Shown: positions 1-64,000 of the stretch, one piece after another
Layout: every line of letters begins with the position of its first letter
Position numbering within the stretch: the first letter of the stretch is position 1
Assembly: GCF_030848395.1 (NCBI RefSeq)
Contig: NZ_JAVDBT010000003.1
Coordinates: forward strand, 186,001-250,000
Origin: Pseudogemmobacter lacusdianii
Lineage (GTDB): Bacteria; Pseudomonadota; Alphaproteobacteria; Rhodobacterales; Rhodobacteraceae
Direction of reading: 5' to 3'
Length of the DNA stretch: 64,000 nucleotides
Program-made: the position numbers and the translations under genes
Notes under the pieces: model-generated
Seen by the model: only the letters and a program-made list of their open reading frames with translations
What the model was told of the DNA's origin: nothing
Database searches by the model: none

Positions 1-373
1 CATCAAGGTTAACACCAAGTTTCTTGGCATAGCCCGGATCCAGCGCATGTTCAGCGTCAACAAAGGCGCAAACCCCGCCCTTCTTCTGCTCTTCGGCCAC
101 AACATGCAGCGTCAGCGTGGTTTTACCCGAGCTTTCCGGCCCATAAATCTCCACGATCCGGCCCTTAGGCAGACCGCCGATGCCAAGCGCGATATCCAGA
201 CCCAACGAGCCGGTCGATGTCGCTTCAATCTCCATCGCAGCGGTATTGGCGCCGAGCTTCATGATCGAGCCCTTGCCAAACTGCCGTTCGATCTGCGCCA
301 ACGCGCTCTCCAGGGCTTTTTGCTTATCCATATCCCGCTTGCTCCCAAGATCGAAAAGATTGGCGACAGTCAT
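1..373 (-). CDS. recA: RecA recombinase, N-terminal part (cut by window edge)
   Basis: This is the 5' end of recA, the ATP-dependent strand-exchange protein that also triggers LexA self-cleavage. About 124 codons are visible; the gene continues beyond position 1. The start is the ATG at 373-371 ([10 protein letters not shown]...). It is followed by the family N-terminal helix ([16 protein letters not shown]) and the Walker A region [10 protein letters not shown], and the visible part ends in [10 protein letters not shown]. The frame is intact. A consensus alphaproteobacterial LexA box lies about 50 bp upstream, so SOS induction is expected. It is divergent from the sulfotransferase-like gene at 576. 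Identity is certain from the motifs; the C-terminal half is not visible. Confidence 0.97.
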
Positions 374-422
374 CCGTGTCTCCTTATCCCACAGCCACCC
401 TTAAGCAGCAATGCTTGCCCGT

Positions 423-437
423 GTTCCACTTCTGTTC
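423..437 (-). promoter_or_regulatory. LexA-binding SOS box upstream of recA
   Basis: The sequence reads GTTC, then seven bases, then GTTC, an exact match to the direct-repeat SOS box known for Rhodobacter and other Alphaproteobacteria. It sits 50 bp upstream of the recA ATG. It also lies about 140 bp upstream of the divergent gene at 576, which could share the control. Confidence 0.85.
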
Positions 438-575
438 GCAATATATGCGATCAAAACGTGAACATTTCAAGCGATTTGTCTCGGATTGATTTTTCTCCGG
501 ACTTGCTTAACGGATGGTTTAAATTGCAGCGCAGAAGCGCTTAAAATTGGGTGTTTGCGAAGGGATTGGCTTGAA

Positions 576-1175
576 ATGCTGGTATTTTGGGAAGCTCGGC
601 TGGTGTTCTTGGCCACACCCAAGACCGGATCGAGCGCGATTGCTGCGGCGCTCGAATCGCAGGCCTCCATCTCAGTGCAGCGCCCGCCGGTGCTGAAACA
701 CACCACGGTGCACCGCTTCCGCCGCTTTCTTGGTCCCTATCTTGAAGCGGCCAGCAAGACCGATTGGACCGCCGTAGCGCTGATGCGCGAGCCACGCGAT
801 TGGCTTGGCTCTTGGTATCGTTACCGCCAGCGCCCGGGGACTGAGCCGACAAAATCCACCGCTGGACTGAGCTTTGAGGCATTCGTGCAAGGTTGGTGCT
901 CCGCCGACCGTCCCGATTTTGCCGATGTGGGCAGCCAAGAGCGCTTCTTGCGGCCGCGTCAAGGCCAAGGTGTCGACCGGCTCTTTCGCTATGAAGAGAT
1001 CGACATTTTCATCGATTATCTCTCCGAACGTTTGGGGCGAGAGATCACCTTGTCGCGGGTGAATGTCTCACCCAAAGTGGAGACAGAGCTTTCCCCCGAG
1101 ACCGAGGCTTTGCTGCGCAAATCCGCTGCAGCGGATTTTGCGCTTTATGACAGTATCGGGCCCAATTTTCTTTAA
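576..1175 (+). CDS. Sulfotransferase-like protein
   Basis: This encodes a 199-residue protein. The motif LATPKTGSSAI near the N-terminus (about residues 11-21) resembles the 5'-phosphosulfate-binding loop (PKTGTT/S) of PAPS-dependent sulfotransferases. The segment VALMREPRDWLGSWYRY (about residues 66-82) resembles the 3'-phosphate-binding region, with its conserved R and S. The substrate cannot be told. The frame is open from 486, but the ATG at 576 is preferred because homology begins just after it. It converges on cckA, whose stop is 7 bp away, and it shares the recA upstream region with its SOS box. Confidence is moderate for the family and low for any specific role. Confidence 0.7.
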   Translation: MLVFWEARLVFLATPKTGSSAIAAALESQASISVQRPPVLKHTTVHRFRRFLGPYLEAASKTDWTAVALMREPRDWLGSWYRYRQRPGTEPTKSTAGLSFEAFVQGWCSADRPDFADVGSQERFLRPRQGQGVDRLFRYEEIDIFIDYLSERLGREITLSRVNVSPKVETELSPETEALLRKSAAADFALYDSIGPNFL

Positions 1176-1181
1176 CAAAGC

Positions 1182-3473
1182 TTAGTGCAGCTGCCCCTGC
1201 ACGGTCTGCGTAAGATCATTCAGAGAGAAGGGTTTGGGCAGGAAGATCGAATTGGGGATCCGCGCCTGATCGGCCGAGAGTACATCCTCGGCATAGCCCG
1301 AGACGAAGATCACCTTCACATCTGGGCGCGTCTCTAAGGCGCGCTTGACCCAAGTTGGCCCGTCCATCCCCGGCATCACCACATCGGTGACGAAAACATC
1401 CACCTCAAGTGCGGGGTCGGCCAAAGTCCGCAGCGCCTCTTCCGCGCTTTCTGCCTCAAGCACGGTATAGCCGCGCAGCCGCAAGGCGCGGCTGGCAAAG
1501 GCGCGCACCGGTGCCTCATCCTCGACCAAAAGCACCACACCTTCGCTGGTGCGGATCATCATCCGGCGCGGCTCTTCCACCACGGGTGCAACAGTTTCAT
1601 CATCGTCCACCGCAGTATAGGCGGGCAGAAAAATCTCAAAAACCGTGCCACGGCCCTGTTCACTGGCCACAAAAATGTAACCACCCGATTGCTTGACGAT
1701 CCCGTAGACTGTTGAAAGGCCAAGCCCGGTGCCCTCGCCCACCTTTTTTGTGGTGAAAAAGGGATCGAAAATCTTCTCAAGCTTATCCGTGGGGATGCCG
1801 CACCCTGTATCCAGCACCCGGATCATTGCGTAATGGCCGGCCGGAATCGTGGCGCGCTCACGCACCAAAGGCTCGGGCAGCGTCATCGCCTCGGTCTCGA
1901 TCCGGATCGTGCCGCCGTCCGGCATCGCATCGCGGGCGTTCACGACAAGGTTCATCAAAACCTGTTCAAGCTGGCGTTTATCGGCGCGAATGGGCGCCAG
2001 GCTGGGGTCATGCGCCAGCTGCAATTGCACCTTTTCCCCCACCAGCCGATTCAAAAGATGGGTGAGGTCGGAAAGCACTTCCGGCAGATCCAGGGTTTCC
2101 GGCGTAAGGGTCTGCTTGCGCGAAAAGGCCAGCAATTGACTGACCAAACCCGCCGCGCGATTGGCGTTCTGGCGGATCTGTTCAAGATCGGCGAAATCGG
2201 CATCCTCACGGCCGTGATGCAGCAGCAAAAGATCGCAATGCCCCAAGATCGCGGTCAGCAAGTTGTTGAAATCATGCGCAACTCCACCGGCCAACTGGCC
2301 AATCGCCTGCATCTTCTGGCTTTGGGTGAACTGCGCTTCAAGCTTCTTCAAAGCCGTCGCATCGGCCAGCACGGCCAAGGCGCCGCTGCGGCCATGCTCA
2401 ACAATCCGGCGCAGTTGCACCTGGACAAAACTGTCCTCACCGGCCCGGCGCACCCTTAGCACCTCGGACCCGGCTGGAAGCCGTTCCGAGACCACATCCG
2501 AGAGCCAATCCGCGACAGGTCGCCCCAGATCTTCAAAGAGGTCGTGAAAGGACAATTCGGCCATCGGAATGTCACCCAAAAGCCGCCGCGCCTCTAGGTT
2601 TAGGCTGCGCAACCGGCCATCTGCGGCGAATTTCATCAGCGCCACCGGCACGCTTTCAAAATCGGTGCTGATCGTATCTTCGTCGTTGCGCGTGGCGGAC
2701 GGCAAGAGAAACACCTCACGGCGATCACCCAAGCCTTCGACCTCGGCCACCACGGCGCGTAACGGGCCATTATGACCGAAAACCTGCACCTCCTCGCCCG
2801 AGACAACGCGCGGGTTCGGGAAGATGCGGTCCAGCCGTTTTGGCCGCTCTCCCAAAAGCTTACGCATCGCTTCATTGGAAAACAGCACCACGCCGGCGCG
2901 GTTTACCACCACCATCGGCAGGCTGAGCCCCTCTGCCCCGCGGCCCGCGGTGCTGCGGTCTTGAAACTCCTCCAACCGCCACAGAAATCGATCGGCAGCC
3001 AGTCGGTGCACCGAAAGTCGCAGATGCCCCCGCCGCGTCACCAGATCCTCACGCGCGGCGCCGCTGTTGGCCGCGCGTGATTGCAGGCGAAAGAGCACCG
3101 CGGAAGGTGCCGCAAATTGCTCATGCAGCTGCGCCACCAGCGTTTGTGCGGCGTGATCGCCAAAGCGGCTCAGGGCTGCGGCGTTGCGAAAGAGAATGCG
3201 CCCCATCTCATCGGTCGAAAAGCAAGGCGCCACATCCTGCCCCACCAGCTGGGTCAAATGCGCCGCTTGTCTTCGGTCATGCCAGCGCTGCACCCCAAGC
3301 CCACTGCGCAAGATCAGCGTCAGCGCGACAAGCGCCAAGCCCGTGATTAATAACCCGTTTCGCACCGGTCCCGCCCCTGAGACCAGCGCGAGCCCAAGGC
3401 TCACGAGCCCCGCGCTTAAGATCCATACCGCTTGCGCTGACAAGCCGCGCGTCACCCGCATCACGGCCCTCAT
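1182..3473 (-). CDS. cckA: Hybrid sensor histidine kinase CckA
   Basis: CckA is the membrane kinase that feeds phosphate through ChpT to the regulator CtrA. In Rhodobacterales this pathway governs motility, gene-transfer agent and related traits. The 763-residue protein has two N-terminal membrane segments (about residues 12-32 and 38-56), PAS-like regions, a HisKA domain with phospho-acceptor H400 in GGVAHDFNNLLTAILG (a CckA hallmark), an HATPase domain (N-box NARDAM, G-boxes DTGCGIP and GTGLGLS), and a C-terminal receiver with D697 in FVTDVVMPGMDG. The frame is open to 3560, but the ATG at 3473 directly precedes the first membrane helix and leaves a CtrA-type site upstream. It converges on the sulfotransferase-like gene. 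Confidence 0.93.
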   Translation of the reverse strand: MRAVMRVTRGLSAQAVWILSAGLVSLGLALVSGAGPVRNGLLITGLALVALTLILRSGLGVQRWHDRRQAAHLTQLVGQDVAPCFSTDEMGRILFRNAAALSRFGDHAAQTLVAQLHEQFAAPSAVLFRLQSRAANSGAAREDLVTRRGHLRLSVHRLAADRFLWRLEEFQDRSTAGRGAEGLSLPMVVVNRAGVVLFSNEAMRKLLGERPKRLDRIFPNPRVVSGEEVQVFGHNGPLRAVVAEVEGLGDRREVFLLPSATRNDEDTISTDFESVPVALMKFAADGRLRSLNLEARRLLGDIPMAELSFHDLFEDLGRPVADWLSDVVSERLPAGSEVLRVRRAGEDSFVQVQLRRIVEHGRSGALAVLADATALKKLEAQFTQSQKMQAIGQLAGGVAHDFNNLLTAILGHCDLLLLHHGREDADFADLEQIRQNANRAAGLVSQLLAFSRKQTLTPETLDLPEVLSDLTHLLNRLVGEKVQLQLAHDPSLAPIRADKRQLEQVLMNLVVNARDAMPDGGTIRIETEAMTLPEPLVRERATIPAGHYAMIRVLDTGCGIPTDKLEKIFDPFFTTKKVGEGTGLGLSTVYGIVKQSGGYIFVASEQGRGTVFEIFLPAYTAVDDDETVAPVVEEPRRMMIRTSEGVVLLVEDEAPVRAFASRALRLRGYTVLEAESAEEALRTLADPALEVDVFVTDVVMPGMDGPTWVKRALETRPDVKVIFVSGYAEDVLSADQARIPNSIFLPKPFSLNDLTQTVQGQLH

Positions 3474-3564
3474 CTCGCTGTCGGGTTGACGCACCTGTCC
3501 CTCCGCTTTGCACCCGGGCATTGGCGAGGGCAGCCCCCGCTGGCTCCATAGGAGAGGCAACTCG

Positions 3565-3580
3565 TTAAACAGGGATTAAC
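3565..3580 (-). promoter_or_regulatory. Putative CtrA-binding site upstream of cckA
   Basis: TTAA (3565-3568), seven bases, then TTAAC (3576-3580) exactly matches the CtrA consensus TTAA-N7-TTAAC. It lies about 90 bp upstream of the preferred cckA start, a promoter-like position. This suggests feedback of CtrA on its own kinase. Confidence 0.6.
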
Positions 3581-3633
3581 TTGAGTGAGATTTTTCCGGC
3601 AAATCGCAATTAAAGGCGTCAGCACGGCGGGGC

Positions 3634-3668
3634 TTTGAGCCTGCAGCGAAGCAAGGCGCAGGCTCAAA
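3634..3668. other. Stem-loop between rsmB and cckA
   Basis: An 11-bp perfect inverted repeat (arms 3634-3644 and 3658-3668, 13-nt loop) lies just downstream of the rsmB stop on the minus strand. No clear T-run follows, so a Rho-independent terminator is possible but not compelling. Confidence 0.4.
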
Positions 3669-3710
3669 TGTTAAGGCTTTGTTTGGCAACCTTAAGGTGC
3701 ACCCATCAAG

Positions 3711-4865
3711 TCAGTCGCGCGCCAAAAGCGCAAGGCCAAAGCCGTCGCCGTCTTGCAAAGGCGTGAAACGATAGCTTTCACGCAACGACCAGCCGGGGGT
3801 GCGGGCCAAAAATGCCGCCACCTGATCTTCATTCTCCGCCCGCAAAAGCGAGCAGGTGGCATAGCCCACCACGCCATTTGGCGCGCAAAGCCGCGCGGCT
3901 CGGTCCAAAATCTCGGACTGCAAAGCCACCAAACCGGCCAATCGCTCAGCGCTCAGGCTCCACTTGCCTTCCGGGTCGCGCCGCCAAGAACCCGAACCAG
4001 AGCAAGGCACATCGGCCAGCACAACGTCAAAGGGCGCCTGGCTTTCTGGCGCGGTGGTCAGGGTGATTTTCACCCCGGCCCGCGCCGCGCGCGCCGGCAA
4101 ATCGGCCATCCGGCGTGGGTTGGCGTCATGGGCGTAAAGCTTCAGTTTCGCCCGCGCCGCCAAGGCCAAAGACTTGCCGCCGCCCCCGGCGCAAAGGTCC
4201 AAAACCTTTGCGCCCGCGCGCAAAGGCACCGCCTCGGCCAAGGCCTGCGAGGCGGCGTCTTGCAGCTCAACCAAGCCTTCCGCGTAAGTAGCAGAATTCT
4301 GGATTTTCCGAGCGTTCCCGGTCACTTCCAAGGCAAACTGTGCCAAAGGATGCGGGCGCGTGGTGATCCCTTCCGCCGCCAAAGCCGCCATTGCGGCCTC
4401 AACCGTGGTCTTGCCCGCGTTCACCCGCAAAAACACCGGCGCGCGCGATTGCAGCGCCTGCATGACGGGGGCGAAATCCTCGCCCAAAGCTTGCTGCAAC
4501 TGCGGGGTCAGCCATGCCGGGCAGTCCAAAGCGTCCAGCCCTTCAGGCTGCGCAGCCGGCTCTGTTGCTACGGCAGGGCCATGCGGCGAGCCATCGAACC
4601 ACAAAGCCTCAACCCCGGCAGCGCGTGCTGCCCCCAAAACCACGCTGCGACCGGTCAGCGTGCCGATGGGCGCCCCGCCAAGCGCTGCGAATGAGCGCAA
4701 GCAGCGCAAGCCGTCATAGACAATATCGCGCACCGCCGCCCGGTCGCCCGATCCGGCATAGCGCGCGCCGCGCCCCCAGCTGGTCAAAACCTTCTCAGCG
4801 GGCTCCCCCGCCAAAACCTTGTCCAAGATGCCAATGGCCGCCGCGGCCCGTGCTGCCAGCTGCAT
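3711..4865 (-). CDS. rsmB: RsmB/NOP-family RNA (cytosine-5) methyltransferase
   Basis: This 384-residue enzyme should methylate a cytosine C5 in rRNA using S-adenosylmethionine. The N-terminal 140 residues resemble the NusB-like RNA-binding domain of RsmB (EPAEKVLTSWGR, DRAAVRDIVYDGLR). The Rossmann methyltransferase half carries LDLCAGGGGKSLALA for SAM binding, DVPCSGSGSWRR with C287, and YATCSLLRAEN with C338, the usual two catalytic cysteines. The frame is open to 4973; the ATG at 4865 matches the normal family N-terminus and has a G-rich ribosome-binding site. It lies downstream of the ldh2-like gene on the same strand, with a stem-loop between. The exact rRNA target is inferred. Confidence 0.85.
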   Translation of the reverse strand: MQLAARAAAAIGILDKVLAGEPAEKVLTSWGRGARYAGSGDRAAVRDIVYDGLRCLRSFAALGGAPIGTLTGRSVVLGAARAAGVEALWFDGSPHGPAVATEPAAQPEGLDALDCPAWLTPQLQQALGEDFAPVMQALQSRAPVFLRVNAGKTTVEAAMAALAAEGITTRPHPLAQFALEVTGNARKIQNSATYAEGLVELQDAASQALAEAVPLRAGAKVLDLCAGGGGKSLALAARAKLKLYAHDANPRRMADLPARAARAGVKITLTTAPESQAPFDVVLADVPCSGSGSWRRDPEGKWSLSAERLAGLVALQSEILDRAARLCAPNGVVGYATCSLLRAENEDQVAAFLARTPGWSLRESYRFTPLQDGDGFGLALLARD

Positions 4866-4961
4866 CAGATGCCCCCAGCGCTGAGTGGGTGAGACAGCGT
4901 CGGGACGCGACAGGTTAGGGTCGAAAACATGAAGATTTCCCGAACAGTTTTGACGAATTTC

Positions 4962-4987
4962 GCAAGGCGGCAAAGCGCGCGCCTTGC
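4962..4987 (-). terminator. Weak terminator-like stem-loop after the Ldh2-family gene
   Basis: Arms GCAAGGCG and CGCCTTGC (8 bp) with a 10-nt loop lie 54 bp downstream of the stop of the minus-strand dehydrogenase gene. Only a short AT-rich tail follows on the minus strand, so termination would be partial. Confidence 0.35.
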
Positions 4988-5040
4988 TTTACCCCAGCCC
5001 CGCTGTGGGGCCAAGGGCTGTGAGATATCGGCGCGCGGGC

Positions 5041-6051
5041 CTAGCGGCCTGCGATCCCCGCCAAAATCTGCTCATAAAGCGCGTGGCGCAAAGGGATGCC
5101 GTCACGCTGATGCACGTCGCGCAAGCCATGCCGCCGCGCCCCCGGCAGGCGCGCGCCCTGCCCCGAGATCGCCCCCAACATCGCCTCGGCAGCCGCCTCA
5201 TCCGAGGGATCCGACAAAAGCTTGGGGTCAATCGCAATGACCAGTTCGGCATGGCAGGGCGCCGCCTTATGCCCCTCATCAAACCGGGCCGAGGCCGCAC
5301 TCGTCAGCCCGCCAATCATCGGCCCCGCCATCAGCTCAATCATCGTCGCCAGAGCCGAGCCTTTGTGGCCGCCAAAGGGCAGCATCGCCCCCGCCAGCAC
5401 CGCCGCAGGATCGGTTGTCGGCTGGCCCTCAGGGTCCAGCCCCCAGCCCTCAGGGATCGCCCGCCCCTCATTGCGCGCCATAGCAATATCGGCGCGCGCC
5501 GCCGCAGTGGTTGCAAAATCAAACACATAGGGCGGCTGTCCGGGCCTTGGCCATGCAAAAGCCATCGGATTGGTGCCGAGCACCGGCTTTGTGCCGCCCG
5601 CTGGCACCACCCAATCATGCGTTGGGTTCATCGACAGGCCCACCAGCCCTGCCTCGGCCAAAGCCTCGACCACCGGCCAAAGGGCTGTGGAATGAAAGCC
5701 ATTGCGCACCGCCATAAAGGCAATGCCCAAAGCCTTCGCCGAGGCAATCAGCTGCGGCAAGGCACTCATCGTAGCATGGACCGCAAAGCCGTAATCGGCA
5801 TCGACCTTCAAGACCGCAGGCGTCACCTGCTCTACCCGCAGCTGCGGGGCCTTTTGAAAGGCCGGATGGCCAATGGTGTCGCGGGTGCCGGGCAGCCTTT
5901 GCAGCCCATGCGACAGGCTCCCATCGCGCTGCGCCGCGCAAAGCACAGATGCCATCGACGTCGCGTGGCCGCGCTCAAGCCCTTGCGCTGTAAGGAAATC
6001 CACCGCCAGCTGCATAAGCTCGGCCTCGGTCATCCGCAGATCATCAGACAT
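5041..6051 (-). CDS. Ldh2/Mdh2-family NAD(P)-dependent dehydrogenase
   Basis: This 336-residue protein belongs to the type 2 malate/L-lactate dehydrogenase family, which also contains ureidoglycolate, delta-1-piperideine-2-carboxylate and (R)-sulfolactate dehydrogenases. Visible family features are the N-terminal helical segment ending in GSLSHG, the NGFHST segment (NxxHxG-like), the GTNPMAF nucleotide-binding stretch, and LPFGGHKGSALA. These enzymes reduce 2-oxo acids or oxidise 2-hydroxy acids in the cytoplasm. The substrate cannot be assigned from sequence. The start is 2 bp after the stop of the upstream SulP transporter gene, so the two are one operon, suggesting the transporter handles a related anion. 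Confidence 0.85.
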   Translation of the reverse strand: MSDDLRMTEAELMQLAVDFLTAQGLERGHATSMASVLCAAQRDGSLSHGLQRLPGTRDTIGHPAFQKAPQLRVEQVTPAVLKVDADYGFAVHATMSALPQLIASAKALGIAFMAVRNGFHSTALWPVVEALAEAGLVGLSMNPTHDWVVPAGGTKPVLGTNPMAFAWPRPGQPPYVFDFATTAAARADIAMARNEGRAIPEGWGLDPEGQPTTDPAAVLAGAMLPFGGHKGSALATMIELMAGPMIGGLTSAASARFDEGHKAAPCHAELVIAIDPKLLSDPSDEAAAEAMLGAISGQGARLPGARRHGLRDVHQRDGIPLRHALYEQILAGIAGR

Positions 6052-6053
6052 CG

Positions 6054-7475
6054 TTACCCTCTCCCAACCTCAGCGACAGCCGCGCCCTGCATGCCCCGCA
6101 GGGTCACGCCGATCTCATGCGCCAAGAACCGCTGCCTTACCTTCTCAACCGCCGCTGCGGCGGTGATGTCCCAGAGCTTGGCCCCGCTCAAGTCAATCGT
6201 CACCGGCCCCTCATGGTCGCTGGGATCAAAGGCATCCACAAAAGCATCGGCCGAGGCAAAGAACAGCTGCCCCTCGACGATATAGGTGTCACCCTCGCGC
6301 CGCACCTGCTGCAACGCCGCGACTTTGGCGGCGAAGAAGACGCCGCTCATCAGCACCCCCACCAGCACCCCCAGCGAGAGGTTGTGGCTGACCACCGTCA
6401 CCGCCACCGTGGTCAGCATCACCAGATTGGAGAGCCTTGGCGTGGCGCGCAGCCGCCGCAACGAGCCCCAGTCCAACGTATCGATCGAGACCATGATCAT
6501 AATCGCGACCAGCGCCGCCACCGGCACTTGGCCGATCACATCTCCGGCCGCCACCATGAACAGCAGCAAAAGCCCGCCCGCCGCCAAAGTCGAAAGCCGC
6601 CCGCGGCCGCCGTATTTCACATTCGACACCGTCTGACCGATCATCCCGCAACCGGCGATGCCGCCAAAAAGGCTTGCCGCCACATTGGCCAACCCCAAAC
6701 CGCGCGCCTCGGCATCCTTGTTCGAGGGCGTGCCGGTCTGATCATCGACCACCCCCGCCGTCATAAGGCTTTCCAAAAGCCCCACCATCGCAATCGCCAA
6801 GGCAGGCGCGAAGATGATGCTGAGAAGCTCCAACCCCCACGGCACCTGCGGCAGATGGAAGCCCGGCAAGCCTTGCGGCAGCGCGCCCAGATCGGCCACG
6901 CGCGGCAGCTCAATCCCAAGGGCCGCGCACAAAGCCGTCAGCACCACCACGCAAATCAGCGGCGCCGGGATCTTGGTGGTCAGCCTCGGCCCCAGATAAA
7001 TGATCGCCAACCCCGCCGCGATCACGCCATAGCCCACCGCCCCCGCATTCAAAATATGCGGCAGTTGCGCGGCAAAGATCAGGATCGCCAAGGCATTCAC
7101 AAAGCCCGTGCGCACCGAGCTTGAGACATAGCGCATCAAGCTCGACAGCCGCGCAAAGCCAAAGACGATCTGGAACAGGCCCGCCAAAAGCCCGGCGGCA
7201 AAGAGATATTCCACCCCATGCTCGCGCACCAAAGGTGCCACCACCAAAGCCACCGAACCCGCCGCGGCCGAGATCATCGCCGGGCGACCACCAAAGACCG
7301 CGATCACGATGCTGATCACGAATGAGGCGTAAAGCCCCACAGCCGGATCGATGCCAGCGGTGAAAGAAAAGGCAATCACCTCAGGGATCAGGGCAAAGGT
7401 CGCCACCGCCCCTGCAAGGATCTCACGCATAGGATGCGCCTGCCACTGCCGCAGGTAAGGCCGGGTTTGGATCAT
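6054..7475 (-). CDS. SulP-family anion transporter with STAS domain
   Basis: This 473-residue inner-membrane protein has the SulP architecture. About ten to fourteen membrane segments start near residue 18 ([21 protein letters not shown], then [17 protein letters not shown]), followed by a C-terminal cytoplasmic STAS domain ([22 protein letters not shown]). SulP proteins carry sulfate, bicarbonate, dicarboxylates or other anions; the cargo is not determinable here. The ATG at 7475 is chosen because the family N-terminus starts there, although the frame is open to 7550. It is co-transcribed with the Ldh2-family gene immediately downstream. A strong terminator separates it from the pyrophosphatase gene upstream. 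Confidence 0.87.
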
Positions 7476-7621
7476 GATGCAGGGATTTTCGCTATGGTAA
7501 TCCGGCGGATCAGCGGCCGGAAGAGCCACCCGGGCTTGCACCGGGTCCAAATGAGTGACGCCGTCTTACCCGCAAGCCCCGTAAGTTCCAAGCCCAAGGG
7601 GCCGCGCCCCGCGTCCCTCGC

Positions 7622-7656
7622 AAAAAGGCCTGCCATTCCCCATGGCAGGCCTTTTT
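7622..7656 (-). terminator. Rho-independent terminator of the pyrophosphatase gene
   Basis: Perfect 15-bp arms (7622-7636 and 7642-7656) enclose a 5-nt loop. An A-run on one side and a T-run on the other make it usable in both directions. It lies 68 bp downstream of the pyrophosphatase stop. Confidence 0.88.
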
Positions 7657-7723
7657 GGTGTGATGTCCGTCAAACCCGCCCTCACCCGCAGCCTTTCGCG
7701 GGATAGAGCGATGACGCGTCGGT

Positions 7724-8425
7724 TTACTTGGCTTCGTATTGCGCGGCAGCCGCCTCAAAGACGCTCATCGCGACGTCTTTCTCCGCAAAGCCTTGCGATT
7801 CCATCCCGCCATCGGGGCCTTTGTAATTGGCAAACCACAGGCCGATGATCTCGCTCACGCCCGGATAGACCTCATCCAACTGCGCCATGCTTTCGATCGC
7901 AGCAAAGGGCGAGTTCTCGGTCATGACCGCGATCAGCTTGTCGTCCTGCTCGCCACCGTCGAGCATCTTCAGAACGCCGATCAGTCGTACATCAACGATC
8001 TCGCCGCGCGGTGCGGCTTGGCCAAGGATGATCACATCCAGCGGGTCGCCGTCGCCGCCCAGCTCTTTGGGCAAAGCCGTGCCGGGGATCGAGCCGTAAT
8101 TACCCGGATAGCCAAGGTAATTCACGATGCGCGGGGCGTCGTTCTTATATTCCCAATAGACCGCATTCGGGTTTTCTTTGCTGACTTCCCATTTGGCCGA
8201 AGTGCCGGTCGGGATCTCAACGATGGCGCGGATCGTACCATCGTCGTTGCGCGCGGCCAGTTCCATCAAGGCATCTTTGCCGACAATGGTGAAATCATCC
8301 TGCGCCGTCATCGCCGAGCTGTGGCGGATCGCATCGGCAAAGCCAAGCCCGCCAAGGGTCTCGGCAGCGGCGAAACTCGGCAGCATGGCGCAAAGAGCGG
8401 CGGAAAGTGCAATCTTGGTGTTCAT
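7724..8425 (-). CDS. Inorganic pyrophosphatase (family I) with signal peptide
   Basis: Family I pyrophosphatases hydrolyse PPi to two phosphates using Mg2+. This 233-residue protein carries the catalytic set: EIPTGTSAKWEV (Glu, Lys, Glu), an Arg before YLGYPGNYGSIPGT, the triple-Asp motif GDGDPLDV, LKMLDGGEQDDKL, and NYKGPD (Tyr-Lys). Unusually, it starts with a typical Sec signal peptide (MNTKIALSAALCAMLPSFAAA, cleavage about residue 21). About 30 residues separate that from the catalytic core, so it is probably periplasmic rather than the housekeeping cytosolic enzyme. The ATG at 8425 is chosen over the one at 8431 because the GAGG ribosome-binding site is 6 nt upstream of it. It is monocistronic, with a terminator downstream. 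Confidence 0.9.
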   Translation of the reverse strand: MNTKIALSAALCAMLPSFAAAETLGGLGFADAIRHSSAMTAQDDFTIVGKDALMELAARNDDGTIRAIVEIPTGTSAKWEVSKENPNAVYWEYKNDAPRIVNYLGYPGNYGSIPGTALPKELGGDGDPLDVIILGQAAPRGEIVDVRLIGVLKMLDGGEQDDKLIAVMTENSPFAAIESMAQLDEVYPGVSEIIGLWFANYKGPDGGMESQGFAEKDVAMSVFEAAAAQYEAK

Positions 8426-8591
8426 GGTCATCCTCTCAGGTTGAAAGCCTGATAGACCCGCGACATGACAGCCCAGTAAAACTGACGTGACAGTTTTGTA
8501 AGGGACCCGGGTGCTGCCAAAGGAAACCTACGGGCCCCAACGCCCCGGCAGACCAGAGATTGCGCGACAGCTTTGCGCAAAACTCGCAAGA

Positions 8592-8627
8592 AAAAGGCGG
8601 TGAGATCCTGTGATCTCACCGCCTTTT
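8592..8627 (-). terminator. Rho-independent terminator of guaB
   Basis: Perfect 16-bp arms (8592-8607 and 8612-8627) with a 4-nt loop are followed on the minus strand by a T-run. The structure begins 42 bp downstream of the guaB stop. Confidence 0.9.
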
Positions 8628-8668
8628 CGGCTGTAACTGGCCAAAAGGCTTAACCTAGAACCGCAGGA

Positions 8669-10156
<1,488 letters not shown>

Positions 10157-10268
10157 TCACGCCAAGACCGGGATGGCAAGCGTGATTCGCGCATAACATG
10201 GCTTGCCCAGCCCTTGCCTATGCGCCACGGCCATGGTGATTGGGGCGCATAAGAGAATGAGGTTTCTG

Positions 10269-10958
10269 ATGCGCGTCGCCATTGTTGAAAACACCGCTGC
10301 CACCAACCACGGCCAGATCGGCGTGGCTTTGCATGAGGCAGGCGCGCGGATCGACCTTTACAAACCCTGGAAGGGTCAGCCGCTGCCCACAAAGGTGGAT
10401 GCTGATGCCTTGGTGGTCTTCGGCGGAGAGCAATCGGCGCTGGATGACCACAGCCACCCCTATCTGCCGCAGCTGGCGCAACTGATGGCCGAATACACCG
10501 CGCTGGATCGCCCGGTCTTGGGGATTTGCCTTGGCTGCCAACTGCTTGCCCGCGCCTTTGGCGCCGAGAACCATTTGGGCCGCACGCCAGAATTTGGCTG
10601 GACCCCGATCACCCTGACCGAGGCAGGCCGCGCCGATCCTGTGCTGGGCCATCTGCCCACCACTTTCCCGATTTACCAATGGCATGGCGACACCTTCACT
10701 TTGCCAAAAGAGGCCGTGCAGCTTGCCAGCTCGGCCGCGGTCGCCCAACAAGGCTTCCGCATCGGCCGCGCCACCTATGGCACGCAGTTTCACTTCGAAG
10801 CCAACCGCGCCGTGGTCCGCGATTGGCGCGCAAGCTTCCCCGATCTTATGAACGCCGCCCGCCCCAATTGGGATTTCGAAACCGAGGCCGCAAGCTTGGG
10901 CGCTGAGGCAGACGCGCATGGTCTGAGCATCGCCCGCGCTTGGGTGCGTTTGATCTGA
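10269..10958 (+). CDS. Class I glutamine amidotransferase-like protein
   Basis: This 229-residue stand-alone GATase1 domain has C87 in the nucleophile elbow GICLGCQLLA and H175 and E177 in QFHFE, completing a Cys-His-Glu triad. It is related to the GuaA amidotransferase half and to GMP-synthase-like proteins, but it lacks the ATP pyrophosphatase and dimerisation domains, so it is not GMP synthase. The partner synthase or the substrate is unknown. The ATG at 10269 has GAGG 6 nt upstream; the frame is open further 5' but without homology. It is divergent from guaB, which makes a nucleotide-related role tempting but unproven. Confidence 0.82.
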   Translation: MRVAIVENTAATNHGQIGVALHEAGARIDLYKPWKGQPLPTKVDADALVVFGGEQSALDDHSHPYLPQLAQLMAEYTALDRPVLGICLGCQLLARAFGAENHLGRTPEFGWTPITLTEAGRADPVLGHLPTTFPIYQWHGDTFTLPKEAVQLASSAAVAQQGFRIGRATYGTQFHFEANRAVVRDWRASFPDLMNAARPNWDFETEAASLGAEADAHGLSIARAWVRLI

Positions 10959-10989
10959 CGCTGCACCCGTGGCTGGCGGCGCCAAGATG

Positions 10990-11010
10990 AGTATTTAGAT
11001 CAAGATGAAG
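10990..11010 (+). repeat. Dispersed intergenic motif, copy A
   Basis: AGTATTT, four bases, CAAGATGAAG. It lies 31 bp downstream of the GATase-like stop in the same orientation. Related copies occur at 51674-51698, 59689-59710 and, in degenerate form, 56395-56418. Confidence 0.6.
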
Positions 11011-11011
11011 G

Positions 11012-11027
11012 GTTAAGGAGAGGTTAA
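11012..11027 (-). promoter_or_regulatory. Second putative CtrA-binding site
   Basis: On the minus strand this reads TTAA, seven bases, TTAAC, an exact CtrA consensus. A third TTAA (11031-11034) follows closely on the plus strand. No promoter-proximal gene is obvious: glk starts about 470 bp away and the GATase gene ends 54 bp before it. Confidence 0.45.
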
Positions 11028-11150
11028 GCCTTAACCCTGACTTGGGTTCAGCGCCCATCGGTTGCACTTCCCTCAAAGGGGGGCGACGCAGACAGCTTGG
11101 CATCGCAAGAAGCGGTGGCTCCCGAGGTGATCTATGGCCGTCTCACAGAC

Positions 11151-11164
11151 GGCAACGCGTTGCC
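11151..11164. promoter_or_regulatory. Perfect 14-bp palindrome with central CG upstream of glk
   Basis: GGCAACGCGTTGCC is self-complementary with a central CG, the form typical of LacI/GalR-family operators. It is 333 bp upstream of glk and directly abuts a 7-bp hairpin (11137-11153). An operator role is only inferred. Confidence 0.35.
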
Positions 11165-11496
11165 ACAGGCGACGCCAACAGGCCAAAAGTGCGCCTCAAA
11201 GCCATAACACCCGGCGCAAGGATTATGGCCTGCTTCTCAGCCCTGCCCCAAAGCTGCGAGATCTCAGGCGCCAGCAAAGCCCGCAGAGGGCGTTGCACCC
11301 AACTTCGACGAGATTGGATCCCAAGCGCAAAGCCCTTCGTCTCAGGCTTTTTCTGCGGGTCACTTCTTGCTAGCTATGACAGGGGCAAGCCCGGTATTAA
11401 GGGCCAAAGCCCTAGCTTTGACGTCCATAGCATTCCCCAAACCCTCGACCACGCCTTCGCATGGGCCTTGGCCCGCAATCTCCATAAGGCTGCACT

Positions 11497-12468
11497 ATGA
11501 CGCTTTCCCTTCTGGCCGATATCGGCGGCACCAACACCCGCGTCGCCTTGGCCAATGGCCGCATTGTTTTGCAGCCCAGCATCCGACGCTTTTCCAACGC
11601 CGCTTATAAAGCCAAGGGCCAAGATATCGGCGATATCCTGCGCGATTACCTTGCCAGCTGTGGTGAGGCGGTCTCGGGCCTTTGCGTCGCTGCCGCAGGC
11701 CCGGTGCAAAACGGCGTGGCCACCATGACCAATCTCGCTTGGAGCATGGATGCGCCGATGCTCTCGGCTGCGACGGGCGCCACCAAGATTGAAATCCTGA
11801 ACGATCTGCAAGCCCAAGGCCATGCTTTGGGCCATATCGCCGACGGTCATCTGCGCCGCGTGGTCGATGGCCCCCAAACGTCGGGCACGATGCTGGTGGT
11901 GGGGCTTGGCACCGGCGTCAATGCCGCTCCCGTGCATGGCAGCGGTGCTGGGCGTCTGGTGCCGGCCTCGGAATGCGGCCATGTCAATATGCCGGTCCGC
12001 ACGGCCGAGGATCTGGCTTTGGCGCAGTTTATAACCGATCTGCTCCATTCACGCGCCGAGAATGGCCATCCGGGGGTGGAAGAGGTGCTCTCCGGTCGCG
12101 GCCTCGCCAATCTTTATGCCTTCGCGGCGGCGCAAGCGGGCTCGGACAGCCGGCTTGCTTCGGCCGAGGTGCTGGCCGCAGTGGCGGCTGAAGACGCGAT
12201 CGCCACCCAGGCTGCCCAGCTCTATACGCGGATCTTGGGCCAGTTTCTGGCCGACCTTGCATTGGTGCATCTGCCCTTCGGCGGCATCTATTTGATCGGC
12301 GGGATGAGCCGGGCCATGATGCCCTCCTTCGCCCGCTTCGGCCTCAGCCAGCATTTCCGCGAAGACCGTCGCATCGACCTGCTGACCCGCGATTTCTCGG
12401 TGCAGGTGGTCGAGGATGATTATGCCGCTTTGACCGGATGCGCCGCTTGGCTGGCAGCCCAAGGCTAG
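11497..12468 (+). CDS. glk: Glucokinase
   Basis: Glk phosphorylates glucose to glucose-6-phosphate with ATP in the cytoplasm. The 323-residue protein shows the Glk-family phosphate-binding start LLADIGGTNTRVAL, the sugar-binding region with ILNDLQAQGHAL, VVGLGTGVNAAPV (second phosphate loop), ASECGHVNMP and YLIGGMSRAMMP near the C-terminus. It is of the proteobacterial Glk type rather than ROK. It is not linked to the zwf-pgl-pgi operon 25 kb away but would feed it. It converges on the esterase gene, with a stem-loop between them. Confidence 0.92.
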   Translation: MTLSLLADIGGTNTRVALANGRIVLQPSIRRFSNAAYKAKGQDIGDILRDYLASCGEAVSGLCVAAAGPVQNGVATMTNLAWSMDAPMLSAATGATKIEILNDLQAQGHALGHIADGHLRRVVDGPQTSGTMLVVGLGTGVNAAPVHGSGAGRLVPASECGHVNMPVRTAEDLALAQFITDLLHSRAENGHPGVEEVLSGRGLANLYAFAAAQAGSDSRLASAEVLAAVAAEDAIATQAAQLYTRILGQFLADLALVHLPFGGIYLIGGMSRAMMPSFARFGLSQHFREDRRIDLLTRDFSVQVVEDDYAALTGCAAWLAAQG

Positions 12469-12527
12469 GCTGCGCGCGTCATGCGCAAAGCCATACCAAA
12501 GCCATATGTAATACAGCTGCAAAACAT

Positions 12528-12554
12528 ACCCTGATTTCACTGCGAAATCAGGGT
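12528..12554. terminator. Stem-loop between convergent glk and esterase genes
   Basis: Perfect 11-bp arms (12528-12538 and 12544-12554) with a 5-nt loop sit between two converging stop codons (12468 and 12569). No T-run follows on either side. The G/C base with A/T-rich apex matches the palindromes at 17581-17648. Confidence 0.5.
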
Positions 12555-12568
12555 GTTCTGGTCGCCCT

Positions 12569-13231
12569 TCAGGCTTGCGGCAGGCGCTCTTTCAAAAACT
12601 GCAAAGCCACGCCCAAACCATCCGGCGCGATGCCATGGCCGGTGCCTTGCATCACATGGCCAAAGGTCTCGAACCCGGCCCCCACCAGCGCATTTGCGGC
12701 CAGCTGCATCGATTGGAACGGCACCACATCATCGCGGTCGCCATGCACCAGCAGCACCGGAGGCTTCACCTTGGCCTCCGCCTCCAACCGCTCCGGCGCC
12801 ATCAACCGGCCCGAGATGGCCACCACGCCAGCAATCGCCCGATCGCGCCGAGGGGCGACATGCATCGACATCATCGCCCCTTGGCTAAAGCCCAAAAGCG
12901 CCAAGGCACTGCCCTCAAGCCCTTCCGCGGCAAGGGTTTTATCAATGAAGGCGTTGAGATCCGCCACCGCCGCCTCAAGCCCTGCGGCCTGCTCAGCCTC
13001 CGTGGAGCCATCGATCCACGGGATCGGGAACCACTGCCGACCGTAAGGCGCGCCCCGGCAAGGTTCGGGCGCATCGGGGGCGTAAAACGCCACGCCCGGG
13101 AGTTGCGGCCCCATCGCATCGGCCAGATCCAGAAGATCCGCCCCATCGGCGCCATAGCCATGCAGGAAGATCACCACGGCCCGCGCCTCACCCAAAGCCG
13201 CGCCGCGCCGGCCCGATTGCAACTCTCTCAT
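12569..13231 (-). CDS. Carboxylesterase/phospholipase-type alpha/beta hydrolase
   Basis: This 220-residue serine hydrolase belongs to the Abhydrolase_2 (carboxylesterase YpfH-like) group. The oxyanion segment FLHGYGADGADL, nucleophile elbow GFSQG (S116), acid HGDRDDVVP (D167 or D168) and H199 in GTGHGI form a complete triad. No signal peptide is seen, so it is cytoplasmic. The natural ester is unknown. The ATG at 13231 overlaps the alkA-like stop by ATGA, so it is translationally coupled to the upstream glycosylase gene. Confidence 0.85.
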   Translation of the reverse strand: MRELQSGRRGAALGEARAVVIFLHGYGADGADLLDLADAMGPQLPGVAFYAPDAPEPCRGAPYGRQWFPIPWIDGSTEAEQAAGLEAAVADLNAFIDKTLAAEGLEGSALALLGFSQGAMMSMHVAPRRDRAIAGVVAISGRLMAPERLEAEAKVKPPVLLVHGDRDDVVPFQSMQLAANALVGAGFETFGHVMQGTGHGIAPDGLGVALQFLKERLPQA

Positions 13232-13857
13232 CCCGAAATCCCTTCTCTGCCCTTCATCGCCCGGTAATAGGCCCAGAGCGCCCGCGCCGCAATCGACCGC
13301 CAAGGGCTCCAAGCCTCTGACATTGCGCGCAATTCCTTTTCCTTGGGCCGCAGGTCCAGCCCAAACAGCCCCCGCGCCGCCTCTTGCAGCGCCAGATCGC
13401 CGGGCGCGAAAACATCCGCGCGCCCCAGCGAGAACATTGCATAAATCTCCGCCGTCCAAAGCCCGATCCCCGGCAAAGCCACCAGCCGGTCAATGACCTG
13501 CCGGTCCGGCGCCGCCGCCAACCCGGCATAATCCAGCCGCGCCTGCGCCAAGGCCGAGGCATAGCGCGCCTTTTGTCGGCTTAGGCCCGCCGCCCGCAAA
13601 TCCTCATCCGAAGCCTGCGCCACCGCAGTTTCTTCCATCAAACCAGCGGCTTGCATCCGCGCCTTGATCGCCGCGGCCGAGGCCAAAGACACCTGTTGGC
13701 CGATGATCGCATCCAGCAAAGCGCCAAATCCCTCCGGCCAGCGCCGCAAAGGCAAAGGCCCCAAAGCCAAGGCCGGGGCAAAGCGAGGCTCGGCCTTCAC
13801 CAGCCAATCCGCCCCCTCTTCCAGATCCGCCGGCGTCAAAATGATCCGCCCGACCAT
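13228..13857 (-). CDS. DNA-3-methyladenine glycosylase (AlkA-like, HhH-GPD)
   Basis: This 209-residue base-excision repair enzyme removes alkylated purines. It has the HhH-GPD core: ALLDAIIGQQVSLASA, the helix-hairpin-helix VALPGIGLWTAEI (about residues 126-138), and catalytic D154 in VFAPGDLALQ. It lacks the N-terminal TBP-like domain of E. coli AlkA, as is common for the shorter bacterial forms, and lacks iron-sulfur cysteines. The ATG at 13857 has AAGGGGAAGG upstream. It forms a two-gene operon with the esterase and is divergent from the MFS gene 46 bp away. No Ada box or SOS box was noticed in that short gap. Confidence 0.87.
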   Translation of the reverse strand: MVGRIILTPADLEEGADWLVKAEPRFAPALALGPLPLRRWPEGFGALLDAIIGQQVSLASAAAIKARMQAAGLMEETAVAQASDEDLRAAGLSRQKARYASALAQARLDYAGLAAAPDRQVIDRLVALPGIGLWTAEIYAMFSLGRADVFAPGDLALQEAARGLFGLDLRPKEKELRAMSEAWSPWRSIAARALWAYYRAMKGREGISG

Positions 13858-13903
13858 CGCCTTCCCCTTGCCAGCTTGCACCGAAGAGCCTACCCCTTCA
13901 GCC

Positions 13904-15106
13904 ATGTCAGACGCCATCGCCAAACGCAACGTTGCCGTCCTCGTCGCCGCTCAGGCGATCATCGGAGCGCAGCTTCCCATCATCTTCACCATCGGCGGCT
14001 TGGCCGGGTCGACCCTGGCCCCCAACGCCTGTTGGGCGACGCTGCCGATCAGCTGCACGGTCATCGGCTCGATGCTTTCGGCCACCCCGCTCTCGGCTTT
14101 CATGCAGCGCTTTGGCCGCGCTTGGGGCTTTACCCTTGGCGCCGCCGGAGGTGCCATCGGGGCGGCTTTGGGTGCCTTGGCGCTTTACAATGCCAGCTTC
14201 GTGCTCTTTTGCATCGCCGCCCTCTTCACCGGCATCTATATGAGCGCGCAAGGCTTTTTCCGCTTCGCCGCCGCCGATACCGCGTCTGAGGCTTTCCGCC
14301 CCAAGGCGATCAGCTGGGTGATGGCAGGAGGGCTCTTCTCGGCCGTGATCGGCCCGCAGATCGTCAAGCTGACCAGCGATGCGATGGTGGTGCCCTTCCT
14401 TGGCACCTATCTTGCGGTGGTGGGGCTGAACCTCCTCGGCGTGGTACTTTTCTTCTTCCTGCGCATCCCGAAACCCCAAGCCCAAGCCGCCGGAGCCCCC
14501 AAAGGCCGCACCATTGGCGCGCTTTTGCGCAACCCGACCATCGTCGTCGCCATGATCTGCGCCACCGTCTCTTACGCGCTGATGAACCTTGTGATGACCT
14601 CCTCACCGCTGGCCGTGGTCGGCTGCGGTTTCGCGGTCTCGGACGCCTCCAACATCGTCACCGCCCATGTGCTGGCGATGTATGCGCCCAGCTTCTTCAC
14701 CGGCCATTTGATCGCCCGTTTCGGGGCCGAACGGATCATCGCCCTTGGCCTGATGATCTTGGCCGGAGCCGGTGCCGTGGCCATCTCCGGGGTGGAGCTC
14801 ACGCATTTCTTCGGCGCGCTTATCCTTTTGGGATTGGGCTGGAATTTCGGCTTCATCGGCGCCACGACGCTGCTGACCTCGGCGCAGCGCCCCGAAGAGC
14901 GCGGCCGCTTGCAAGGCGTCAATGACTTCGTGGTCTTTGGCGGCGTGACGATGGCCAGCTTCTCATCGGGCGGGCTGATGAATTGCTCGGGCGGCTCGGT
15001 CGAGGCGGGCTGGCAGGCCGTCAATATGGCGATGCTGCCCTTCTTGGTGCTGGCCGGCGGCGCGCTGATCTGGCTATGGCTGAAGCCGCGCGAACATCGG
15101 GTTTAA
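13904..15106 (+). CDS. Major facilitator superfamily transporter
   Basis: This 400-residue integral membrane protein has about twelve predicted segments in two halves, with a more polar central loop (IPKPQAQAAGAPKGRT, about residues 187-202). The start MSDAIAKRN leads straight into the first helix (VAVLVAAQAIIGAQLPIIF). The motif FGRAWGFTLGAAGG after helix 2 resembles the MFS loop 2-3 signature. The substrate is unknown. It is divergent from the alkA-like gene and ends 7 bp before the convergent squalene-synthase-like gene. Confidence 0.82.
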   Translation: MSDAIAKRNVAVLVAAQAIIGAQLPIIFTIGGLAGSTLAPNACWATLPISCTVIGSMLSATPLSAFMQRFGRAWGFTLGAAGGAIGAALGALALYNASFVLFCIAALFTGIYMSAQGFFRFAAADTASEAFRPKAISWVMAGGLFSAVIGPQIVKLTSDAMVVPFLGTYLAVVGLNLLGVVLFFFLRIPKPQAQAAGAPKGRTIGALLRNPTIVVAMICATVSYALMNLVMTSSPLAVVGCGFAVSDASNIVTAHVLAMYAPSFFTGHLIARFGAERIIALGLMILAGAGAVAISGVELTHFFGALILLGLGWNFGFIGATTLLTSAQRPEERGRLQGVNDFVVFGGVTMASFSSGGLMNCSGGSVEAGWQAVNMAMLPFLVLAGGALIWLWLKPREHRV

Positions 15107-15113
15107 GCTTTCT

Positions 15114-15863
15114 TTACCAACGCCCGCTAAAAGCCTGCCACAACAGTCGGCCGCGTTTGGAAAATTCCGAAAGCTCGGCCGGCTCGCCCGCTGCAAGGCG
15201 CTGCAAAATGCCTTCCGCTTGCCATCCTGCCAGCAAAGCCGGACGCGCCACTTTCGGCACCGAGCCTCTTGCCGCGCGCGCTGCGCCAAGCCAATCCAGC
15301 CCCAACCGCGCCAGTGAGGCCACATTTTGCTTATCTGGCAAAGGCTTACGCCCCCGCGAGAGCAATTCCGGCACCGCACGCAGGAAATTCGCCATCCCCG
15401 CCGCGCGCCCATAATTGCGCACCGCAGCCTCCGCCCCCGCAGGCGCGCCAAGCGCCAAGGCCGAGGCCCAACTGAGGCCGCCAGTGGTGTCCTCCAGATA
15501 GGCCTCAAGCGCCGCCAGATCGTCAAAAGGCTCGCGCCAGCAATCCCAGCGCCGCGCCGCAACCATGCCGTCGAGCAGCTTGCGCGGCAGCCCCACCTCG
15601 CGGATCAGCGCATGCAAAGGCTCGGCCACCTCATGCGCGCGCGCAGCACCTGCGGCCGTGTTTTCAATGACATCGCGCCACCATTGCAGCCGCATCTCAG
15701 CGACCAGCGGCTCTTTCGCGGCCCAAGGCGCACGGGCCACCTCAAGGTTGAAGGCGTAAAGCGGCAAAAGCCGCGCCCGCGCAGCAGGCGGGGCGGCCAT
15801 AATGGCCAGATGGCGCTCGGGGTCGCCACGCTGGAGAAGGTCTGCACAGGCATCAAGGCTCAT
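15114..15863 (-). CDS. Squalene/phytoene synthase-like protein (NDUFAF6-like)
   Basis: This 249-residue protein has the all-helical trans-isoprenyl synthase fold signature: PLYAFNLEVARAPW, EMRLQWWRDVIEN and DTTGGLSWASALALGAP. The first Asp-rich DxxxD motif needed for prenyl diphosphate binding is replaced (FNLEVAR region), so carotenoid or squalene synthesis is unlikely. The pattern matches the NDUFAF6 group, whose mitochondrial members help assemble respiratory complex I. No carotenoid genes are nearby. A complex I role here is inference from family. Confidence 0.75.
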   Translation of the reverse strand: MSLDACADLLQRGDPERHLAIMAAPPAARARLLPLYAFNLEVARAPWAAKEPLVAEMRLQWWRDVIENTAAGAARAHEVAEPLHALIREVGLPRKLLDGMVAARRWDCWREPFDDLAALEAYLEDTTGGLSWASALALGAPAGAEAAVRNYGRAAGMANFLRAVPELLSRGRKPLPDKQNVASLARLGLDWLGAARAARGSVPKVARPALLAGWQAEGILQRLAAGEPAELSEFSKRGRLLWQAFSGRW

Positions 15864-15926
15864 GCCGGGCGAGATAGCGCAGCGCGACCGGAAGGGAAAG
15901 CCCCGGCCCCGCTGCGGCCTGTGATC

Positions 15927-17555
15927 TTAGAGCGTGGCGACAGTGGTCCCGGCATCGCGGATCAGCTTCCATTGCAGCGCGTCAAGCAAAGCCTCAAAGC
16001 TTGCATCCACGATATTGGGCGAGACCCCCACCGTCGACCAGCGCCGGCCTTGCCCATCCTCGCTATCAATGATGACGCGGGTCACGGCATCGACCCCGCC
16101 TTGGGTAATCCGCACTTTAAAATCAACGAGTTTCATGTCGTCGATCAGCGCCTGCCAAGGCCCTAGATCTTTGACCAAGGCCTTATAAAGCGCGTTCACT
16201 GGGCCACGATCCGAGGCCGCCTCATCCATCGAATCCGAGACCGACATGACCTTTTGCCCGCCGATGCGGACCACGACCACGGCCTCGGAAAGGCTGATCA
16301 TCTGGTCATATTTGTTCTTACGCCGCTCGACTGTGACCCGGTAGCGCTTGACCTCAAAGAACTCCGGGCAAAGCCCCAATTCGCGCCGAGCGAGCAGCTC
16401 GAAACTGGCCTGCGCGCCGTCATATGCATAGCCTTGATCCTCGCGCGCCTTGATCACCTCAAGGATATGCGCCAGCCGCGGATCCTTGGGATCAACCTCA
16501 ACCCCAGCCGAAGCCAGCCGCGCCCGCAGGTTCGACTGCCCGGCCTGATTGCTCATCGGGATCTGGCGTTCGTTGCCAACCAAAGAAGGTTCGATATGTT
16601 CGTAAGTGGTTGGATCCTTTAGGATCGCGCTGGCATGGAGCCCCGCCTTATGGGCAAAGGCCGAGGCCCCCACATAAGGTGCGGCGCGCGAAGGCACCCG
16701 GTTCAGGATATCATCCAGCATCCGGCTGGTCTTCAGGATGCCTTGCAAAGCCGCGCGCGAGACGCCGGTGTCAAACTGGCTGGCATAGGGCTCTTTGAGG
16801 AGCAGAGTCGGGATCAAAGTGATCAGATTGGCATTGCCGCACCGCTCACCCAAGCCGTTGAGCGTGCCTTGGATCTGTCGACAACCGGCCTCGACCGCAG
16901 CCAAGGAATTGGCCACCGCATTGCCGGTGTCATCATGGCAATGAATGCCGAGATGGTCGCCGGGGATGCCCGCCGCAATGACCTCACGCACGATGCGGCC
17001 CACCTCAGACGGCAGACTGCCGCCATTGGTGTCGCAAAGCACGATCCAACGCGCGCCCTCGTCCAAAGCGGCGCGCAGGCAAGAGAGCGCGTAAGCCGGA
17101 TCGGCTTTGTAGCCGTCGAAGAAATGCTCGGCATCAAAGAGCGCCTCGCGGCCTTTGGTCTTTAGGTGGCGGAAGGTCGCGGCAATCGCCTCGCGGTTTT
17201 CTTCCAGCGTGACGCCAAGCGCGGTGGTGACATGGAATGGATGCGTCTTGCCGACGAGGCAGACCGTGGCGGTGCCGGCATCGAGCACGGCCGCCAGCAC
17301 ATCATCATTCTCGGCCGAGCGGCCGACGCGTTTGGTCATGCCAAAGGCGGTCATCTTGGCGCGGGTCTTCGGCGCGGTGCGGAAGAAATCGCTGTCGGTC
17401 GGGTTCGCCCCCGGCCAGCCGCCCTCGATATAATCGACCCCGAGCGCGTCCAAAGCCTCGGCGATCTGCACCTTTTCCGAGGCAGAGAACTGCACGCCTT
17501 GGGTCTGTTGCCCATCGCGCAAAGTGGTGTCGAAGAGATATAGCCGCTCGCTCAT
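15927..17555 (-). CDS. cimA: (R)-citramalate synthase
   Basis: CimA condenses pyruvate with acetyl-CoA to citramalate, a threonine-independent route to isoleucine. The 542-residue protein starts MSERLYLFDTTLRDGQQTQG, the DRDG-type metal and substrate motif of the LeuA/CimA family. It continues with HCHDDTGNAVANSLAA, GTLNGLGERCGN and the C-terminal LeuA_dimer regulatory domain (about residues 400-535). The RDGQQTQG variant and its length fit the TIGR00977 citramalate synthase type rather than 2-isopropylmalate synthase. The ATG at 17555 has GGAG upstream. It lies downstream of cysS on the same strand, separated by three palindromes. Confidence 0.9.
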   Translation of the reverse strand: MSERLYLFDTTLRDGQQTQGVQFSASEKVQIAEALDALGVDYIEGGWPGANPTDSDFFRTAPKTRAKMTAFGMTKRVGRSAENDDVLAAVLDAGTATVCLVGKTHPFHVTTALGVTLEENREAIAATFRHLKTKGREALFDAEHFFDGYKADPAYALSCLRAALDEGARWIVLCDTNGGSLPSEVGRIVREVIAAGIPGDHLGIHCHDDTGNAVANSLAAVEAGCRQIQGTLNGLGERCGNANLITLIPTLLLKEPYASQFDTGVSRAALQGILKTSRMLDDILNRVPSRAAPYVGASAFAHKAGLHASAILKDPTTYEHIEPSLVGNERQIPMSNQAGQSNLRARLASAGVEVDPKDPRLAHILEVIKAREDQGYAYDGAQASFELLARRELGLCPEFFEVKRYRVTVERRKNKYDQMISLSEAVVVVRIGGQKVMSVSDSMDEAASDRGPVNALYKALVKDLGPWQALIDDMKLVDFKVRITQGGVDAVTRVIIDSEDGQGRRWSTVGVSPNIVDASFEALLDALQWKLIRDAGTTVATL

Positions 17556-17580
17556 CGCTTGCTCCAAGCCCAGTCGTGCA

Positions 17581-17648
17581 CCCATTCCTTCAAAGGAATG
17601 GGCAAATTTTGTTCGAACAAAATTGCCCAGAGTTTTGGAAAACTCTGG
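17581..17648 (-). other. Three tandem palindromes in the cysS-cimA gap
   Basis: Three perfect inverted repeats, each with 10-nt arms and 0-2 nt between them, stand side by side: 17581-17602, 17605-17624 and 17627-17648. The middle one can extend to 17600-17628 by pairing GGG with CCC, which would take bases from both neighbours. The array starts 3 bp after the cysS stop and ends about 25 nt before the cimA ATG, so it would lie in the cimA leader. No leader peptide is seen in it. Confidence 0.7.
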
Positions 17649-17650
17649 TG

Positions 17651-19096
17651 TTACAGCAAGCCATCCAGTTTCGAGGAATTAAAATCGGGTCCGGGCACCA
17701 GTTCCACACCCGCTTTGGACATACGAACCTCGACGCCAGCGGCGATGAGGGCTGCCTTCATTGCATCCACCGGCGCGAAGTCTTTAGTGGCTATTGCTGC
17801 CTCGCGAAGGCCCGCCAAATGCGCAGAATAGGGTTGGAGTCTCTCGGCATTCTCTAGACTGGTTTGCAGAGCGCTCTCCCAGTCAGCGCCGAAGCCCAGA
17901 AAGGCCAAACTCGCGTAAAGCCGATCGTATTTCTGCTCATTGTAAAGCTGATGCAGCACTGCGATGGCTTGCGCGGTGTTCAAATCATCCGCTAAAGCCT
18001 CGACCACAGCGGAGTCCGGTTTGGCGAGATGCGGATCGGTGCCCCGCACAGCCTCGCGCCACTTCCGCAACGTCGCCTCGGCCTGACGCGCCTTTTCCGC
18101 CGTCCAATCCATCGGACTGCGGTAATGCGTCATCAGGAACACAAAGCGGATCACCTCGCCTTCGATACCTTTGCCCAACAAATCCCGCACGGTGAAGAAA
18201 TTGCCCAAGGACTTGGACATTTTCTTGCCCTCAACCTGCAGCATCTCATTATGCATCCAGACCGATGCAAACCCGCTTTCCGGATGCGCGCAGCAGCTTT
18301 GCGCGATCTCATTCTCATGATGCGGGAATTGCAGATCCAAGCCGCCGCCGTGGATGTCAAAGCTCGTCCCCAACAGTTCATAAGACATCGCCGAGCATTC
18401 GATATGCCAGCCCGGACGCCCCCGGCCCCAAGGGCTGTCCCAGCCCGGCAGATCGGCATCCGAGGGCTTCCACAAAACGAAATCCATCGGGTCTTCTTTG
18501 AAAGGCGCCACCTCGACCCGGGCGCCGGCGATCATATCATCGACAGAACGGCCCGAAAGCGCGCCATATTCTTTGTAAGACCGCACCCGGAAGAGCACAT
18601 GGCCCTCTTTGGCGTAAGCATGGCCCTTCTCGATCAGCTGCTCGATCATGGCGATCATCGCGCCGATATATTCGGTTGCGCGCGGCTCGGCCCGGCGCAG
18701 GCCCGCCTCCGAGCGGTCCTCGCGGATCGCGGGCCGCAAAGCGCCCAAAGCGTCCATATCGGCGTGATACCACGCGATGGTTTCCTCGGTCCGCTCGGCG
18801 ATCAGCTCTTCCAGCGTCTCACCCCGGCCAAGCGCTTTGCGGCGCTGCGCCTCGGCGTTGATCTTGTCGTCAACGTCGGTGAAATTGCGCACATAGGTGA
18901 CCTGTTCAGGCCCATAAACATGGCGCAACAGCCGGTACAGAGTGTCAAAGACGATCACCGGCCGCGCATTGCCCAGATGCGCCCGATCATAGACGGTCGG
19001 GCCGCAGACATACATCCGCACATCCGAAGGGTTCAGCGGCGCAAAGGCCTCCTTCTTGCGGGTCTTCGAATTCGTCAGCCGGATCGTCACCATCAT
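17651..19096 (-). CDS. cysS: Cysteinyl-tRNA synthetase
   Basis: CysS charges tRNA-Cys. The 481-residue class I synthetase shows the zinc cysteine and HIGH equivalent in [18 protein letters not shown], then [15 protein letters not shown] with the second zinc cysteine, the zinc-ligand region [14 protein letters not shown], and [10 protein letters not shown] as the KMSKS loop. Length is normal. ATG codons occur at 19096 and 19093. It lies upstream of cimA on the same strand. Confidence 0.96.
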
Positions 19097-19300
19097 CGGT
19101 CCCCGTAGGTCTTGGCAAATCCGTCACGCCAGATCCGCCCGCAGCCGTCCCGCGCGGGGTCCGCTTAGCATTCATTAGGAATGACGAAGCGCCCGCGCGA
19201 CAAATGTCAGCGGGTAATGCAGCAGATGCAGATGTTGCGCAATCTCGTCATGGCTGCGACGATTACACTGCCCAGAGTTCGTCGCCAAGGATATATTCCG

Positions 19301-19651
19301 ATGCAGGACCGCACATTCGTCAACCAAATCTGTGCCAGCCTACCCGGCGCCATGCTGAGCCACCCCTTTAGCCCGGCGCATGACTGCTGGAAGCTTGGCG
19401 AGAAGATGTTTGCCATCATCGGTGATACCGGCCATGCGGTCTCGGTGAAGACCGATCATGTCGAGACCGCGCAACTTTTGATCGAGACCGGGCGGGCGCA
19501 AAGAGCCGCTTATTTCCATGCCAGCTGGGTGCAGCTGCCCTTTGGCTTGCTCGAGGATGAAGAGCTGCGCGACAGGATCGCCGAGAGCTACCGGCTGATC
19601 CGCTCAGCCTTGCCGAAGAAGCTGCAAGCCGGGCTCGCCCCCTTGCCTTAA
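19301..19651 (+). CDS. MmcQ/YjbR-family protein
   Basis: This small protein of 116 residues has the YjbR fold signature: DRTFVNQICASLPGAML near the N-terminus, HDCWKLGEKMFAII, AAYFHASWVQLPF and LIRSALPKKLQAGL at the C-terminus. Members have a CyaY-like fold and are often described as DNA-binding, but a biochemical role is not established. The ATG at 19301 has AAGGA 9 nt upstream; earlier in-frame ATGs add a basic stretch with no family match. It lies 59 bp upstream of the PLP decarboxylase gene on the same strand and may be co-transcribed. Confidence 0.82.
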   Translation: MQDRTFVNQICASLPGAMLSHPFSPAHDCWKLGEKMFAIIGDTGHAVSVKTDHVETAQLLIETGRAQRAAYFHASWVQLPFGLLEDEELRDRIAESYRLIRSALPKKLQAGLAPLP

Positions 19652-19710
19652 GCGCCACCCTTGATCTTGGTCCTGCCCTAGGGCTAGCTCGCCTTCAGGG
19701 AGGAAAACTT

Positions 19711-21096
19711 ATGGATCACGAAGACTTGCGGCATTGGTCGAAGCGGGCGGCCGATTGGGCGGCCGATTATCATGCGGGCTTGCGCGACCGCCCCGTGCGC
19801 GCGCCTTTGGTGCCGGGGGCGGTGGCTGCCTCCCTGCCCACCCAGCCCCCCGAAGCACCCGAGCCCATTGCGCAGATCTTTGAGGATTTTGAGCGGATCG
19901 TGCCGCCGGGCATGACGCATTGGCAGCATCCGCGCTTCTTTGCCTACTTCCCCGCCAATGCCGCGCCTGCCTCGATCTTGGCTGAGCAATTGGTCAATGC
20001 GATGGCCTGTCAGGGGATGATCTGGCAGACCTCGCCCGCCGCGACCGAGGTTGAACAGGTGATGATCACCTGGCTGCGCGAGGCTTTGGGCCTGCCCGAA
20101 AGCTTCACCGGCACGTTGCACGATTCGGCCACCACGGCGACGCTTTCGGCCGTTCTGACCATGCGCGAGCAGGCTTTGGGCTTTGAGGGCATCTTGAAAG
20201 GCCTTTCCGGCCAGCCCCGTTTGCGGCTTTACGCCAGCGCCGAGACACATTCTTCGGTCGATAAGGCGGCGCAGCTTTCGGGCATCGGGCAGGAGAATTT
20301 GGTCAAAGTCGCCACCGATGACAGTCTGTCGATGTCGCCGCAGGCCTTGGAGGCGGCAATCAAGACCGACCTTGCCGCAGGCTATCGGCCCGCAGGTGTG
20401 GTGCTTTGCGCAGGCGGCACCAGCGTTGGGGCCTTTGACCGTATCAAAGACTGCATCGCAGTTGCGAAATCCCACGGGCTGCCGGTGCATGTGGATGCGG
20501 CATGGGCGGGCTCGGCAATGATCTGCCCTGAATATCGCGCACTTTGGGACGGCATTGAGGGCGCGGATTCGGTGATTTTCAACCCGCATAAATGGCTGGG
20601 CGCGCAGTTCGATTGCGCGGTGCAATTCCTGCGCGATCCCGGTCCGCAGGTCCGCACCCTTGGCCTACGCCCCAGCTATCTTGAGACCGCAGGCCGCGAA
20701 GAGATCGTCAATTTCAACGAATGGACCGTGCCCTTGGGCCGCCGCTTCCGGGCGCTGAAAATCTGGTTCCTCTTGCGCGCTTACGGGCTGGAAGGCTTAC
20801 GCGCGCGCATCCGCAACCATGTGACTTGGGCCGAAGAGGCCTGCGAGGCTTTGCGCGCCCTGCCCGGCCTCTCTATCGTTACCGAGCCACGGCTGTCGCT
20901 GTTCACTTTTGCACTGAAAGACGACATAGCGACCGAAGCGCTTTTGCAGCGGATCAATGATGAGGGCCGGATTTACCTCACGCAAACCCGCCACAAGGGC
21001 CGCTTTGTCATCCGCGTGCAGGTGGGCCAGTTCGACTGTTCCCAAAGCGATGTGCAAGAGATTGCGCTGGCTGTCCAACGGCACTTAACGCCTTAA
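19711..21096 (+). CDS. Group II PLP-dependent amino acid decarboxylase
   Basis: This 461-residue enzyme of the aromatic-L-amino-acid/glutamate decarboxylase group shows K294 in FNPHKWLGAQ (Schiff base lysine), VDAAWAG with D262 contacting the PLP nitrogen, AETHSSVDKA (substrate and PLP region), and FFAYFPANAAPASILAE, which is strongly DDC-like. Such enzymes make tryptamine, phenylethylamine, tyramine or related amines from amino acids in the cytoplasm. The exact substrate cannot be set. It has AGGGAGGA just before the ATG. No transporter or amine oxidase gene is adjacent. Confidence 0.87.
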   Translation: MDHEDLRHWSKRAADWAADYHAGLRDRPVRAPLVPGAVAASLPTQPPEAPEPIAQIFEDFERIVPPGMTHWQHPRFFAYFPANAAPASILAEQLVNAMACQGMIWQTSPAATEVEQVMITWLREALGLPESFTGTLHDSATTATLSAVLTMREQALGFEGILKGLSGQPRLRLYASAETHSSVDKAAQLSGIGQENLVKVATDDSLSMSPQALEAAIKTDLAAGYRPAGVVLCAGGTSVGAFDRIKDCIAVAKSHGLPVHVDAAWAGSAMICPEYRALWDGIEGADSVIFNPHKWLGAQFDCAVQFLRDPGPQVRTLGLRPSYLETAGREEIVNFNEWTVPLGRRFRALKIWFLLRAYGLEGLRARIRNHVTWAEEACEALRALPGLSIVTEPRLSLFTFALKDDIATEALLQRINDEGRIYLTQTRHKGRFVIRVQVGQFDCSQSDVQEIALAVQRHLTP

Positions 21097-21103
21097 GCGC
21101 ATG

Positions 21104-21131
21104 AAAAAAGCGAGGCACCAATGTGCCTCGC
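21104..21131 (-). terminator. Rho-independent terminator of the outer-membrane protein gene
   Basis: Arms 21110-21118 and 21123-21131 (9 bp, 4-nt loop) are flanked by six A residues, giving a T-run in the minus transcript. It lies about 127 bp downstream of the minus-strand stop at 21258 and just past the decarboxylase stop. Confidence 0.75.
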
Positions 21132-21257
21132 CGAGTACTTGTGAACACTAACGCGTCGCGGAGGAACTGGTTAAGAACAACTTGTTACTCCACACCGATC
21201 TCCAAGCGGCACGCCTCATGCTACAGGACGGGCGCAAGGCCCATCCTGCCGGCAAGA

Positions 21258-21857
21258 TCAGAACTTGAAGCCGACACGCAGGGTTGCGGTGGTGGCGTCG
21301 AGATCGGTGCCAGCGCCGTCAACATCGTCAAACTGGTTCTTCAGCACTTCGCCACCAACGGTCCATTGGTCATTGACCGCATAGGTCAGACCAGCGCCGA
21401 GCGACCAGCCGTTCTCGGAGAAATCGGTGCCGGCGAGATTACCTTTGGCTTTCGCCGCACCAGCGGTTGCGTAGACAAGGGTCTGGCCCATGTCATAGCC
21501 GCCGATCAGTTTCAGGCGGGCGATGCTGTCGAGCGACGAGCCAGCGGCATCAAGATCAATATCGGTTTTGTCCCAGTCGGCTTCAACGCCAACCACGGCA
21601 TTGCCCATGTCCCAGCGGTAACCGCCATGCACACCATAGGTGCCGCCATTGCCCTCAAGACCGGTGGTGTTCGAACCCGCATCGGCATAGCCAAGCTGGC
21701 CACCGACATAGGCGCCCGACCAATCAGCGCCATAAGCCACAACCGGAGCCGGGGCTACGACGATGACGGGCTCAGGCTCAACCAGAACTGGGCCACCCGC
21801 GAAAGCCGGGGCCGCGAATGCGGTGGAGGTCAGAAGGACTGCTGCAAGTTTTTTCAT
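21258..21857 (-). CDS. Outer-membrane beta-barrel protein
   Basis: This 199-residue protein begins with a clear Sec signal peptide (MKKLAAVLLTSTAFAAPAFA, cleavage about residue 20). A short Pro/Val-rich linker follows, and then an eight-strand barrel of the OmpA/Omp25-31 type (WSGAYVGGQLGYADAG, GVHGGYRWDMGNAVVGVEAD). It ends in alternating residues with a terminal Phe (TLRVGFKF), the usual BAM recognition signal. There is no peptidoglycan-binding domain. The ATG at 21857 is preferred over the GTG at 21863 because GGAGA is correctly spaced from it. It is probably an abundant surface protein with a structural or passive role. Confidence 0.87.
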   Translation of the reverse strand: MKKLAAVLLTSTAFAAPAFAGGPVLVEPEPVIVVAPAPVVAYGADWSGAYVGGQLGYADAGSNTTGLEGNGGTYGVHGGYRWDMGNAVVGVEADWDKTDIDLDAAGSSLDSIARLKLIGGYDMGQTLVYATAGAAKAKGNLAGTDFSENGWSLGAGLTYAVNDQWTVGGEVLKNQFDDVDGAGTDLDATTATLRVGFKF

Positions 21858-21975
21858 TGTCACTCTCCAAAAGGTCTGGACCGGCCAAACACACGGCCAG
21901 AGCAGATCGCCCCTAGGTGAGCGCCCCCGCCCTCAAAGGCAACCAGGCCTCACGGGCCTGTGAGAGGAGGTGAAC

Positions 21976-22001
21976 AACCTCGGCCAAAACTGGCCGAGGT
22001 T
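21976..22001 (-). terminator. Stem-loop downstream of the ABC-F gene
   Basis: Perfect 11-bp arms with a 4-nt loop lie 40 bp downstream of the minus-strand ABC-F stop. No T-run follows, so this is a probable but imperfect terminator. Confidence 0.5.
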
Positions 22002-22041
22002 CTCGGGGTGCAATCGGCTGAATTTGGCCGAAAATTACCGG

Positions 22042-23853
22042 TTAAGCCCGCTCGGCAAGCGTCAGCCATTCCTCTTCGGCCTTGGCCAAAAGCTCTTGAC
22101 GCTGGGTCAGCCCCTCGCTGGCCTTGTGGAACTTCACCGGCTCTTTCTCAAAGAGGTCAGGCTGGGACAGGAATTCGGTCAACTTGGCCATTTCGGCCTG
22201 CAACCGCTCCATCTCGGCCGGCAGATCGTCAAAGCGCTTGCGCTCGGTGAAGGTCAGACCTGAGGCCTTGGCGGCCGGTGCTGCCGGGGCGGCTTCGGCC
22301 TTTGGCTTTGCCGCCGCGGGGGCAGCCTTGCGCGCCTCTTCCGGGGCTGGGCGTTGATCGACGTAATCCGACCAACCGCCCGGATAGACGGCCGTGCGGC
22401 CGTTGCCTTCCATCGCGATGGTTTGCGTCGCAATACGGTCGATGAAATCACGGTCGTGGCTGACCAAAAGCACCGTGCCGTCAAACTCGCCCAAGATGTC
22501 TTGCAACAGATCCAGCGTTTCCACGTCAAGATCGTTGGTCGGCTCGTCGAGCACCAAAAGGTTCGCAGGCTTGGCCATCAGTTTTGCCAGCAAAAGCCGC
22601 GCCTTCTCGCCGCCTGACAGGCTGCGCACGGCGGCCCGGGCCTGCGATTCGTCGAAAAGGAAGTCCTTGAGGTAAGCCACCACATGGCGCGGCTGGCCGC
22701 GCACCAAGACCTGATCCGATGCGCCCGAGACCTTCATCAAGGGATCCCCGGTCAGGTTCTCCCAAAGGCTGGCATTGGGGTCCAAAGCGGCGCGGCTTTG
22801 GTCAAAGACCGCCACTTCCAGATTGGTGCCGTGCTGAACCGTGCCCGCATCGGGAGCAATCTCGCCGGTCAGCATCTTCAAAAGCGTGGTCTTGCCAACG
22901 CCATTCGGGCCGACAAAGGCCACCCGGTCGCCGCGCATCACCCGGATGCCGAAATCCTTGGCAATCACCTTGCCATCATAGCTTTTGGCAAGCCCGGTCG
23001 CCTCGATCACCCTTTTGCCCGACTGGGCCGAGGTTTCCAGCTCCAAAGCCGCCGTGCCTTGACGGCGGATCTGCGCCGCGCGCCCCGCTTTCAGCTCTTG
23101 CAAGGCCCGCACCCGGCCCATGTTGCGCTTGCGCCGGGCCGAGATGCCTTCAACCGCCCATTTCGCCTCGGCCTTGATCTTGCGATCCAGCTTATGGCGG
23201 GCCTCATCCTCCTGCGCCCAAGTCTCTTCGCGCCATTCCTCAAAGCCGTCAAAGCCGCTTTCACGCCGCCGCACTTCGCCCCGGTCGATCCAGAGCGTGG
23301 CGCGGGTCAGCGCGCGCAGGAAAGCGCGGTCGTGGCTGATCAACACATAGGCCGCACGGGTGGTGCGCAGCTCTTCTTCCAGCCATTCAATGGCTTGAAT
23401 ATCAAGATGGTTGGTCGGCTCGTCCAAAAGCATCAACTCGGGCGCTTCGGCCAAGAGCTTGGCCAAGGCCGCCCTGCGCCGCTCACCGCCCGATGCGGTC
23501 GCCACCGGCGCATCGGGGTTGAACTTCAGCCCCTCGGCCACGACGGAAAGGCGGTAAGCCTCATCCTCAGGCAGGTTCGAGGCGGCGAAATCGCCCAAAG
23601 TCTCAAACCCCGACAGGTCGGGATCTTGCTCCATATAGCCCACGGTCACGCCTTGCGGCACGACACGGGTGCCGCGGTCGGCTTCGACCAGACCGGCCAT
23701 CACCTTCATGAGCGTGGATTTGCCCGAGCCGTTGCGGCCGACAAGGGCCACCCGGTCACTGGGTTGGACATTCAGCGAAAGCCCGTCAAAAACGGGATTG
23801 CCGCCGAAGGTCAGCGAAATATCGGAGAGCTGTAAAAGAGGTGCGCGAGCCAT
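22042..23853 (-). CDS. ABC-F family ATPase (Uup-like)
   Basis: This 603-residue soluble protein has two ABC domains and no membrane segments. The first has Walker A GRNGSGKST and signature SGGERRRAALAKLL with LLDEPTNHLD. The second has GPNGVGKTT, SGGEKARLLLAKL and VLDEPTNDLD. A long charged linker lies between them, and the C-terminal tail is coiled-coil (about residues 525-600), the Uup pattern. ABC-F proteins act on ribosomes, and Uup also on replication intermediates. It is one of two ABC-F genes in this window (the other is at 56486). Confidence 0.9.
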   Translation of the reverse strand: MARAPLLQLSDISLTFGGNPVFDGLSLNVQPSDRVALVGRNGSGKSTLMKVMAGLVEADRGTRVVPQGVTVGYMEQDPDLSGFETLGDFAASNLPEDEAYRLSVVAEGLKFNPDAPVATASGGERRRAALAKLLAEAPELMLLDEPTNHLDIQAIEWLEEELRTTRAAYVLISHDRAFLRALTRATLWIDRGEVRRRESGFDGFEEWREETWAQEDEARHKLDRKIKAEAKWAVEGISARRKRNMGRVRALQELKAGRAAQIRRQGTAALELETSAQSGKRVIEATGLAKSYDGKVIAKDFGIRVMRGDRVAFVGPNGVGKTTLLKMLTGEIAPDAGTVQHGTNLEVAVFDQSRAALDPNASLWENLTGDPLMKVSGASDQVLVRGQPRHVVAYLKDFLFDESQARAAVRSLSGGEKARLLLAKLMAKPANLLVLDEPTNDLDVETLDLLQDILGEFDGTVLLVSHDRDFIDRIATQTIAMEGNGRTAVYPGGWSDYVDQRPAPEEARKAAPAAAKPKAEAAPAAPAAKASGLTFTERKRFDDLPAEMERLQAEMAKLTEFLSQPDLFEKEPVKFHKASEGLTQRQELLAKAEEEWLTLAERA

Positions 23854-24027
23854 GGCAGCGAGTTATGCGCGGAAACCCCCGGCGTCAATCTGTGACGAGA
23901 GGCCTTGGCCGCGCTTGGCACGCCGTCGACGGCACGCTAAGCGACGCAAGCAGGCGCGAAAATGACGTTTCCAAGCCTGCCTGTTCCCGGCGATGGATTA
24001 GAGAGGAGCAGACGAACCGGAGTCTCC

Positions 24028-24138
24028 ATGTGCCAGCCGACCTTTACGGGCCGTTCAGCCAGAAGATCCCACCGCGCCAGCGCCGCTGGTTGCGGCTGTT
24101 GCGTTTTCCTTCGCCATAATCTCAAGGGACAAGCCTGA
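24028..24138 (+). CDS. Candidate 36-residue Cys-rich small ORF upstream of the ASKHA gene
   Basis: ATG at 24028 is preceded by GGAG with a 5-nt spacer, an excellent ribosome-binding site. The 36-residue product has four cysteines (C2, C22, C24, C25), with AAGCGCCV in the middle, and many arginines. It ends 50 bp before the ASKHA start. It could be a leader peptide or a small protein; I do not recognise it. The frame is open further upstream to an ATG at 23962. The rest of the 23854-24188 gap shows no other feature, and no cobalamin or SAM riboswitch pattern was recognised. Confidence 0.35.
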   Translation: MCQPTFTGRSARRSHRASAAGCGCCVFLRHNLKGQA

Positions 24139-24188
24139 CGCTTCCCCTTGCCTGACCACCCGCTTCGCCCTTGGGGCCGGAGAGACAT

Positions 24189-26240
24189 ATGACTGATGCC
24201 GTTGATGCACTTGTGATCTTCACTCCTTCGGGCAAAAGGGGCCGCTTTGCGCTTGGCACGCCAGTGCTGACGGCAGCACGCCAATTGGGGGTTGATCTCG
24301 ACTCCGTCTGTGGCGGTCGTGGCATCTGCTCGAAATGCCAAATCACCCCCGGCTACGGTGAGTTCTCGAAGCATGGCGTCACGGTTGAGGCGGATGCCTT
24401 GTCCGAGTGGAACGCGGTCGAAGATCGCTACAAGCGCATCCGCGGGCTGATCGACGGGCGGCGCTTGGGCTGTCAGGCCAAGGTGATGGGCGATATCGTC
24501 ATCGACGTGCCGCCGGAAAGCCAAGTGCATAAGCAGGTGATCCGCAAATCCGCCACCGATCGCCATATCGAAATGGATCCGGCCACCCGCAGCTATTATG
24601 TTGAGGTCGATGAGCCCGACATGCACGAGCCGACCGGCGATTTTGAGCGGCTTTTGCGCGCGCTGAAGGCGCAATGGAACATCGAAGGCGTTGAGACGGA
24701 TTTGTCCGTGCTGCGGCGTCTCCAGCCGGTGCTGCGCAAAGGTGAGTGGAAGGCCACTGTGGTGCTGAACAAGGGCAACCATGATGCGCAGCATCGCTTG
24801 CTCGACATCCACCCCGGCTATCATGAAGCCCCGCTTTACGGTCTTGCGGTCGACCTTGGCTCCACCACCATCGCGGGCCATTTGTGCGATCTGGCCGATG
24901 GCAAGGTGCTGGCCTCTTCGGGGCTGATGAACCCGCAGATCCGCTTTGGCGAGGATCTGATGAGCCGGGTGTCTTATGCGATGATGAACCCCGGCGGCGA
25001 TATCGAGATGACCAAGGCGGTGCGCGAGGCGCTGAACGCCTTGGCGCTGAGCATTGCGCAAGAAGCGGGCGTCGAGCCGGGTGCGATCTATGAGATGGTG
25101 ATCGTCTGCAACCCGGTCATGCACCATCTTTTGATGGGGATTGACCCGGTGGAACTTGGCCAAGCACCCTTTGCATTGGCCACCAGTGGTGCGCTCAGCA
25201 TGGACGCGCAAGAGCTGGATCTGGGCAATTTGAACCGCAAGGCGCGGGTCTATGTGCTGCCCTGCATCGCGGGCCATGTGGGGGCTGATGCCGCCGCTGT
25301 GGCGCTCTCGGAAGAGCCGCAGAAGTCCGATGACATGGTGCTGATCGTTGATGTCGGCACCAATGCCGAGATCCTTTTGGGCAATACGACCCGTGTGTTG
25401 GCCTGCTCCAGCCCCACCGGCCCCGCCTTTGAAGGCGCGCAAATCTCCTCGGGCCAGCGCGCGGCACCGGGCGCGATTGAGCGGATCGAGATTGATCCCG
25501 TCACCAAAGAGCCGCGCTTCCGGGTGATCGGCTCGGATCTGTGGTCGGATGATGCGGGCTTTGAGGCAGCCACCTCGGGCACCGGCATCACCGGCATCTG
25601 CGGCTCGGGCATCATCGAAGCCGTGGCCGAGATGCGGATGGCAGGTCTGATCGACCAAAGCGGTCTGATCGGCAGCCCCGATCAAACCGGCACGCCCCGG
25701 TCGGAACCCTTTGGCCGCACCTTCTCATATGTGCTGCATGATGCCACGGCGACGGGTGGGCCGAAAATCTCGGTCACCCAAGGCGATATCCGCGCGATCC
25801 AGTTGGCCAAGGCTGCGCTTTATGCAGGCTCGAAGCTCTTGATGGACACGATGGGCGTCGAGAAGGTCGATCGTGTGACCCTTGCCGGGGCCTTTGGCGC
25901 ACATATCAGCCCCAAACATGCGATGGTCCTTGGCATGATCCCGGATGTGCCGCTGGATCACGTGCGCAGCGCGGGCAACGCGGCGGGCACCGGCGCGCGG
26001 ATCGCGCTTTTGAACCGCGCCGCCCGCGATCAGATCGAAGGTCTGGTGCACAACATCCACAAGGTCGAAACCGCGATCGAGCCGAAATTCCAAGAGCATT
26101 TCGTCAATGCCTCGGCCATCCCCAATGCGGTGGAGCCCTTCCCCGAACTGGGGCAAGTCGTCACTTTGCCCGATGTCAGCTTTAACACCGGCGGCTCGGG
26201 CGAAGGCGAAGGTGGCGGCCGCCGCCGCCGCCGCGGCTGA
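24189..26240 (+). CDS. ASKHA-domain corrinoid protein reductive activator (RamA/DUF4445-like)
   Basis: Proteins of this type use ATP to reduce inactive Co(II) corrinoid of methyltransferases back to Co(I). The 683-residue protein starts with a plant-type [2Fe-2S] domain (C41, C47, C50 in CGGRGICSKC, and C95). A linker follows, then the ASKHA ATPase region (AVDLGSTTIAGHL, LIVDVGTNAEILLG, TGICGSGIIEAVAEM, LAGAFGAHI). The C-terminus is an odd Gly-Glu then Arg-rich tail (GEGEGGGRRRRRG). ATG 24189 has GGAGAG just upstream. No corrinoid protein or methyltransferase gene is adjacent in this window, so the partner must be elsewhere. A strong terminator follows. Confidence 0.87.
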   Translation: MTDAVDALVIFTPSGKRGRFALGTPVLTAARQLGVDLDSVCGGRGICSKCQITPGYGEFSKHGVTVEADALSEWNAVEDRYKRIRGLIDGRRLGCQAKVMGDIVIDVPPESQVHKQVIRKSATDRHIEMDPATRSYYVEVDEPDMHEPTGDFERLLRALKAQWNIEGVETDLSVLRRLQPVLRKGEWKATVVLNKGNHDAQHRLLDIHPGYHEAPLYGLAVDLGSTTIAGHLCDLADGKVLASSGLMNPQIRFGEDLMSRVSYAMMNPGGDIEMTKAVREALNALALSIAQEAGVEPGAIYEMVIVCNPVMHHLLMGIDPVELGQAPFALATSGALSMDAQELDLGNLNRKARVYVLPCIAGHVGADAAAVALSEEPQKSDDMVLIVDVGTNAEILLGNTTRVLACSSPTGPAFEGAQISSGQRAAPGAIERIEIDPVTKEPRFRVIGSDLWSDDAGFEAATSGTGITGICGSGIIEAVAEMRMAGLIDQSGLIGSPDQTGTPRSEPFGRTFSYVLHDATATGGPKISVTQGDIRAIQLAKAALYAGSKLLMDTMGVEKVDRVTLAGAFGAHISPKHAMVLGMIPDVPLDHVRSAGNAAGTGARIALLNRAARDQIEGLVHNIHKVETAIEPKFQEHFVNASAIPNAVEPFPELGQVVTLPDVSFNTGGSGEGEGGGRRRRRG

Positions 26241-26249
26241 GCGAAAATC

Positions 26250-26281
26250 AAAGGCCGGAGCCCCTGCTCCGGCCTTTTTTT
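26250..26281 (+). terminator. Rho-independent terminator of the ASKHA gene
   Basis: Arms of 11 bp (26250-26260 and 26267-26277) with a 6-nt loop run into a stretch of seven T residues. It starts 10 bp after the stop codon. Confidence 0.93.
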
Positions 26282-26382
26282 CATGGCTTAGAAGCGCTTA
26301 GAACCCAAAGGTCAGAACGCTTGCCAGAGGCGCTGGGCTGGGACTAGGATTTCGACAGTTTTTATAAGTGTCGGAGATTTCA

Positions 26383-28038
26383 ATGCGCCCCTTTCTAACG
26401 GCTTTGACCTTCATTTGCGGCCTCTCCACCCCTGCCCTTGGCGACGGCAAATCCATCATCGTTCTTGACGCCTCGGGCTCTATGTGGGGCCAGATCGAGG
26501 GCCGCGCCAAGCTTGAGATCGCGCGCGAGGCTTTGGGCCAAGTGCTCGCCTCGACCCCGGCCGACAGCGAGATTGGCCTTATGGCCTATGGCCACCGTTC
26601 CAAAGGCGATTGCGCTGATATTGAGCTGGTGGTCGCGCCCGGCAAGGGCACCGCTGGCGCGATCAGCTCTGCCGCCAATGCGATGAAATTCCTTGGCAAA
26701 ACGCCGCTTTCCGACGCCGTCCGCAAAGCGGCCGAAGAGCTGCGTTACACCGAAGAGAAGGCCAATGTGATCCTAATCACCGATGGGATCGAGACCTGCA
26801 ACGCCGATCCTTGTGCCCTTGGCCAAGAGCTTGAGGCCGCAGGCGTTGATTTCACCGCCCATGTGGTGGGCTTTGGTCTTTCGGCGGAAGAGGGCAAATC
26901 GGTGGCCTGCTTGGCCGAGAACACTGGCGGCAGCTATATTCAAGCCTCGGATGCCAGCTCACTGGTCGATGCGCTGAAAACCACCGTGGTCGAAGCCGCT
27001 CCCGCCCCCGAACCCGAGCCTGCGCCGGAACCGGTAAAGCCTGCGCTTAAACATAACGTGGACCCGATCCTGCGGCTGAAACCCGGTCAGGATGAGCCGA
27101 AATTCGTCATCGACGCCACCTTTGAGATCTTCCCCCTTTCCGATATGGGCCTATCGCAAAAGCCGATCCTGAAGCTTTATGCGACCGATAAAGGCAACCT
27201 TCCCCCCGGAAAATACCGCATCCGCGCCAAGTTGCACGAAGCCACAGCCGAGACGGAATTTGAAGCCACCGCAGATACTCTGGCCGAGCCCGAGTTGATC
27301 ATGGACGCTGGCATCTTACGTCTGCGTGTGTTGGCCGTCGAAGGCGGTGATCCCGATAATGACGCCTTTTTCGAGATCACCGGCCCCGGAGAAGTGCGCG
27401 AAATCGGCTATGGTAAGAAAGATATGGTCCTGCCCGCGCAAGAATACGCCTTGGATATGAAGCTCGGTTCGGCAACCGCAAGCCAATCCGTGGTGGTCGA
27501 GGCTGGGCAAGATCTGATCCATGAGGTGGTGCTGGGCATTGGGGTCGGCGCGGTCCAGGTCACCTATGATGGCAGCCAGCCGGTGGATGATGGCGATCTG
27601 CGAATCTTCATCCTTGCCGCCAAGGCCGATATCGCCGGAAAACGTGCGCAGCTGGATTATAAATGGGGCAACAATCACGATTTCGACCTCCCCCCCGGCG
27701 ACTATCTTCTGCGCGCCACCTTGGACGGCGCTGTGGCTGAGCAGCCCATCAGCATCGCCCTGGCCGAGCGCAATGAGGTCTCGATCAGCCTTAATGCCGG
27801 CGTCGCGGCGTTTCTGGGCACTGGGGGCAATGACAAGGTCACAGTGCTCTCGGCGACCAAGGACATCGCTGGCAACCGTACCGAGATTATCGGCGGTTGG
27901 GGCCCGGATTGGCAGGCGGTGCTGAGCGCGGGCGATTACATCGCCCATATCAAAGGCGACCGCGGTGAAAGTGAGACGCCCTTCACCGTGAAATCGGGGG
28001 AGCGGATCGAGCTAACCTTCGCCCCCGCCGCTCCCTGA
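26383..28038 (+). CDS. Secreted von Willebrand factor A domain protein
   Basis: This 551-residue protein has a signal peptide (MRPFLTALTFICGLSTPALG, cleavage about residue 20-22). A VWA domain follows (about residues 24-205) with an intact MIDAS: DASGSMW (DxSxS), a Thr in the KTPLSD loop, and ITDGIET with its Asp. A Pro/Glu linker (about 207-225) leads to roughly 320 residues of repeated beta-rich segments that look like carboxypeptidase-regulatory or bacterial Ig-like modules (PPGKYRIRAKLHEA, PPGDYLLRATLDGA, SAGDYIAHIKGD). It probably binds metal and protein ligands in the periplasm or at the surface. GGAG is 7 nt before the ATG. The ligand is unknown. Confidence 0.87.
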   Translation: MRPFLTALTFICGLSTPALGDGKSIIVLDASGSMWGQIEGRAKLEIAREALGQVLASTPADSEIGLMAYGHRSKGDCADIELVVAPGKGTAGAISSAANAMKFLGKTPLSDAVRKAAEELRYTEEKANVILITDGIETCNADPCALGQELEAAGVDFTAHVVGFGLSAEEGKSVACLAENTGGSYIQASDASSLVDALKTTVVEAAPAPEPEPAPEPVKPALKHNVDPILRLKPGQDEPKFVIDATFEIFPLSDMGLSQKPILKLYATDKGNLPPGKYRIRAKLHEATAETEFEATADTLAEPELIMDAGILRLRVLAVEGGDPDNDAFFEITGPGEVREIGYGKKDMVLPAQEYALDMKLGSATASQSVVVEAGQDLIHEVVLGIGVGAVQVTYDGSQPVDDGDLRIFILAAKADIAGKRAQLDYKWGNNHDFDLPPGDYLLRATLDGAVAEQPISIALAERNEVSISLNAGVAAFLGTGGNDKVTVLSATKDIAGNRTEIIGGWGPDWQAVLSAGDYIAHIKGDRGESETPFTVKSGERIELTFAPAAP

Positions 28039-28045
28039 TCAAAAC

Positions 28046-28090
28046 TTTAGGCGGCATAGGGGAATGGCCCCATTGCCGCCTAAAATTTTA
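28046..28090 (+). terminator. Terminator of the VWA gene
   Basis: Perfect 11-bp outer arms (28046-28056 and 28074-28084) enclose a further GGGG/CCCC pairing. An ATTTTA tail follows. It begins 8 bp after the stop. Confidence 0.75.
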
Positions 28091-28181
28091 CCTGTCTGGC
28101 AAATTGCAAGACAGCTACCGCGCCCCGGCGCGCAAATTACCCTTGAAGCCCGGAGCCTCGCCCGCTAATCAAAGCGCAGAT

Positions 28182-28255
28182 GCGGGTGTAGCTCAATGGT
28201 AGAGCAGCAGCTTCCCAAGCTGAATACGAGGGTTCGATTCCCTTCACCCGCTCCA
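28182..28255 (+). tRNA. tRNA-Gly (anticodon CCC)
   Basis: The cloverleaf is readable. The acceptor stem GCGGGTG pairs with CACCCGC. There is a D-arm GCTC-N7-GAGC, an anticodon loop TTCCCAA giving CCC, and a T-arm AGGG-TTCGATT-CCCT. The discriminator T is followed by an encoded CCA at 28253-28255. It is isolated, with no other tRNA near it. Confidence 0.95.
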
Positions 28256-28489
28256 AATCCCAGAAGCATGTATCTTTGCATCGGCTGCGCGCGCGGCCGT
28301 GTGGTCTTAGGCTGTCACGCCCCTATCGAGCTGCAACCTTACCGTATCGCGGAGATCTCGGGCTGAACACCGATAAGGCAGCCCGCAAGTCGCTTCTCAA
28401 ATGCCACTGGCCCCTGCCAGATGACGGAAATTTTCATTGGCCGATGCCAGCTTGTCGGCATATTCCGAAGGGGTTAACCGCTTGGATCT

Positions 28490-28933
28490 ATGAAAAAAAT
28501 GAAACAGCCTTTGCTCTTAACCATTGTTCTGACCGCATCGGTCTTTCTCGGACGCGCCGCCCATGCGCAAGAGGCGGTTCCGCTGTCCGACGAGCTTTTC
28601 ACTTGGTCTTGGGTGATGACCGACTACGCCGGCCGAACCGATGTCGAGATCGTAACGCCCCCAACCTTCTACGTCTTTGATCGCGCGGATGGCGACGTGG
28701 GCGGCGATACACCGTGCGGGGACAGCTGGAACGCGAAGATCGCCATCGACCTGCCCAAGGTCGCATTTTCTGAGGTTGAGGCCTTCTACAGCGATGAGTG
28801 CCCCGCCTCCCGCAACACGATCGCAATTTTAGAAGCGCTCGAGGCCGTTGTTGCTGCGCGCACGTCTTCTGAAGGGCTTGAGCTTATTGGACAAGACGGT
28901 GATCGCCTCATCCTTTTGAACGCAGGCGGTTAA
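28490..28933 (+). CDS. Small secreted protein with META/HslJ-like features
   Basis: This 147-residue protein has a signal peptide (cleavage about residue 26, after RAAHAQ). The mature part has the rough META/HslJ pattern: a strand PPTFYVFDRADGDVGGD, a cysteine-containing turn (DTPCGDSW), the strand KVAFSEVEAFYSDEC, a helix AILEALEAVVAA, and the strands GLELIGQDGDRLILLN. The match is by eye and not certain. The ribosome-binding site is weak. About 235 bp between the tRNA and this gene shows nothing else. It is followed by 228 bp with only a weak 7-bp inverted repeat (28976-29007). Confidence 0.65.
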   Translation: MKKMKQPLLLTIVLTASVFLGRAAHAQEAVPLSDELFTWSWVMTDYAGRTDVEIVTPPTFYVFDRADGDVGGDTPCGDSWNAKIAIDLPKVAFSEVEAFYSDECPASRNTIAILEALEAVVAARTSSEGLELIGQDGDRLILLNAGG

Positions 28934-29161
28934 GTCTTGGAAAGCGATATGCGGGTGCCGGCACGACCCGTCCGTCATCCGCATCATGCTATTTTGCGAA
29001 GCGGATGAAGCCCGCAGTGATGCGACGGCCCAGCGATCCGGGCGGGTCGCCGCGATCTCGCACATCGTGCCTACAAACACGGGCCAGAATCTTACAATCT
29101 AGGGTGGACACTCCGGTGGCGTGGTCGCTATGCCAACGCTCATTTAAAGGGAGGACACTTT

Positions 29162-29548
29162 ATGAATTGGTTTGCTCAATGGACCGCAGGGACAGCCGCA
29201 GTCGTTGCGACGTTCGCACTGTTTGGTGGAGCCGCCCACGCCGCCGACCCGACCGGCGTTTTTCGGGTTGAAGGTATGAACCCCGGTGGCCAAGGCCAAT
29301 ATACGGGTCAAGTCATTGTCGAAGGCACTGGTGAAACCTATTCAGTGACTTGGGAGATTGAAGGCGTCGTCATGCAGGGGGTCGGGATCGCTTATTTCGG
29401 GATGCCCGCCCATCTTTCGGTCGCTTTTAATTCCGATCAAAACTACGGCGTTGCACATTTCACAGCGACGGATGACGGCAACTGGACCGGCACCTGGGCA
29501 GGCTATGGCGGCGAGGTCCAAGGCTCGGAGCTCTGGACCCGGCAATAA
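29162..29548 (+). CDS. Small secreted hypothetical protein
   Basis: This 128-residue protein has a signal peptide (cleavage about residue 27, after GGAAHA) and a compact beta-rich domain of repeated Gly-aromatic strands (GQYTGQVIVEGTGETYSVTW, LSVAFNSDQNYGVAHFTA, WTGTWAGYGGEVQGSELW). The pattern is familiar from uncharacterised periplasmic proteins of Alphaproteobacteria; no function is known to me. GGGAGG is 7 nt before the ATG, a strong ribosome-binding site. It is a single gene, with an inverted repeat at 29579-29598 downstream. Confidence 0.75.
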   Translation: MNWFAQWTAGTAAVVATFALFGGAAHAADPTGVFRVEGMNPGGQGQYTGQVIVEGTGETYSVTWEIEGVVMQGVGIAYFGMPAHLSVAFNSDQNYGVAHFTATDDGNWTGTWAGYGGEVQGSELWTRQ

Positions 29549-29578
29549 TCCACGAATCTAAGGGTTTAGACCAATGGG

Positions 29579-29598
29579 CCGGCCTGCAACTGGGCCGG
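29579..29598 (+). terminator. Short stem-loop after the 128-residue secreted protein gene
   Basis: CCGGCC and GGCCGG (6 bp) pair 30 bp after the stop at 29548. There is no T-run. It is a weak terminator candidate. Confidence 0.35.
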
Positions 29599-29708
29599 TC
29601 ACACTGGCGACCAAGATGGTCCATTTGAGAAACAGCGCGCCTTCAGCACGAAACGCCACCGCGATGCGGACAGGTTCGGCGTCTGTGTAATGTGAGGCCT
29701 TAAATGAA

Positions 29709-29734
29709 CAATGGCTCGCCTTTGCGAGCCATTG
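29709..29734 (-). terminator. Terminator of the Roadblock/LC7 gene
   Basis: Perfect 11-bp arms with a 4-nt loop (29709-29719 and 29724-29734) lie 60 bp downstream of the minus-strand stop at 29794. A TTCATTT tail follows on that strand. A second, weaker 8-bp stem lies between them (29754-29782). Confidence 0.7.
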
Positions 29735-29793
29735 AGAGTTCGTGTCCGTTCGGCACTGCGGCAAAGACAGCTCACCGCAGTGCAGGACTGAGC

Positions 29794-30147
29794 TTAGAGG
29801 CTCAGCGTCGCCTCAACGTCGCGCAGCTTGATGCGTGCGAGGCCAAGGTTGGCAGAGGCACGGTCAAGTGCCACATAGACGAACACCGTTGGGTTTGAAG
29901 CCAGCGGGCGGATCAAGTGGTACTGCTTGCCAAGCGTAATGAGGATATCCTCGATCTTGTCCGACAGCTTGAGCGAGTTCATCGCTGCCAGTTTCGCCTT
30001 CACCACCTGCGTATTCAGCGCGGATGCTGCTTCAAGATCGATCTTACCACCTCCCTCCGAGGCAAGCATCAGGCCGGTCTCGCTGTCCACAAGACATCCG
30101 CCAATGAAACCTGCAATCTCGCTTACTGCTGAAATGTTCGTCGCCAT
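29794..30147 (-). CDS. Roadblock/LC7-domain protein
   Basis: This 117-residue single-domain protein matches the Roadblock/LC7 (MglB-like) fold: a first helix ending in IGGCLVDSETGLMLASEGG, a central helix with NTQVVKAKLAAMNSL, then the strands DILITLGKQYHLIRPL and VFVYVALDRASANLGLARIKL. Such proteins are usually GTPase-activating or scaffold partners of Ras-like GTPases. No MglA-type GTPase is adjacent in this window. The ATG at 30147 has AAGGA 8 nt upstream; the GTG at 30150 is too close to it. An inverted repeat at 30218-30241 may regulate it. Confidence 0.82.
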   Translation of the reverse strand: MATNISAVSEIAGFIGGCLVDSETGLMLASEGGGKIDLEAASALNTQVVKAKLAAMNSLKLSDKIEDILITLGKQYHLIRPLASNPTVFVYVALDRASANLGLARIKLRDVEATLSL

Positions 30148-30642
30148 CACTTACTTCCTTCGGGTCTTTTGGCCACGTTCTGCGGCCTCTCTCCCAATCG
30201 GAAATAATCCGGACAGAATTTTGTCTGAATATTGACAAAATCATCCGATTTTCGCGGCCAAATCCTCCGCTAAATGGGGCGAAAATGTGGCGAACGCTAT
30301 ATTTCCTAGAGAATCCTTGGCTAGACGGCCGCCAACGCCGCGCCGATCAGCAGCGGGACTTGTCGATTTTATCCGGCAGTGACGCCACGGAACCTGCATG
30401 ATGACACCACAGTGGACTGACGGGGCCATGACGCGGTGAGGCTGTCGCCCGTGGCGCCACCGGGCGATCACCCGGCCTTTCGACAATGTATGGTTCGCAT
30501 ATGGCTGACGTCTGGTGAACGTATGGCTTTGGGCATGACGTTGGAACCTGCAGAAGCCGACCGGGGAAAGCAGAAGACCGGCCCCTAGCGCCCTGGCCGT
30601 CTTGCGCTATTCTGGCGCCTGAGGAGTGCAGTGGAGCCTGTC
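30148..30642. other. 495-bp gap between the Roadblock gene and the SRAP gene
   Basis: It contains the inverted repeat at 30218-30241 near the Roadblock promoter region. Otherwise I see no gene with a good ribosome-binding site and no GTTC-N7-GTTC box. A minus-strand open frame (30241-30486) has neither a family match nor a ribosome-binding site. Confidence 0.5.
30218..30241 (-). promoter_or_regulatory. Operator-like inverted repeat upstream of the Roadblock gene
   Basis: ATTTTGTC and GACAAAAT are exact inverted repeats separated by 8 bp, about 70-95 bp upstream of the Roadblock start. This dyad symmetry is typical of a dimeric repressor or activator site. The regulator is unknown. Confidence 0.5.
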
Positions 30643-31287
30643 ATGTGTGGACGGTTTGTCGATCCCAACCTGCAAAGCCTTGGCCTTGATACCAGCTGGC
30701 TGAAGCTCAACCCGATCCCGCGCCGCTTCAATGTGAAGCCGACCAATGAAGTCGTGATCCTTGGCAAAACCCCGCCCGAGCCGATGCTGGCGCGCTGGGG
30801 GCTGATCCCGTCATGGTTCAAGGGCGACGAGGCCAAAGAGTGGAAGGCCACCACCTTCAACGCAAGGTTTGAGGAAGCGAAAGAGAAGCCCACCTTTCGC
30901 AATGTCTGGAAACACGGCCGTTGCTTGATCCCGGCGGCGGGGTTTTACGAATGGACCGGTGAGAAGAGCAAGCGACAGCCCAATTTCATCCAATCGGCTG
31001 GCAATGAGGATGTGCTCTTCTTCGCGGGCCTTGCCAGCCGCTGGCGCGACCTTTTGACCTGCACGATTCTGACCCGCGCGGCCAATGACAGTATGGCGGG
31101 CCTTCACCACCGAATGCCGGTGATCTTAAACGCCGAAGAACGCGATGTTTGGCTGGGGGGCTCTGAGGAGCCGGATCTGGGGGCCGAGGTGAAGCTGCGT
31201 CATCACCCTGTCCAGCCCTTCGGACTGCTCGACGATGGACCTGAGCTGATCGAGCCCTTTGCCGCGCCGCGCGCGGGTTTGCTTTAG
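30643..31287 (+). CDS. SRAP-family protein (HMCES/YedK-like)
   Basis: SRAP proteins form a covalent thiazolidine crosslink with abasic sites in single-stranded DNA through Cys2. The 214-residue protein begins MCGRF, placing the cysteine at position 2. It also has FNVKPTN, TFNARFEEA with its Asn and Glu, GFYEWTG with the catalytic Glu, and LHHRMPVIL with the active His. All key residues are present. The ATG at 30643 is required for Cys2 to become N-terminal; the earlier ATG at 30631 is therefore not used. No SOS box is visible upstream despite the family's historical SOS name. Confidence 0.93.
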   Translation: MCGRFVDPNLQSLGLDTSWLKLNPIPRRFNVKPTNEVVILGKTPPEPMLARWGLIPSWFKGDEAKEWKATTFNARFEEAKEKPTFRNVWKHGRCLIPAAGFYEWTGEKSKRQPNFIQSAGNEDVLFFAGLASRWRDLLTCTILTRAANDSMAGLHHRMPVILNAEERDVWLGGSEEPDLGAEVKLRHHPVQPFGLLDDGPELIEPFAAPRAGLL

Positions 31288-31324
31288 CGAAACGTTTGGG
31301 GCGCGGAACCGCTAAGCCCTTAGA

Positions 31325-31897
31325 TCAGTTATAGATAAACCCATGCACCGGGTTATTGCGCCCCAAGGTGCCGCTGGCATTGGCAACGCGCACCACGCTC
31401 CAATCGCCCTTTTTGGAGACATCGACCACCAAAGTGTCTTGGGTGATCCGATTGCGTTCCCAATTGGCTTGATCGACCAGAACTTCGCGCTCCGAGATCA
31501 CTTTGGACACGACAGCAACATGGCCCATCGGCATGGATTTCGACGAGGCGAAGGTCATCACCGCACCGATTTTCGGCTGGTGGCCACGCTCATAAACGCC
31601 TTTGGCCTTGCCCCACCATGTGCCGGCATTGCCCTTCAGCTCAACCCCCGAAACGGTGCGGGCAAAGGGCACACACCAGATCCGGCCGCGCGGCTTATTG
31701 GCGGTGGCATAGGCCACCATCTCTTTGACGCGGCTGCGCTCGGCCTCGGCCATGTGTTCCGGAGCTTGGCGGGCTTTCTTTCCAAACAGGAAGAAACCGG
31801 CTTTTTGCACCGTGGGTTGCGTTTCGGCGAAGGCAGCTGTGACGGGTTGCATCAGCGAAAACGCAAGCAAAATGGCGGCAAAGGGGCGTGCTGACAT
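31325..31897 (-). CDS. Secreted CHAP-domain protein
   Basis: This 190-residue protein has a signal peptide (cleavage about residue 24, after TAAFA). A CHAP (NlpC/P60-like cysteine peptidase/amidase) domain follows with C75 in RIWCVPFAR, H126 in MPMGHVAVVS and N145 in VDQANWERN. It probably cuts peptidoglycan peptides in the periplasm. The catalytic set is complete. It is a single gene, convergent with the SRAP gene (37 bp between stops). Confidence 0.85.
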   Translation of the reverse strand: MSARPFAAILLAFSLMQPVTAAFAETQPTVQKAGFFLFGKKARQAPEHMAEAERSRVKEMVAYATANKPRGRIWCVPFARTVSGVELKGNAGTWWGKAKGVYERGHQPKIGAVMTFASSKSMPMGHVAVVSKVISEREVLVDQANWERNRITQDTLVVDVSKKGDWSVVRVANASGTLGRNNPVHGFIYN

Positions 31898-32113
31898 CGG
31901 CTAAGGGCTTCTCGCTGTTGAACCTTCGGCCCCGATGCCACGGCGATCACGGATTGTGCAACCTTGTGACAAATGCGTGAGCGTGATCTTGCCGACCCGC
32001 CCGCCTCCGAAGCGCGGTATTTTGCACGGCCTTATCCTGCAAGCGGTGCTTTTCTTTCGTCCCACGGCGGGCTAGCAAGGTCGCGTAAGTTCAGGAAAAA
32101 GAGGAGTTTCCAC

Positions 32114-32467
32114 ATGGCAAACGAGATCAAGCGGATTGGCGTTGGCGCCCGCATGTCCGAAGCCGTTGCTTATAACGGCATCGTCTGGCTGGCTGGCCAA
32201 GTCGGCAACCCGGGCGACAGCGTGGCCGATCAGACCCGCACTTGCCTTGCAGAAGTTGACCGCATTCTGGCCGAGGTTGGCATCGACAAGACCCGCATCC
32301 TGTCGACCCAAATCTGGATGGCCGATATGGCCGATTTCGCCGAGATGAACGCGGTTTGGGACGCTTGGGTTCCGCAAGGCAACACCCCGGCGCGTGCGAC
32401 CGGTGAAGCCAAGCTGGCCACCCCCGAGTACAAAGTCGAAATCATCGTGACGGCAGCTTTGAACTAA
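32114..32467 (+). CDS. RidA-family protein
   Basis: RidA/YjgF/UK114 proteins hydrolyse reactive enamine/imine intermediates such as 2-aminoacrylate. The 117-residue protein shows NGIVWLAGQVG, DQTRTCLAEVDRILAEVG, ILSTQIWMADM and NTPARATGEAKLATPEYKVEI. The Arg in PARATG is the substrate-binding arginine. It belongs to a broader Rid subfamily rather than the archetypal one, since the C-terminal EI.. region differs. GAGGAG is 7 nt before the ATG. A GC-rich stem-loop follows. Confidence 0.88.
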   Translation: MANEIKRIGVGARMSEAVAYNGIVWLAGQVGNPGDSVADQTRTCLAEVDRILAEVGIDKTRILSTQIWMADMADFAEMNAVWDAWVPQGNTPARATGEAKLATPEYKVEIIVTAALN

Positions 32468-32474
32468 GCTCTCC

Positions 32475-32501
32475 GCCCCGGACCGGCTTGCGGTCCGGGG
32501 C
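32475..32501 (+). terminator. Stem-loop after the RidA gene
   Basis: Perfect 11-bp GC-rich arms (32475-32485 and 32491-32501) with a 5-nt loop start 7 bp after the stop. The tail is only weakly T-rich. Confidence 0.65.
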
Positions 32502-32532
32502 AACTCTTCACGCTTTAGCCCCAGAGGCCAGC

Positions 32533-33744
32533 ATGATCCCGCCCCCGCCTGTTGCACTTTTGGCAAGCGAACTTGGTGGCGGGCGCGGCCATGTCAGCAC
32601 GCTTGCGCAGGCCGGTCTGGCGCTCGGCCCCGGCGTGACGGTGATCGCCGCTTTGGGCGAAATGCGCCATGCGGCTGAGTTGGAGCGCTTGGGCTTTGCA
32701 ACACTCTCCTGTCCCAAACTTTCCGCCTCGGCTGCGGTAAAGGCGCAGCCATTGACGCGCGGCAATGCGACCTGGGCCTGCTATCTGGCCGATTGCGGCT
32801 TTATGGACCGGGCGGTGTTGCAGCGCAGTTTGCGGTTCTGGCGGGATCTTTTGCTTCAGCGGAAGGTGGCAATCCTTATCGCCGATTACGCCCCCTTGGC
32901 GCAGCGCGCTGCGTTGGCTTTGCGTGAAGAAGGCCATGCGATCCGCATTGTCACCATCGGCACCGGCTATGGCATTCCGCCAAGCGATCTTGCGCCGCTG
33001 CCGCAGCTGACGCCGGATTATAACCGGGTGATCCACTCTGAGGCTTCGGTCCTGGAAAGCTTAAACGCTGCGGCGGCGGAGTTGGGGATGTCGGCCCTGC
33101 CCCGGCTTTCGGCGCTTTACGCGGCGGATTTGGCGCTTATTGGCACTTTCGATGTCTTGGATCCTTACCAGCGGGCAAAGGCGCAGCTGTCTCCACCTGT
33201 GGTCAGCCGCAGCGATATCTTGGCGCAAGGCGATGAGGTCTATGCCTATTTCTCGCGGGAAGAAGTGGAGGGCACGGCTTTGGTCAAGGCTTTGTGTGCG
33301 TTAAGCTTACCCAAGCGCGGCTACTTCCCAGCCGCTTCAGAGGCGGCCAAGGCCCGGCTGGCGGCCTCCGGGATGGTGATTGAAGAAAAGCCGATTTCTT
33401 TCAACATGATCGCGCAGAGATCGCGGGTGATGTTGCATCCAGCACCGCATGGCTCGATCTGCACAGCGGCTTTGGCGGGGCTGCCGCAGATTGGCCTGCC
33501 CGGCCACCGCGAGCAGCTGTGCCACGCAAGGCGGGCCGAGGCTGCGGGGATTTGCAAGGTTCTGCCCCCTGCTGCCGCGCCCGAGGCTATCATCGCCGCA
33601 ATCGAAGGCGTCTATCACGATCCAAAGGCCCTTCCCCGCGCCCATGCTTTGGCGCGGGATTTGCGACAAGATTTCCCGGAACATCCGATGGCGGCGCTGT
33701 CCCATCGGCTCGCGCCGCTGGTGCGTGAGGTCTTGGTGGGCTGA
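32533..33744 (+). CDS. GT-B-fold glycosyltransferase-like protein
   Basis: This 403-residue protein resembles MurG/UGT-type glycosyltransferases. The N-terminal ASELGGGRGHVSTLAQAG is the Gly-rich acceptor-side loop. The C-terminal half has MLHPAPHGSICTAALAGLPQIGLPGHREQLCHARR, corresponding to the HGGxGS...P...EQ..NA nucleotide-sugar site with HGS in place of HGG. No membrane segment is visible. Donor and acceptor are unknown. The ATG at 32533 has AGAGG upstream. It converges on pgi, with 6 bp between stops. Confidence 0.72.
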   Translation: MIPPPPVALLASELGGGRGHVSTLAQAGLALGPGVTVIAALGEMRHAAELERLGFATLSCPKLSASAAVKAQPLTRGNATWACYLADCGFMDRAVLQRSLRFWRDLLLQRKVAILIADYAPLAQRAALALREEGHAIRIVTIGTGYGIPPSDLAPLPQLTPDYNRVIHSEASVLESLNAAAAELGMSALPRLSALYAADLALIGTFDVLDPYQRAKAQLSPPVVSRSDILAQGDEVYAYFSREEVEGTALVKALCALSLPKRGYFPAASEAAKARLAASGMVIEEKPISFNMIAQRSRVMLHPAPHGSICTAALAGLPQIGLPGHREQLCHARRAEAAGICKVLPPAAAPEAIIAAIEGVYHDPKALPRAHALARDLRQDFPEHPMAALSHRLAPLVREVLVG

Positions 33745-33750
33745 GCGCGC

Positions 33751-35355
33751 TCAGTTGCGCAGGAAATCCACCAAAGCGGCGGTGGAGCCGTCTTTGCCTT
33801 CGGTCCCCACCCGACCTTCCAGCACCGGCTGCAAGGCCAGGGCCAGCTCTTTGCCGAGCTCAACCCCCCATTGGTCATAGGAGTTGATGCCAAGGATGAC
33901 GCCCTCGACAAAGACCCGGTGCTCATAAAGCGCGATGATCTGGCCGAGCGTGAAGGGCGTCAGTTGCGGATAGGCCAAGGTGGTTGAGGGGCGGTTGCCG
34001 GGGAAGACGCGGTGGCGGGCTTGGCGTTCAAGCTCATCACCTGTGGCGCCTTTGCGGGCCATGATGGCGCGGGCCTCGTCCAAAGACCGGCCGCGCATCA
34101 AAGCCTCGGACTGGGCCAGGCAATTGGCGACCAAAAGGAGATGCTGATGCGCCAGATCCGGCTCATGTCCTTGCTTGGCCACAAGGAATTCACACGGCAC
34201 CACGCGGGTGCCCTGATGGATCAGCTGATAAAAGGCGTGCTGGCCGTTGGTGCCGGGCTCGCCCCAGACCACAGGCCCCGAGGGCAGCGTGAGGTCCGAG
34301 CCGTCGCGGGAGACGCGCTTGCCGTTGCTCTCCATCTCAAGCTGCTGGAGATAGGCCGGCAGGCGGGCAAGGCGCTGGTCATAGGGCAGCACGGCGCGGG
34401 TCGCATAGCCGCAAAGCTGATTGTGCCAGATCCCGACAAGCGCCAGCATGACGGGCATATTCTGCGCCAAAGGCGCGGTCAGGAAATGCTGGTCCATGGC
34501 GCGGCCACCGGCGAGGAAGTCGCCAAAAGCCTTGGGGCCGATCGCCAGCATCAGCGCAAGGCCAATCGGGCCCCACATCGAATAGCGCCCGCCAACCCAA
34601 TCTTCAAAACCAAAGACCCGCTCGGGCACGATGCCGTAAGCCGAGGTCTTGTCCAAAGCGGTCGAGACGGCGGCGAATTGGGCGCCGGGATCCTGCACGA
34701 CTTTTGCCATCCACGCCTTGGCGGTGTCGGCATTGGTCATGGTCTCAATGGTGCTGAAGGTTTTGGAGGCCACAATGACCAAGGTCGTCTCTGGGTTAAG
34801 CCCCTGCAACGTCTGAGAAATATGCGCGCCATCGACGTTTGAGACGAAATGCATGCGCGGCCCGTCATGGTAGGGCGCCAAGGCCAGAACCGCCATCGCC
34901 GGGCCAAGATCTGAGCCGCCAATGCCAATGTTGATCACATCGGTGATCTTGCCGCCCTGCCCTTGGAAACGCCCCTCGCGGAGGTCTTGCGCAAAAGCCT
35001 CCATCCGACCGCGCACGGCGCGGATTTCGGGCATCACATCTTGGCCGTCGGTTTTGATCACCGCCGCATCGTCGGCGCGCAGGGCGACATGTAAGACGGC
35101 GCGGCCTTCGGTGTCGTTGATCTTCTCACCATTGAACATGGCGCTGCGCCGGCCTGCCACGTCTGAGCTTTCGGCCAAAGCCACCAGCAAAGCGCGGGTC
35201 TCGCGGCAAATATTGGTTTTGGAAGCATCAAAGAGCATGCCATCGGCGCGGATTGAGAAATCCGCCGCCCGGTTCGGGGCGTCAAACAAAGACAGGATGG
35301 CGCGGTCAGCCACCTTGGCCTGATGAACACGGAGGGCGGCCCATTTGTCAGTCAT
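33751..35355 (-). CDS. pgi: Glucose-6-phosphate isomerase
   Basis: Pgi interconverts glucose-6-phosphate and fructose-6-phosphate. The 534-residue protein has [29 protein letters not shown] (phosphate binding), [14 protein letters not shown], the catalytic Glu in [15 protein letters not shown], and the catalytic Lys near [11 protein letters not shown]. Length is typical of the large bacterial type. The ATG at 35355 has AGGGG 6 nt upstream. It is the last gene of the zwf-pgl-pgi operon; 99 bp separate it from pgl. Confidence 0.95.
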
Positions 35356-35454
35356 TCTCAACCCCTATTGCAACCGTCACCAAGGTCAAACGGCCCTCAC
35401 GGCCAAATCATTAACGCGCCCATCTGGGCCTAAAGCACTGAAAGACAAGGCTGC

Positions 35455-36129
35455 TTATTCCGCCCAATGCACCACGGCCATATCTAAGACCGCCCGGATT
35501 GGCGCTTGTTCGGGCGAAAGGCTTGCGGCGCGTTCGATGGCCGCACGTTTTTCGGCGCCGGTGATCATCACATGCACCCGCACCGCGGCGCGCAAGACTG
35601 GCGCGGTCAAAGTGACGCGCGGCTCGCCCGCACCTTCGGCCCGCATCGGCAAGATCAGGCGTTGGGTGGCTGACAAGGCCTCTTCCAGCCGGTCGGCGCC
35701 GGGAAAAAGGCTTGCGGTATGCATATCGGCGCCCATGCCCAGAAGCAGCACCGAGATCGGCAGATGCGGCGCAAGCCCGGCCTCTAAGATCTCAACCCCG
35801 TCTTCGGGGATCGAGGGACCGGGGTGATACATCGGGATGAGATGCGCCGCCGCCGCTTTGCCGCGCAAAAGCCGCTCACGCAAAAGCCGGGTGTTTGAGC
35901 GGTCGGAGGTTTCTTCGACCCAACGCTCATCGGTCAGGACCACGGCCACATTGCCCCAGTCCAGATCGACACCCGAAAGCGTGTCGAAGACCGGCCCCGG
36001 CGTGGTGCCGCCCGGCACTGCCAAAGTGGCCTTGCCTTCCCGCCGCAAGGTCTCGGCCAATTCCCCGGCCAAGATATTGGCCAGTTGCAGCTGCATCAGC
36101 TCACGATCGGGGTAGGTCTCAAATTGCAT
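35455..36129 (-). CDS. pgl: 6-phosphogluconolactonase
   Basis: Pgl hydrolyses 6-phosphogluconolactone to 6-phosphogluconate. The 224-residue protein is the DevB/SOL type, with LAVPGGTTPGPVFDTL, VVLTDERWVEETSDRSN, LLLGMGADMHTASLFPG and a C-terminal RAVLDMAVVHWAE. Its ATG overlaps the zwf stop by one base (TGATG), so the two are translationally coupled. It feeds the Entner-Doudoroff or pentose phosphate route with zwf. Confidence 0.93.
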   Translation of the reverse strand: MQFETYPDRELMQLQLANILAGELAETLRREGKATLAVPGGTTPGPVFDTLSGVDLDWGNVAVVLTDERWVEETSDRSNTRLLRERLLRGKAAAAHLIPMYHPGPSIPEDGVEILEAGLAPHLPISVLLLGMGADMHTASLFPGADRLEEALSATQRLILPMRAEGAGEPRVTLTAPVLRAAVRVHVMITGAEKRAAIERAASLSPEQAPIRAVLDMAVVHWAE

Positions 36130-37580
36130 CAGCGTATCTCCCGCCAGCGCCGCCCATCGCGGTGCATCAGCATCAACGCATCCTCGGGGCCCGAGGATCC
36201 GGGGTCATAGGGTTGTGGGCGTTCGCCGCGCCGCTCCCAGCCTTCGATGATCGGATCGGCCCAAGCCCAAGCCGCCTCGACCTCATCGCCGCGCATGAAG
36301 AGGGTTTGGTTGCCACGGATCACATCCATAATCAGCCGCTCATAAGCATCGGGGACATCTTGGGCGGCTTCGCCAAGCGCATCGGCAAAGGACATGTCCA
36401 AAGGCACCTGCGTCAGACGCATCCCGCCCGGCCCCGGCTCTTTGATCATCACCTTGAGGTTCATGCCCTCATCCGGTTGCAGGCGGATCACCAGCACGTT
36501 TTCGCGCCAGCCTTCGGCATCGTCAAAGATTGAATGTGGCGGCTCGCGGAAAGTGATCGCGATTTCTGAGGCGCGGGCGCGCAGGCGTTTGCCGGTGCGC
36601 AGATAGAAGGGCGTGCCCTTCCAGCGCCAGTTCGAAATATGCAGCTTGAGCGCGATATAGCTTTCGGTCTTGCTGTTCTTATTTTCGGCATCTTCCAGAT
36701 AGCTGGCCTGCCCTTTTAGCCCAACATATTGACCGCGCACGATATCTTCGGGGCGCACCGGATCAAGCGCGCGGATCACCTTCAGCTTTTCATCCCGCAC
36801 AGCGTTGGGATCAAAGTGATAGGGCGGCTCCATCGCGATCAGGCAGAGAAGCTGCATCAGGTGGTTTTGCACCATATCGCGCATCGCGCCCGAGGTGTCG
36901 TAATAGGCGCCCCGCCCCTCGACCGAGACGGTCTCGGCCACGGTGATCTGGACATGGTCGACATATTCCGACTTCCAGAGCGGCTCAAAAAGGATATTGG
37001 CGAAGCGGACGGCCATTAGGTTCTGGACGGTCTCTTTGCCCAGATAATGGTCGATGCGGTAGATCTGGCTTTCGGCAAAATGCTGGGCCAGCGTGGCATT
37101 CAGAGCCTTGGCGGTGGCAAGATCGCGGCCAAAGGGCTTTTCGACCACCACACGGGCCTGCGGTCCGGCAATGCCATGTGCGGTCAACCGGCTGGCCAGA
37201 TCGCCAAAGAGCGCCGGCGCCACCGAGAAGTAAAAGGCCTGAACGACGTCATCCCGGACCAGCGCTTTCAGCTGAGGCCAGCCGTTCTCGCCCTGAGCGT
37301 CAACCGCAACATATTGCAGGCGCTTTAGAAAGTCGGCGATAGCGGCAGGGTCTTGCTGGGTTTTCGGCAGAAATTCGGCGATCGCTTCTGCGACGAGGTT
37401 TCGAAACGCCTCATCGCTGAGCTCGCCCCGCGCGGCGCCGATGATGCGGCTGTCATCGGTCATCTGGCCTGCTTGGAAGCGACGGTAGAGCCCGGGCAAG
37501 ATCTTGCGCCGTGCCAGATCGCCCGTGCCGCCAAAGATCACAAGGTCGAAAGGTTCGACCGGGATAACGCGGGAAACCAT
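36129..37580 (-). CDS. zwf: Glucose-6-phosphate 1-dehydrogenase
   Basis: Zwf oxidises glucose-6-phosphate to 6-phosphogluconolactone with NAD(P)+. The 483-residue protein has the Rossmann motif VIFGGTGDLARRKI, EKPFGRD, the active-site sequence RIDHYLGKETVQN with its catalytic His, and GAYYDTSGAMRDMVQNHL. Length is normal. It is first in the operon, with a perfect GTTAGCGCTAAC palindrome 18 bp upstream of its ATG, pointing to LacI-family control. Confidence 0.96.
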   Translation of the reverse strand: MVSRVIPVEPFDLVIFGGTGDLARRKILPGLYRRFQAGQMTDDSRIIGAARGELSDEAFRNLVAEAIAEFLPKTQQDPAAIADFLKRLQYVAVDAQGENGWPQLKALVRDDVVQAFYFSVAPALFGDLASRLTAHGIAGPQARVVVEKPFGRDLATAKALNATLAQHFAESQIYRIDHYLGKETVQNLMAVRFANILFEPLWKSEYVDHVQITVAETVSVEGRGAYYDTSGAMRDMVQNHLMQLLCLIAMEPPYHFDPNAVRDEKLKVIRALDPVRPEDIVRGQYVGLKGQASYLEDAENKNSKTESYIALKLHISNWRWKGTPFYLRTGKRLRARASEIAITFREPPHSIFDDAEGWRENVLVIRLQPDEGMNLKVMIKEPGPGGMRLTQVPLDMSFADALGEAAQDVPDAYERLIMDVIRGNQTLFMRGDEVEAAWAWADPIIEGWERRGERPQPYDPGSSGPEDALMLMHRDGRRWREIR

Positions 37581-37597
37581 GCACCCTCCGCAGGAAT

Positions 37598-37609
37598 GTT
37601 AGCGCTAAC
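37598..37609 (-). promoter_or_regulatory. LacI-family operator-like palindrome upstream of zwf
   Basis: GTTAGCGCTAAC is a perfect 12-bp palindrome with the central CG typical of LacI/GalR-family sites. It lies between 18 and 29 bp upstream of the zwf ATG, where a bound repressor would block initiation or elongation. No LacI-family gene is in the window. Confidence 0.7.
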
Positions 37610-37700
37610 TAAGCGTTCGCTACGCCTTCTAGCGCCGTCGAACGCTTAAGTCTAGCACCTTGCTCAGAGCGGGGAAATGAAGCTTTAGCGGTGGCGCGGG

Positions 37701-38399
37701 CTAGCCCTCATCGACCATCTGCCAATCGACGCGCAAAAAGCCGGGTTCGGCGCCGATGCGCTGCACCGCCTGCTCGAGCATCGTCTCGCCCGTGCCATCG
37801 GCCGAGACAGTGGCGGTCAACTCGACGGTGCCGGTTTCGGGCGATGGGGTCATCGAAATTCCGCCAAAATGCATGCCGCCGAGGCCCAATTGGCGCAGCA
37901 TCAGGCTGCGCGCACCGGCCTCGTCGGATTGCTGCACGGTGACAGTGACGCGGAAATGCCGGGCATCCTCGCTTTTCTGGCCGGTGCGCCGCTTCATCCA
38001 TTGCACGAAGGGGCGAAGCGCGAAGTTCACAAAGACCACCAGCGCCATTGTGAGCAGCGCCACATCCCAATTGCCATGCCCCGCCAACAGCCCCACCGCC
38101 GCCGAGCACCATAAGGTTGCTGCCGTGGTCAGGCCTTGGACGTTGAACCCATCGCGGAAGATGATGCCCGCGCCAAGAAAACCGATGCCGCTGACCACTT
38201 GGGCCGCAACCCGGCTGGGCGACATATCGCCGTCAATCTCCATCGAGAAGACCATGAAGGCCGCCGCCCCCAAAGCTACCAAAGCATTGGTGCGCAGACC
38301 GGCTTTGCGCTGGCGGATCTGCCGCTCCATCCCGATCACGGCGCCACAGCCAAGGGCGACGGAGAGGTTAATCGCGGCAGCGGTGAGCGTCAGACTCAT
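37701..38399 (-). CDS. MgtC/SapB-family membrane protein
   Basis: This 232-residue protein has the MgtC N-terminal membrane domain with about four to five segments: INLSVALGCGAVIGMERQ (family motif GxxIGxER), RTNALVALGAAAFMVFS, GIGFLGAGIIFRDG and TTAATLWCSAAVGLLAG. A cytoplasmic C-terminal ACT-like domain follows (about residues 145-228). MgtC proteins are tied to Mg2+ limitation and modulation of membrane ATPases. The exact role here is unknown. It is a single gene upstream of the zwf operon region. Confidence 0.85.
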   Translation of the reverse strand: MSLTLTAAAINLSVALGCGAVIGMERQIRQRKAGLRTNALVALGAAAFMVFSMEIDGDMSPSRVAAQVVSGIGFLGAGIIFRDGFNVQGLTTAATLWCSAAVGLLAGHGNWDVALLTMALVVFVNFALRPFVQWMKRRTGQKSEDARHFRVTVTVQQSDEAGARSLMLRQLGLGGMHFGGISMTPSPETGTVELTATVSADGTGETMLEQAVQRIGAEPGFLRVDWQMVDEG

Positions 38400-38531
38400 G
38401 AAAACCCCCTAAACTCGCGCAGGCATAAGCGGCTGCGGCGCATGGGTTAGAGTGTAACAGCTTTATGACAATCATCGCATATCTGCGACAAACAAAGCAC
38501 CAATGCCGACCTTGCGCGCGAAGTTTGGCGG

Positions 38532-39116
38532 TTAAGCCTCAAGCTCGGCATCCCAATAAAGGTAATCGATCCAACTTTGATGCAGATGATTGGGCGGAAA
38601 ACGGCGGCCATGCGCCTGCATCTCTTGCGCTGTCGGCGCCACAGCCGGACGGCGCAGATGCAACCCCACTTGGCGCAGACTTTTGTCCCCCTTCTTCAGA
38701 TTGCACGGACTGCAGGCCGCCACCACATTCTCCCACGAGGTCACGCCCCCGCGTGAGCGCGGGGTGATGTGGTCAAAGGTCAAATCCCCCTTCGCCCCGC
38801 AATATTGGCAGCAAAATTCGTCCCTTAGAAAAAGATTAAAGCGCGTGAAGGCCACGCGCTTTTGGGGTTTTACGAATTCTTTGAGCACGACGACCGAGGG
38901 GATCCGGATCTCAGCCCTTTGGCTGCGCACCACCTGTTCATATTCGGCAAGGATTTGCACCCTGTCAAGAAAGGCCGCCTTGATGGCGTCTTGCCAAGGC
39001 CAAAGCGACAAAGGGTAGTAAGAGAGCGGCCGGAAATCTGCATTGAGCACCAGCGCTGGAAAATGCTTCAGCGCGGCCGGGTCGCGTACAAACTGAGTTC
39101 GAAAATCGCCGTCCAA
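38532..39116 (-). CDS. HNH endonuclease
   Basis: This 194-residue protein has a C-terminal HNH nuclease domain with a zinc CxxC pair (CQYCGAKGDLTFDHITPRSRGG, then ACSPCNLKKG). The active His is in TFDHITP and the Asn in WENVV. The N-terminal half (LVLNADFRPLSYYPLSLW) matches the conserved group of chromosomal HNH proteins found across Alphaproteobacteria, which are not tied to phage or restriction systems. Function is unknown. No methylase or toxin partner is adjacent. Confidence 0.85.
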   Translation of the reverse strand: MDGDFRTQFVRDPAALKHFPALVLNADFRPLSYYPLSLWPWQDAIKAAFLDRVQILAEYEQVVRSQRAEIRIPSVVVLKEFVKPQKRVAFTRFNLFLRDEFCCQYCGAKGDLTFDHITPRSRGGVTSWENVVAACSPCNLKKGDKSLRQVGLHLRRPAVAPTAQEMQAHGRRFPPNHLHQSWIDYLYWDAELEA

Positions 39117-39342
39117 GATGAGTGACTCCGTCTTTGCTCTGCGCCTGTGCGCATCGCGACGGGGAGTCCCGCCCCGATGGCCCGACTATATCTGGCGGCT
39201 TTCGGCTGACAACCCCCGACAGATATGTGAGGCAAGCTCTAGCCGGTGCGGATCACGCAGATATGACAGCCGAGACGAGAATGGCCCACCCGCTGCGGTT
39301 GCGGATGGGCCTGTGTCTGGTTTTTAAAGGCGCGACTGGGGG

Positions 39343-40128
39343 TTAGGAGGCCGCGACCGCGCGGCCTGTCAGAACCTTGGCCAAATGCGCGCGATAATCG
39401 CCACTGCCATGCAGATCGGCCATCATATCCGCGCCCGAAAGGTTCAGGTCCGACAGGGCCGAGGCTGAGAAGTTGGCCGAAAGCCGCTCTTCTGCGGCTT
39501 TCCAGCGCAAGACGCCGTCATTTGAGGCCCCCGTCACCGCCACCCGCACGCCGTTTGCGTATTTGGCGACGAAGACAGCCGTCAACGCAAAGCGGCTGGC
39601 GGGCTGTTCGAACTTTACGTAAGCCGCGCGTTCGGGGATCGGGAACTGCACCTCGGTGATGATCTCGCCCTCTTGCAAGGCGGTGGTGAAAAGGCCTTGG
39701 AAGAAGTCATCCGCCGCGATTTGGCGCCGGTTGGTGACGATGGTGGCACCTGAGGCGAGTGCCGCTGACGGATAGCAGGCCGAAGGGTCGTTATTGGCCA
39801 GCGATCCGCCGATGGTGCCGCGATTGCGCACGGCTGGATCGCCGATGCCGCCCGCAAGCTTGGCCAAAGCGGGGTAATGCGCCGCCGCCTCGCGCGCCAC
39901 GGCGGCATGGGGCGTCGCCGCCCCAATCCGCAGCACGCCCTGCGCCGCCGCAACCCCGCGCATCTCGGCAATGCCGCCTAGGCTGACGAGCACCGAAGGC
40001 GCGGCCAATCTTTGCTTCATCACCGGGATCAGCGTCTGCCCGCCCGACAGCGCCTGCGCGCCATCGGCGGCCAACGCGCTGACCGCCTCGGCCAGAGTGG
40101 AGGGTTTTACCAGATCAAAAGATTGCAT
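39343..40128 (-). CDS. coxM: Molybdenum hydroxylase FAD-binding subunit (CoxM-like)
   Basis: This 261-residue medium subunit carries FAD and passes electrons from the iron-sulfur subunit to an acceptor. The two FAD loops are visible: ALSGGQTLIPVM (AGGxx type) and TIGGSLANNDPSACYP (TxGG). The C-terminal CO_deh_flav_C domain follows about residue 165. It is last in the cluster, 12 bp after coxL. It is a CO/xanthine dehydrogenase-family subunit; the substrate is set by CoxL, which is of form II type. The symbol is family-based. Confidence 0.85.
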   Translation of the reverse strand: MQSFDLVKPSTLAEAVSALAADGAQALSGGQTLIPVMKQRLAAPSVLVSLGGIAEMRGVAAAQGVLRIGAATPHAAVAREAAAHYPALAKLAGGIGDPAVRNRGTIGGSLANNDPSACYPSAALASGATIVTNRRQIAADDFFQGLFTTALQEGEIITEVQFPIPERAAYVKFEQPASRFALTAVFVAKYANGVRVAVTGASNDGVLRWKAAEERLSANFSASALSDLNLSGADMMADLHGSGDYRAHLAKVLTGRAVAAS

Positions 40129-40140
40129 CTTATCCTCCGC

Positions 40141-42525
40141 TTAGCGTTGCATGGCGGCCCAGACCCTGGACGGGCTGGCCGGCATATCGATGTGGGTGAC
40201 ATGGGTGAAACCGCCGCGATGCAGCGCGTCGAGCACCGCATTGATCACCGCCGGCGGCGAGCCGATCGCCCCCGCCTCACCGCAGCCTTTCACGCCCAAG
40301 GGGTTGTGCGTGCAGGGCGTGGCGCAGCTGTGATCGACTTGGAACATCGGGAAATCATCCGCCCGGGGCATGGCGTAATCCATGTAAGAGCCCGAGAGGA
40401 GCTGGCCGTTTTCATCATAGACGCAATGTTCCAGCAAAGCCTGTCCGATGCCTTGGGCCAGACCGCCATGCACTTGGCCCTCAACGATCATCGGATTGAC
40501 AACATTGCCAAAATCATCCGCTGCCGAGAAGGCGACCACCTCAACCTTGCCGGTCTCGGGGTCAACTTCGACCTCGCAGCCATAGGCGCCGGCGGGATAG
40601 GTAAAGTTCGACGGATCGTAGAAGGCGGTCTCTTCCAGCCCCGGCTCAAGGTTCTCAAGCGGATAGTTATGCGGCACGTAAGCGGCCAGCGTCACATCCA
40701 CCCAAGTCTTTGATTTATCGGTGCCTGCAACGGTGAAGACGCCATCTTTCAGCTCGATATCGGCCTCCGAGGCTTCCATCAAATGCGCCGCGATTTTCTT
40801 GGCTTTGTTGATGATTTTATTGGTCGCCTTGACCATGGCCGAGCCACCCACCGCCAGCGAGCGCGAGCCGTAAGTGCCCATACCCATTGGGGTATTTGAG
40901 GTGTCGCCATGGACAATCTCAATCTGAGAAGCGTCAATCCCGATCATATCCGAGACGACTTGGGCGAAAGTGGTCTCATGCCCCTGCCCGTGGCTGTGGC
41001 TGCCGGTGAAGACGGTGATGGAGCCTGTGGCATTCACCCGCACAGAGGCGCTTTCATAAAGCCCCGCCCGCGCGCCAAGCTGGCCAACAAGGTTCGAAGG
41101 CGCGATGCCGCAAGCCTCGATGTAATGCGCCAGACCAAAGCCGCGCAGTTTGCCACGAGATTTGGACTCTGCCGCACGGGCCTCAAAGCCCGCAACGTCG
41201 GCCATTTCGACCAATTTATCCAATGTCGCCTGATAGTTGCCGGTGTCATAGACCACGGCGACCGGGGTTTGATAGGGGAATTGATCGGGCTGGATGAAGT
41301 TCTGGCGGCGCAGATCGAAGGGCGAGACGCCCAGCTCTCGCGCGGCCTGATCGACAAGGCGTTCCAGCTGGAAGGTCGCCTCGGGACGGCCCGCGCCGCG
41401 ATAGGCGTCGACCGGGACGGTATTGGTAAAGACGGCCTTCACATTCACATAGATCAGCGGGGTTTTGTAGTTGCCCGCCATCAAAGTGCCATGCAGCCAA
41501 GTCGGCACGGAAGGTGCGAAGGTCGAGAGGTAAGCCCCCATATTCGCGTAAGTATCCGTGCGCAAAGCGGTGAAATTGTTCTGCGCATCCAAGGCCAGTT
41601 GGATCTTCGTCACATGGTCGCGGCCATGCGCGTCGGTCACAAAAGCCTCAGACCGGGTCGAGGTCCATTTCACCGGGCGTTTCAGGATATGCGCAGCCTT
41701 GGTGACAAAGGCCTCTTCGGCGTAATGGAAGATTTTTGAGCCGAACCCGCCGCCCACATCCGGGGCCACAACGCGCAGCTTATGTTCCGGAATAGAAAGG
41801 ACAAAAGCCCCCATCAACAGCCGGATCACATGCGGGTTTTGGCTGGTGGTGTAAAGCGTGTGCTGGCCGGTCCATTCCTCAAAATCGCCCACCGCAACGC
41901 GCGGCTCCATCGGATTGGCGACGAGGCGGTTGTTGACCAGTTCCAGCGTGGTGACATGGGCGGCTTTGGCGAAAGCCTCCTCAACCGCCGCCTTATTCTC
42001 TTCGACAAATCCCCAGTCAAAGCAAAGGTTTGAGCCGAGTTCTTCATGCACAAGATCACCACCCGCAACGGCGGCTTTCATATCCATGACGGCGGGCAAT
42101 TCCTCGATCTCGATCACCACAGCCTCGGCGGCATCGCGGGCTTGATCGAGCGTTTCGGCCACGACCACCGCGATCGGATCGCCGACATGGCGCACCTTGC
42201 CCTCGGCGAGGATCGGGTGCTTCGGCTCAAGCATCGCCTTGCCGTGGCGGTCGGTCACCTGCCAGCCGCAAGGGATGCTGCCCGCTTGCGCAAAATCGGC
42301 CGATGTGAAGACCTTAGCCACCCCCGGCATCGCCTCGGCGGCGGAGGCATCGATCGAGATGATCCGGCCATGCGCCACTTCCGAGCGGATAAAATGGGCG
42401 TAAAGTTGGCCGCGAATGTTGATGTCGTCGGTGTAGCGACCTTTGCCGGTTAGGAACCGCAAATCCTCGCGCCGTTTGGTGCTGGCACCAATTCCGCCCT
42501 TATTGGCGATCTCATCTTTGGGCAT
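40141..42525 (-). CDS. coxL: Form II CoxL-like molybdopterin subunit
   Basis: This 794-residue large subunit of the xanthine oxidase family binds molybdopterin cytosine dinucleotide. Family marks are [26 protein letters not shown] and the terminal [14 protein letters not shown] with the catalytic Glu. The active-site loop is AYRGAGR (about residues 374-380). True aerobic CO dehydrogenases (form I) have AYRCSFR with the copper-binding Cys, so this is form II, whose substrate is unknown. The ATG at 42525 is chosen because AGGAGG lies just before it and overlaps the upstream ATG. Confidence 0.88.
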
Positions 42526-42582
42526 CTCATCCCTCCTCATGCAACGCTTTAACTTCGCGCCACAACATGATGAAAATTATGA

Positions 42583-43071
42583 TTATTCAGCAGCGACGCC
42601 TTGCGTGTCCGTCTGGCCGGACGCCTGCAAAACCGCTTTGACGATGTTATGATAGCCGGTGCAGCGGCAGATATTGCCCTCAAGCCCGTGGCGGATCTCG
42701 GCCTCAGTTGGGCGCGGATTGTTCGCCAGCAAAGCCGCCGAGGCCATCACCATGCCCGGCGTGCAGAAGCCGCATTGCAGCCCGTGGCAGTCGTTGAAGG
42801 CCTGTTGCAGCGGGTTCAAACTGCCATCGGCATGGGCCATGCCTTCGATGGTGCGCACCTCGGCCCCGGCCACATCTTGGGCAAAGATGGTGCAAGATTT
42901 CACGGCTTGGCCGTTCACATGCACGGTGCAGGCGCCGCATTGGCTGGTGTCGCAGCCGACATGGGTGCCGGTGAGCCCCGCGCCTTCGCGCAGGAATTGG
43001 ACCAGCAAGGTCCGCCCTTCAGTCTCGGCCGAGACGGCTTTGCCGTTCACGGTCATGGTGACTTTTGTCAT
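42583..43071 (-). CDS. coxS: Molybdenum hydroxylase 2Fe-2S subunit (CoxS-like)
   Basis: This 162-residue small subunit has two [2Fe-2S] clusters. The plant-type N-terminal cluster has [14 protein letters not shown] plus a later Cys (VKSCTIFAQ). The C-terminal helical cluster has [13 protein letters not shown] and [12 protein letters not shown]. All eight cysteines are present. It links CoxL to CoxM. It lies between coxG and coxL with gaps of 35 and 57 bp. Confidence 0.92.
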
Positions 43072-43106
43072 CCGCTCCTCCCTTGGTCATGCCTAGGTCA
43101 AGCTGA

Positions 43107-43640
43107 TCAGCCCCCGATCATGCGGCGGAACCAGCCTTTCTTACTTGTGCCAGTCTCGTCCGGTGCAGCGCCCTCCTCTGGCGCTGCCGCGTCCGCCTCA
43201 CCCGCTTCAACCGCTGCCTGGAAGCGGGTGAAGAACTCGTCCGCGAGTTTTTTCGCAAAACCGTCGATGATCCGGCTGCCGAGTTGGGCAAGCTTGCCGC
43301 CCACGGCCGCATCAACGTCATAGGTTAATAATGTGCCCGCGCCCTGCGCATCGAACCGCACGGCGGCGCTGCCCTTGGCATGGCCTGCGGCGCCGCCTTT
43401 GCCTTCGCCGCTGATGGTCAGCGATTGGCCGGGGATGATGTCGGAAAGCCGCACGAGCCCGGTGAAAGTGGCCGAGACCGGGCCGACCTTTTGCCTGACC
43501 ACCGCCTCATAGCCGTCTTCGACCGATCCGGTGAGGCTTTCGCAGCCGGGAATGCAGGCCCGCAGCACTTGCGGATCCAAGATTGCGTCCCAGACAAGCG
43601 CCGGGGCGGCATCGATGCTGCGGCTGTCAGATAGTTTCAT
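43107..43640 (-). CDS. coxG: CoxG-like SRPBCC protein
   Basis: This 177-residue protein of the CO dehydrogenase subunit G family has the START-like fold pattern: SRSIDAAPALVWDAILDPQVLRACIPGCE, then VGGKLAQLGSRIIDGFAKKLADEFF. An Ala/Glu linker and a C-terminal amphipathic end (SKKGWFRRMIGG) follow. In Oligotropha, CoxG anchors CODH to the membrane; by analogy this tail may do the same. The ATG at 43640 has GGGAG upstream; the GTG at 43646 lies too close to it. It starts the enzyme block, 45 bp after the kinase gene. Confidence 0.83.
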   Translation of the reverse strand: MKLSDSRSIDAAPALVWDAILDPQVLRACIPGCESLTGSVEDGYEAVVRQKVGPVSATFTGLVRLSDIIPGQSLTISGEGKGGAAGHAKGSAAVRFDAQGAGTLLTYDVDAAVGGKLAQLGSRIIDGFAKKLADEFFTRFQAAVEAGEADAAAPEEGAAPDETGTSKKGWFRRMIGG

Positions 43641-43685
43641 GATCACTCCCTTGGCAAAAAGCCTAAAGCGGCGGGGCGCGGCGCG

Positions 43686-45497
43686 CTATGAAACCTTGGT
43701 CGTAGTTTTCATCATGGCGCGGCCTTCGAGCGGCAAAGTGATGCGGAAGGTGGCGCCGCGTCCGGGGGCGGAGATCAGTTCGAGCGGATGGCCGAGAAGA
43801 CGGCAGGCGCGCTCCACGATGGCAAGGCCAAGGCCCATGCCTTCGGAGGCAGAGGCGCGGGCGTTAAGCCGTTGGAATTCCGCAAAGATCAGCTCTTGCG
43901 CGGCTTCGGGGATGCCGGGGCCGGTGTCGCGCACCTCAAGCCGCAGGGTGCTGCCCCGGCGGCGGACGGCGATCAAAACGCGGCCTTTATCGGTGTAGCG
44001 CACCGCATTGGCGATCAGGTTTTGCACGATGCGGCGCAGGTAGCCGGGGTCGGAGAGCACCAAGGCTTCGGCCCCGCGTAGGTAAAGGCCAAGGCCCTTG
44101 GCACCGGCGATGGGGGCGAATTCCTCGGCGAGTTGGTCGAGCAAGGGGCCAAGGGCGACGGGCCCAATCGAGAAGGCCAAGCGGCCGGCTTCAAGCTTTG
44201 AGATATCAAGCAGCGCGCCCAAGATGCCTTCCACCGATTGCAGGGCGTTTTGGGCTTTGTCCAAGGCGGCCTCGCCGTCCCCGGCGGCTGCGGCGGCGAT
44301 GTAAAGTTTTGCCGCTGCAAGGGGTTGCAGAAGGTCATGGCTGGCGGCGGCGACAAAGCGGCTGCGGGAGGCATTGGCGCGCTCGGCATCCGCCAGCGCA
44401 TCTTCCAGCTCTAATGTGCGGGCGCTGACGCGGGCCTCCAGCGTTTCATTGGCGCGGTGCAGCGCGGCCAAAGCGGCGCGTTCGGCGGTGACATCGGTCA
44501 GGCTCATCACAAAGCCGCCGTCGGGCAGTTCTTGCGCGAAAACGGTGAGGACAAGCCCGCCGGGGCGCTGGAGGGTGAAGGTCAGCGCGGGGCGGCCCGG
44601 TCCCTGCCCGGCCCAAGCCGCCAAGGCCTCGGCGCTGATGCCGGTGAGCTGCATCTGGGATTGGACCCGCGCCAAGACCCGTTCAAAACTGGTGCCGAGG
44701 CGCAGTTGCGCCAAAGGGATCATCGCCAGAAAGCCAAGGCGCTGGTTCCAGCCAGCGAGCTGAGCGCTCGCGTCGAAGACGGCGACGCCTTGGTCGAGAT
44801 GGTCCAAGGTCGCGCGGATCATCTGGGCTTGGTCATCAAGCATCCGCCCGCGTTCCACCCTTTCATTGCGGATGATATCGGTGACATCGGTTTGCAGGAC
44901 GACGGTGCCGCCCTCGGCGGTGCGGTGTTCGCTGACTTGGATCCAGCGGTCCCAGATCATCCGCACGTTGAAGATGACATGGCGCTCTTGGTGGCGCAGC
45001 AGCCGTTGTTCGCGCCATTGCGCGGGGGTTAGCCCCTGCGGCAGTGCCAGATGTGACGAGCGGCTGACGAGGGTGACGTAATCAGCAAAGCCCAGACCGG
45101 GGCGGATCTCGTCGCGGATATCGGTCATATGCATCGCAAAGCGCGCGTTGCACAGGATCAGAAGGTCGTCGCGGTCAAAGAGCGCAAAGCCTTCTTGCAC
45201 GGTCTCGATCGCGCTGGCGAGGTTGGCGCGGGCGGCCTCGGTCTCGGCCATAGCTTCGGCCAGTTTGGCGTTGGAGAGGTTGAGAAGATCGAGCGCATGT
45301 TCAAGGTCGCGGGTGCGGTCGCGGACCTGATCTTCCAGCATGGCGGCGCGCTGGAACTGGGCGTAAGCGGCGCCGGACTCGTCGGTGACCGCCTCAACCC
45401 GGGCCATCAAAGCGCCAGCGATGGCGAGGAGTTTCTCAACCCTGCGTTCGGGGCCATCGGCGGGGTCGATCAGGGCTTCGGCGAGGGCTTCACTCAT
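43686..45497 (-). CDS. PAS-containing sensor histidine kinase
   Basis: This 603-residue cytoplasmic kinase has an N-terminal coiled coil (about residues 45-95) and two PAS domains (about 95-210 and 225-340). A second coiled coil leads to HisKA with H387 in FVAAASHDLLQPLAAAKLY, and then HATPase (NLIANAVRYTDKG, DTGPGIP, GMGLGLAIV). There is no receiver domain and no membrane segment. The type resembles the NahK/ErcS-like kinases often found with FIST proteins. Its ATG overlaps the FIST stop (ATGA), so the two are translationally coupled. It likely signals to the LuxR-type regulator at 46739. Confidence 0.9.
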   Translation of the reverse strand: MSEALAEALIDPADGPERRVEKLLAIAGALMARVEAVTDESGAAYAQFQRAAMLEDQVRDRTRDLEHALDLLNLSNAKLAEAMAETEAARANLASAIETVQEGFALFDRDDLLILCNARFAMHMTDIRDEIRPGLGFADYVTLVSRSSHLALPQGLTPAQWREQRLLRHQERHVIFNVRMIWDRWIQVSEHRTAEGGTVVLQTDVTDIIRNERVERGRMLDDQAQMIRATLDHLDQGVAVFDASAQLAGWNQRLGFLAMIPLAQLRLGTSFERVLARVQSQMQLTGISAEALAAWAGQGPGRPALTFTLQRPGGLVLTVFAQELPDGGFVMSLTDVTAERAALAALHRANETLEARVSARTLELEDALADAERANASRSRFVAAASHDLLQPLAAAKLYIAAAAAGDGEAALDKAQNALQSVEGILGALLDISKLEAGRLAFSIGPVALGPLLDQLAEEFAPIAGAKGLGLYLRGAEALVLSDPGYLRRIVQNLIANAVRYTDKGRVLIAVRRRGSTLRLEVRDTGPGIPEAAQELIFAEFQRLNARASASEGMGLGLAIVERACRLLGHPLELISAPGRGATFRITLPLEGRAMMKTTTKVS

Positions 45498-46636
45498 GTT
45501 GTGACCTCGGGCGCCCAGATCGCCATGCCGGTCATGGTCTGGTTGACATGCATCGCATTGACCTGCTCGCCATAAGTGGAGAAGCCCACCACGCCATGCG
45601 CGCGCAAGATGGTGGACACTGCGCTAAAACGTTGATTTTCCTGCGCCTCCATCCGCCGCAAGATGCAATCGCAGGCCAAGATCGCATCGGGCGCGCCCGA
45701 TTTGCCCATCTCGCGCAAAGCGCCTTCCAGATGGGCGGCGATGTCCTGCGGCTCGGCCAAGGTCAGCACCAGCCCCTCGGCGATGGCGGAGAAGAAGACG
45801 AGATCGCCGTTCGGCTCCATCCGCTGGATGGCGCGGACATGCGGGCGGCCGCCGACGCGCACGACCAAGGGATGCGCGGCGAAGGTGAAGGCGGTCAGCT
45901 GCTCGGGGTCTTTGCCCAAGAGGCGGGCATATTCGCGGGCGGCGGGTTCGGCGTTGATGCTGCGCACGATGCGGCGGGCGGGGTCGGCGCCGGTCACGAC
46001 CATGCGCCGCGCGGTGGGCACGAGATGGTCCAGGCTGAAGACTTTGACCCGGCAGGCCGAGCGCGCCATGAGGACCACGGCGGCATGGTCATGAACCTGC
46101 CCGTCCCACAGGAGTTTGGCTTGGCCAAAGCGGGTGCCATCCCCGGCCGAACCGCCGAACAGCGGCACCGGGCCAAGGCCGGGGGCAAGGGCGGCGGTCA
46201 AAGCATCCTCACGCGTTGAGGTGCCATCGACCATCAGAAAAGCAAATTCGGTTTCCCATTCGGGGCGGGCTTGCGCGAGTTTGGAACGCGCGCGGATGAG
46301 GCCGCCAATCAGCGCTTGCGGGTCGAGCGCGCTGAGGTCCGGCACGGGTAGGATCTCAGTTGCGAACATCGCTTGCGGCAGGCCGATGGCAAGGATGGTG
46401 TCCTCGGCATAGCCCTCGGCGGTGATCTCTCCGGCCGTTGTGCAGCCCAAGACGGGGGCGCTGAAAAGCGCGGCCCCGGCGGCCAGAGCCTCAAGATCGG
46501 CCTCGGGCGCGGCGAAAAGCACCACGGCGGCGAAGGGACCGGGGCCAAGCCCGCGCTGCAAAAGCGCCATGGCGTCCTTGGCCCGCGCCGAGACGCTGGC
46601 GCGCGGCATCACCGTGGCAAAGCGCAAGTCCCTCAT
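45494..46636 (-). CDS. FIST-domain sensory protein
   Basis: This 380-residue protein contains FIST_N (about residues 30-225; VLGCTTAGEITAEGYAEDTI, PLFGGSAGDGTRFGQAKLLWDG) and FIST_C (about 225-365; ILACDCILRRMEAQE, VVGFSTYGEQVNAMHVNQT). FIST modules are thought to bind small ligands, such as amino acids, and are found with signalling proteins. It lies between the response regulator (102-bp gap) and the kinase (4-bp overlap), so it may report a ligand to that kinase. The ligand is unknown. Confidence 0.88.
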   Translation of the reverse strand: MRDLRFATVMPRASVSARAKDAMALLQRGLGPGPFAAVVLFAAPEADLEALAAGAALFSAPVLGCTTAGEITAEGYAEDTILAIGLPQAMFATEILPVPDLSALDPQALIGGLIRARSKLAQARPEWETEFAFLMVDGTSTREDALTAALAPGLGPVPLFGGSAGDGTRFGQAKLLWDGQVHDHAAVVLMARSACRVKVFSLDHLVPTARRMVVTGADPARRIVRSINAEPAAREYARLLGKDPEQLTAFTFAAHPLVVRVGGRPHVRAIQRMEPNGDLVFFSAIAEGLVLTLAEPQDIAAHLEGALREMGKSGAPDAILACDCILRRMEAQENQRFSAVSTILRAHGVVGFSTYGEQVNAMHVNQTMTGMAIWAPEVTT

Positions 46637-46738
46637 CAGCCGCCCTCCCCGGTGCTGCGAGCCTTCACGGGGGCAAGCCTAAGACGGAAGCGCGCTTTGC
46701 GCCAAGCGCAACCTGAAGGGCGTGGGGCGAAAAGGCGT

Positions 46739-47434
46739 TCAGCCCGCCTCGGGCACCAATGCGGCGAAGCTGGCCTCTTTGGCCAAAAGCACCGCTTGCG
46801 TGCGGCTTTGCACGCCCAATTTGCGCATCGTGGCGGTGACATGGGCTTTGACGGTGGTCTCAGCGATCGACAGTTCCCATGCGATTTGCTTGTTGAGCCG
46901 CCCTTCGCAAATGAGCTGCAGAATCCGCGCTTGTTGCTTCGTCAGCGCGCTGAGGCGTTGGATGGCGTCCTCTTGGCGGCTGACCAGGCCGCAGAGACCG
47001 GGCGGTTGATAGCCCTCGGGGAGCCAAGTTTCGCCAGAGCGCAGGGCTTCAAAGGCGGCGCGAAACACCTCACGCCGGGAATGTTTCGGCACGAAAGCCG
47101 CTGCGCCCGCCGCCATGCAGGCGGTGATGACCCGGTCCTCGGCCATTGAGGAGACCACCACAACCGGCACCCGTGCCGCCGTTTGGCGCAAGCGCAACAG
47201 CCCCTCAAGCCCCTCAACATCCGGCAAATGCAGATCCAGCACGATCACATCGGGGGCAGGCCCCTGCCCCAGCCGCGCCAAAGCGGCATCAAGCCGGTCG
47301 GCCGTGTCAATCCGCGCGATCCCCACCACCGCCTTCAGCGTCATCGCCAAAGCGTCGCAGAACAAAGGATGGTCATCAATGATCAGCGCCAGATCTAGCG
47401 CGACGGGCTGGCTTTGCGGCTGGCCTTCGAACAT
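46739..47434 (-). CDS. LuxR/NarL-type response regulator
   Basis: This 231-residue protein has a receiver domain (LALIIDDHPLFCDAL; phospho-acceptor D67 in VIVLDLHLPDVEG; PVVVVSSM; AFVPKHS with the conserved Lys) and a C-terminal LuxR HTH (LTKQQARILQLICEGRLNKQIAWELSIAETTVKAHV). It is the first gene of the seven-gene run leading into the cox cluster. The ATG at 47434 has GGGGAGG upstream. A near-match to a CtrA half-pair (TTAA-N7-CTAAC) lies at 47456-47471, of doubtful meaning. Confidence 0.9.
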   Translation of the reverse strand: MFEGQPQSQPVALDLALIIDDHPLFCDALAMTLKAVVGIARIDTADRLDAALARLGQGPAPDVIVLDLHLPDVEGLEGLLRLRQTAARVPVVVVSSMAEDRVITACMAAGAAAFVPKHSRREVFRAAFEALRSGETWLPEGYQPPGLCGLVSRQEDAIQRLSALTKQQARILQLICEGRLNKQIAWELSIAETTVKAHVTATMRKLGVQSRTQAVLLAKEASFAALVPEAG

Positions 47435-47605
47435 CACGCGCGGCCTCCCCTCCGCTTAAAGAAAGGCTAACACCGGCGCGGCGCTGTCGCTATAGCGCAA
47501 AAGTCCAACTTCCGCCGATGCTTTGGGCAAGGCTTGCCCCAAGGCTTGCTCGTGCCGCGCGCGCGCCCTATCCCTTGGCAAAATGCCAAGATCCAAAGGC
47601 CTCTG

Positions 47606-48061
47606 ATGCTTCTCAACCGCCGCTTTCTTCTTCTCGCCCCCTTGGCTCTGGCCGCTTGTGGCGCAGGCAAAAGTGACCCCGCCCCTAAGGGCCTGCATAG
47701 GGGCGAGACGCCGGAAATGCGGGCCTTGATCCGCAAATATGCCAAAATACACGATATTCCGGAAAGCCTGCTGCATCGGGTGATCCAGCGCGAAAGCGGT
47801 TATAATGCGGGGGCGCGCAATGGCCCCTATTACGGGCTGATGCAGATCATGCCGCAAACCGCCCATACGATGGGGTATCGCGGCGCGCCCGAGGGGCTCT
47901 TGGACGCCGAGACCAACCTGCAATATGCTGGCAAATATCTGCGCGGTGCCTGGCTGGTGTCGCGTGGCAGCGAAGAGCGCGCGGTCAGCTGGTATGCCAA
48001 GGGCTATTATTACGAGGCTAAGCGCTTGGGCCTGTTGAAAGAAACCGGGCTGCGCAGCTGA
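47606..48061 (+). CDS. Lipoprotein lytic transglycosylase (SLT domain)
   Basis: This 151-residue protein starts with a lipoprotein signal peptide ending in the lipobox LAAC (C18). A lysozyme-like SLT domain follows with the catalytic E63 in IQRESGYNAGARNG and GLMQIMPQTA. It should cut the glycan strands of peptidoglycan at the membrane face. The ATG at 47606 is chosen because the lipoprotein signal starts there. The next gene starts within its stop codon (TGATG), so the two are coupled. Confidence 0.88.
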   Translation: MLLNRRFLLLAPLALAACGAGKSDPAPKGLHRGETPEMRALIRKYAKIHDIPESLLHRVIQRESGYNAGARNGPYYGLMQIMPQTAHTMGYRGAPEGLLDAETNLQYAGKYLRGAWLVSRGSEERAVSWYAKGYYYEAKRLGLLKETGLRS

Positions 48062-48993
48062 TGGGCAAAGATGACGCCCAGATCTGCGTCATCGCCAACC
48101 CCGCCTCGGGGACCGTTGCGCGCAACCCAGACGCTTTGACCCGCGCGATGGAGGTGTTCGGCACGGCCGCCGAGCTGCGCCCCTTCAAGGGCGATCCGGC
48201 CAAAACCGCCGAAGCCGCCGCGCGCGAAGGGTTCAAGATCATCGTCGCCGCGGGCGGCGATGGCACGGTGGCCGGGGTGGCCCATGCTTTGGCAGGGACG
48301 GATGCCGCCTTGGCCGTCTTGCCCTTGGGCACGTTCAATTATTTCGCGCGCGGCCTTGCCATGCCCGAAGACCCTGCTTTGGCCGCCGCGGCCATCCTTC
48401 AGGGCGCGCCACATCCGATTAAAGTCGGCACGCTGAATGGCCGCGTCTTTCTCAATAATGTGGCGATTGGGCTTTACCCGGCGATCCTAGAGGAACGCGA
48501 GGCGGCCTATGCCCGCTGGGGCCGATCGCGGCTTTTGGCGCATTTGGCGTCCTTGCGCACGATTTTGCGGTTTCAAAAGCCGCACCGAATGCGGCTTAAG
48601 CTCGACGACACCGAGCAGCTGATCCGCACGCCGATGCTTTTCGTGGCGCGCTCGGCCTATCAGTTGGACCAGTTTGGGCTGAATGGCGGCGAGGCGATCT
48701 CGGACGACCGTTTTGCCTTGTTCTTGGCGCCACAGCAAACCCGGCTTGGGTTCTTGCGGTTGGCGCTGCGGCTGATCTCCAAACGGGTGGATCATGGGCG
48801 CGATGTGATGGTGGCAACGCCCGCACGGATCGAGGTGCAGATTCCAAGGCGGCGGCGGATCTCGGTCGCCTTGGACGGCGAGCAGTTGACCATGCAACTG
48901 CCCTTGGAGATCGCCCTTGCACCCGACCGTTTGCAGGTGATTTTGCCACCGCAAAAGGCAGGACAGATGGGCGGCTCTGAGGCGGCTGTATGA
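48061..48993 (+). CDS. Diacylglycerol/lipid kinase-family protein
   Basis: This 310-residue protein has the DAGK catalytic domain: CVIANPASGTV at the N-terminus, VAAGGDGTVAGVAHAL (GGDGT nucleotide loop, about residues 64-68), AVLPLGTFNYFARGL, and a beta-sandwich C-terminal half. Members phosphorylate diacylglycerol, sphingoid bases or other lipids. The substrate is not fixed. It lies between the transglycosylase (1-bp overlap) and the metallophosphoesterase (4-bp overlap), a tight three-gene operon. Confidence 0.87.
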   Translation: MGKDDAQICVIANPASGTVARNPDALTRAMEVFGTAAELRPFKGDPAKTAEAAAREGFKIIVAAGGDGTVAGVAHALAGTDAALAVLPLGTFNYFARGLAMPEDPALAAAAILQGAPHPIKVGTLNGRVFLNNVAIGLYPAILEEREAAYARWGRSRLLAHLASLRTILRFQKPHRMRLKLDDTEQLIRTPMLFVARSAYQLDQFGLNGGEAISDDRFALFLAPQQTRLGFLRLALRLISKRVDHGRDVMVATPARIEVQIPRRRRISVALDGEQLTMQLPLEIALAPDRLQVILPPQKAGQMGGSEAAV

Positions 48994-49781
48994 CCCGGAT
49001 CCTGCATCTCTCGGATCTGCATTTCGGCACTTTGGAGCCGGGGATTGAGGGCAAGGCCTTGGCCCTTGCCAAGCACCTTAGGCCCGATGCCACGGTGATT
49101 TCAGGCGATATGACACAACGCGCAAGGGCCGAGCAATTCCGACAAGCCCAAGCCTTCGCCGCCAAGCTGCCCCAGCCCGTTCTGGCGGTTCCCGGCAATC
49201 ACGACGCGCCGCTTTACAATCTTTTCCAACGGCTTACCGCGCCCTATGCCGGTTTTGCCCGCACCTTCGGGGCCGAGTTGGAGCCGTGTTTGCATATCCC
49301 CGGAGCGGTTTTGCAAGGGGTGAACACCGCCGATCCCTACGCTTGGAAACGGGGCCGGCTGCGCACTGGCTCGCTTGCTCGGATGCAGCAAAATTTCGCC
49401 GCCGCCCCGGCGGAGTATTGGCGCGTCGCGGTGCTGCATCACGCCCCCGTTCCCGCCGCCGACAACACCCCCGCCGATATCGCCGATGCCCCGCGCGCTT
49501 TGCGCGATCTGGGGCAAACCGGCGCGCAGATCGTGCTGTCCGGCCATACCCATATGCCGCATTGGGGCATGGCCGAGACCGCACAGGGCATGCTTTTCGT
49601 GCAAGTCGGCACCGCGATCTCCACCCGCCGCAAGACCGAGGCCAATGACATTGGCCTGCTGGAATTGGACCCTTGGGGCGTCACCTTGCGGACATGGCTG
49701 GCCCTGCCCGGTCAAGACTTCCGCGAAGGCCCGCAGGCGCGGTTTCGCTATGAGGGGCAGCATTGGGTGAAAGAGGGGTAA
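48990..49781 (+). CDS. Calcineurin-like metallophosphoesterase
   Basis: This 263-residue phosphoesterase has the complete metal-binding series: ILHLSDLHFG (DxH), VISGDMTQ (GD), VPGNHDAP (GNHD), AVLHHAPVP (H) and LSGHTHMP (GHxH). It belongs to the cAMP phosphodiesterase (CpdA)/Icc-like or UDP-2,3-diacylglucosamine-like group. Given the neighbours, a lipid-linked substrate is possible but not shown. The ATG overlaps the previous stop (ATGA). Confidence 0.87.
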   Translation: MTRILHLSDLHFGTLEPGIEGKALALAKHLRPDATVISGDMTQRARAEQFRQAQAFAAKLPQPVLAVPGNHDAPLYNLFQRLTAPYAGFARTFGAELEPCLHIPGAVLQGVNTADPYAWKRGRLRTGSLARMQQNFAAAPAEYWRVAVLHHAPVPAADNTPADIADAPRALRDLGQTGAQIVLSGHTHMPHWGMAETAQGMLFVQVGTAISTRRKTEANDIGLLELDPWGVTLRTWLALPGQDFREGPQARFRYEGQHWVKEG

Positions 49782-49787
49782 ACGACC

Positions 49788-51850
<2,063 letters not shown>

Positions 51851-52243
51851 TTAGCGCGCGGGGCTGGCCAGCCCTGAAAGGATCGGACAATCGGGTCGTG
51901 CATCGCCGCAACAAGCGCCGACCAGATCGCTCAGCACCCTCTGCATCGCCCGCAATTCGCTTAACTTCGCAGCGATCTGCTCAAGATGCCGCTCGGCCAA
52001 GGCTTTCACATCGGCACTCGCCCGCGCTTTGTCTTCGTAAAGCGCCAGCAAGGCGCGGCAATCCTCAATCGAGAAGCCAAGCCCGCGCGCACGACCGATG
52101 AAGGCAAGCTTGTGCAGATCGGTCTCGCGAAAATGCCGGTAGCCATTGGCGCCGCGCTGCGGATGGATGAGGCCGATCTCCTCATAATATCGGATGGTTT
52201 TGGCCGGCAGCCCAGCCCGCGCGCCCACCTCTGAGATGTTCAT
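51851..52243 (-). CDS. cueR: Copper-responsive MerR-family regulator CueR
   Basis: CueR senses cytosolic Cu(I) and activates copper export genes by unwinding a 19-bp-spaced promoter. The 130-residue protein has the MerR HTH ([26 protein letters not shown]), the dimer helix, and the metal loop [13 protein letters not shown], with C111 and C119 in the CueR CX7C spacing. Its ATG overlaps the copA stop by 4 bp, so it is made from the copA transcript. Confidence 0.92.
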
Positions 52244-54663
52244 GACAGACCTCCTTCACGGCCAAACCGCCGCAATCGCAACGCATTGCCTAAGACAAAG
52301 ACCGAAGACAAAGCCATCGCCCCCGCCCCGAGCATTGGCGACAGCTGCGGCCCGCCAAAGGGCACCAAAGCCCCCGCCGCAACCGGGATCAGCGCGATGT
52401 TATAGCCAAAGGCCCAAGCCAGATTTTGCCGGATGTTGCGCATCACTGCCCGGCTCAGCCGCACCGCCGCCGCCACCGCGCGCGGATCGCCGCGCATCAA
52501 GACCACCTCACCGGCCTCGATCGCCACATCGGTGCCACCGCCCATCGCAATGCCAACATCCGAGGCCGCAAGCGCCGGGGCATCATTGATGCCGTCCCCC
52601 ACAAAGGCGCCGCCGTTTTGCTGCAATATCTGCAGCTTACCTGCGGGCAAAACCTCACCATGCACCTCATCAATGCCAAGCTGCCGCGCCACTTTTTGCG
52701 CTGCTGCCCGGCTGTCGCCCGAGACGAGTGCCGTGCGCAGTCCCATATCATGGAGTGCCGCAATCGCCTCGGCTGCGCCCGGTTTCAGCGGGTCTGCCGT
52801 CAGAATCAGCCCCGACACCACACCCTCCCGCGCAACGTAGAGCAAGCTCTCTCCTCGCTCGGCCGCTTCCTGCGCCAGAAGCGCCAGATCCGCTGGGATG
52901 TTCTCAAACATCCGCGCGGCACCAACGGCGACCTCTGCCCCCTCGATCTGCGCCAAAGCGCCGTACCCCGGGCGGGCCGTGAAGCCTTCTGCGATGGGCA
53001 GATTATGGCCCTTCGCGGCCTCAAGAACAGCGGCGGCCAAGGGATGCTCGCTGCCCGCCTCGACCGCGGCGGCCATCGGCAGCACCCAATCGGGGCCATG
53101 CACGGCAACGACTTGCGGGCGGCCCATGGTCAACGTGCCGGTTTTGTCAAAGCTGACGCTCCGGATATCTGAGAGCTGCTGCAAGGCATCGCCGCGGCGG
53201 AACAGCACGCCCATCTCAGCCGCGCGGCCGGTGCCGACAAGGATCGAGACCGGCACCGCCAGCCCCATAGCGCAAGGGCAAGCGATGATCAGCACCGCCA
53301 CTGCCGCCACCATGGAGCGCGCGATATCGCCAGTAAGTGCCAGCCAAATCAACGCGGTAAAGAGGGCCACCGCCATAACGGCAGGCACGAACCACAGGGT
53401 CACCCGGTCGACCAAAGCCTGCACCGGCAGCTTGGCGCCTTGCGCCTCTTCCACCATCGCAACAATTCGGGCCAGCGTGGTCTCGGCCCCGACCGCCGTC
53501 ACCTGCACCACCAAAGCGCCAGTGCCATTGACGGTGCCTGCGGTGACCTTATCGCCGGGGCCTTTGGCTTGCGGCACAGGCTCCCCCGTCAGCATCGCCT
53601 CATCCACCGCCGAGCGGCCACTGATGACCGTGCCATCCACAGGCACCCGCTCACCGGGGCGCAAAGCGATGCGCTGGCCGGGGGTGAGGCTGGCCACCGC
53701 CACCTCCTCGCCGCTCTCAAGCCGGGCAAACCGCGGCTGGAGGCCGATCAGCTTAGCGATTGCCGCCCCGGCCCGGCCCCGCGCCCGCGCCTCTAAAGCG
53801 CGGCCCAGAAGGATCAAGGTGATGATGACGGCAGCCGCCTCGAACCAAACCGCGCGGTTCTCAGCCGGGATCAACGCGGGCGCAATGAGCACCAGCGTGG
53901 AAAAGCCCCAAGCGCTGAGCGTGCCAAGCGCCACCAAAGCATTCATCTCAGGCGCGCCGCGCAGCAAGGCGGGGATGCCTTTGGTGAAAAACCGCCGCCC
54001 GGGCAGCGCCAAAACCAGCGTGGCGAGCAGGAATTGTGCAAGCCAGAGCGGGGTTTGGCCGATGCTGGCATAAAGCCAATGGTGAAAAGCCGGGATCAAA
54101 TGCCCCGTCATCTCGGTCAGGAAGATCGGCAGCGTCAAAGCGGCGGCAAGGGTGAAATCGCGCCAAAGCTGGCGCTCTTCATTGCCCGCCCTGTTATCGG
54201 AGCCAACCGGCGCCGCTTCGGGCGCGACAGCCGAAGCCGCAAAGCCCGCCGCAGTCACGACCTTCGCCAAAGCCTGCGGATCAAGCCGCTCCCAGCCGCT
54301 GACCTCAACCCGGCGGGTTGCCAGATTGGCCCGCGCCGTGGCGACGCCGGGTTGCGCTTGCAAGACCCGCTCCACCCGCCCGGTGCAAGAGGCGCAACTC
54401 ATGCCCTCGACGTTCAGATTTAGCGTTTCGGTCTGGCTGGGATAACCCGCATCCGCCAGCACCTGCGCCATCTGGGCACGCGTGGCGGGGGCGGTGAAAG
54501 CAACCTCGACCCGGCCAGTGGAGAAATTGGCCGCAGCGGCGCGCACGCCGTCAAGCGCGGTCAACGCCCGCTCGACCCGGCCCACGCAAGAGGCGCAGCT
54601 CATGCCCTCCAGCGCGAAGCGTGCGGTCTGCAGGTCGGGGGCGGACGTGAGGGGGCGCGACAT
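52240..54663 (-). CDS. copA: Cu(I)-translocating P1B-type ATPase
   Basis: CopA exports Cu(I) across the inner membrane. The 807-residue protein has two N-terminal heavy-metal domains ([10 protein letters not shown] near residue 19 and [10 protein letters not shown] near residue 88) and eight membrane segments. It has the transport motif [10 protein letters not shown], the phosphorylation site [11 protein letters not shown], the SEHPLA nucleotide-binding motif, and [11 protein letters not shown]. The set is complete for a P1B-1 pump. It is preceded by a CueR-type promoter and followed by cueR. AAGGAG is placed just before the ATG. Confidence 0.96.
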
Positions 54664-54685
54664 GTTTGATCTCCTTGCCCAAAGC

Positions 54686-54716
54686 CAGATAAGGCTTCCA
54701 GTGACGGGAAGGTCAA
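54686..54716 (-). promoter_or_regulatory. CueR-dependent promoter of copA
   Basis: On the minus strand, TTGACC (-35, 54716-54711) and TATCTG (-10, 54691-54686) are separated by 19 bp. A dyad with CTTCC/GGAAG arms (54695-54711) lies in and at the edge of that spacer. This over-long spacer with a central dyad is the hallmark of MerR-family activators. It lies about 23-53 bp upstream of the copA ATG. Confidence 0.85.
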
Positions 54717-54805
54717 GCCCGCCGCGCGATATTTCTGCGCGCCCGCAGCCCCTCTTGACCTTTGCCGCGATCAGGCGCCGATATGGCCCGACAAGGAGAG
54801 ATCAC

Positions 54806-54997
54806 ATGACCACATTTTCGGTGCCAGAAATGAGCTGCGGCCATTGCAAAGCCAGCGTTGAGGCGGCTTTGGCCCCCATCAGCGCGACGGTGCGGGTGGA
54901 TCTGGAGCAGCGCCGCGTGACCACAGAAGGTGCAGAAGCGGCGGCCGTGATCTCGGCGCTGGCGGCGATTGGTTTTCCGGCGCAACCGCTTGGCTGA
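54806..54997 (+). CDS. Copper chaperone, HMA-domain (CopZ-like)
   Basis: This 63-residue single heavy-metal-associated domain has the metal motif EMSCGHCKAS (C11, C14) and the family pattern up to AIGFPAQPL. It should hand Cu(I) to CopA. AAGGAG lies 7 nt before the ATG. It is divergent from copA, with 142 bp between starts that contain the CueR promoter for copA; its own promoter is not clear. Confidence 0.88.
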   Translation: MTTFSVPEMSCGHCKASVEAALAPISATVRVDLEQRRVTTEGAEAAAVISALAAIGFPAQPLG

Positions 54998-55410
54998 AGG
55001 GATTTCACCCCGATGCTGGGACATTTAACTGTTGGGAAATAAATGTGCCAAAGCTGTGACTTATGTCGCACATGTGAAAGAAGAGCCGCATCAAGGCCAC
55101 CGATCCACCCTTGCTGCGGCCCCACCTTCGGCGCAAAGAGGCCTGCAATGACATCAGAGCCGAAGGCAGAGCAGTCAAATGGCCACAGCATCGCAACAGC
55201 AAGGTGACCTCCCGTCGCCCGCACAAGCCCCGCAACAGCAAGGCAGCATGCCCAAACCCACGGGCAAGCCGGTGTTCAAGGACTGGGCCTCGATCTAAGG
55301 CGCCCCCATTTCTCATTTTGGATGTGCAGAACCCGCTCGGGCCTGCGGTCTTGCGGCAGCAGCCGAGTGCGTTAGGCTAAGGCCCTGCCCGTCTAGCGCC
55401 CTGGTTCTCT
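54998..55410. other. 413-bp gap with one small candidate ORF
   Basis: Apart from the 39-codon candidate at 55179, I see no gene, tRNA or clear terminator in this stretch. A CAGCAAGG direct repeat at about 55196 and 55236 falls inside the candidate ORF. Confidence 0.4.
55179..55298 (+). CDS. Candidate 39-residue small protein
   Basis: ATG at 55179 opens a frame to TAA at 55298. The product is Gln/Pro-rich (ASQQQGDLPSPAQAPQQQG), then ends in a Lys/Trp segment KPVFKDWASI. The composition and the sharply defined C-terminus look protein-like. A purine-rich GAAGGCAGAG lies upstream but is too far for an ideal ribosome-binding site. I do not recognise the family. Confidence 0.4.
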   Translation: MATASQQQGDLPSPAQAPQQQGSMPKPTGKPVFKDWASI

Positions 55411-55770
55411 ATGCCCAGCGATATGCCCACTGATCCCCCCGATCCGATCTCGGCCATCCGCAATCTTGGCCCCGCCTCTGAGGCCAATTTTGCCAAGGCA
55501 GGCATCCATACCGCCAGCGCCTTGCGGGCTTTGGGCGCGGATGAGGCCTATGCGCGCCTGCTTGCCTCGGGCACAGCGCCGCATTTCATCAGCTATTACG
55601 TCTTGGTCATGGCGCTGCAAGGTCGGCCTTGGAATGACGCCAAAGGCGCCGAGAAATTGGCTCTGCGCGCAAAATTTGACGCGATCAAAGCGGCAATGGG
55701 GCCAAAAGATAAGGGCCGCTCCGATCTGGAAGCGGCCCTTTCTATGATTGGCGTGGTGGAGCGGCGCTGA
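55411..55770 (+). CDS. TfoX/Sxy C-terminal-domain protein
   Basis: This 119-residue protein matches the TfoX C-terminal helical domain (ISAIRNLGPASEANFAKAGIHTASALRALGADEAYARLL, residues about 13-51, then ALQGRPWND). Only the C-terminal domain of TfoX/Sxy is present, as in many Alphaproteobacteria. A helix-hairpin-helix-like role in nucleic acid binding is likely, but the function is unknown. Its last 60 bases contain the ndk terminator. Confidence 0.82.
   Translation: MPSDMPTDPPDPISAIRNLGPASEANFAKAGIHTASALRALGADEAYARLLASGTAPHFISYYVLVMALQGRPWNDAKGAEKLALRAKFDAIKAAMGPKDKGRSDLEAALSMIGVVERR
55711..55740 (-). terminator. Probable ndk terminator embedded in the TfoX-like gene
   Basis: Perfect 10-bp arms AAGGGCCGCT and AGCGGCCCTT with a 10-nt loop lie 54 bp past the ndk stop on the minus strand. 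They are followed there by a T-rich tail (ATCTTTT). The sequence also codes for the C-terminus of the convergent TfoX-like protein. Confidence 0.6.
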
Positions 55771-55793
55771 GGCCGCCCGACCTTAAAGGGCGA

Positions 55794-56216
55794 TCAGCCC
55801 ACCAGCTCGAGGCCGGAGAAGAAGAAGGCGATCTCACGGGCGGCAGCAGCTTCGCTGTCCGAACCATGGGCCGAGTTTTCGCCTTTGGACAGAGCGAATT
55901 CTTTACGGATGGTGCCTTCAGCGGCTTGAGCCGGGTCGGTTGCGCCCATGACTTCGCGGTTTTTCGCGATGGCGCCTTCGCCTTCCAGAACTTGCAGAAC
56001 CACCGGCTCGGAGATCATGAAAGCGACGAGCTCGCCGAAGAAGGGGCGCTCTTTGTGCTCAGCATAGAACTCGCCAGCTTGGGCAGCGGTCAGTTGCACG
56101 CGCTTGGAAGCGACGACGCGCAGGCCGGCTTCTTCAAACTTGGCAACGATCTTGCCGGTCAGGTTGCGCTTGGTGGCGTCTGGTTTGATGATCGAAAGGG
56201 TCCGTTCGATGGCCAT
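55794..56216 (-). CDS. ndk: Nucleoside diphosphate kinase
   Basis: Ndk transfers phosphate from ATP to other NDPs through a His. The 140-residue protein starts [18 protein letters not shown] and ends with the active-site region [19 protein letters not shown], where the His is the phospho-acceptor. The Lys and Arg contacts ([24 protein letters not shown]) are intact. Length is typical. It is a single gene that converges on the TfoX-like gene. Confidence 0.97.
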
Positions 56217-56394
56217 CTGAGGCTCTCCATATCAGGGGCCAGTCAAAGGCCCAATTGCATGGCGGGCTGCTAGCACGGGGCGCGGATAAAGAAAAGTGTT
56301 CCGAAAGGCGGCGCAGGCGTCTTTCGATGACAGTTTCTTAAATCGGGACTTTGAATGGGAGCTCTGCCGCCGCCGCGCGTGCCGCGCGCCTCCC

Positions 56395-56418
56395 CCGGGA
56401 TATTTAGGGTTCTGAAAG
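56395..56418 (+). repeat. Dispersed intergenic motif, degenerate copy D
   Basis: CCCGGGATATTTAGGGTTCTGAAAG resembles the other copies (GGAGTATTT-N4-CAAGATGAAA) at most positions and is likewise preceded by very GC-rich sequence. It lies about 68 bp upstream of the ABC-F start. Confidence 0.4.
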
Positions 56419-56485
56419 AGGGGAATGGCGCTTTGAGGCGCTGCGGGGCGTTGACCTTGGCGCGCGCCTGCGGCAAGGCGTGGCC

Positions 56486-58336
56486 ATGCTGCGCATTGAT
56501 GATATCACCTATAATGTCGAAGGCCGCCCCCTCTTTGAAGGGGCCTCGGCCACCATTCCCACCGGCCATAAGGTTGGTCTTGTCGGGCGCAATGGCGCGG
56601 GCAAGACGACGTTGTTCCGGCTGATCCGGCGCGAGCTGGCTTTGGAGGGCGGCGACATCTCGATCCCGTCCCGGGCGCGGATCGGCGGCGTGGCGCAAGA
56701 GGTGCCCTCGTCCGAGACCTCGCTGATCGACACGGTGCTGGCCGCCGATACCGAGCGGGCCGAGCTTTTGGCCGAGGCCGAGACCGCGACCGATCCGCAC
56801 CGGATTGCCGAAGTGCAGGCGCGGCTGGCCGATATCGACGCTTGGTCGGCTGAGGGGCGCGCTTCCGCTATTCTGCGCGGCCTTGGCTTTGATGCCGAAA
56901 AACAACTGATGCCCTGCTCGGCGTTTTCGGGCGGCTGGCGGATGCGGGTGGCTTTGGCGGGGGTGCTTTTCGCCCAGCCCGATTATTTGCTCCTCGACGA
57001 GCCGACCAACTATCTTGACCTTGAAGGTGCGCTTTGGCTTGAAGCTTACCTGCAAAAATACCCCCATACTGTGCTCATCATCAGCCACGACCGCGGGCTT
57101 TTGAACCGCGCCGTGCAGGGGATATTGCATCTTGATAACCGCAAGCTGACCTATTGGCAGGGCAATTACGACCAATTCGCCCGCCAGATGGCCGAGCGCC
57201 GCGCCGTTCTTCAGGCCGAGGCCAAGAAGGTTGACGCTCAGCGTGCTCATTTGCAGGCCTTCGTGGACCGCTTTAAAGCCAAGGCCTCCAAGGCCGCGCA
57301 GGCGCAGTCCCGCGTGAAAATGCTGGAAAAGCTGACCCCGATCACCGCGCCGGAAGATGCCAAGAAGGTGGTCTTCACCTTCCCCGAGCCCGAAGAGCTC
57401 TCGCCCCCGATCATCAGCATGGAGGGCACCTCGGTCGGCTATGGCGGCCCGGCGGTTTTGAAAAAGCTCTCGCTCCGCATCGACCAAGACGACCGGATCG
57501 CGCTTTTGGGCCGCAACGGTCAGGGCAAATCGACGCTCTCGAAGCTCCTCGCTGGCAAGCTGGAGCCGATGGAGGGCAAGGTCGTGCGCTCTTCCAAGCT
57601 GCGCATCGGCTATTTCGCCCAGCATCAGGTGGATGAGCTGCATCTCGATGAGACACCGCTTCAGCACATCATGCGGCTGCGCCCGACCGAGGGCCAGCCG
57701 AAACTGCGCGCGCGCCTTGCGGGCTTTGGCCTGATGGCCGATCAAGCTGAAACCGCGGTTGGTCGCCTCTCGGGTGGCCAAAAGGCGCGGCTCTCGCTGT
57801 TGATGGCCACAATCGACGCGCCGCATCTTCTGATCCTCGACGAGCCGACCAACCACCTTGATATCGAATCGCGTGAGGCTTTGGTTGAGGCCCTCACCGC
57901 CTATTCCGGTGCCGTGATCCTTGTCAGCCACGATATGCACCTTTTGGGGCTGGTTGCGGACCGGCTTTGGCTGGTCAAAGGCGGCTCGGTCGCGCCCTAT
58001 ACCGAGGACCTTGAGGCTTACCGCAAGCAGCTTTTGCAAGGTGAGGAAGAGGTCAAGCCCGTCGCGAAAGCGGTTGAAAAGCCCAAACGCGCCAGCCGCG
58101 ATGAGATCCTTGCCCTTCGCGCCGAGGTGCGCAAAAGCGAAGAGCGGCTCGCCAAAATCAACGATATGCGCGACAAGCTGGCGAAAAAACTTGCCGATCC
58201 AGAGCTTTACGAAGGCGCCCGCAAGGGTGAGCTTGAGGTTTGGAACAAGAAATACGCCGAGTTAATGGAAGCCATGGACCGGGCCGAGGCGTTGTGGCTG
58301 GACGCTCAATCGAAGCTGGAGAAGGCCGAGGCCTAA
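56486..58336 (+). CDS. ABC-F family ATPase (YheS-like)
   Basis: This 616-residue soluble tandem ABC protein has a first domain with GRNGAGKTT, FSGGWRMRVALAGVL and LLDEPTNYLD. Its second domain has GRNGQGKST, SGGQKARLSLL and ILDEPTNHLD. The linker is Gln/Lys-rich coiled coil (about residues 235-280), and there is a C-terminal charged coiled coil (about 515-610). The pattern fits the YheS subgroup, acting on ribosomes. The ATG at 56486 follows AAGG; a GTG at 56480 is also in frame. It is the second ABC-F gene of the window. Confidence 0.9.
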   Translation: MLRIDDITYNVEGRPLFEGASATIPTGHKVGLVGRNGAGKTTLFRLIRRELALEGGDISIPSRARIGGVAQEVPSSETSLIDTVLAADTERAELLAEAETATDPHRIAEVQARLADIDAWSAEGRASAILRGLGFDAEKQLMPCSAFSGGWRMRVALAGVLFAQPDYLLLDEPTNYLDLEGALWLEAYLQKYPHTVLIISHDRGLLNRAVQGILHLDNRKLTYWQGNYDQFARQMAERRAVLQAEAKKVDAQRAHLQAFVDRFKAKASKAAQAQSRVKMLEKLTPITAPEDAKKVVFTFPEPEELSPPIISMEGTSVGYGGPAVLKKLSLRIDQDDRIALLGRNGQGKSTLSKLLAGKLEPMEGKVVRSSKLRIGYFAQHQVDELHLDETPLQHIMRLRPTEGQPKLRARLAGFGLMADQAETAVGRLSGGQKARLSLLMATIDAPHLLILDEPTNHLDIESREALVEALTAYSGAVILVSHDMHLLGLVADRLWLVKGGSVAPYTEDLEAYRKQLLQGEEEVKPVAKAVEKPKRASRDEILALRAEVRKSEERLAKINDMRDKLAKKLADPELYEGARKGELEVWNKKYAELMEAMDRAEALWLDAQSKLEKAEA

Positions 58337-58443
58337 TCCTCCCAGCCCCTGACCGCGCGTCAGGGGCGTTCCTGCGGGCCGAAAGCCGCTTCCCCTGCCC
58401 CCCGCCTTGGCGCTAGGCTGCGCCCAACCCAAGCGGAGCGATC

Positions 58444-59064
58444 ATGCCCGAAATCGCCTTTCTGATCACCGCCTTTGCCACGCTTTTCGTGGTGATTGAC
58501 CCGCCGGGTCTGGTGCCGATGTTCATCGCCCTCACCCGCGGCATGTCGGCCGAGCGGCGCCGCGCCATGGCGCAACGCGCCTGTCTGATCGCCACCGCGC
58601 TGCTCACACTCTTTGGCCTTTTCGGCGAGTCGATCCTTGGCTTCATCGGCATCTCGATGCCCGCCTTCCGCATCGCCGGCGGCATCCTGCTCTTCCTCAC
58701 CGCCCTCGACATGCTCTTCGAGCGCCGCACCCAAAGGCGCGAGGGCCAACAGGCCGACCCCGATCACGACCCTTCGGTCTTCCCGCTCGCCACGCCGCTT
58801 ATTGCTGGCCCGGGCGCCATTGCGACGATGATCCTTCTTGTCGGCCAATCCGGCCCCGGTTGGATTGGAACCACATGGGTGGTTGGGCTGTTGCTGGTGA
58901 TGATGGCAACAACTTTCGCTTTCCTGCTGCTGTCGAACTGGTTCGAGCGGATGCTCGGCCGCACCGGGGTGATCGTGATCACCCGCCTTTTGGGCATGCT
59001 CTTGGCTGCGCTTTCTGTGCAATTCGTCATCGACGGCGTCAAACAAACCGGCCTGATCGGTTAA
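58444..59064 (+). CDS. MarC-family membrane protein
   Basis: This 206-residue protein has six membrane segments and the family pattern: ATLFVVIDPPGLVPMFIALT, ESILGFIGISMPAFRIAGGILLFL, FPLATPLIAGPGAIATMILL and NWFERMLGRTGVIVITRLLGMLLAALSVQ. MarC proteins were once thought to be antibiotic-resistance factors; their transport role remains unproven. It is followed 25 bp later by the retropepsin gene on the same strand. Confidence 0.88.
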   Translation: MPEIAFLITAFATLFVVIDPPGLVPMFIALTRGMSAERRRAMAQRACLIATALLTLFGLFGESILGFIGISMPAFRIAGGILLFLTALDMLFERRTQRREGQQADPDHDPSVFPLATPLIAGPGAIATMILLVGQSGPGWIGTTWVVGLLLVMMATTFAFLLLSNWFERMLGRTGVIVITRLLGMLLAALSVQFVIDGVKQTGLIG

Positions 59065-59089
59065 ACTCTCACCAACCGAAGGGCCACGC

Positions 59090-59668
59090 ATGGACGGCGA
59101 CAGCATTGCAAGACTTGGCTATCTGGCGCTTCTTTTGGCAGCGGTCGGCGGTTGGGTGATCGTCGAATATCGCAGCCGTATGGGCCAAGCTCTGCGCGTC
59201 GCCGCCGCTTGGGGCCTCATCATCCTTGGACTGATGGCCGCCTATGGGCTTTGGAACGACATCCGAGGCCCCGAGCGCCCGCAGGCCCAAGTGACCACCG
59301 AAAATGGCAAGGTCGAGCTGAAACGCGGCGCCGATGGCCATTACTATGCCACGCTGCGGATCAATGGCCATGACATCTTCTTCATGGCCGATACCGGCGC
59401 CTCGATGATGGTGCTGACCCAACGCGACGCGCAGGCGCTTGGCTTCGATCCTGAGGACCTGCTCTACCTCGGCCAAGCCTCCACCGCCAATGGCACCGTG
59501 CGCACCGCCCATGTCACTTTGGATGAGGTGACGCTCGGCCCCTTCACCGACCCGAACGTCTCGGCTTGGGTCAATGAAGGCGCGCTCGATATCTCACTTC
59601 TCGGCATGGAATATCTGGGCCGCTTTAGGATCGAGATCACCGGCGACCGCATGATCCTTTCGCGCTAA
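59090..59668 (+). CDS. Membrane-anchored retropepsin-like aspartic protease
   Basis: This 192-residue protein has two N-terminal membrane segments (about residues 8-26 and 38-55) and a single aspartic protease domain. D101 is in FFMADTGASMMVLT, followed by LGMEYLGRFRIEITGDRMILSR. A one-domain protease of this kind works as a dimer, as in retroviral enzymes (clan AA, TIGR02281-type). The catalytic domain probably faces the periplasm. The substrate is unknown. It may be co-transcribed with marC. Confidence 0.85.
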   Translation: MDGDSIARLGYLALLLAAVGGWVIVEYRSRMGQALRVAAAWGLIILGLMAAYGLWNDIRGPERPQAQVTTENGKVELKRGADGHYYATLRINGHDIFFMADTGASMMVLTQRDAQALGFDPEDLLYLGQASTANGTVRTAHVTLDEVTLGPFTDPNVSAWVNEGALDISLLGMEYLGRFRIEITGDRMILSR

Positions 59669-59688
59669 GCCAGCGAAACCCAAAACCA

Positions 59689-59710
59689 TTTCATCTTGAC
59701 TTAAATACTC
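59689..59710 (-). repeat. Dispersed intergenic motif, copy C
   Basis: On the minus strand this reads GAGTATTT, AAGT, CAAGATGAAA. It lies 113 bp downstream of the holC stop in the same orientation, next to a 15-bp stem-loop. Confidence 0.65.
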
Positions 59711-59714
59711 TCTT

Positions 59715-59747
59715 CGCTCCGCTCAGAATGAAATTCTGGGCGGAGCG
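59715..59747 (-). terminator. Stem-loop between the convergent retropepsin and holC genes
   Basis: Fifteen-base arms (59715-59729 and 59733-59747) pair with one G-T wobble around a 3-nt loop. On the minus strand they are followed by AAGAGAGTATTT. It may terminate the pepA-holC transcript. A smaller 6-bp stem lies at 59799-59813. Confidence 0.55.
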
Positions 59748-59822
59748 CATCTCCGCAGCCGGTTGAGCCGCAAGGCGCAGATGCAAGATAAAACCCTTGC
59801 GCCGGAACGGCGCTCCGCTGGA

Positions 59823-60290
59823 TCAGGCCTTCGCCGCAGCTTCTGCCTTCAGATCCCAACGACCGCTTTCGTCGTTCCAATATTGCGCCGCAAGCCCGGC
59901 GGCAGTCACCGCCTTCCACTGCATCCGCGCCTCTTGCACCTGGGTCTGATCGCGCCCGTCAAAGACCAGCCAAATCCGCTCCAGCGCCGCCGCCTCTGCC
60001 GCATCGACCGGCAAAGGCCCCATCAGTAAAAGACATTGCGCCGCATTGCCGACCGGACCCGCGCCCAAAAGCACCGGCTGATCGGAGTCCTGCGCGCCGC
60101 CCTCAAGGCCATGTGGCACAATCCCCGCGCCGCTATGCTGCCAAAGCCGATTGTCCAACCGCTCCAAAACCGCCCGCTCGGGGTGGCGGATCATCACCCG
60201 CCAGCCCTGCCCCAAGGCGCGCGGCACCAGCATGTCGATCACCTCGTCCATGCTGTGCCGCTGCAAATGGTAAAAGTTAACGCTGGCCAA
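59823..60290 (-). CDS. holC: DNA polymerase III chi subunit
   Basis: HolC links the clamp loader to single-strand binding protein at the replication fork. The 155-residue protein has the chi pattern: VNFYHLQRHSMDEVIDMLVPRALGQGWRVMI, DNRLWQHS (the conserved W), PVLLGAG and IWLVFDGRD. It starts 3 bp after the pepA stop, the usual pepA-holC arrangement. Confidence 0.9.
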   Translation of the reverse strand: MASVNFYHLQRHSMDEVIDMLVPRALGQGWRVMIRHPERAVLERLDNRLWQHSGAGIVPHGLEGGAQDSDQPVLLGAGPVGNAAQCLLLMGPLPVDAAEAAALERIWLVFDGRDQTQVQEARMQWKAVTAAGLAAQYWNDESGRWDLKAEAAAKA

Positions 60291-60293
60291 GGT

Positions 60294-61766
60294 TTACTTT
60301 TGCTCAAACTTGTCGCGGATCAGCCGGTTCAGCGCCATCACACCCCAGCCGGTGGCACCCTTCGGCGCCAAAGCCGTGTCGGATTTCAGCAAAGCCGTGC
60401 CCGCGATGTCGAGATGGCACCAAGGCATGCCCTCTTTCACGAAACGCTGCAAGAATTGTGCCGCCGTGATCGCCCCACCATCGCGGCCACCCACGTTCAT
60501 CATATCAGCAATCCGCGACTTCAGCTTGGCATCATAAGCCTCGCCCATCGGCATCCGCCAAGCGCCCTCGCCCTCGGCCCCGGCCGCTTTCAAGAAAGCG
60601 TTGCAAAGGTCATCATCGTTCGAGAAGACGCCAGTATTCTCATGCCCCAAAGCGATGATGATCGCCCCGGTCAGGGTGGCAAGGTTGATCATCCCCGCAG
60701 GCTTAAAGCGCTCTTGCGCATACCACAGCACATCGGCCAGCACCAAACGGCCCTCGGCATCGGTGTTGATGACCTCGATCGTGTCACCTTTCATGGACTT
60801 CACCACATCGCCCGGACGCTGCGCCTTGCCGTCGGGCATATTCTCGACAAGCCCCACGAGGCCCACGACATTGGCCTTGGCCTTGCGCAAAGCCAAAGTG
60901 CGCATGACGCCAGCCACAACGCCCGCGCCGCCCATATCCATGGTCATCTCTTCCATGCCACCAGCCGGCTTGATCGAGATGCCGCCGGTGTCGAAGACCA
61001 CGCCTTTGCCGATCAGCGCGAAGGGCGCCTCATCCTTGGCGCCGCCCTTCCATTGCATGACCACAACCTTGGACGGGCTTTCCGAGCCCAAGCCGACGCC
61101 CAGCAAAGCGCCCATGCCCAGCTTGGCCAATTCGGCCTCTTCCAAGATCTCGACCTCAAGGCCCAGCTCTTGCATCGCGGCAAGACGGGCGGCAAAATCG
61201 TCTGTGGTCAAGACGTTGGCTGGCTCATTCACCAGATCGCGGGTGAAGAATACGCCCTCCGCCACTGCCGCCATCGGCGCCGCTTCCGCGGCCACCGCTT
61301 CGGGGTTGGCCACCATCATCTCGACCGCGCCACGCACAGGCTGCGCGCCGGTTTTATGCGGGGTGAACTCATAAGCGCGCATCGCCAGACCAAAGGAGAT
61401 CTCCGCCGCGCGCGCATGGTTCTCTGCCATCACCAGCAAATCAGCCGAGGCGAGACCGCGCCCGATCGCGCCACCCGCCTTGCGGGCCGCAGCAACATCC
61501 GCGCGTTTTGCCAGCCGCACCAGCTGCAAGCTTTCTGCCGCCAGACCGGCCGGGAAGGCCAGATCCAAAGCATCGCCCGCCTTCAGCTTGCCAAAAGCCT
61601 CAGAGCCCAAGGCGCGGCTCAACGCCCCTTTCATCGCCCGGTCCAGCTTACGCGCGGCAGGGCTCAGCGCTTCCGGGCCATCGGCCAGAACCGCAATGCG
61701 GCCCGGATGGCTCGTAAGCCGGTCAAGGTCAGTTTGGGCAAAACGGATCGGAGCGGGATGAGTCAT
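60294..61766 (-). CDS. pepA: Leucyl aminopeptidase
   Basis: PepA removes N-terminal amino acids and also binds DNA in some bacteria. The 490-residue M17 peptidase has GKGVVFDTGGISIKP (catalytic Lys and metal Asp), MTMDMGGAG, the signature NTDAEGRLVLADVL with the metal Asp and Glu and catalytic Arg, and YKP-type C-terminal regions. Two-metal centre residues are all present. The ATG at 61766 has AGGCGACCC before it; the frame is open to 61781. It is divergent from lptF. Confidence 0.95.
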   Translation of the reverse strand: MTHPAPIRFAQTDLDRLTSHPGRIAVLADGPEALSPAARKLDRAMKGALSRALGSEAFGKLKAGDALDLAFPAGLAAESLQLVRLAKRADVAAARKAGGAIGRGLASADLLVMAENHARAAEISFGLAMRAYEFTPHKTGAQPVRGAVEMMVANPEAVAAEAAPMAAVAEGVFFTRDLVNEPANVLTTDDFAARLAAMQELGLEVEILEEAELAKLGMGALLGVGLGSESPSKVVVMQWKGGAKDEAPFALIGKGVVFDTGGISIKPAGGMEEMTMDMGGAGVVAGVMRTLALRKAKANVVGLVGLVENMPDGKAQRPGDVVKSMKGDTIEVINTDAEGRLVLADVLWYAQERFKPAGMINLATLTGAIIIALGHENTGVFSNDDDLCNAFLKAAGAEGEGAWRMPMGEAYDAKLKSRIADMMNVGGRDGGAITAAQFLQRFVKEGMPWCHLDIAGTALLKSDTALAPKGATGWGVMALNRLIRDKFEQK

Positions 61767-61927
61767 GGGTCGCCTTCGCATCTGGGGATCGCCCCGACCA
61801 CCAAAGCGGATCGGCGGGCGCTGGCCGACAGGCTATAGATTGGCCGCCGCCAACGCCAGATATGAGTTTCAGAGCTTTGCCAAATCCTTTAGGGTCGGCG
61901 CAATATCTTGTGAGGGTCGCGCAAAGC

Positions 61928-63055
61928 GTGTCGAGATTTGACCGATATCTGCTGTCGCATCTGCTGGCGCTGTTTGGGTTTTTCAGCCTGGTGCTGGTGG
62001 CTGTCTATTGGGTCAACCGGGCGGTTGGCCTTTTTGACCAACTGATTGGCGACGGCCAATCGGCGGTTGTTTTCGTGGAATTTTCCCTGCTGACCCTGCC
62101 CAATGTGATCCGTCTGGTGCTGCCGGTCTCGGCCTTCGCGGCCTGTCTTTACGCGATCAACCGCCTGGCGCAGGAAAGCGAGCTGGTGGTCATGCAGGCC
62201 ACCGGCTTTTCCGCCTTCCGCCTTGCGCGCCCGGTGCTTTACTTCGGCCTTTCGGTCATGGCGATGCAGATGGTGCTGACCCATGTGCTGGTGCCCCTGT
62301 CCAGCGCGCGCCTGGGCGAGCGGACCTCGGAAATCTCGGCCAATGCCACGGCGCAATTTCTGAAAGAGGGCAGCTTCATGCACCCCACCGCTGGCATCAC
62401 GCTCTACATCAGCGAGATTTCGCAGCTGGGTGAGCTGCAAAAGATCTTCCTCGCCGATGATCGGGGCGAGACAGAGCGACTGGTTTATACGGCTGAGACC
62501 GCGCTTATGGTGCGGGGTGAGACAGGGCCGGTGCTGGTGATGATCGACGGCGCGGCGCAGCGGCTGACCCGCGAAGGGCAGCGGCTTGCCCTGACCCGGT
62601 TTGAGAATTTCGCAATGGATCTCAGCGGCTTGGTCAGCACTGGCGATGCGCGCCGCATCTCGCTGCGCGAGCTTTCGACGGCCGAGCTTTTGAAAGCCGA
62701 TCCCGCGATGCTGGAAGAAACCCGTGGCAATCGCGCCTATTTCTTTGAAGAGGCGCACAGCCGCTTTGCCTCACCGCTTTTGGCTTTGGCCGCGCCGCTG
62801 CTGGGCTTTGCCGCTTTGATGCTGGGCAGCTATTCGCGCTTTGGCCTCTTGCCGCAGATTGGCTTGGCGGTGGGGCTTTTGATCGTGGTGCAAACCATCT
62901 CAACTTTGGGTTCGGGCCGCGCGCTGGAAAGCGACAACGGCTGGCCCTTGGTCTATGCCGCCCCGCTCACCGGCCTTGCGCTTTCAGCTTTCATGCTCTG
63001 GCTCGCGCAACGCCCCAGACGGCGCCCCAAAGCACAAGCCGAGGTGCCGGCATGA
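61928..63055 (+). CDS. lptF: LPS export permease subunit LptF
   Basis: LptF, with LptG and LptB, extracts LPS from the inner membrane. The 375-residue protein has membrane segments at the N-terminus (HLLALFGFFSLVLVAVYWV, then LTLPNVIRLVLPVSAFAACLYAI) and a large periplasmic beta-jellyroll region. C-terminal segments follow (FASPLLALAAPLLGFAALML, QIGLAVGLLIVVQTIS). The GTG at 61928 is preferred because the family begins SRFDRYLL; the ATG at 61862 would add 22 residues without a ribosome-binding site. It overlaps lptG by ATGA. Confidence 0.9.
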   Translation: MSRFDRYLLSHLLALFGFFSLVLVAVYWVNRAVGLFDQLIGDGQSAVVFVEFSLLTLPNVIRLVLPVSAFAACLYAINRLAQESELVVMQATGFSAFRLARPVLYFGLSVMAMQMVLTHVLVPLSSARLGERTSEISANATAQFLKEGSFMHPTAGITLYISEISQLGELQKIFLADDRGETERLVYTAETALMVRGETGPVLVMIDGAAQRLTREGQRLALTRFENFAMDLSGLVSTGDARRISLRELSTAELLKADPAMLEETRGNRAYFFEEAHSRFASPLLALAAPLLGFAALMLGSYSRFGLLPQIGLAVGLLIVVQTISTLGSGRALESDNGWPLVYAAPLTGLALSAFMLWLAQRPRRRPKAQAEVPA

Positions 63056-64000
63056 GACTCTCGCGCTATATCGCCCGCCGTTTCATCACCACGACCGGCA
63101 TGGTTTTCGCCATTTTCTTCGGCATCCTGCTGTTGATCGATATGATCGAGCAGATGCGCAAGCTTTCAGGCAGCGATGCGAGCTTTGGCGATGCGCTGCA
63201 TCTGTCGCTCCTGAACGTGCCCGATACGATGTATCGCATCCTGCCCTTGATCACGATCATGGGCTCGGTCGCGCTGTTCTTGGCCCTTGCCCGCTCGTCC
63301 GAGCTGGTGGTGGTGCGGGCGGCGGGCCGCTCGGGCCTGCGCTTCTTGGTCACCCCGGTGCTGGTGGCTTTGGTTTTCGGCATCTTCGCCGTGGCCGTGC
63401 TGAACCCCTTGGTCGCCGCCACCCAAAAAGCCTATGATGAGGCGCGGGCCGCGGGCAATTCGGTTCTTTCGGTCTCGGATTCCGGACTTTGGCTGCGCCA
63501 AGGCGGTGAATACGGCCAGACTGTGATCCAAGCCGCTCGGGCCAATCAAGACGGGACCGAGCTTTCCACCGTCACCTTTCTGACCTTTGGCCCCGATGGC
63601 GCGCCGGCCACAAGGATCGAGGCCCCGACCGCAAGACTCACCCCCGGAGCTTGGCTTTTGGACGGCGCGAAGATGTGGGATCTGACCGCCCCCAACCCCG
63701 AGCTTGCCGCGCAGAGCTGGCCCGATGGCACCCCACTGCCCTCGGACCTTACGCCCGAGCGGATCCGCGACAGTTTCGGCACGCCCAATGCGGTGCCGAT
63801 CTGGCAATTGCCCAGCTATATCGACGGTTTGGAAACCGCGGGCTTCTCGGCCCGCTCCTATCAGTTGTGGTTCCAGATGGAGCTGGCGCAGCCGCTCCTT
63901 CTGGCGGCCATGGTGCTGATCGCCGCCGGTTTCACCATGCGCCACGCCCGCTTTGGCAAGACCGGCACCATGGTGCTTTACGCCATGCTGGCCGGCTTTG
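63052..64000 (+). CDS. lptG: LPS export permease subunit LptG (cut by window edge)
   Basis: This is the second permease subunit of the LPS exporter. About 316 codons are visible, and the gene runs off the end. The start MRLSRYIARRFITTTGMVFAIFFGILLLIDMIEQ is typical of LptG. The periplasmic jellyroll region and the first C-terminal membrane segments (QPLLLAAMVLIAAGFTMRHAR) follow. It starts inside the lptF stop, so the pair is co-translated. lptD and surA often follow in Proteobacteria but lie outside the window. Confidence 0.93.
   Translation, partial: MRLSRYIARRFITTTGMVFAIFFGILLLIDMIEQMRKLSGSDASFGDALHLSLLNVPDTMYRILPLITIMGSVALFLALARSSELVVVRAAGRSGLRFLVTPVLVALVFGIFAVAVLNPLVAATQKAYDEARAAGNSVLSVSDSGLWLRQGGEYGQTVIQAARANQDGTELSTVTFLTFGPDGAPATRIEAPTARLTPGAWLLDGAKMWDLTAPNPELAAQSWPDGTPLPSDLTPERIRDSFGTPNAVPIWQLPSYIDGLETAGFSARSYQLWFQMELAQPLLLAAMVLIAAGFTMRHARFGKTGTMVLYAMLAGF

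Follow-up and report, generated by a model that had tools for sequence, protein, structure and literature searches.

A candidate ErdR/CrbR-type operator probably connects a NosP-NahK-ErdR-like signalling trio with form II coxGSLM genes in Pseudogemmobacter lacusdianii

The window analysed here, a 64,000-nucleotide stretch of a Pseudogemmobacter lacusdianii contig (NZ_JAVDBT010000003.1, positions 186,001 to 250,000), carries genes for a FIST protein, a PAS histidine kinase and a LuxR-type response regulator (the trio) on the same strand as coxG, coxS, coxL and coxM, which raises the question of whether the trio controls the enzyme and what this enzyme oxidises. Genomes of the host family very often encode form II CoxL, 114 of the 149 sampled having an orthologue, and the accessible part of PMC13240472 describes its substrate as still unresolved. 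Our preferred reading, to which we assign a probability of roughly 0.6, is that coxGSLM carries out the aldehyde step within a regulon for alcohol oxidation under a NosP-NahK-ErdR-like trio.

The seven genes and the signalling trio

All seven open reading frames of the first-pass annotation were recovered on the minus strand, each with the expected Pfam domains (Table 1). From the response regulator to coxM, the genes are separated by 102, -4, 39, 35, 42 and 12 bp, the kinase-coxG gap becoming 45 bp when counted from the inner ATG of coxG and the coxS-coxL gap 57 bp when counted from the inner ATG of coxL.

Table 1 Features of the seven-gene locus, in window coordinates.
Feature	Position	Strand	Remarks
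Response regulator, REC + GerE (LuxR-type HTH), ErdR/CrbR-like	46739..47437	-	GTG start; Pfam
FIST_N + FIST_C sensor protein, NosP-like	45494..46636	-	Pfam; conserved Cys324
Histidine kinase, PAS_7 (2 stretches) + HisKA + HATPase, NahK/ErcS'-like core	43686..45497	-	Pfam
Candidate operator TACGACCAAGGTTTCAT, CrbR/ErdR ACTU type	43688..43704	-	Sequence match
coxG, COXG PF06240	43107..43646	-	GTG start, or ATG at 43640; Pfam
coxS, [2Fe-2S] subunit, Fer2 + Fer2_2	42583..43071	-	Pfam
coxL, form II molybdopterin subunit, MoCo-binding domains	40141..42540	-	Pfam; start may be 42525
coxM, FAD subunit, FAD_binding_5	39343..40128	-	Pfam

By sequence, the trio is NosP/NahK/ErdR-like. ErdR (NF041830) is the best of all NCBIfam models for the response regulator, at 157.5 bits against a cut-off of 390, and the FIST protein scores 357.8 bits with the NosP model (NF041558), below the curated cut-off of 450, placing it as a NosP-like, putative member of this heme/NO family. 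The kinase has 603 residues, compared with about 730–800 in most relatives, and Pfam detects no membrane, SLC5 or receiver domain in it, the last being the C-terminal element of hybrid kinases of the NahK/ErcS' kind. Among the relatives' kinases, Pfam places a receiver at two loci (L048, L050), scores one below cut-off at a third (L062) and finds none at two more (L046, L032). The homologous kinase PedS1 is dispensable in P. putida, according to the accessible text of PMC13390443. The coxG product matches PDB entries 2pcs (E 1e-18) and 8uds, a CoxG (E 3.3e-12).

A candidate operator before coxG

The new piece in the trio-cox link is a candidate ErdR/CrbR-type cis-element before coxG, which begins 64 bp 5' of the coxG ATG, overlaps the final codons of the kinase gene and is the best-scoring site across the 64 kb. 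A 17-bp pattern, derived partly from the window site itself, matched this site alone in the genome with up to one mismatch, the reversed control giving two matches; further pattern matches at two loci (L126, L128) lay inside open reading frames and were set aside. By sequence, the site is of the ACTU type and lies 5' of its presumed target, as in the ErdR/CrbR regulon. For acs, the available part of PMC5715377 describes the ACTU motif as required for activation by CrbR, with the transcript starting about 36 bp past the operator's end.

Among relatives, the operator lies mostly 53–75 bp before the coxG start. With a position weight matrix built from 15 published ACTU sites in their published orientation, and a pass defined as a score above the 95% null level, 31 of 35 coxG promoters passed in a first set (28/35 above 99%), as did 2/24 comparison regions for coxS without coxG, 2/57 for coxL, 2/55 for coxM and 1/41 for FIST. 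In a second set, which partly overlaps the first (4 of the 27 coxG loci are repeats), passes were obtained before coxG in 26/27 cases and before the PQQ alcohol dehydrogenase (PQQ-ADH) gene in 36/37, with comparison regions at 2/24 (coxS), 1/23 (coxL), 1/21 (coxM) and 1/80 (FIST). Similarly, a five-site matrix passed coxG at 31/35 and 26/27, and the same promoters shifted upstream at 0/35 and 0/27, the comparison regions (coxS, coxL, coxM, FIST) showing one to four passes each, including 4/24 for coxS without coxG and 3/57 and 3/23 for coxL.

The distance from operator to coxG is similar in every layout, including those with the trio divergent or located elsewhere, and de novo motifs from the PQQ-ADH and response regulator promoters have the operator core in common. 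At one locus (L090) the operator precedes coxG although the genome lacks the FIST-A gene, and in another genome (G034) the response regulator gene lies immediately 5' of coxG with the operator in between, the FIST and kinase genes being at another place. The operator fell under threshold before coxG at three loci (L043, L075, L095), and the region upstream of the window's response regulator showed weak resemblance and no clear operator. Also, regions upstream of the kinase gene, within the FIST coding sequence, exceeded the 95% null in 15 of 39 cases. Two variants of the motif search were rejected: a symmetrised matrix applied to both strands passed 2 of 10 ped-locus coxG promoters, less clear than the published orientation, and a de novo search on the coxG promoters of nine ped loci yielded, in place of the operator, an unrelated motif that presumably represents the end of the preceding gene. 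The predicted regulatory link between the trio and coxGSLM is a strong one, and the trio's response regulator, a kind that turns on alcohol oxidation in other bacteria, appears to bind DNA directly before coxGSLM in the host and its relatives.

A check for conserved synteny, run among relatives, bore out the link proposed between the trio and the cox genes. Both FIST-A and a CoxL orthologue are present in 41 of the 149 host-family genomes, and in 21 of these 41 they lie within 20 kb on one contig, compared with about 0.5 genomes expected by chance on the assumption of independent genomes, which these are not; the synteny exceeds chance. The layouts are same-strand, divergent or ped-separated, Rhodobacter ruber CCP-1 and Gemmobacter tilapiae being examples of the fused layout. 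FIST-A is absent from 73 of the 114 genomes with a CoxL orthologue, so the enzyme also stands independently of the trio. Within the stretches examined, coxG adjoins the trio without coxSLM at L053, L071/L218 and L177 (L158, where the sequence stops within coxG, is not counted), and outside the host family the trio occurs without cox genes at eight loci and also in Shinella. On the CoxL tree, the presence of coxG takes 16 changes against a shuffled mean of 18.8 and is unclustered, and we therefore claim no single origin for it.

Alcohol oxidation and the likely substrate

The tie to alcohol oxidation drawn in the first-pass annotation holds in relatives, where the trio often adjoins a ped/exa-type PQQ-ADH cluster, beyond which coxG-S-L-M follows; the neighbouring genes encode PQQ-ADH, PQQ_ABC proteins, PedC and PedF. 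One Sulfitobacter plasmid carries pqq genes, the trio, the PQQ-ADH cluster and coxGSLM together, and Sulfitobacter sp. CB2047 is an example of a strain with both PQQ-ADH and coxGSLM. The operator in relatives precedes both PQQ-ADH and coxG and is often also found between pedF and the gene for the ABC binding protein. PQQ-ADH of the ped/exa kind occurs in 31/149 host-family genomes; the window's genome has no match to PQQ-ADH (TIGR03075) or pqqC. At one locus (L116), no aldehyde dehydrogenase was found in the incomplete gene table of a 29-kb stretch. Titles and abstract beginnings in one open literature collection yielded no publication linking cox genes with the trio, cox genes with PQQ, or FIST with PQQ.

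Compared with the Pseudomonas ped/exa cluster, PP_2663(nosP)-PedS1-AgmR/PedR1, the host-family loci likewise have a NosP-like FIST protein, a PAS kinase and a LuxR-type regulator beside PQQ-ADH, PedF and ABC genes (PMC12997753, accessible part). They differ in that a form II molybdenum hydroxylase would take the aldehyde step, which falls to the NAD-dependent PedI in Pseudomonas, and the window differs further in its genome's lack of a PQQ-ADH match and its kinase's lack of a receiver. The CrbS/CrbR (MxtR/ErdR) acetate regulon has the same response regulator subfamily and operator, as far as the available part of PMC5715377 describes it, whereas the window kinase is without a Pfam SLC5 domain, is encoded with a FIST protein and would act on coxGSLM.

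In our preferred reading, the NosP-NahK-ErdR-like system would belong to an alcohol-oxidation regulon in which PQQ-ADH and coxG share an operator in relatives, and its response regulator would directly activate coxGSLM through the operator that overlaps the kinase gene at its 3' end. The host lineage, without detectable PQQ-ADH or pqqC, would have been left with coxGSLM as the only target evident for the regulator. Most likely the enzyme converts an aldehyde, which an alcohol dehydrogenase would supply, to the acid, and electrons would pass through the FeS and FAD subunits and CoxG into the pool of quinones. The identity of the genes, their synteny, the operator sequence, the missing PQQ-ADH and pqqC matches and the infC site without coxSLM were computed; binding by the regulator, the aldehyde substrate, the transfer to quinones and the direction of the signal we infer.

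An aldehyde substrate is suggested by the operator's link to alcohol oxidation. The closest NCBIfam models of the L, M and S subunits are also those of glyceraldehyde dehydrogenase (NF041018/19/20, which we take to be the Sulfolobus-type enzyme), although all three subunits fall below the equivalog cut-offs (670.5 against 790 for NF041018) and coxG is present here. It is rather unlikely that coxGSLM instead hydroxylates an N-heterocycle or other non-aldehyde, with the co-regulation of PQQ-ADH reflecting shared carbon or energy status and not one pathway: CoxL does match quinoline 2-oxidoreductase (1t3q, 526 bits) and 6-hydroxypseudooxynicotine dehydrogenase (7dqx, 437 bits), but the recurrent placement beside alcohol oxidation genes, the common operator and these nearest curated models argue for an aldehyde. 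The link points to inducers, and to one regulator as a handle on the form II enzyme.

That the substrate is the ligand of the FIST or PAS protein, as the first-pass annotation suggested, is a conjecture. A further idea, which we consider distinctly unlikely, is that the FIST protein senses the aldehyde that coxGSLM removes, Cys324 forming a reversible hemithioacetal in a feedback loop. Its sole basis is a structural parallel to human FBXO22, in which, according to the accessible part of PMC11208438, Cys326 undergoes covalent addition of aldehydes. The predicted FIST model (pLDDT 90.8) matches FBXO22 from end to end (Z 21.6 and rmsd 3.1 over 259 aligned residues), and a FIST profile pairs C324 with Cys326 at a weak E of 0.042, a pairing that one further FIST protein repeats at E 0.1; searches of PDB sequences returned nothing usable, whether run with one FIST protein or with the A1 profile. 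The conserved FIST residues are C65, H204, C324 and H363, and because the cysteine at C324 is invariant in 17/17 diverse FIST proteins, its role may lie in the protein's structure or in binding heme. If aldehyde sensing were true, it would provide a class of candidate ligands for a large family of orphan sensors.

Transcription units and enzyme class

The coxG gene probably has its own promoter, giving two transcription units in place of the single seven-gene operon that the first-pass annotation had considered possible. A single operon was also our initial assumption, abandoned once the operator was found before coxG, since its location at the kinase-coxG junction makes such an operon unlikely. 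Transcription of all seven genes from a promoter 5' of the response regulator, with the coxG motif as a functionless remnant, would fit the short gaps, the overlap of the operator with the kinase coding end and a sequence scan of the kinase-coxG interval that found neither a terminator-like site nor a consensus sigma-70 promoter, but it is quite improbable given the similar operator-coxG spacing across layouts and the complete failure of the shifted promoters to pass.

The form II reading of CoxL holds, scores with the CODH models also lying under their cut-offs. S-L-M gene order marks form II, and the window has this order together with AYRGAGR in place of AYRCSFR, a motif present in 20 of 20 CoxL sequences examined, that of the window among them. 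That the enzyme is a CO dehydrogenase, as coxG in the cluster, the CoxL chain 8uem as top PDB match and a TIGR02416 match of 639.8 bits might suggest, can hardly be correct, as this score lies under the cut-off of 991, the active-site cysteine of the form I loop is replaced by glycine, and the available parts of PMC13240472 and PMC6794299 describe form II activity as unresolved or CO as not the substrate. The regulatory link would help to keep form II genes out of counts of CO oxidisers.

The form II cluster of the host family (coxSLM with coxE and xdhC) has orthologous SLM subunits and the same AYRGAGR motif, whereas the window locus has coxG and the operator and lies away from the xdhC-infC site, the usual place of coxSLM, where the window's genome lacks these genes. 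As the first-pass annotation had observed, the cluster contains no coxD/E/F; genes for a MoxR-type AAA protein, CoxE and XdhC are instead grouped on contig C15 of the same genome, and from this infC site their products would mature the enzyme in trans.

Linkage of the FIST trio to cox genes

The seven open reading frames have the order, strand and spacing given in the first-pass annotation, and their Pfam domains agree: a LuxR-type response regulator (RR), a FIST protein and a PAS histidine kinase (HK), together the trio, precede coxG, coxS, coxL and coxM (coxGSLM). A FIST match at E 1e-20 was found in 56 of 149 Rhodobacteraceae genomes, and a closer group (FIST-A), comprising the window's own FIST protein and relatives at 49–66% identity, gave 49 matches in 48 genomes (hand count). 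CoxL at ≥57% identity occurs in 114 of the 149 (hand count, fragments included). FIST-A and CoxL genes lie ≤20 kb apart on one contig in 21 of the 41 genomes with both, which are not independent. The trio–cox link is real and stronger than first stated.

We fetched 80 regions (≤20 kb each, some shortened at contig ends) and mapped 18 query proteins onto them, revealing several layouts. Genes between the trio and coxGSLM include those for PQQ alcohol dehydrogenase (PQQ-ADH), PQQ-linked ABC proteins, a beta-propeller protein and PedF (NCBIfam).

Gene layouts in the window and fetched loci (L-numbers)
Layout	Loci
Trio then coxGSLM, same strand	window, L046–L051
Trio divergent from coxGSLM	L032, L033, L035, L036, L037; L034 with pedC and its ATPase in between
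Trio, PQQ-ADH cluster, coxGSLM	L039, L040, L042–L045; L041 with ends cut
As above but incomplete (ped loci, after ped, the Pseudomonas alcohol-oxidation cluster)	L038, PQQ-ADH without coxG; L057/L111 and L070/L105, broken at contig ends
RR alone before coxGSLM, FIST-HK elsewhere	L092, L052

In Sulfitobacter sp. CB2047, plasmid pSpoCB-2 (L116), typed as conjugative, holds a single block made up of pqqA-E, trio, PQQ-ADH cluster and coxG-S-L-M, with coxM extending past the stretch shown. In Ruegeria sp. THAF33 the trio is divergent from coxGSLM, and no PQQ gene is among those listed in 29 kb. At class level, a FIST match at E 1e-50 was found in 13 of 288 genomes, 3 of them Rhodobacteraceae; no cox genes lay within the fetched stretches of ten such loci (two from Rhodobacteraceae). 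L132 and L133 have PQQ-ADH immediately beside the trio, and L138 has it at a greater distance.

Among 18 genomes tested, PQQ-ADH (TIGR03075) and pqqC had no match in the window's genome or in G026, G121, G034, G010, G043, G112 and G037, where the trio mostly still adjoins cox genes (split in G034, apart in G037). The PQQ-ADH genes of L038–L070 encode WD(Y/F/H)DGVN in 16 of 16 examined. The second Asp of such a motif is read as a sign of lanthanide dependence, which suggests that these enzymes are of that kind. PedH has Asp in place of Ser (PMC5487730).

A candidate operator before coxG

De novo searches yielded the motif TACGACCAtTGTgCAATTTc upstream of 16 PQQ-ADH genes (score 199 vs 52–53 for shuffled sequences); the motif obtained from the upstream regions of 16 RR genes shared its core (99 vs 54–57). 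From nine ped-locus coxG promoters, the motif obtained was unrelated to TACGACCAtTGTgCAATTTc. Published work, that on P. fluorescens included, describes a CrbR/ErdR operator of the ACTU type (PMC5715377), and we scanned each gene's own strand with a matrix from 15 published sites against 95% and 99% nulls. Among coxG promoters, 31/35 exceeded the 95% and 28/35 the 99% null, with the window scoring highest (19.0); candidate operators start 53–75 bp before the coxG start codon in 29 of the 31 (88 in L071, 95 in L073). The misses were L043, L046, L075 and L095, L046 having a candidate site further upstream. Enzyme-subunit genes gave coxS without coxG 2/24, coxL 2/57 and coxM 2/55; trio genes gave FIST 1/41, RR 19/39 and HK 15/39, and ped genes PQQ-ADH 20/21, pedF 9/16 and ABC binding protein 11/18. 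In 80 named loci, which partly overlap the first set (at least 10/80, including 4/27 coxG loci, apparently the same genomes), coxG passed in 26/27, PQQ-ADH 36/37, coxS 2/24, coxL 1/23, coxM 1/21, FIST 1/80 and RR 25/77.

With a five-site matrix, coxG promoters passed in 31/35 (first set) and 26/27 (named set), and the same promoters shifted upstream in 0/35 and 0/27. Reverse strands passed in 18/35 and 12/27, because the candidate operator is nearly palindromic. Other genes gave 4/24 and 1/2 (coxS without coxG), 3/57 and 3/23 (coxL), and 1/41 and 2/80 (FIST). The window's site is the best match on both strands of the 64 kb, and a pattern from the fused loci (trio and coxGSLM on one strand; window site included) matched genome-wide, with ≤1 mismatch, only there; a reversed control pattern matched twice.

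Coordinates of features
Feature	Locus	Position
Seven-gene run, (-) strand	window	39343–47437
Candidate operator	window	43688–43704
Operator letters encoding final kinase residues and T of stop codon	window	43686–43704
Trio flank: phosphoglucomutase gene upstream of trio; also lytic transglycosylase	window	47534–48061, 49788–51578
pgi-pgl-zwf run	window	33751–37580
MerR regulator adjoining heavy-metal P-type ATPase	window	51851–54663
MoxR-type AAA, CoxE and XdhC genes and infC, in succession	L221 (contig C15, window's genome)	6017–12282
Three operator-like sites in tandem before coxG, ~6 kb past kinase gene	L158	18574–18660

This candidate operator lies within the last HK codons, starting 64 bp before the coxG ATG, and the overlap recurs in three relatives (L141, L157, L049). 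An activator acting on a coxG promoter would be expected to bind at about this position, which makes two transcription units more likely than a single one; the seven-gene operon first considered is probably wrong. No consensus sigma-70 promoter was found before coxG at this site, which may be compatible with an activated promoter.

In L158, MoxR- and CoxE-like genes apparently lie between the kinase gene and coxG, judged by eye. In L053, L071/L218 and L177, coxG adjoins the trio with an operator before it, and coxSLM is absent from the stretch; CoxG there may serve enzymes encoded elsewhere.

Enzyme, sensor and proposed pathway

The window's CoxL carries AYRGAGR. Its scores, 639.8 for the CO dehydrogenase model (cut-off 991) and 670.5 for that of glyceraldehyde dehydrogenase alpha (cut-off 790), both fall below cut-off, so it is assignable to neither. 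Glyceraldehyde dehydrogenase is the best model for CoxM and CoxS, as for CoxL. Gene context and these nearest models make an aldehyde the most likely substrate. The gene table for the 29 kb of pSpoCB-2 shown, which is incomplete, contains no aldehyde dehydrogenase.

The FIST protein resembles NosP (357.8 bits, cut-off 450), the core of the kinase resembles NahK/ErcS', and ErdR is the best model for RR (157.5, cut-off 390). The kinase is short (603 aa), as are those of L141, L157 and L032, and Pfam found no receiver domain in the kinases of the window and L032. Control of alcohol oxidation by such trios, claimed for some Pseudomonas strains, holds in outline, the Pseudomonas putida ped cluster being described as including PP_2663 (nosP-like), pedS1 and agmR (pedR1) (PMC12997753); the kinase's part is weaker, as PedR1-dependent activation is described there without need for PedS1 (PMC13390443).

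Heme/NO sensing is the function reported in accounts of NosP (PMC12570481, PMC11237717). Our FIST structure model (pLDDT 90.8) matched human FBXO22 over its full length (Z 21.6), followed by chorismatase (Z 12.7). FBXO22 Cys326, described as a residue modified by aldehydes (PMC11208438), aligns with a FIST Cys that does not vary among 17 diverse members; an aldehyde-sensing FIST protein is therefore conceivable by analogy. The enzyme's substrate or product may, as first suggested, be the FIST or PAS ligand.

In the proposed pathway, a signal would reach FIST or PAS, the kinase would act on RR, and RR on the candidate operator, so that coxGSLM is transcribed; the complex would oxidise its substrate, and CoxG would connect it to quinone. 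Such a link is attributed to CoxG in CO dehydrogenase work (Kropp 2025, cited in PMC13240472), and in Sulfolobus a CoxG-like protein is described as the membrane anchor of a different enzyme (PMC11962113). The trio–cox link offers a testable assignment for an enzyme long without one.

Possible relocation of coxSLM

At 26 fetched loci with coxS and without coxG (≤20 kb, mostly 14 kb), neighbours were XdhC (21), a MoCF-domain gene (19), infC (16) and CoxE (13). Of five mapped for order, four have coxSLM flanked by xdhC (or MoCF) on one side and infC on the other. On C15 of the window's genome, coxSLM is absent from this usual place beside infC, and CoxL has a single match (E 1e-100) in that genome; the enzyme genes therefore changed place and control, or the copy there was lost after another arrived. 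In G026 and G135, too, CoxE, XdhC and infC occur without coxSLM (in G121 the infC side is outside the data). The phosphoglucomutase gene recurs in L046–L049, L051 and L092 and the lytic transglycosylase in L049 and L050, so the fused loci have a common chromosomal site. The FIST tree is compatible with a single origin for them, and in the CoxL tree they form two groups, needing at least two changes.
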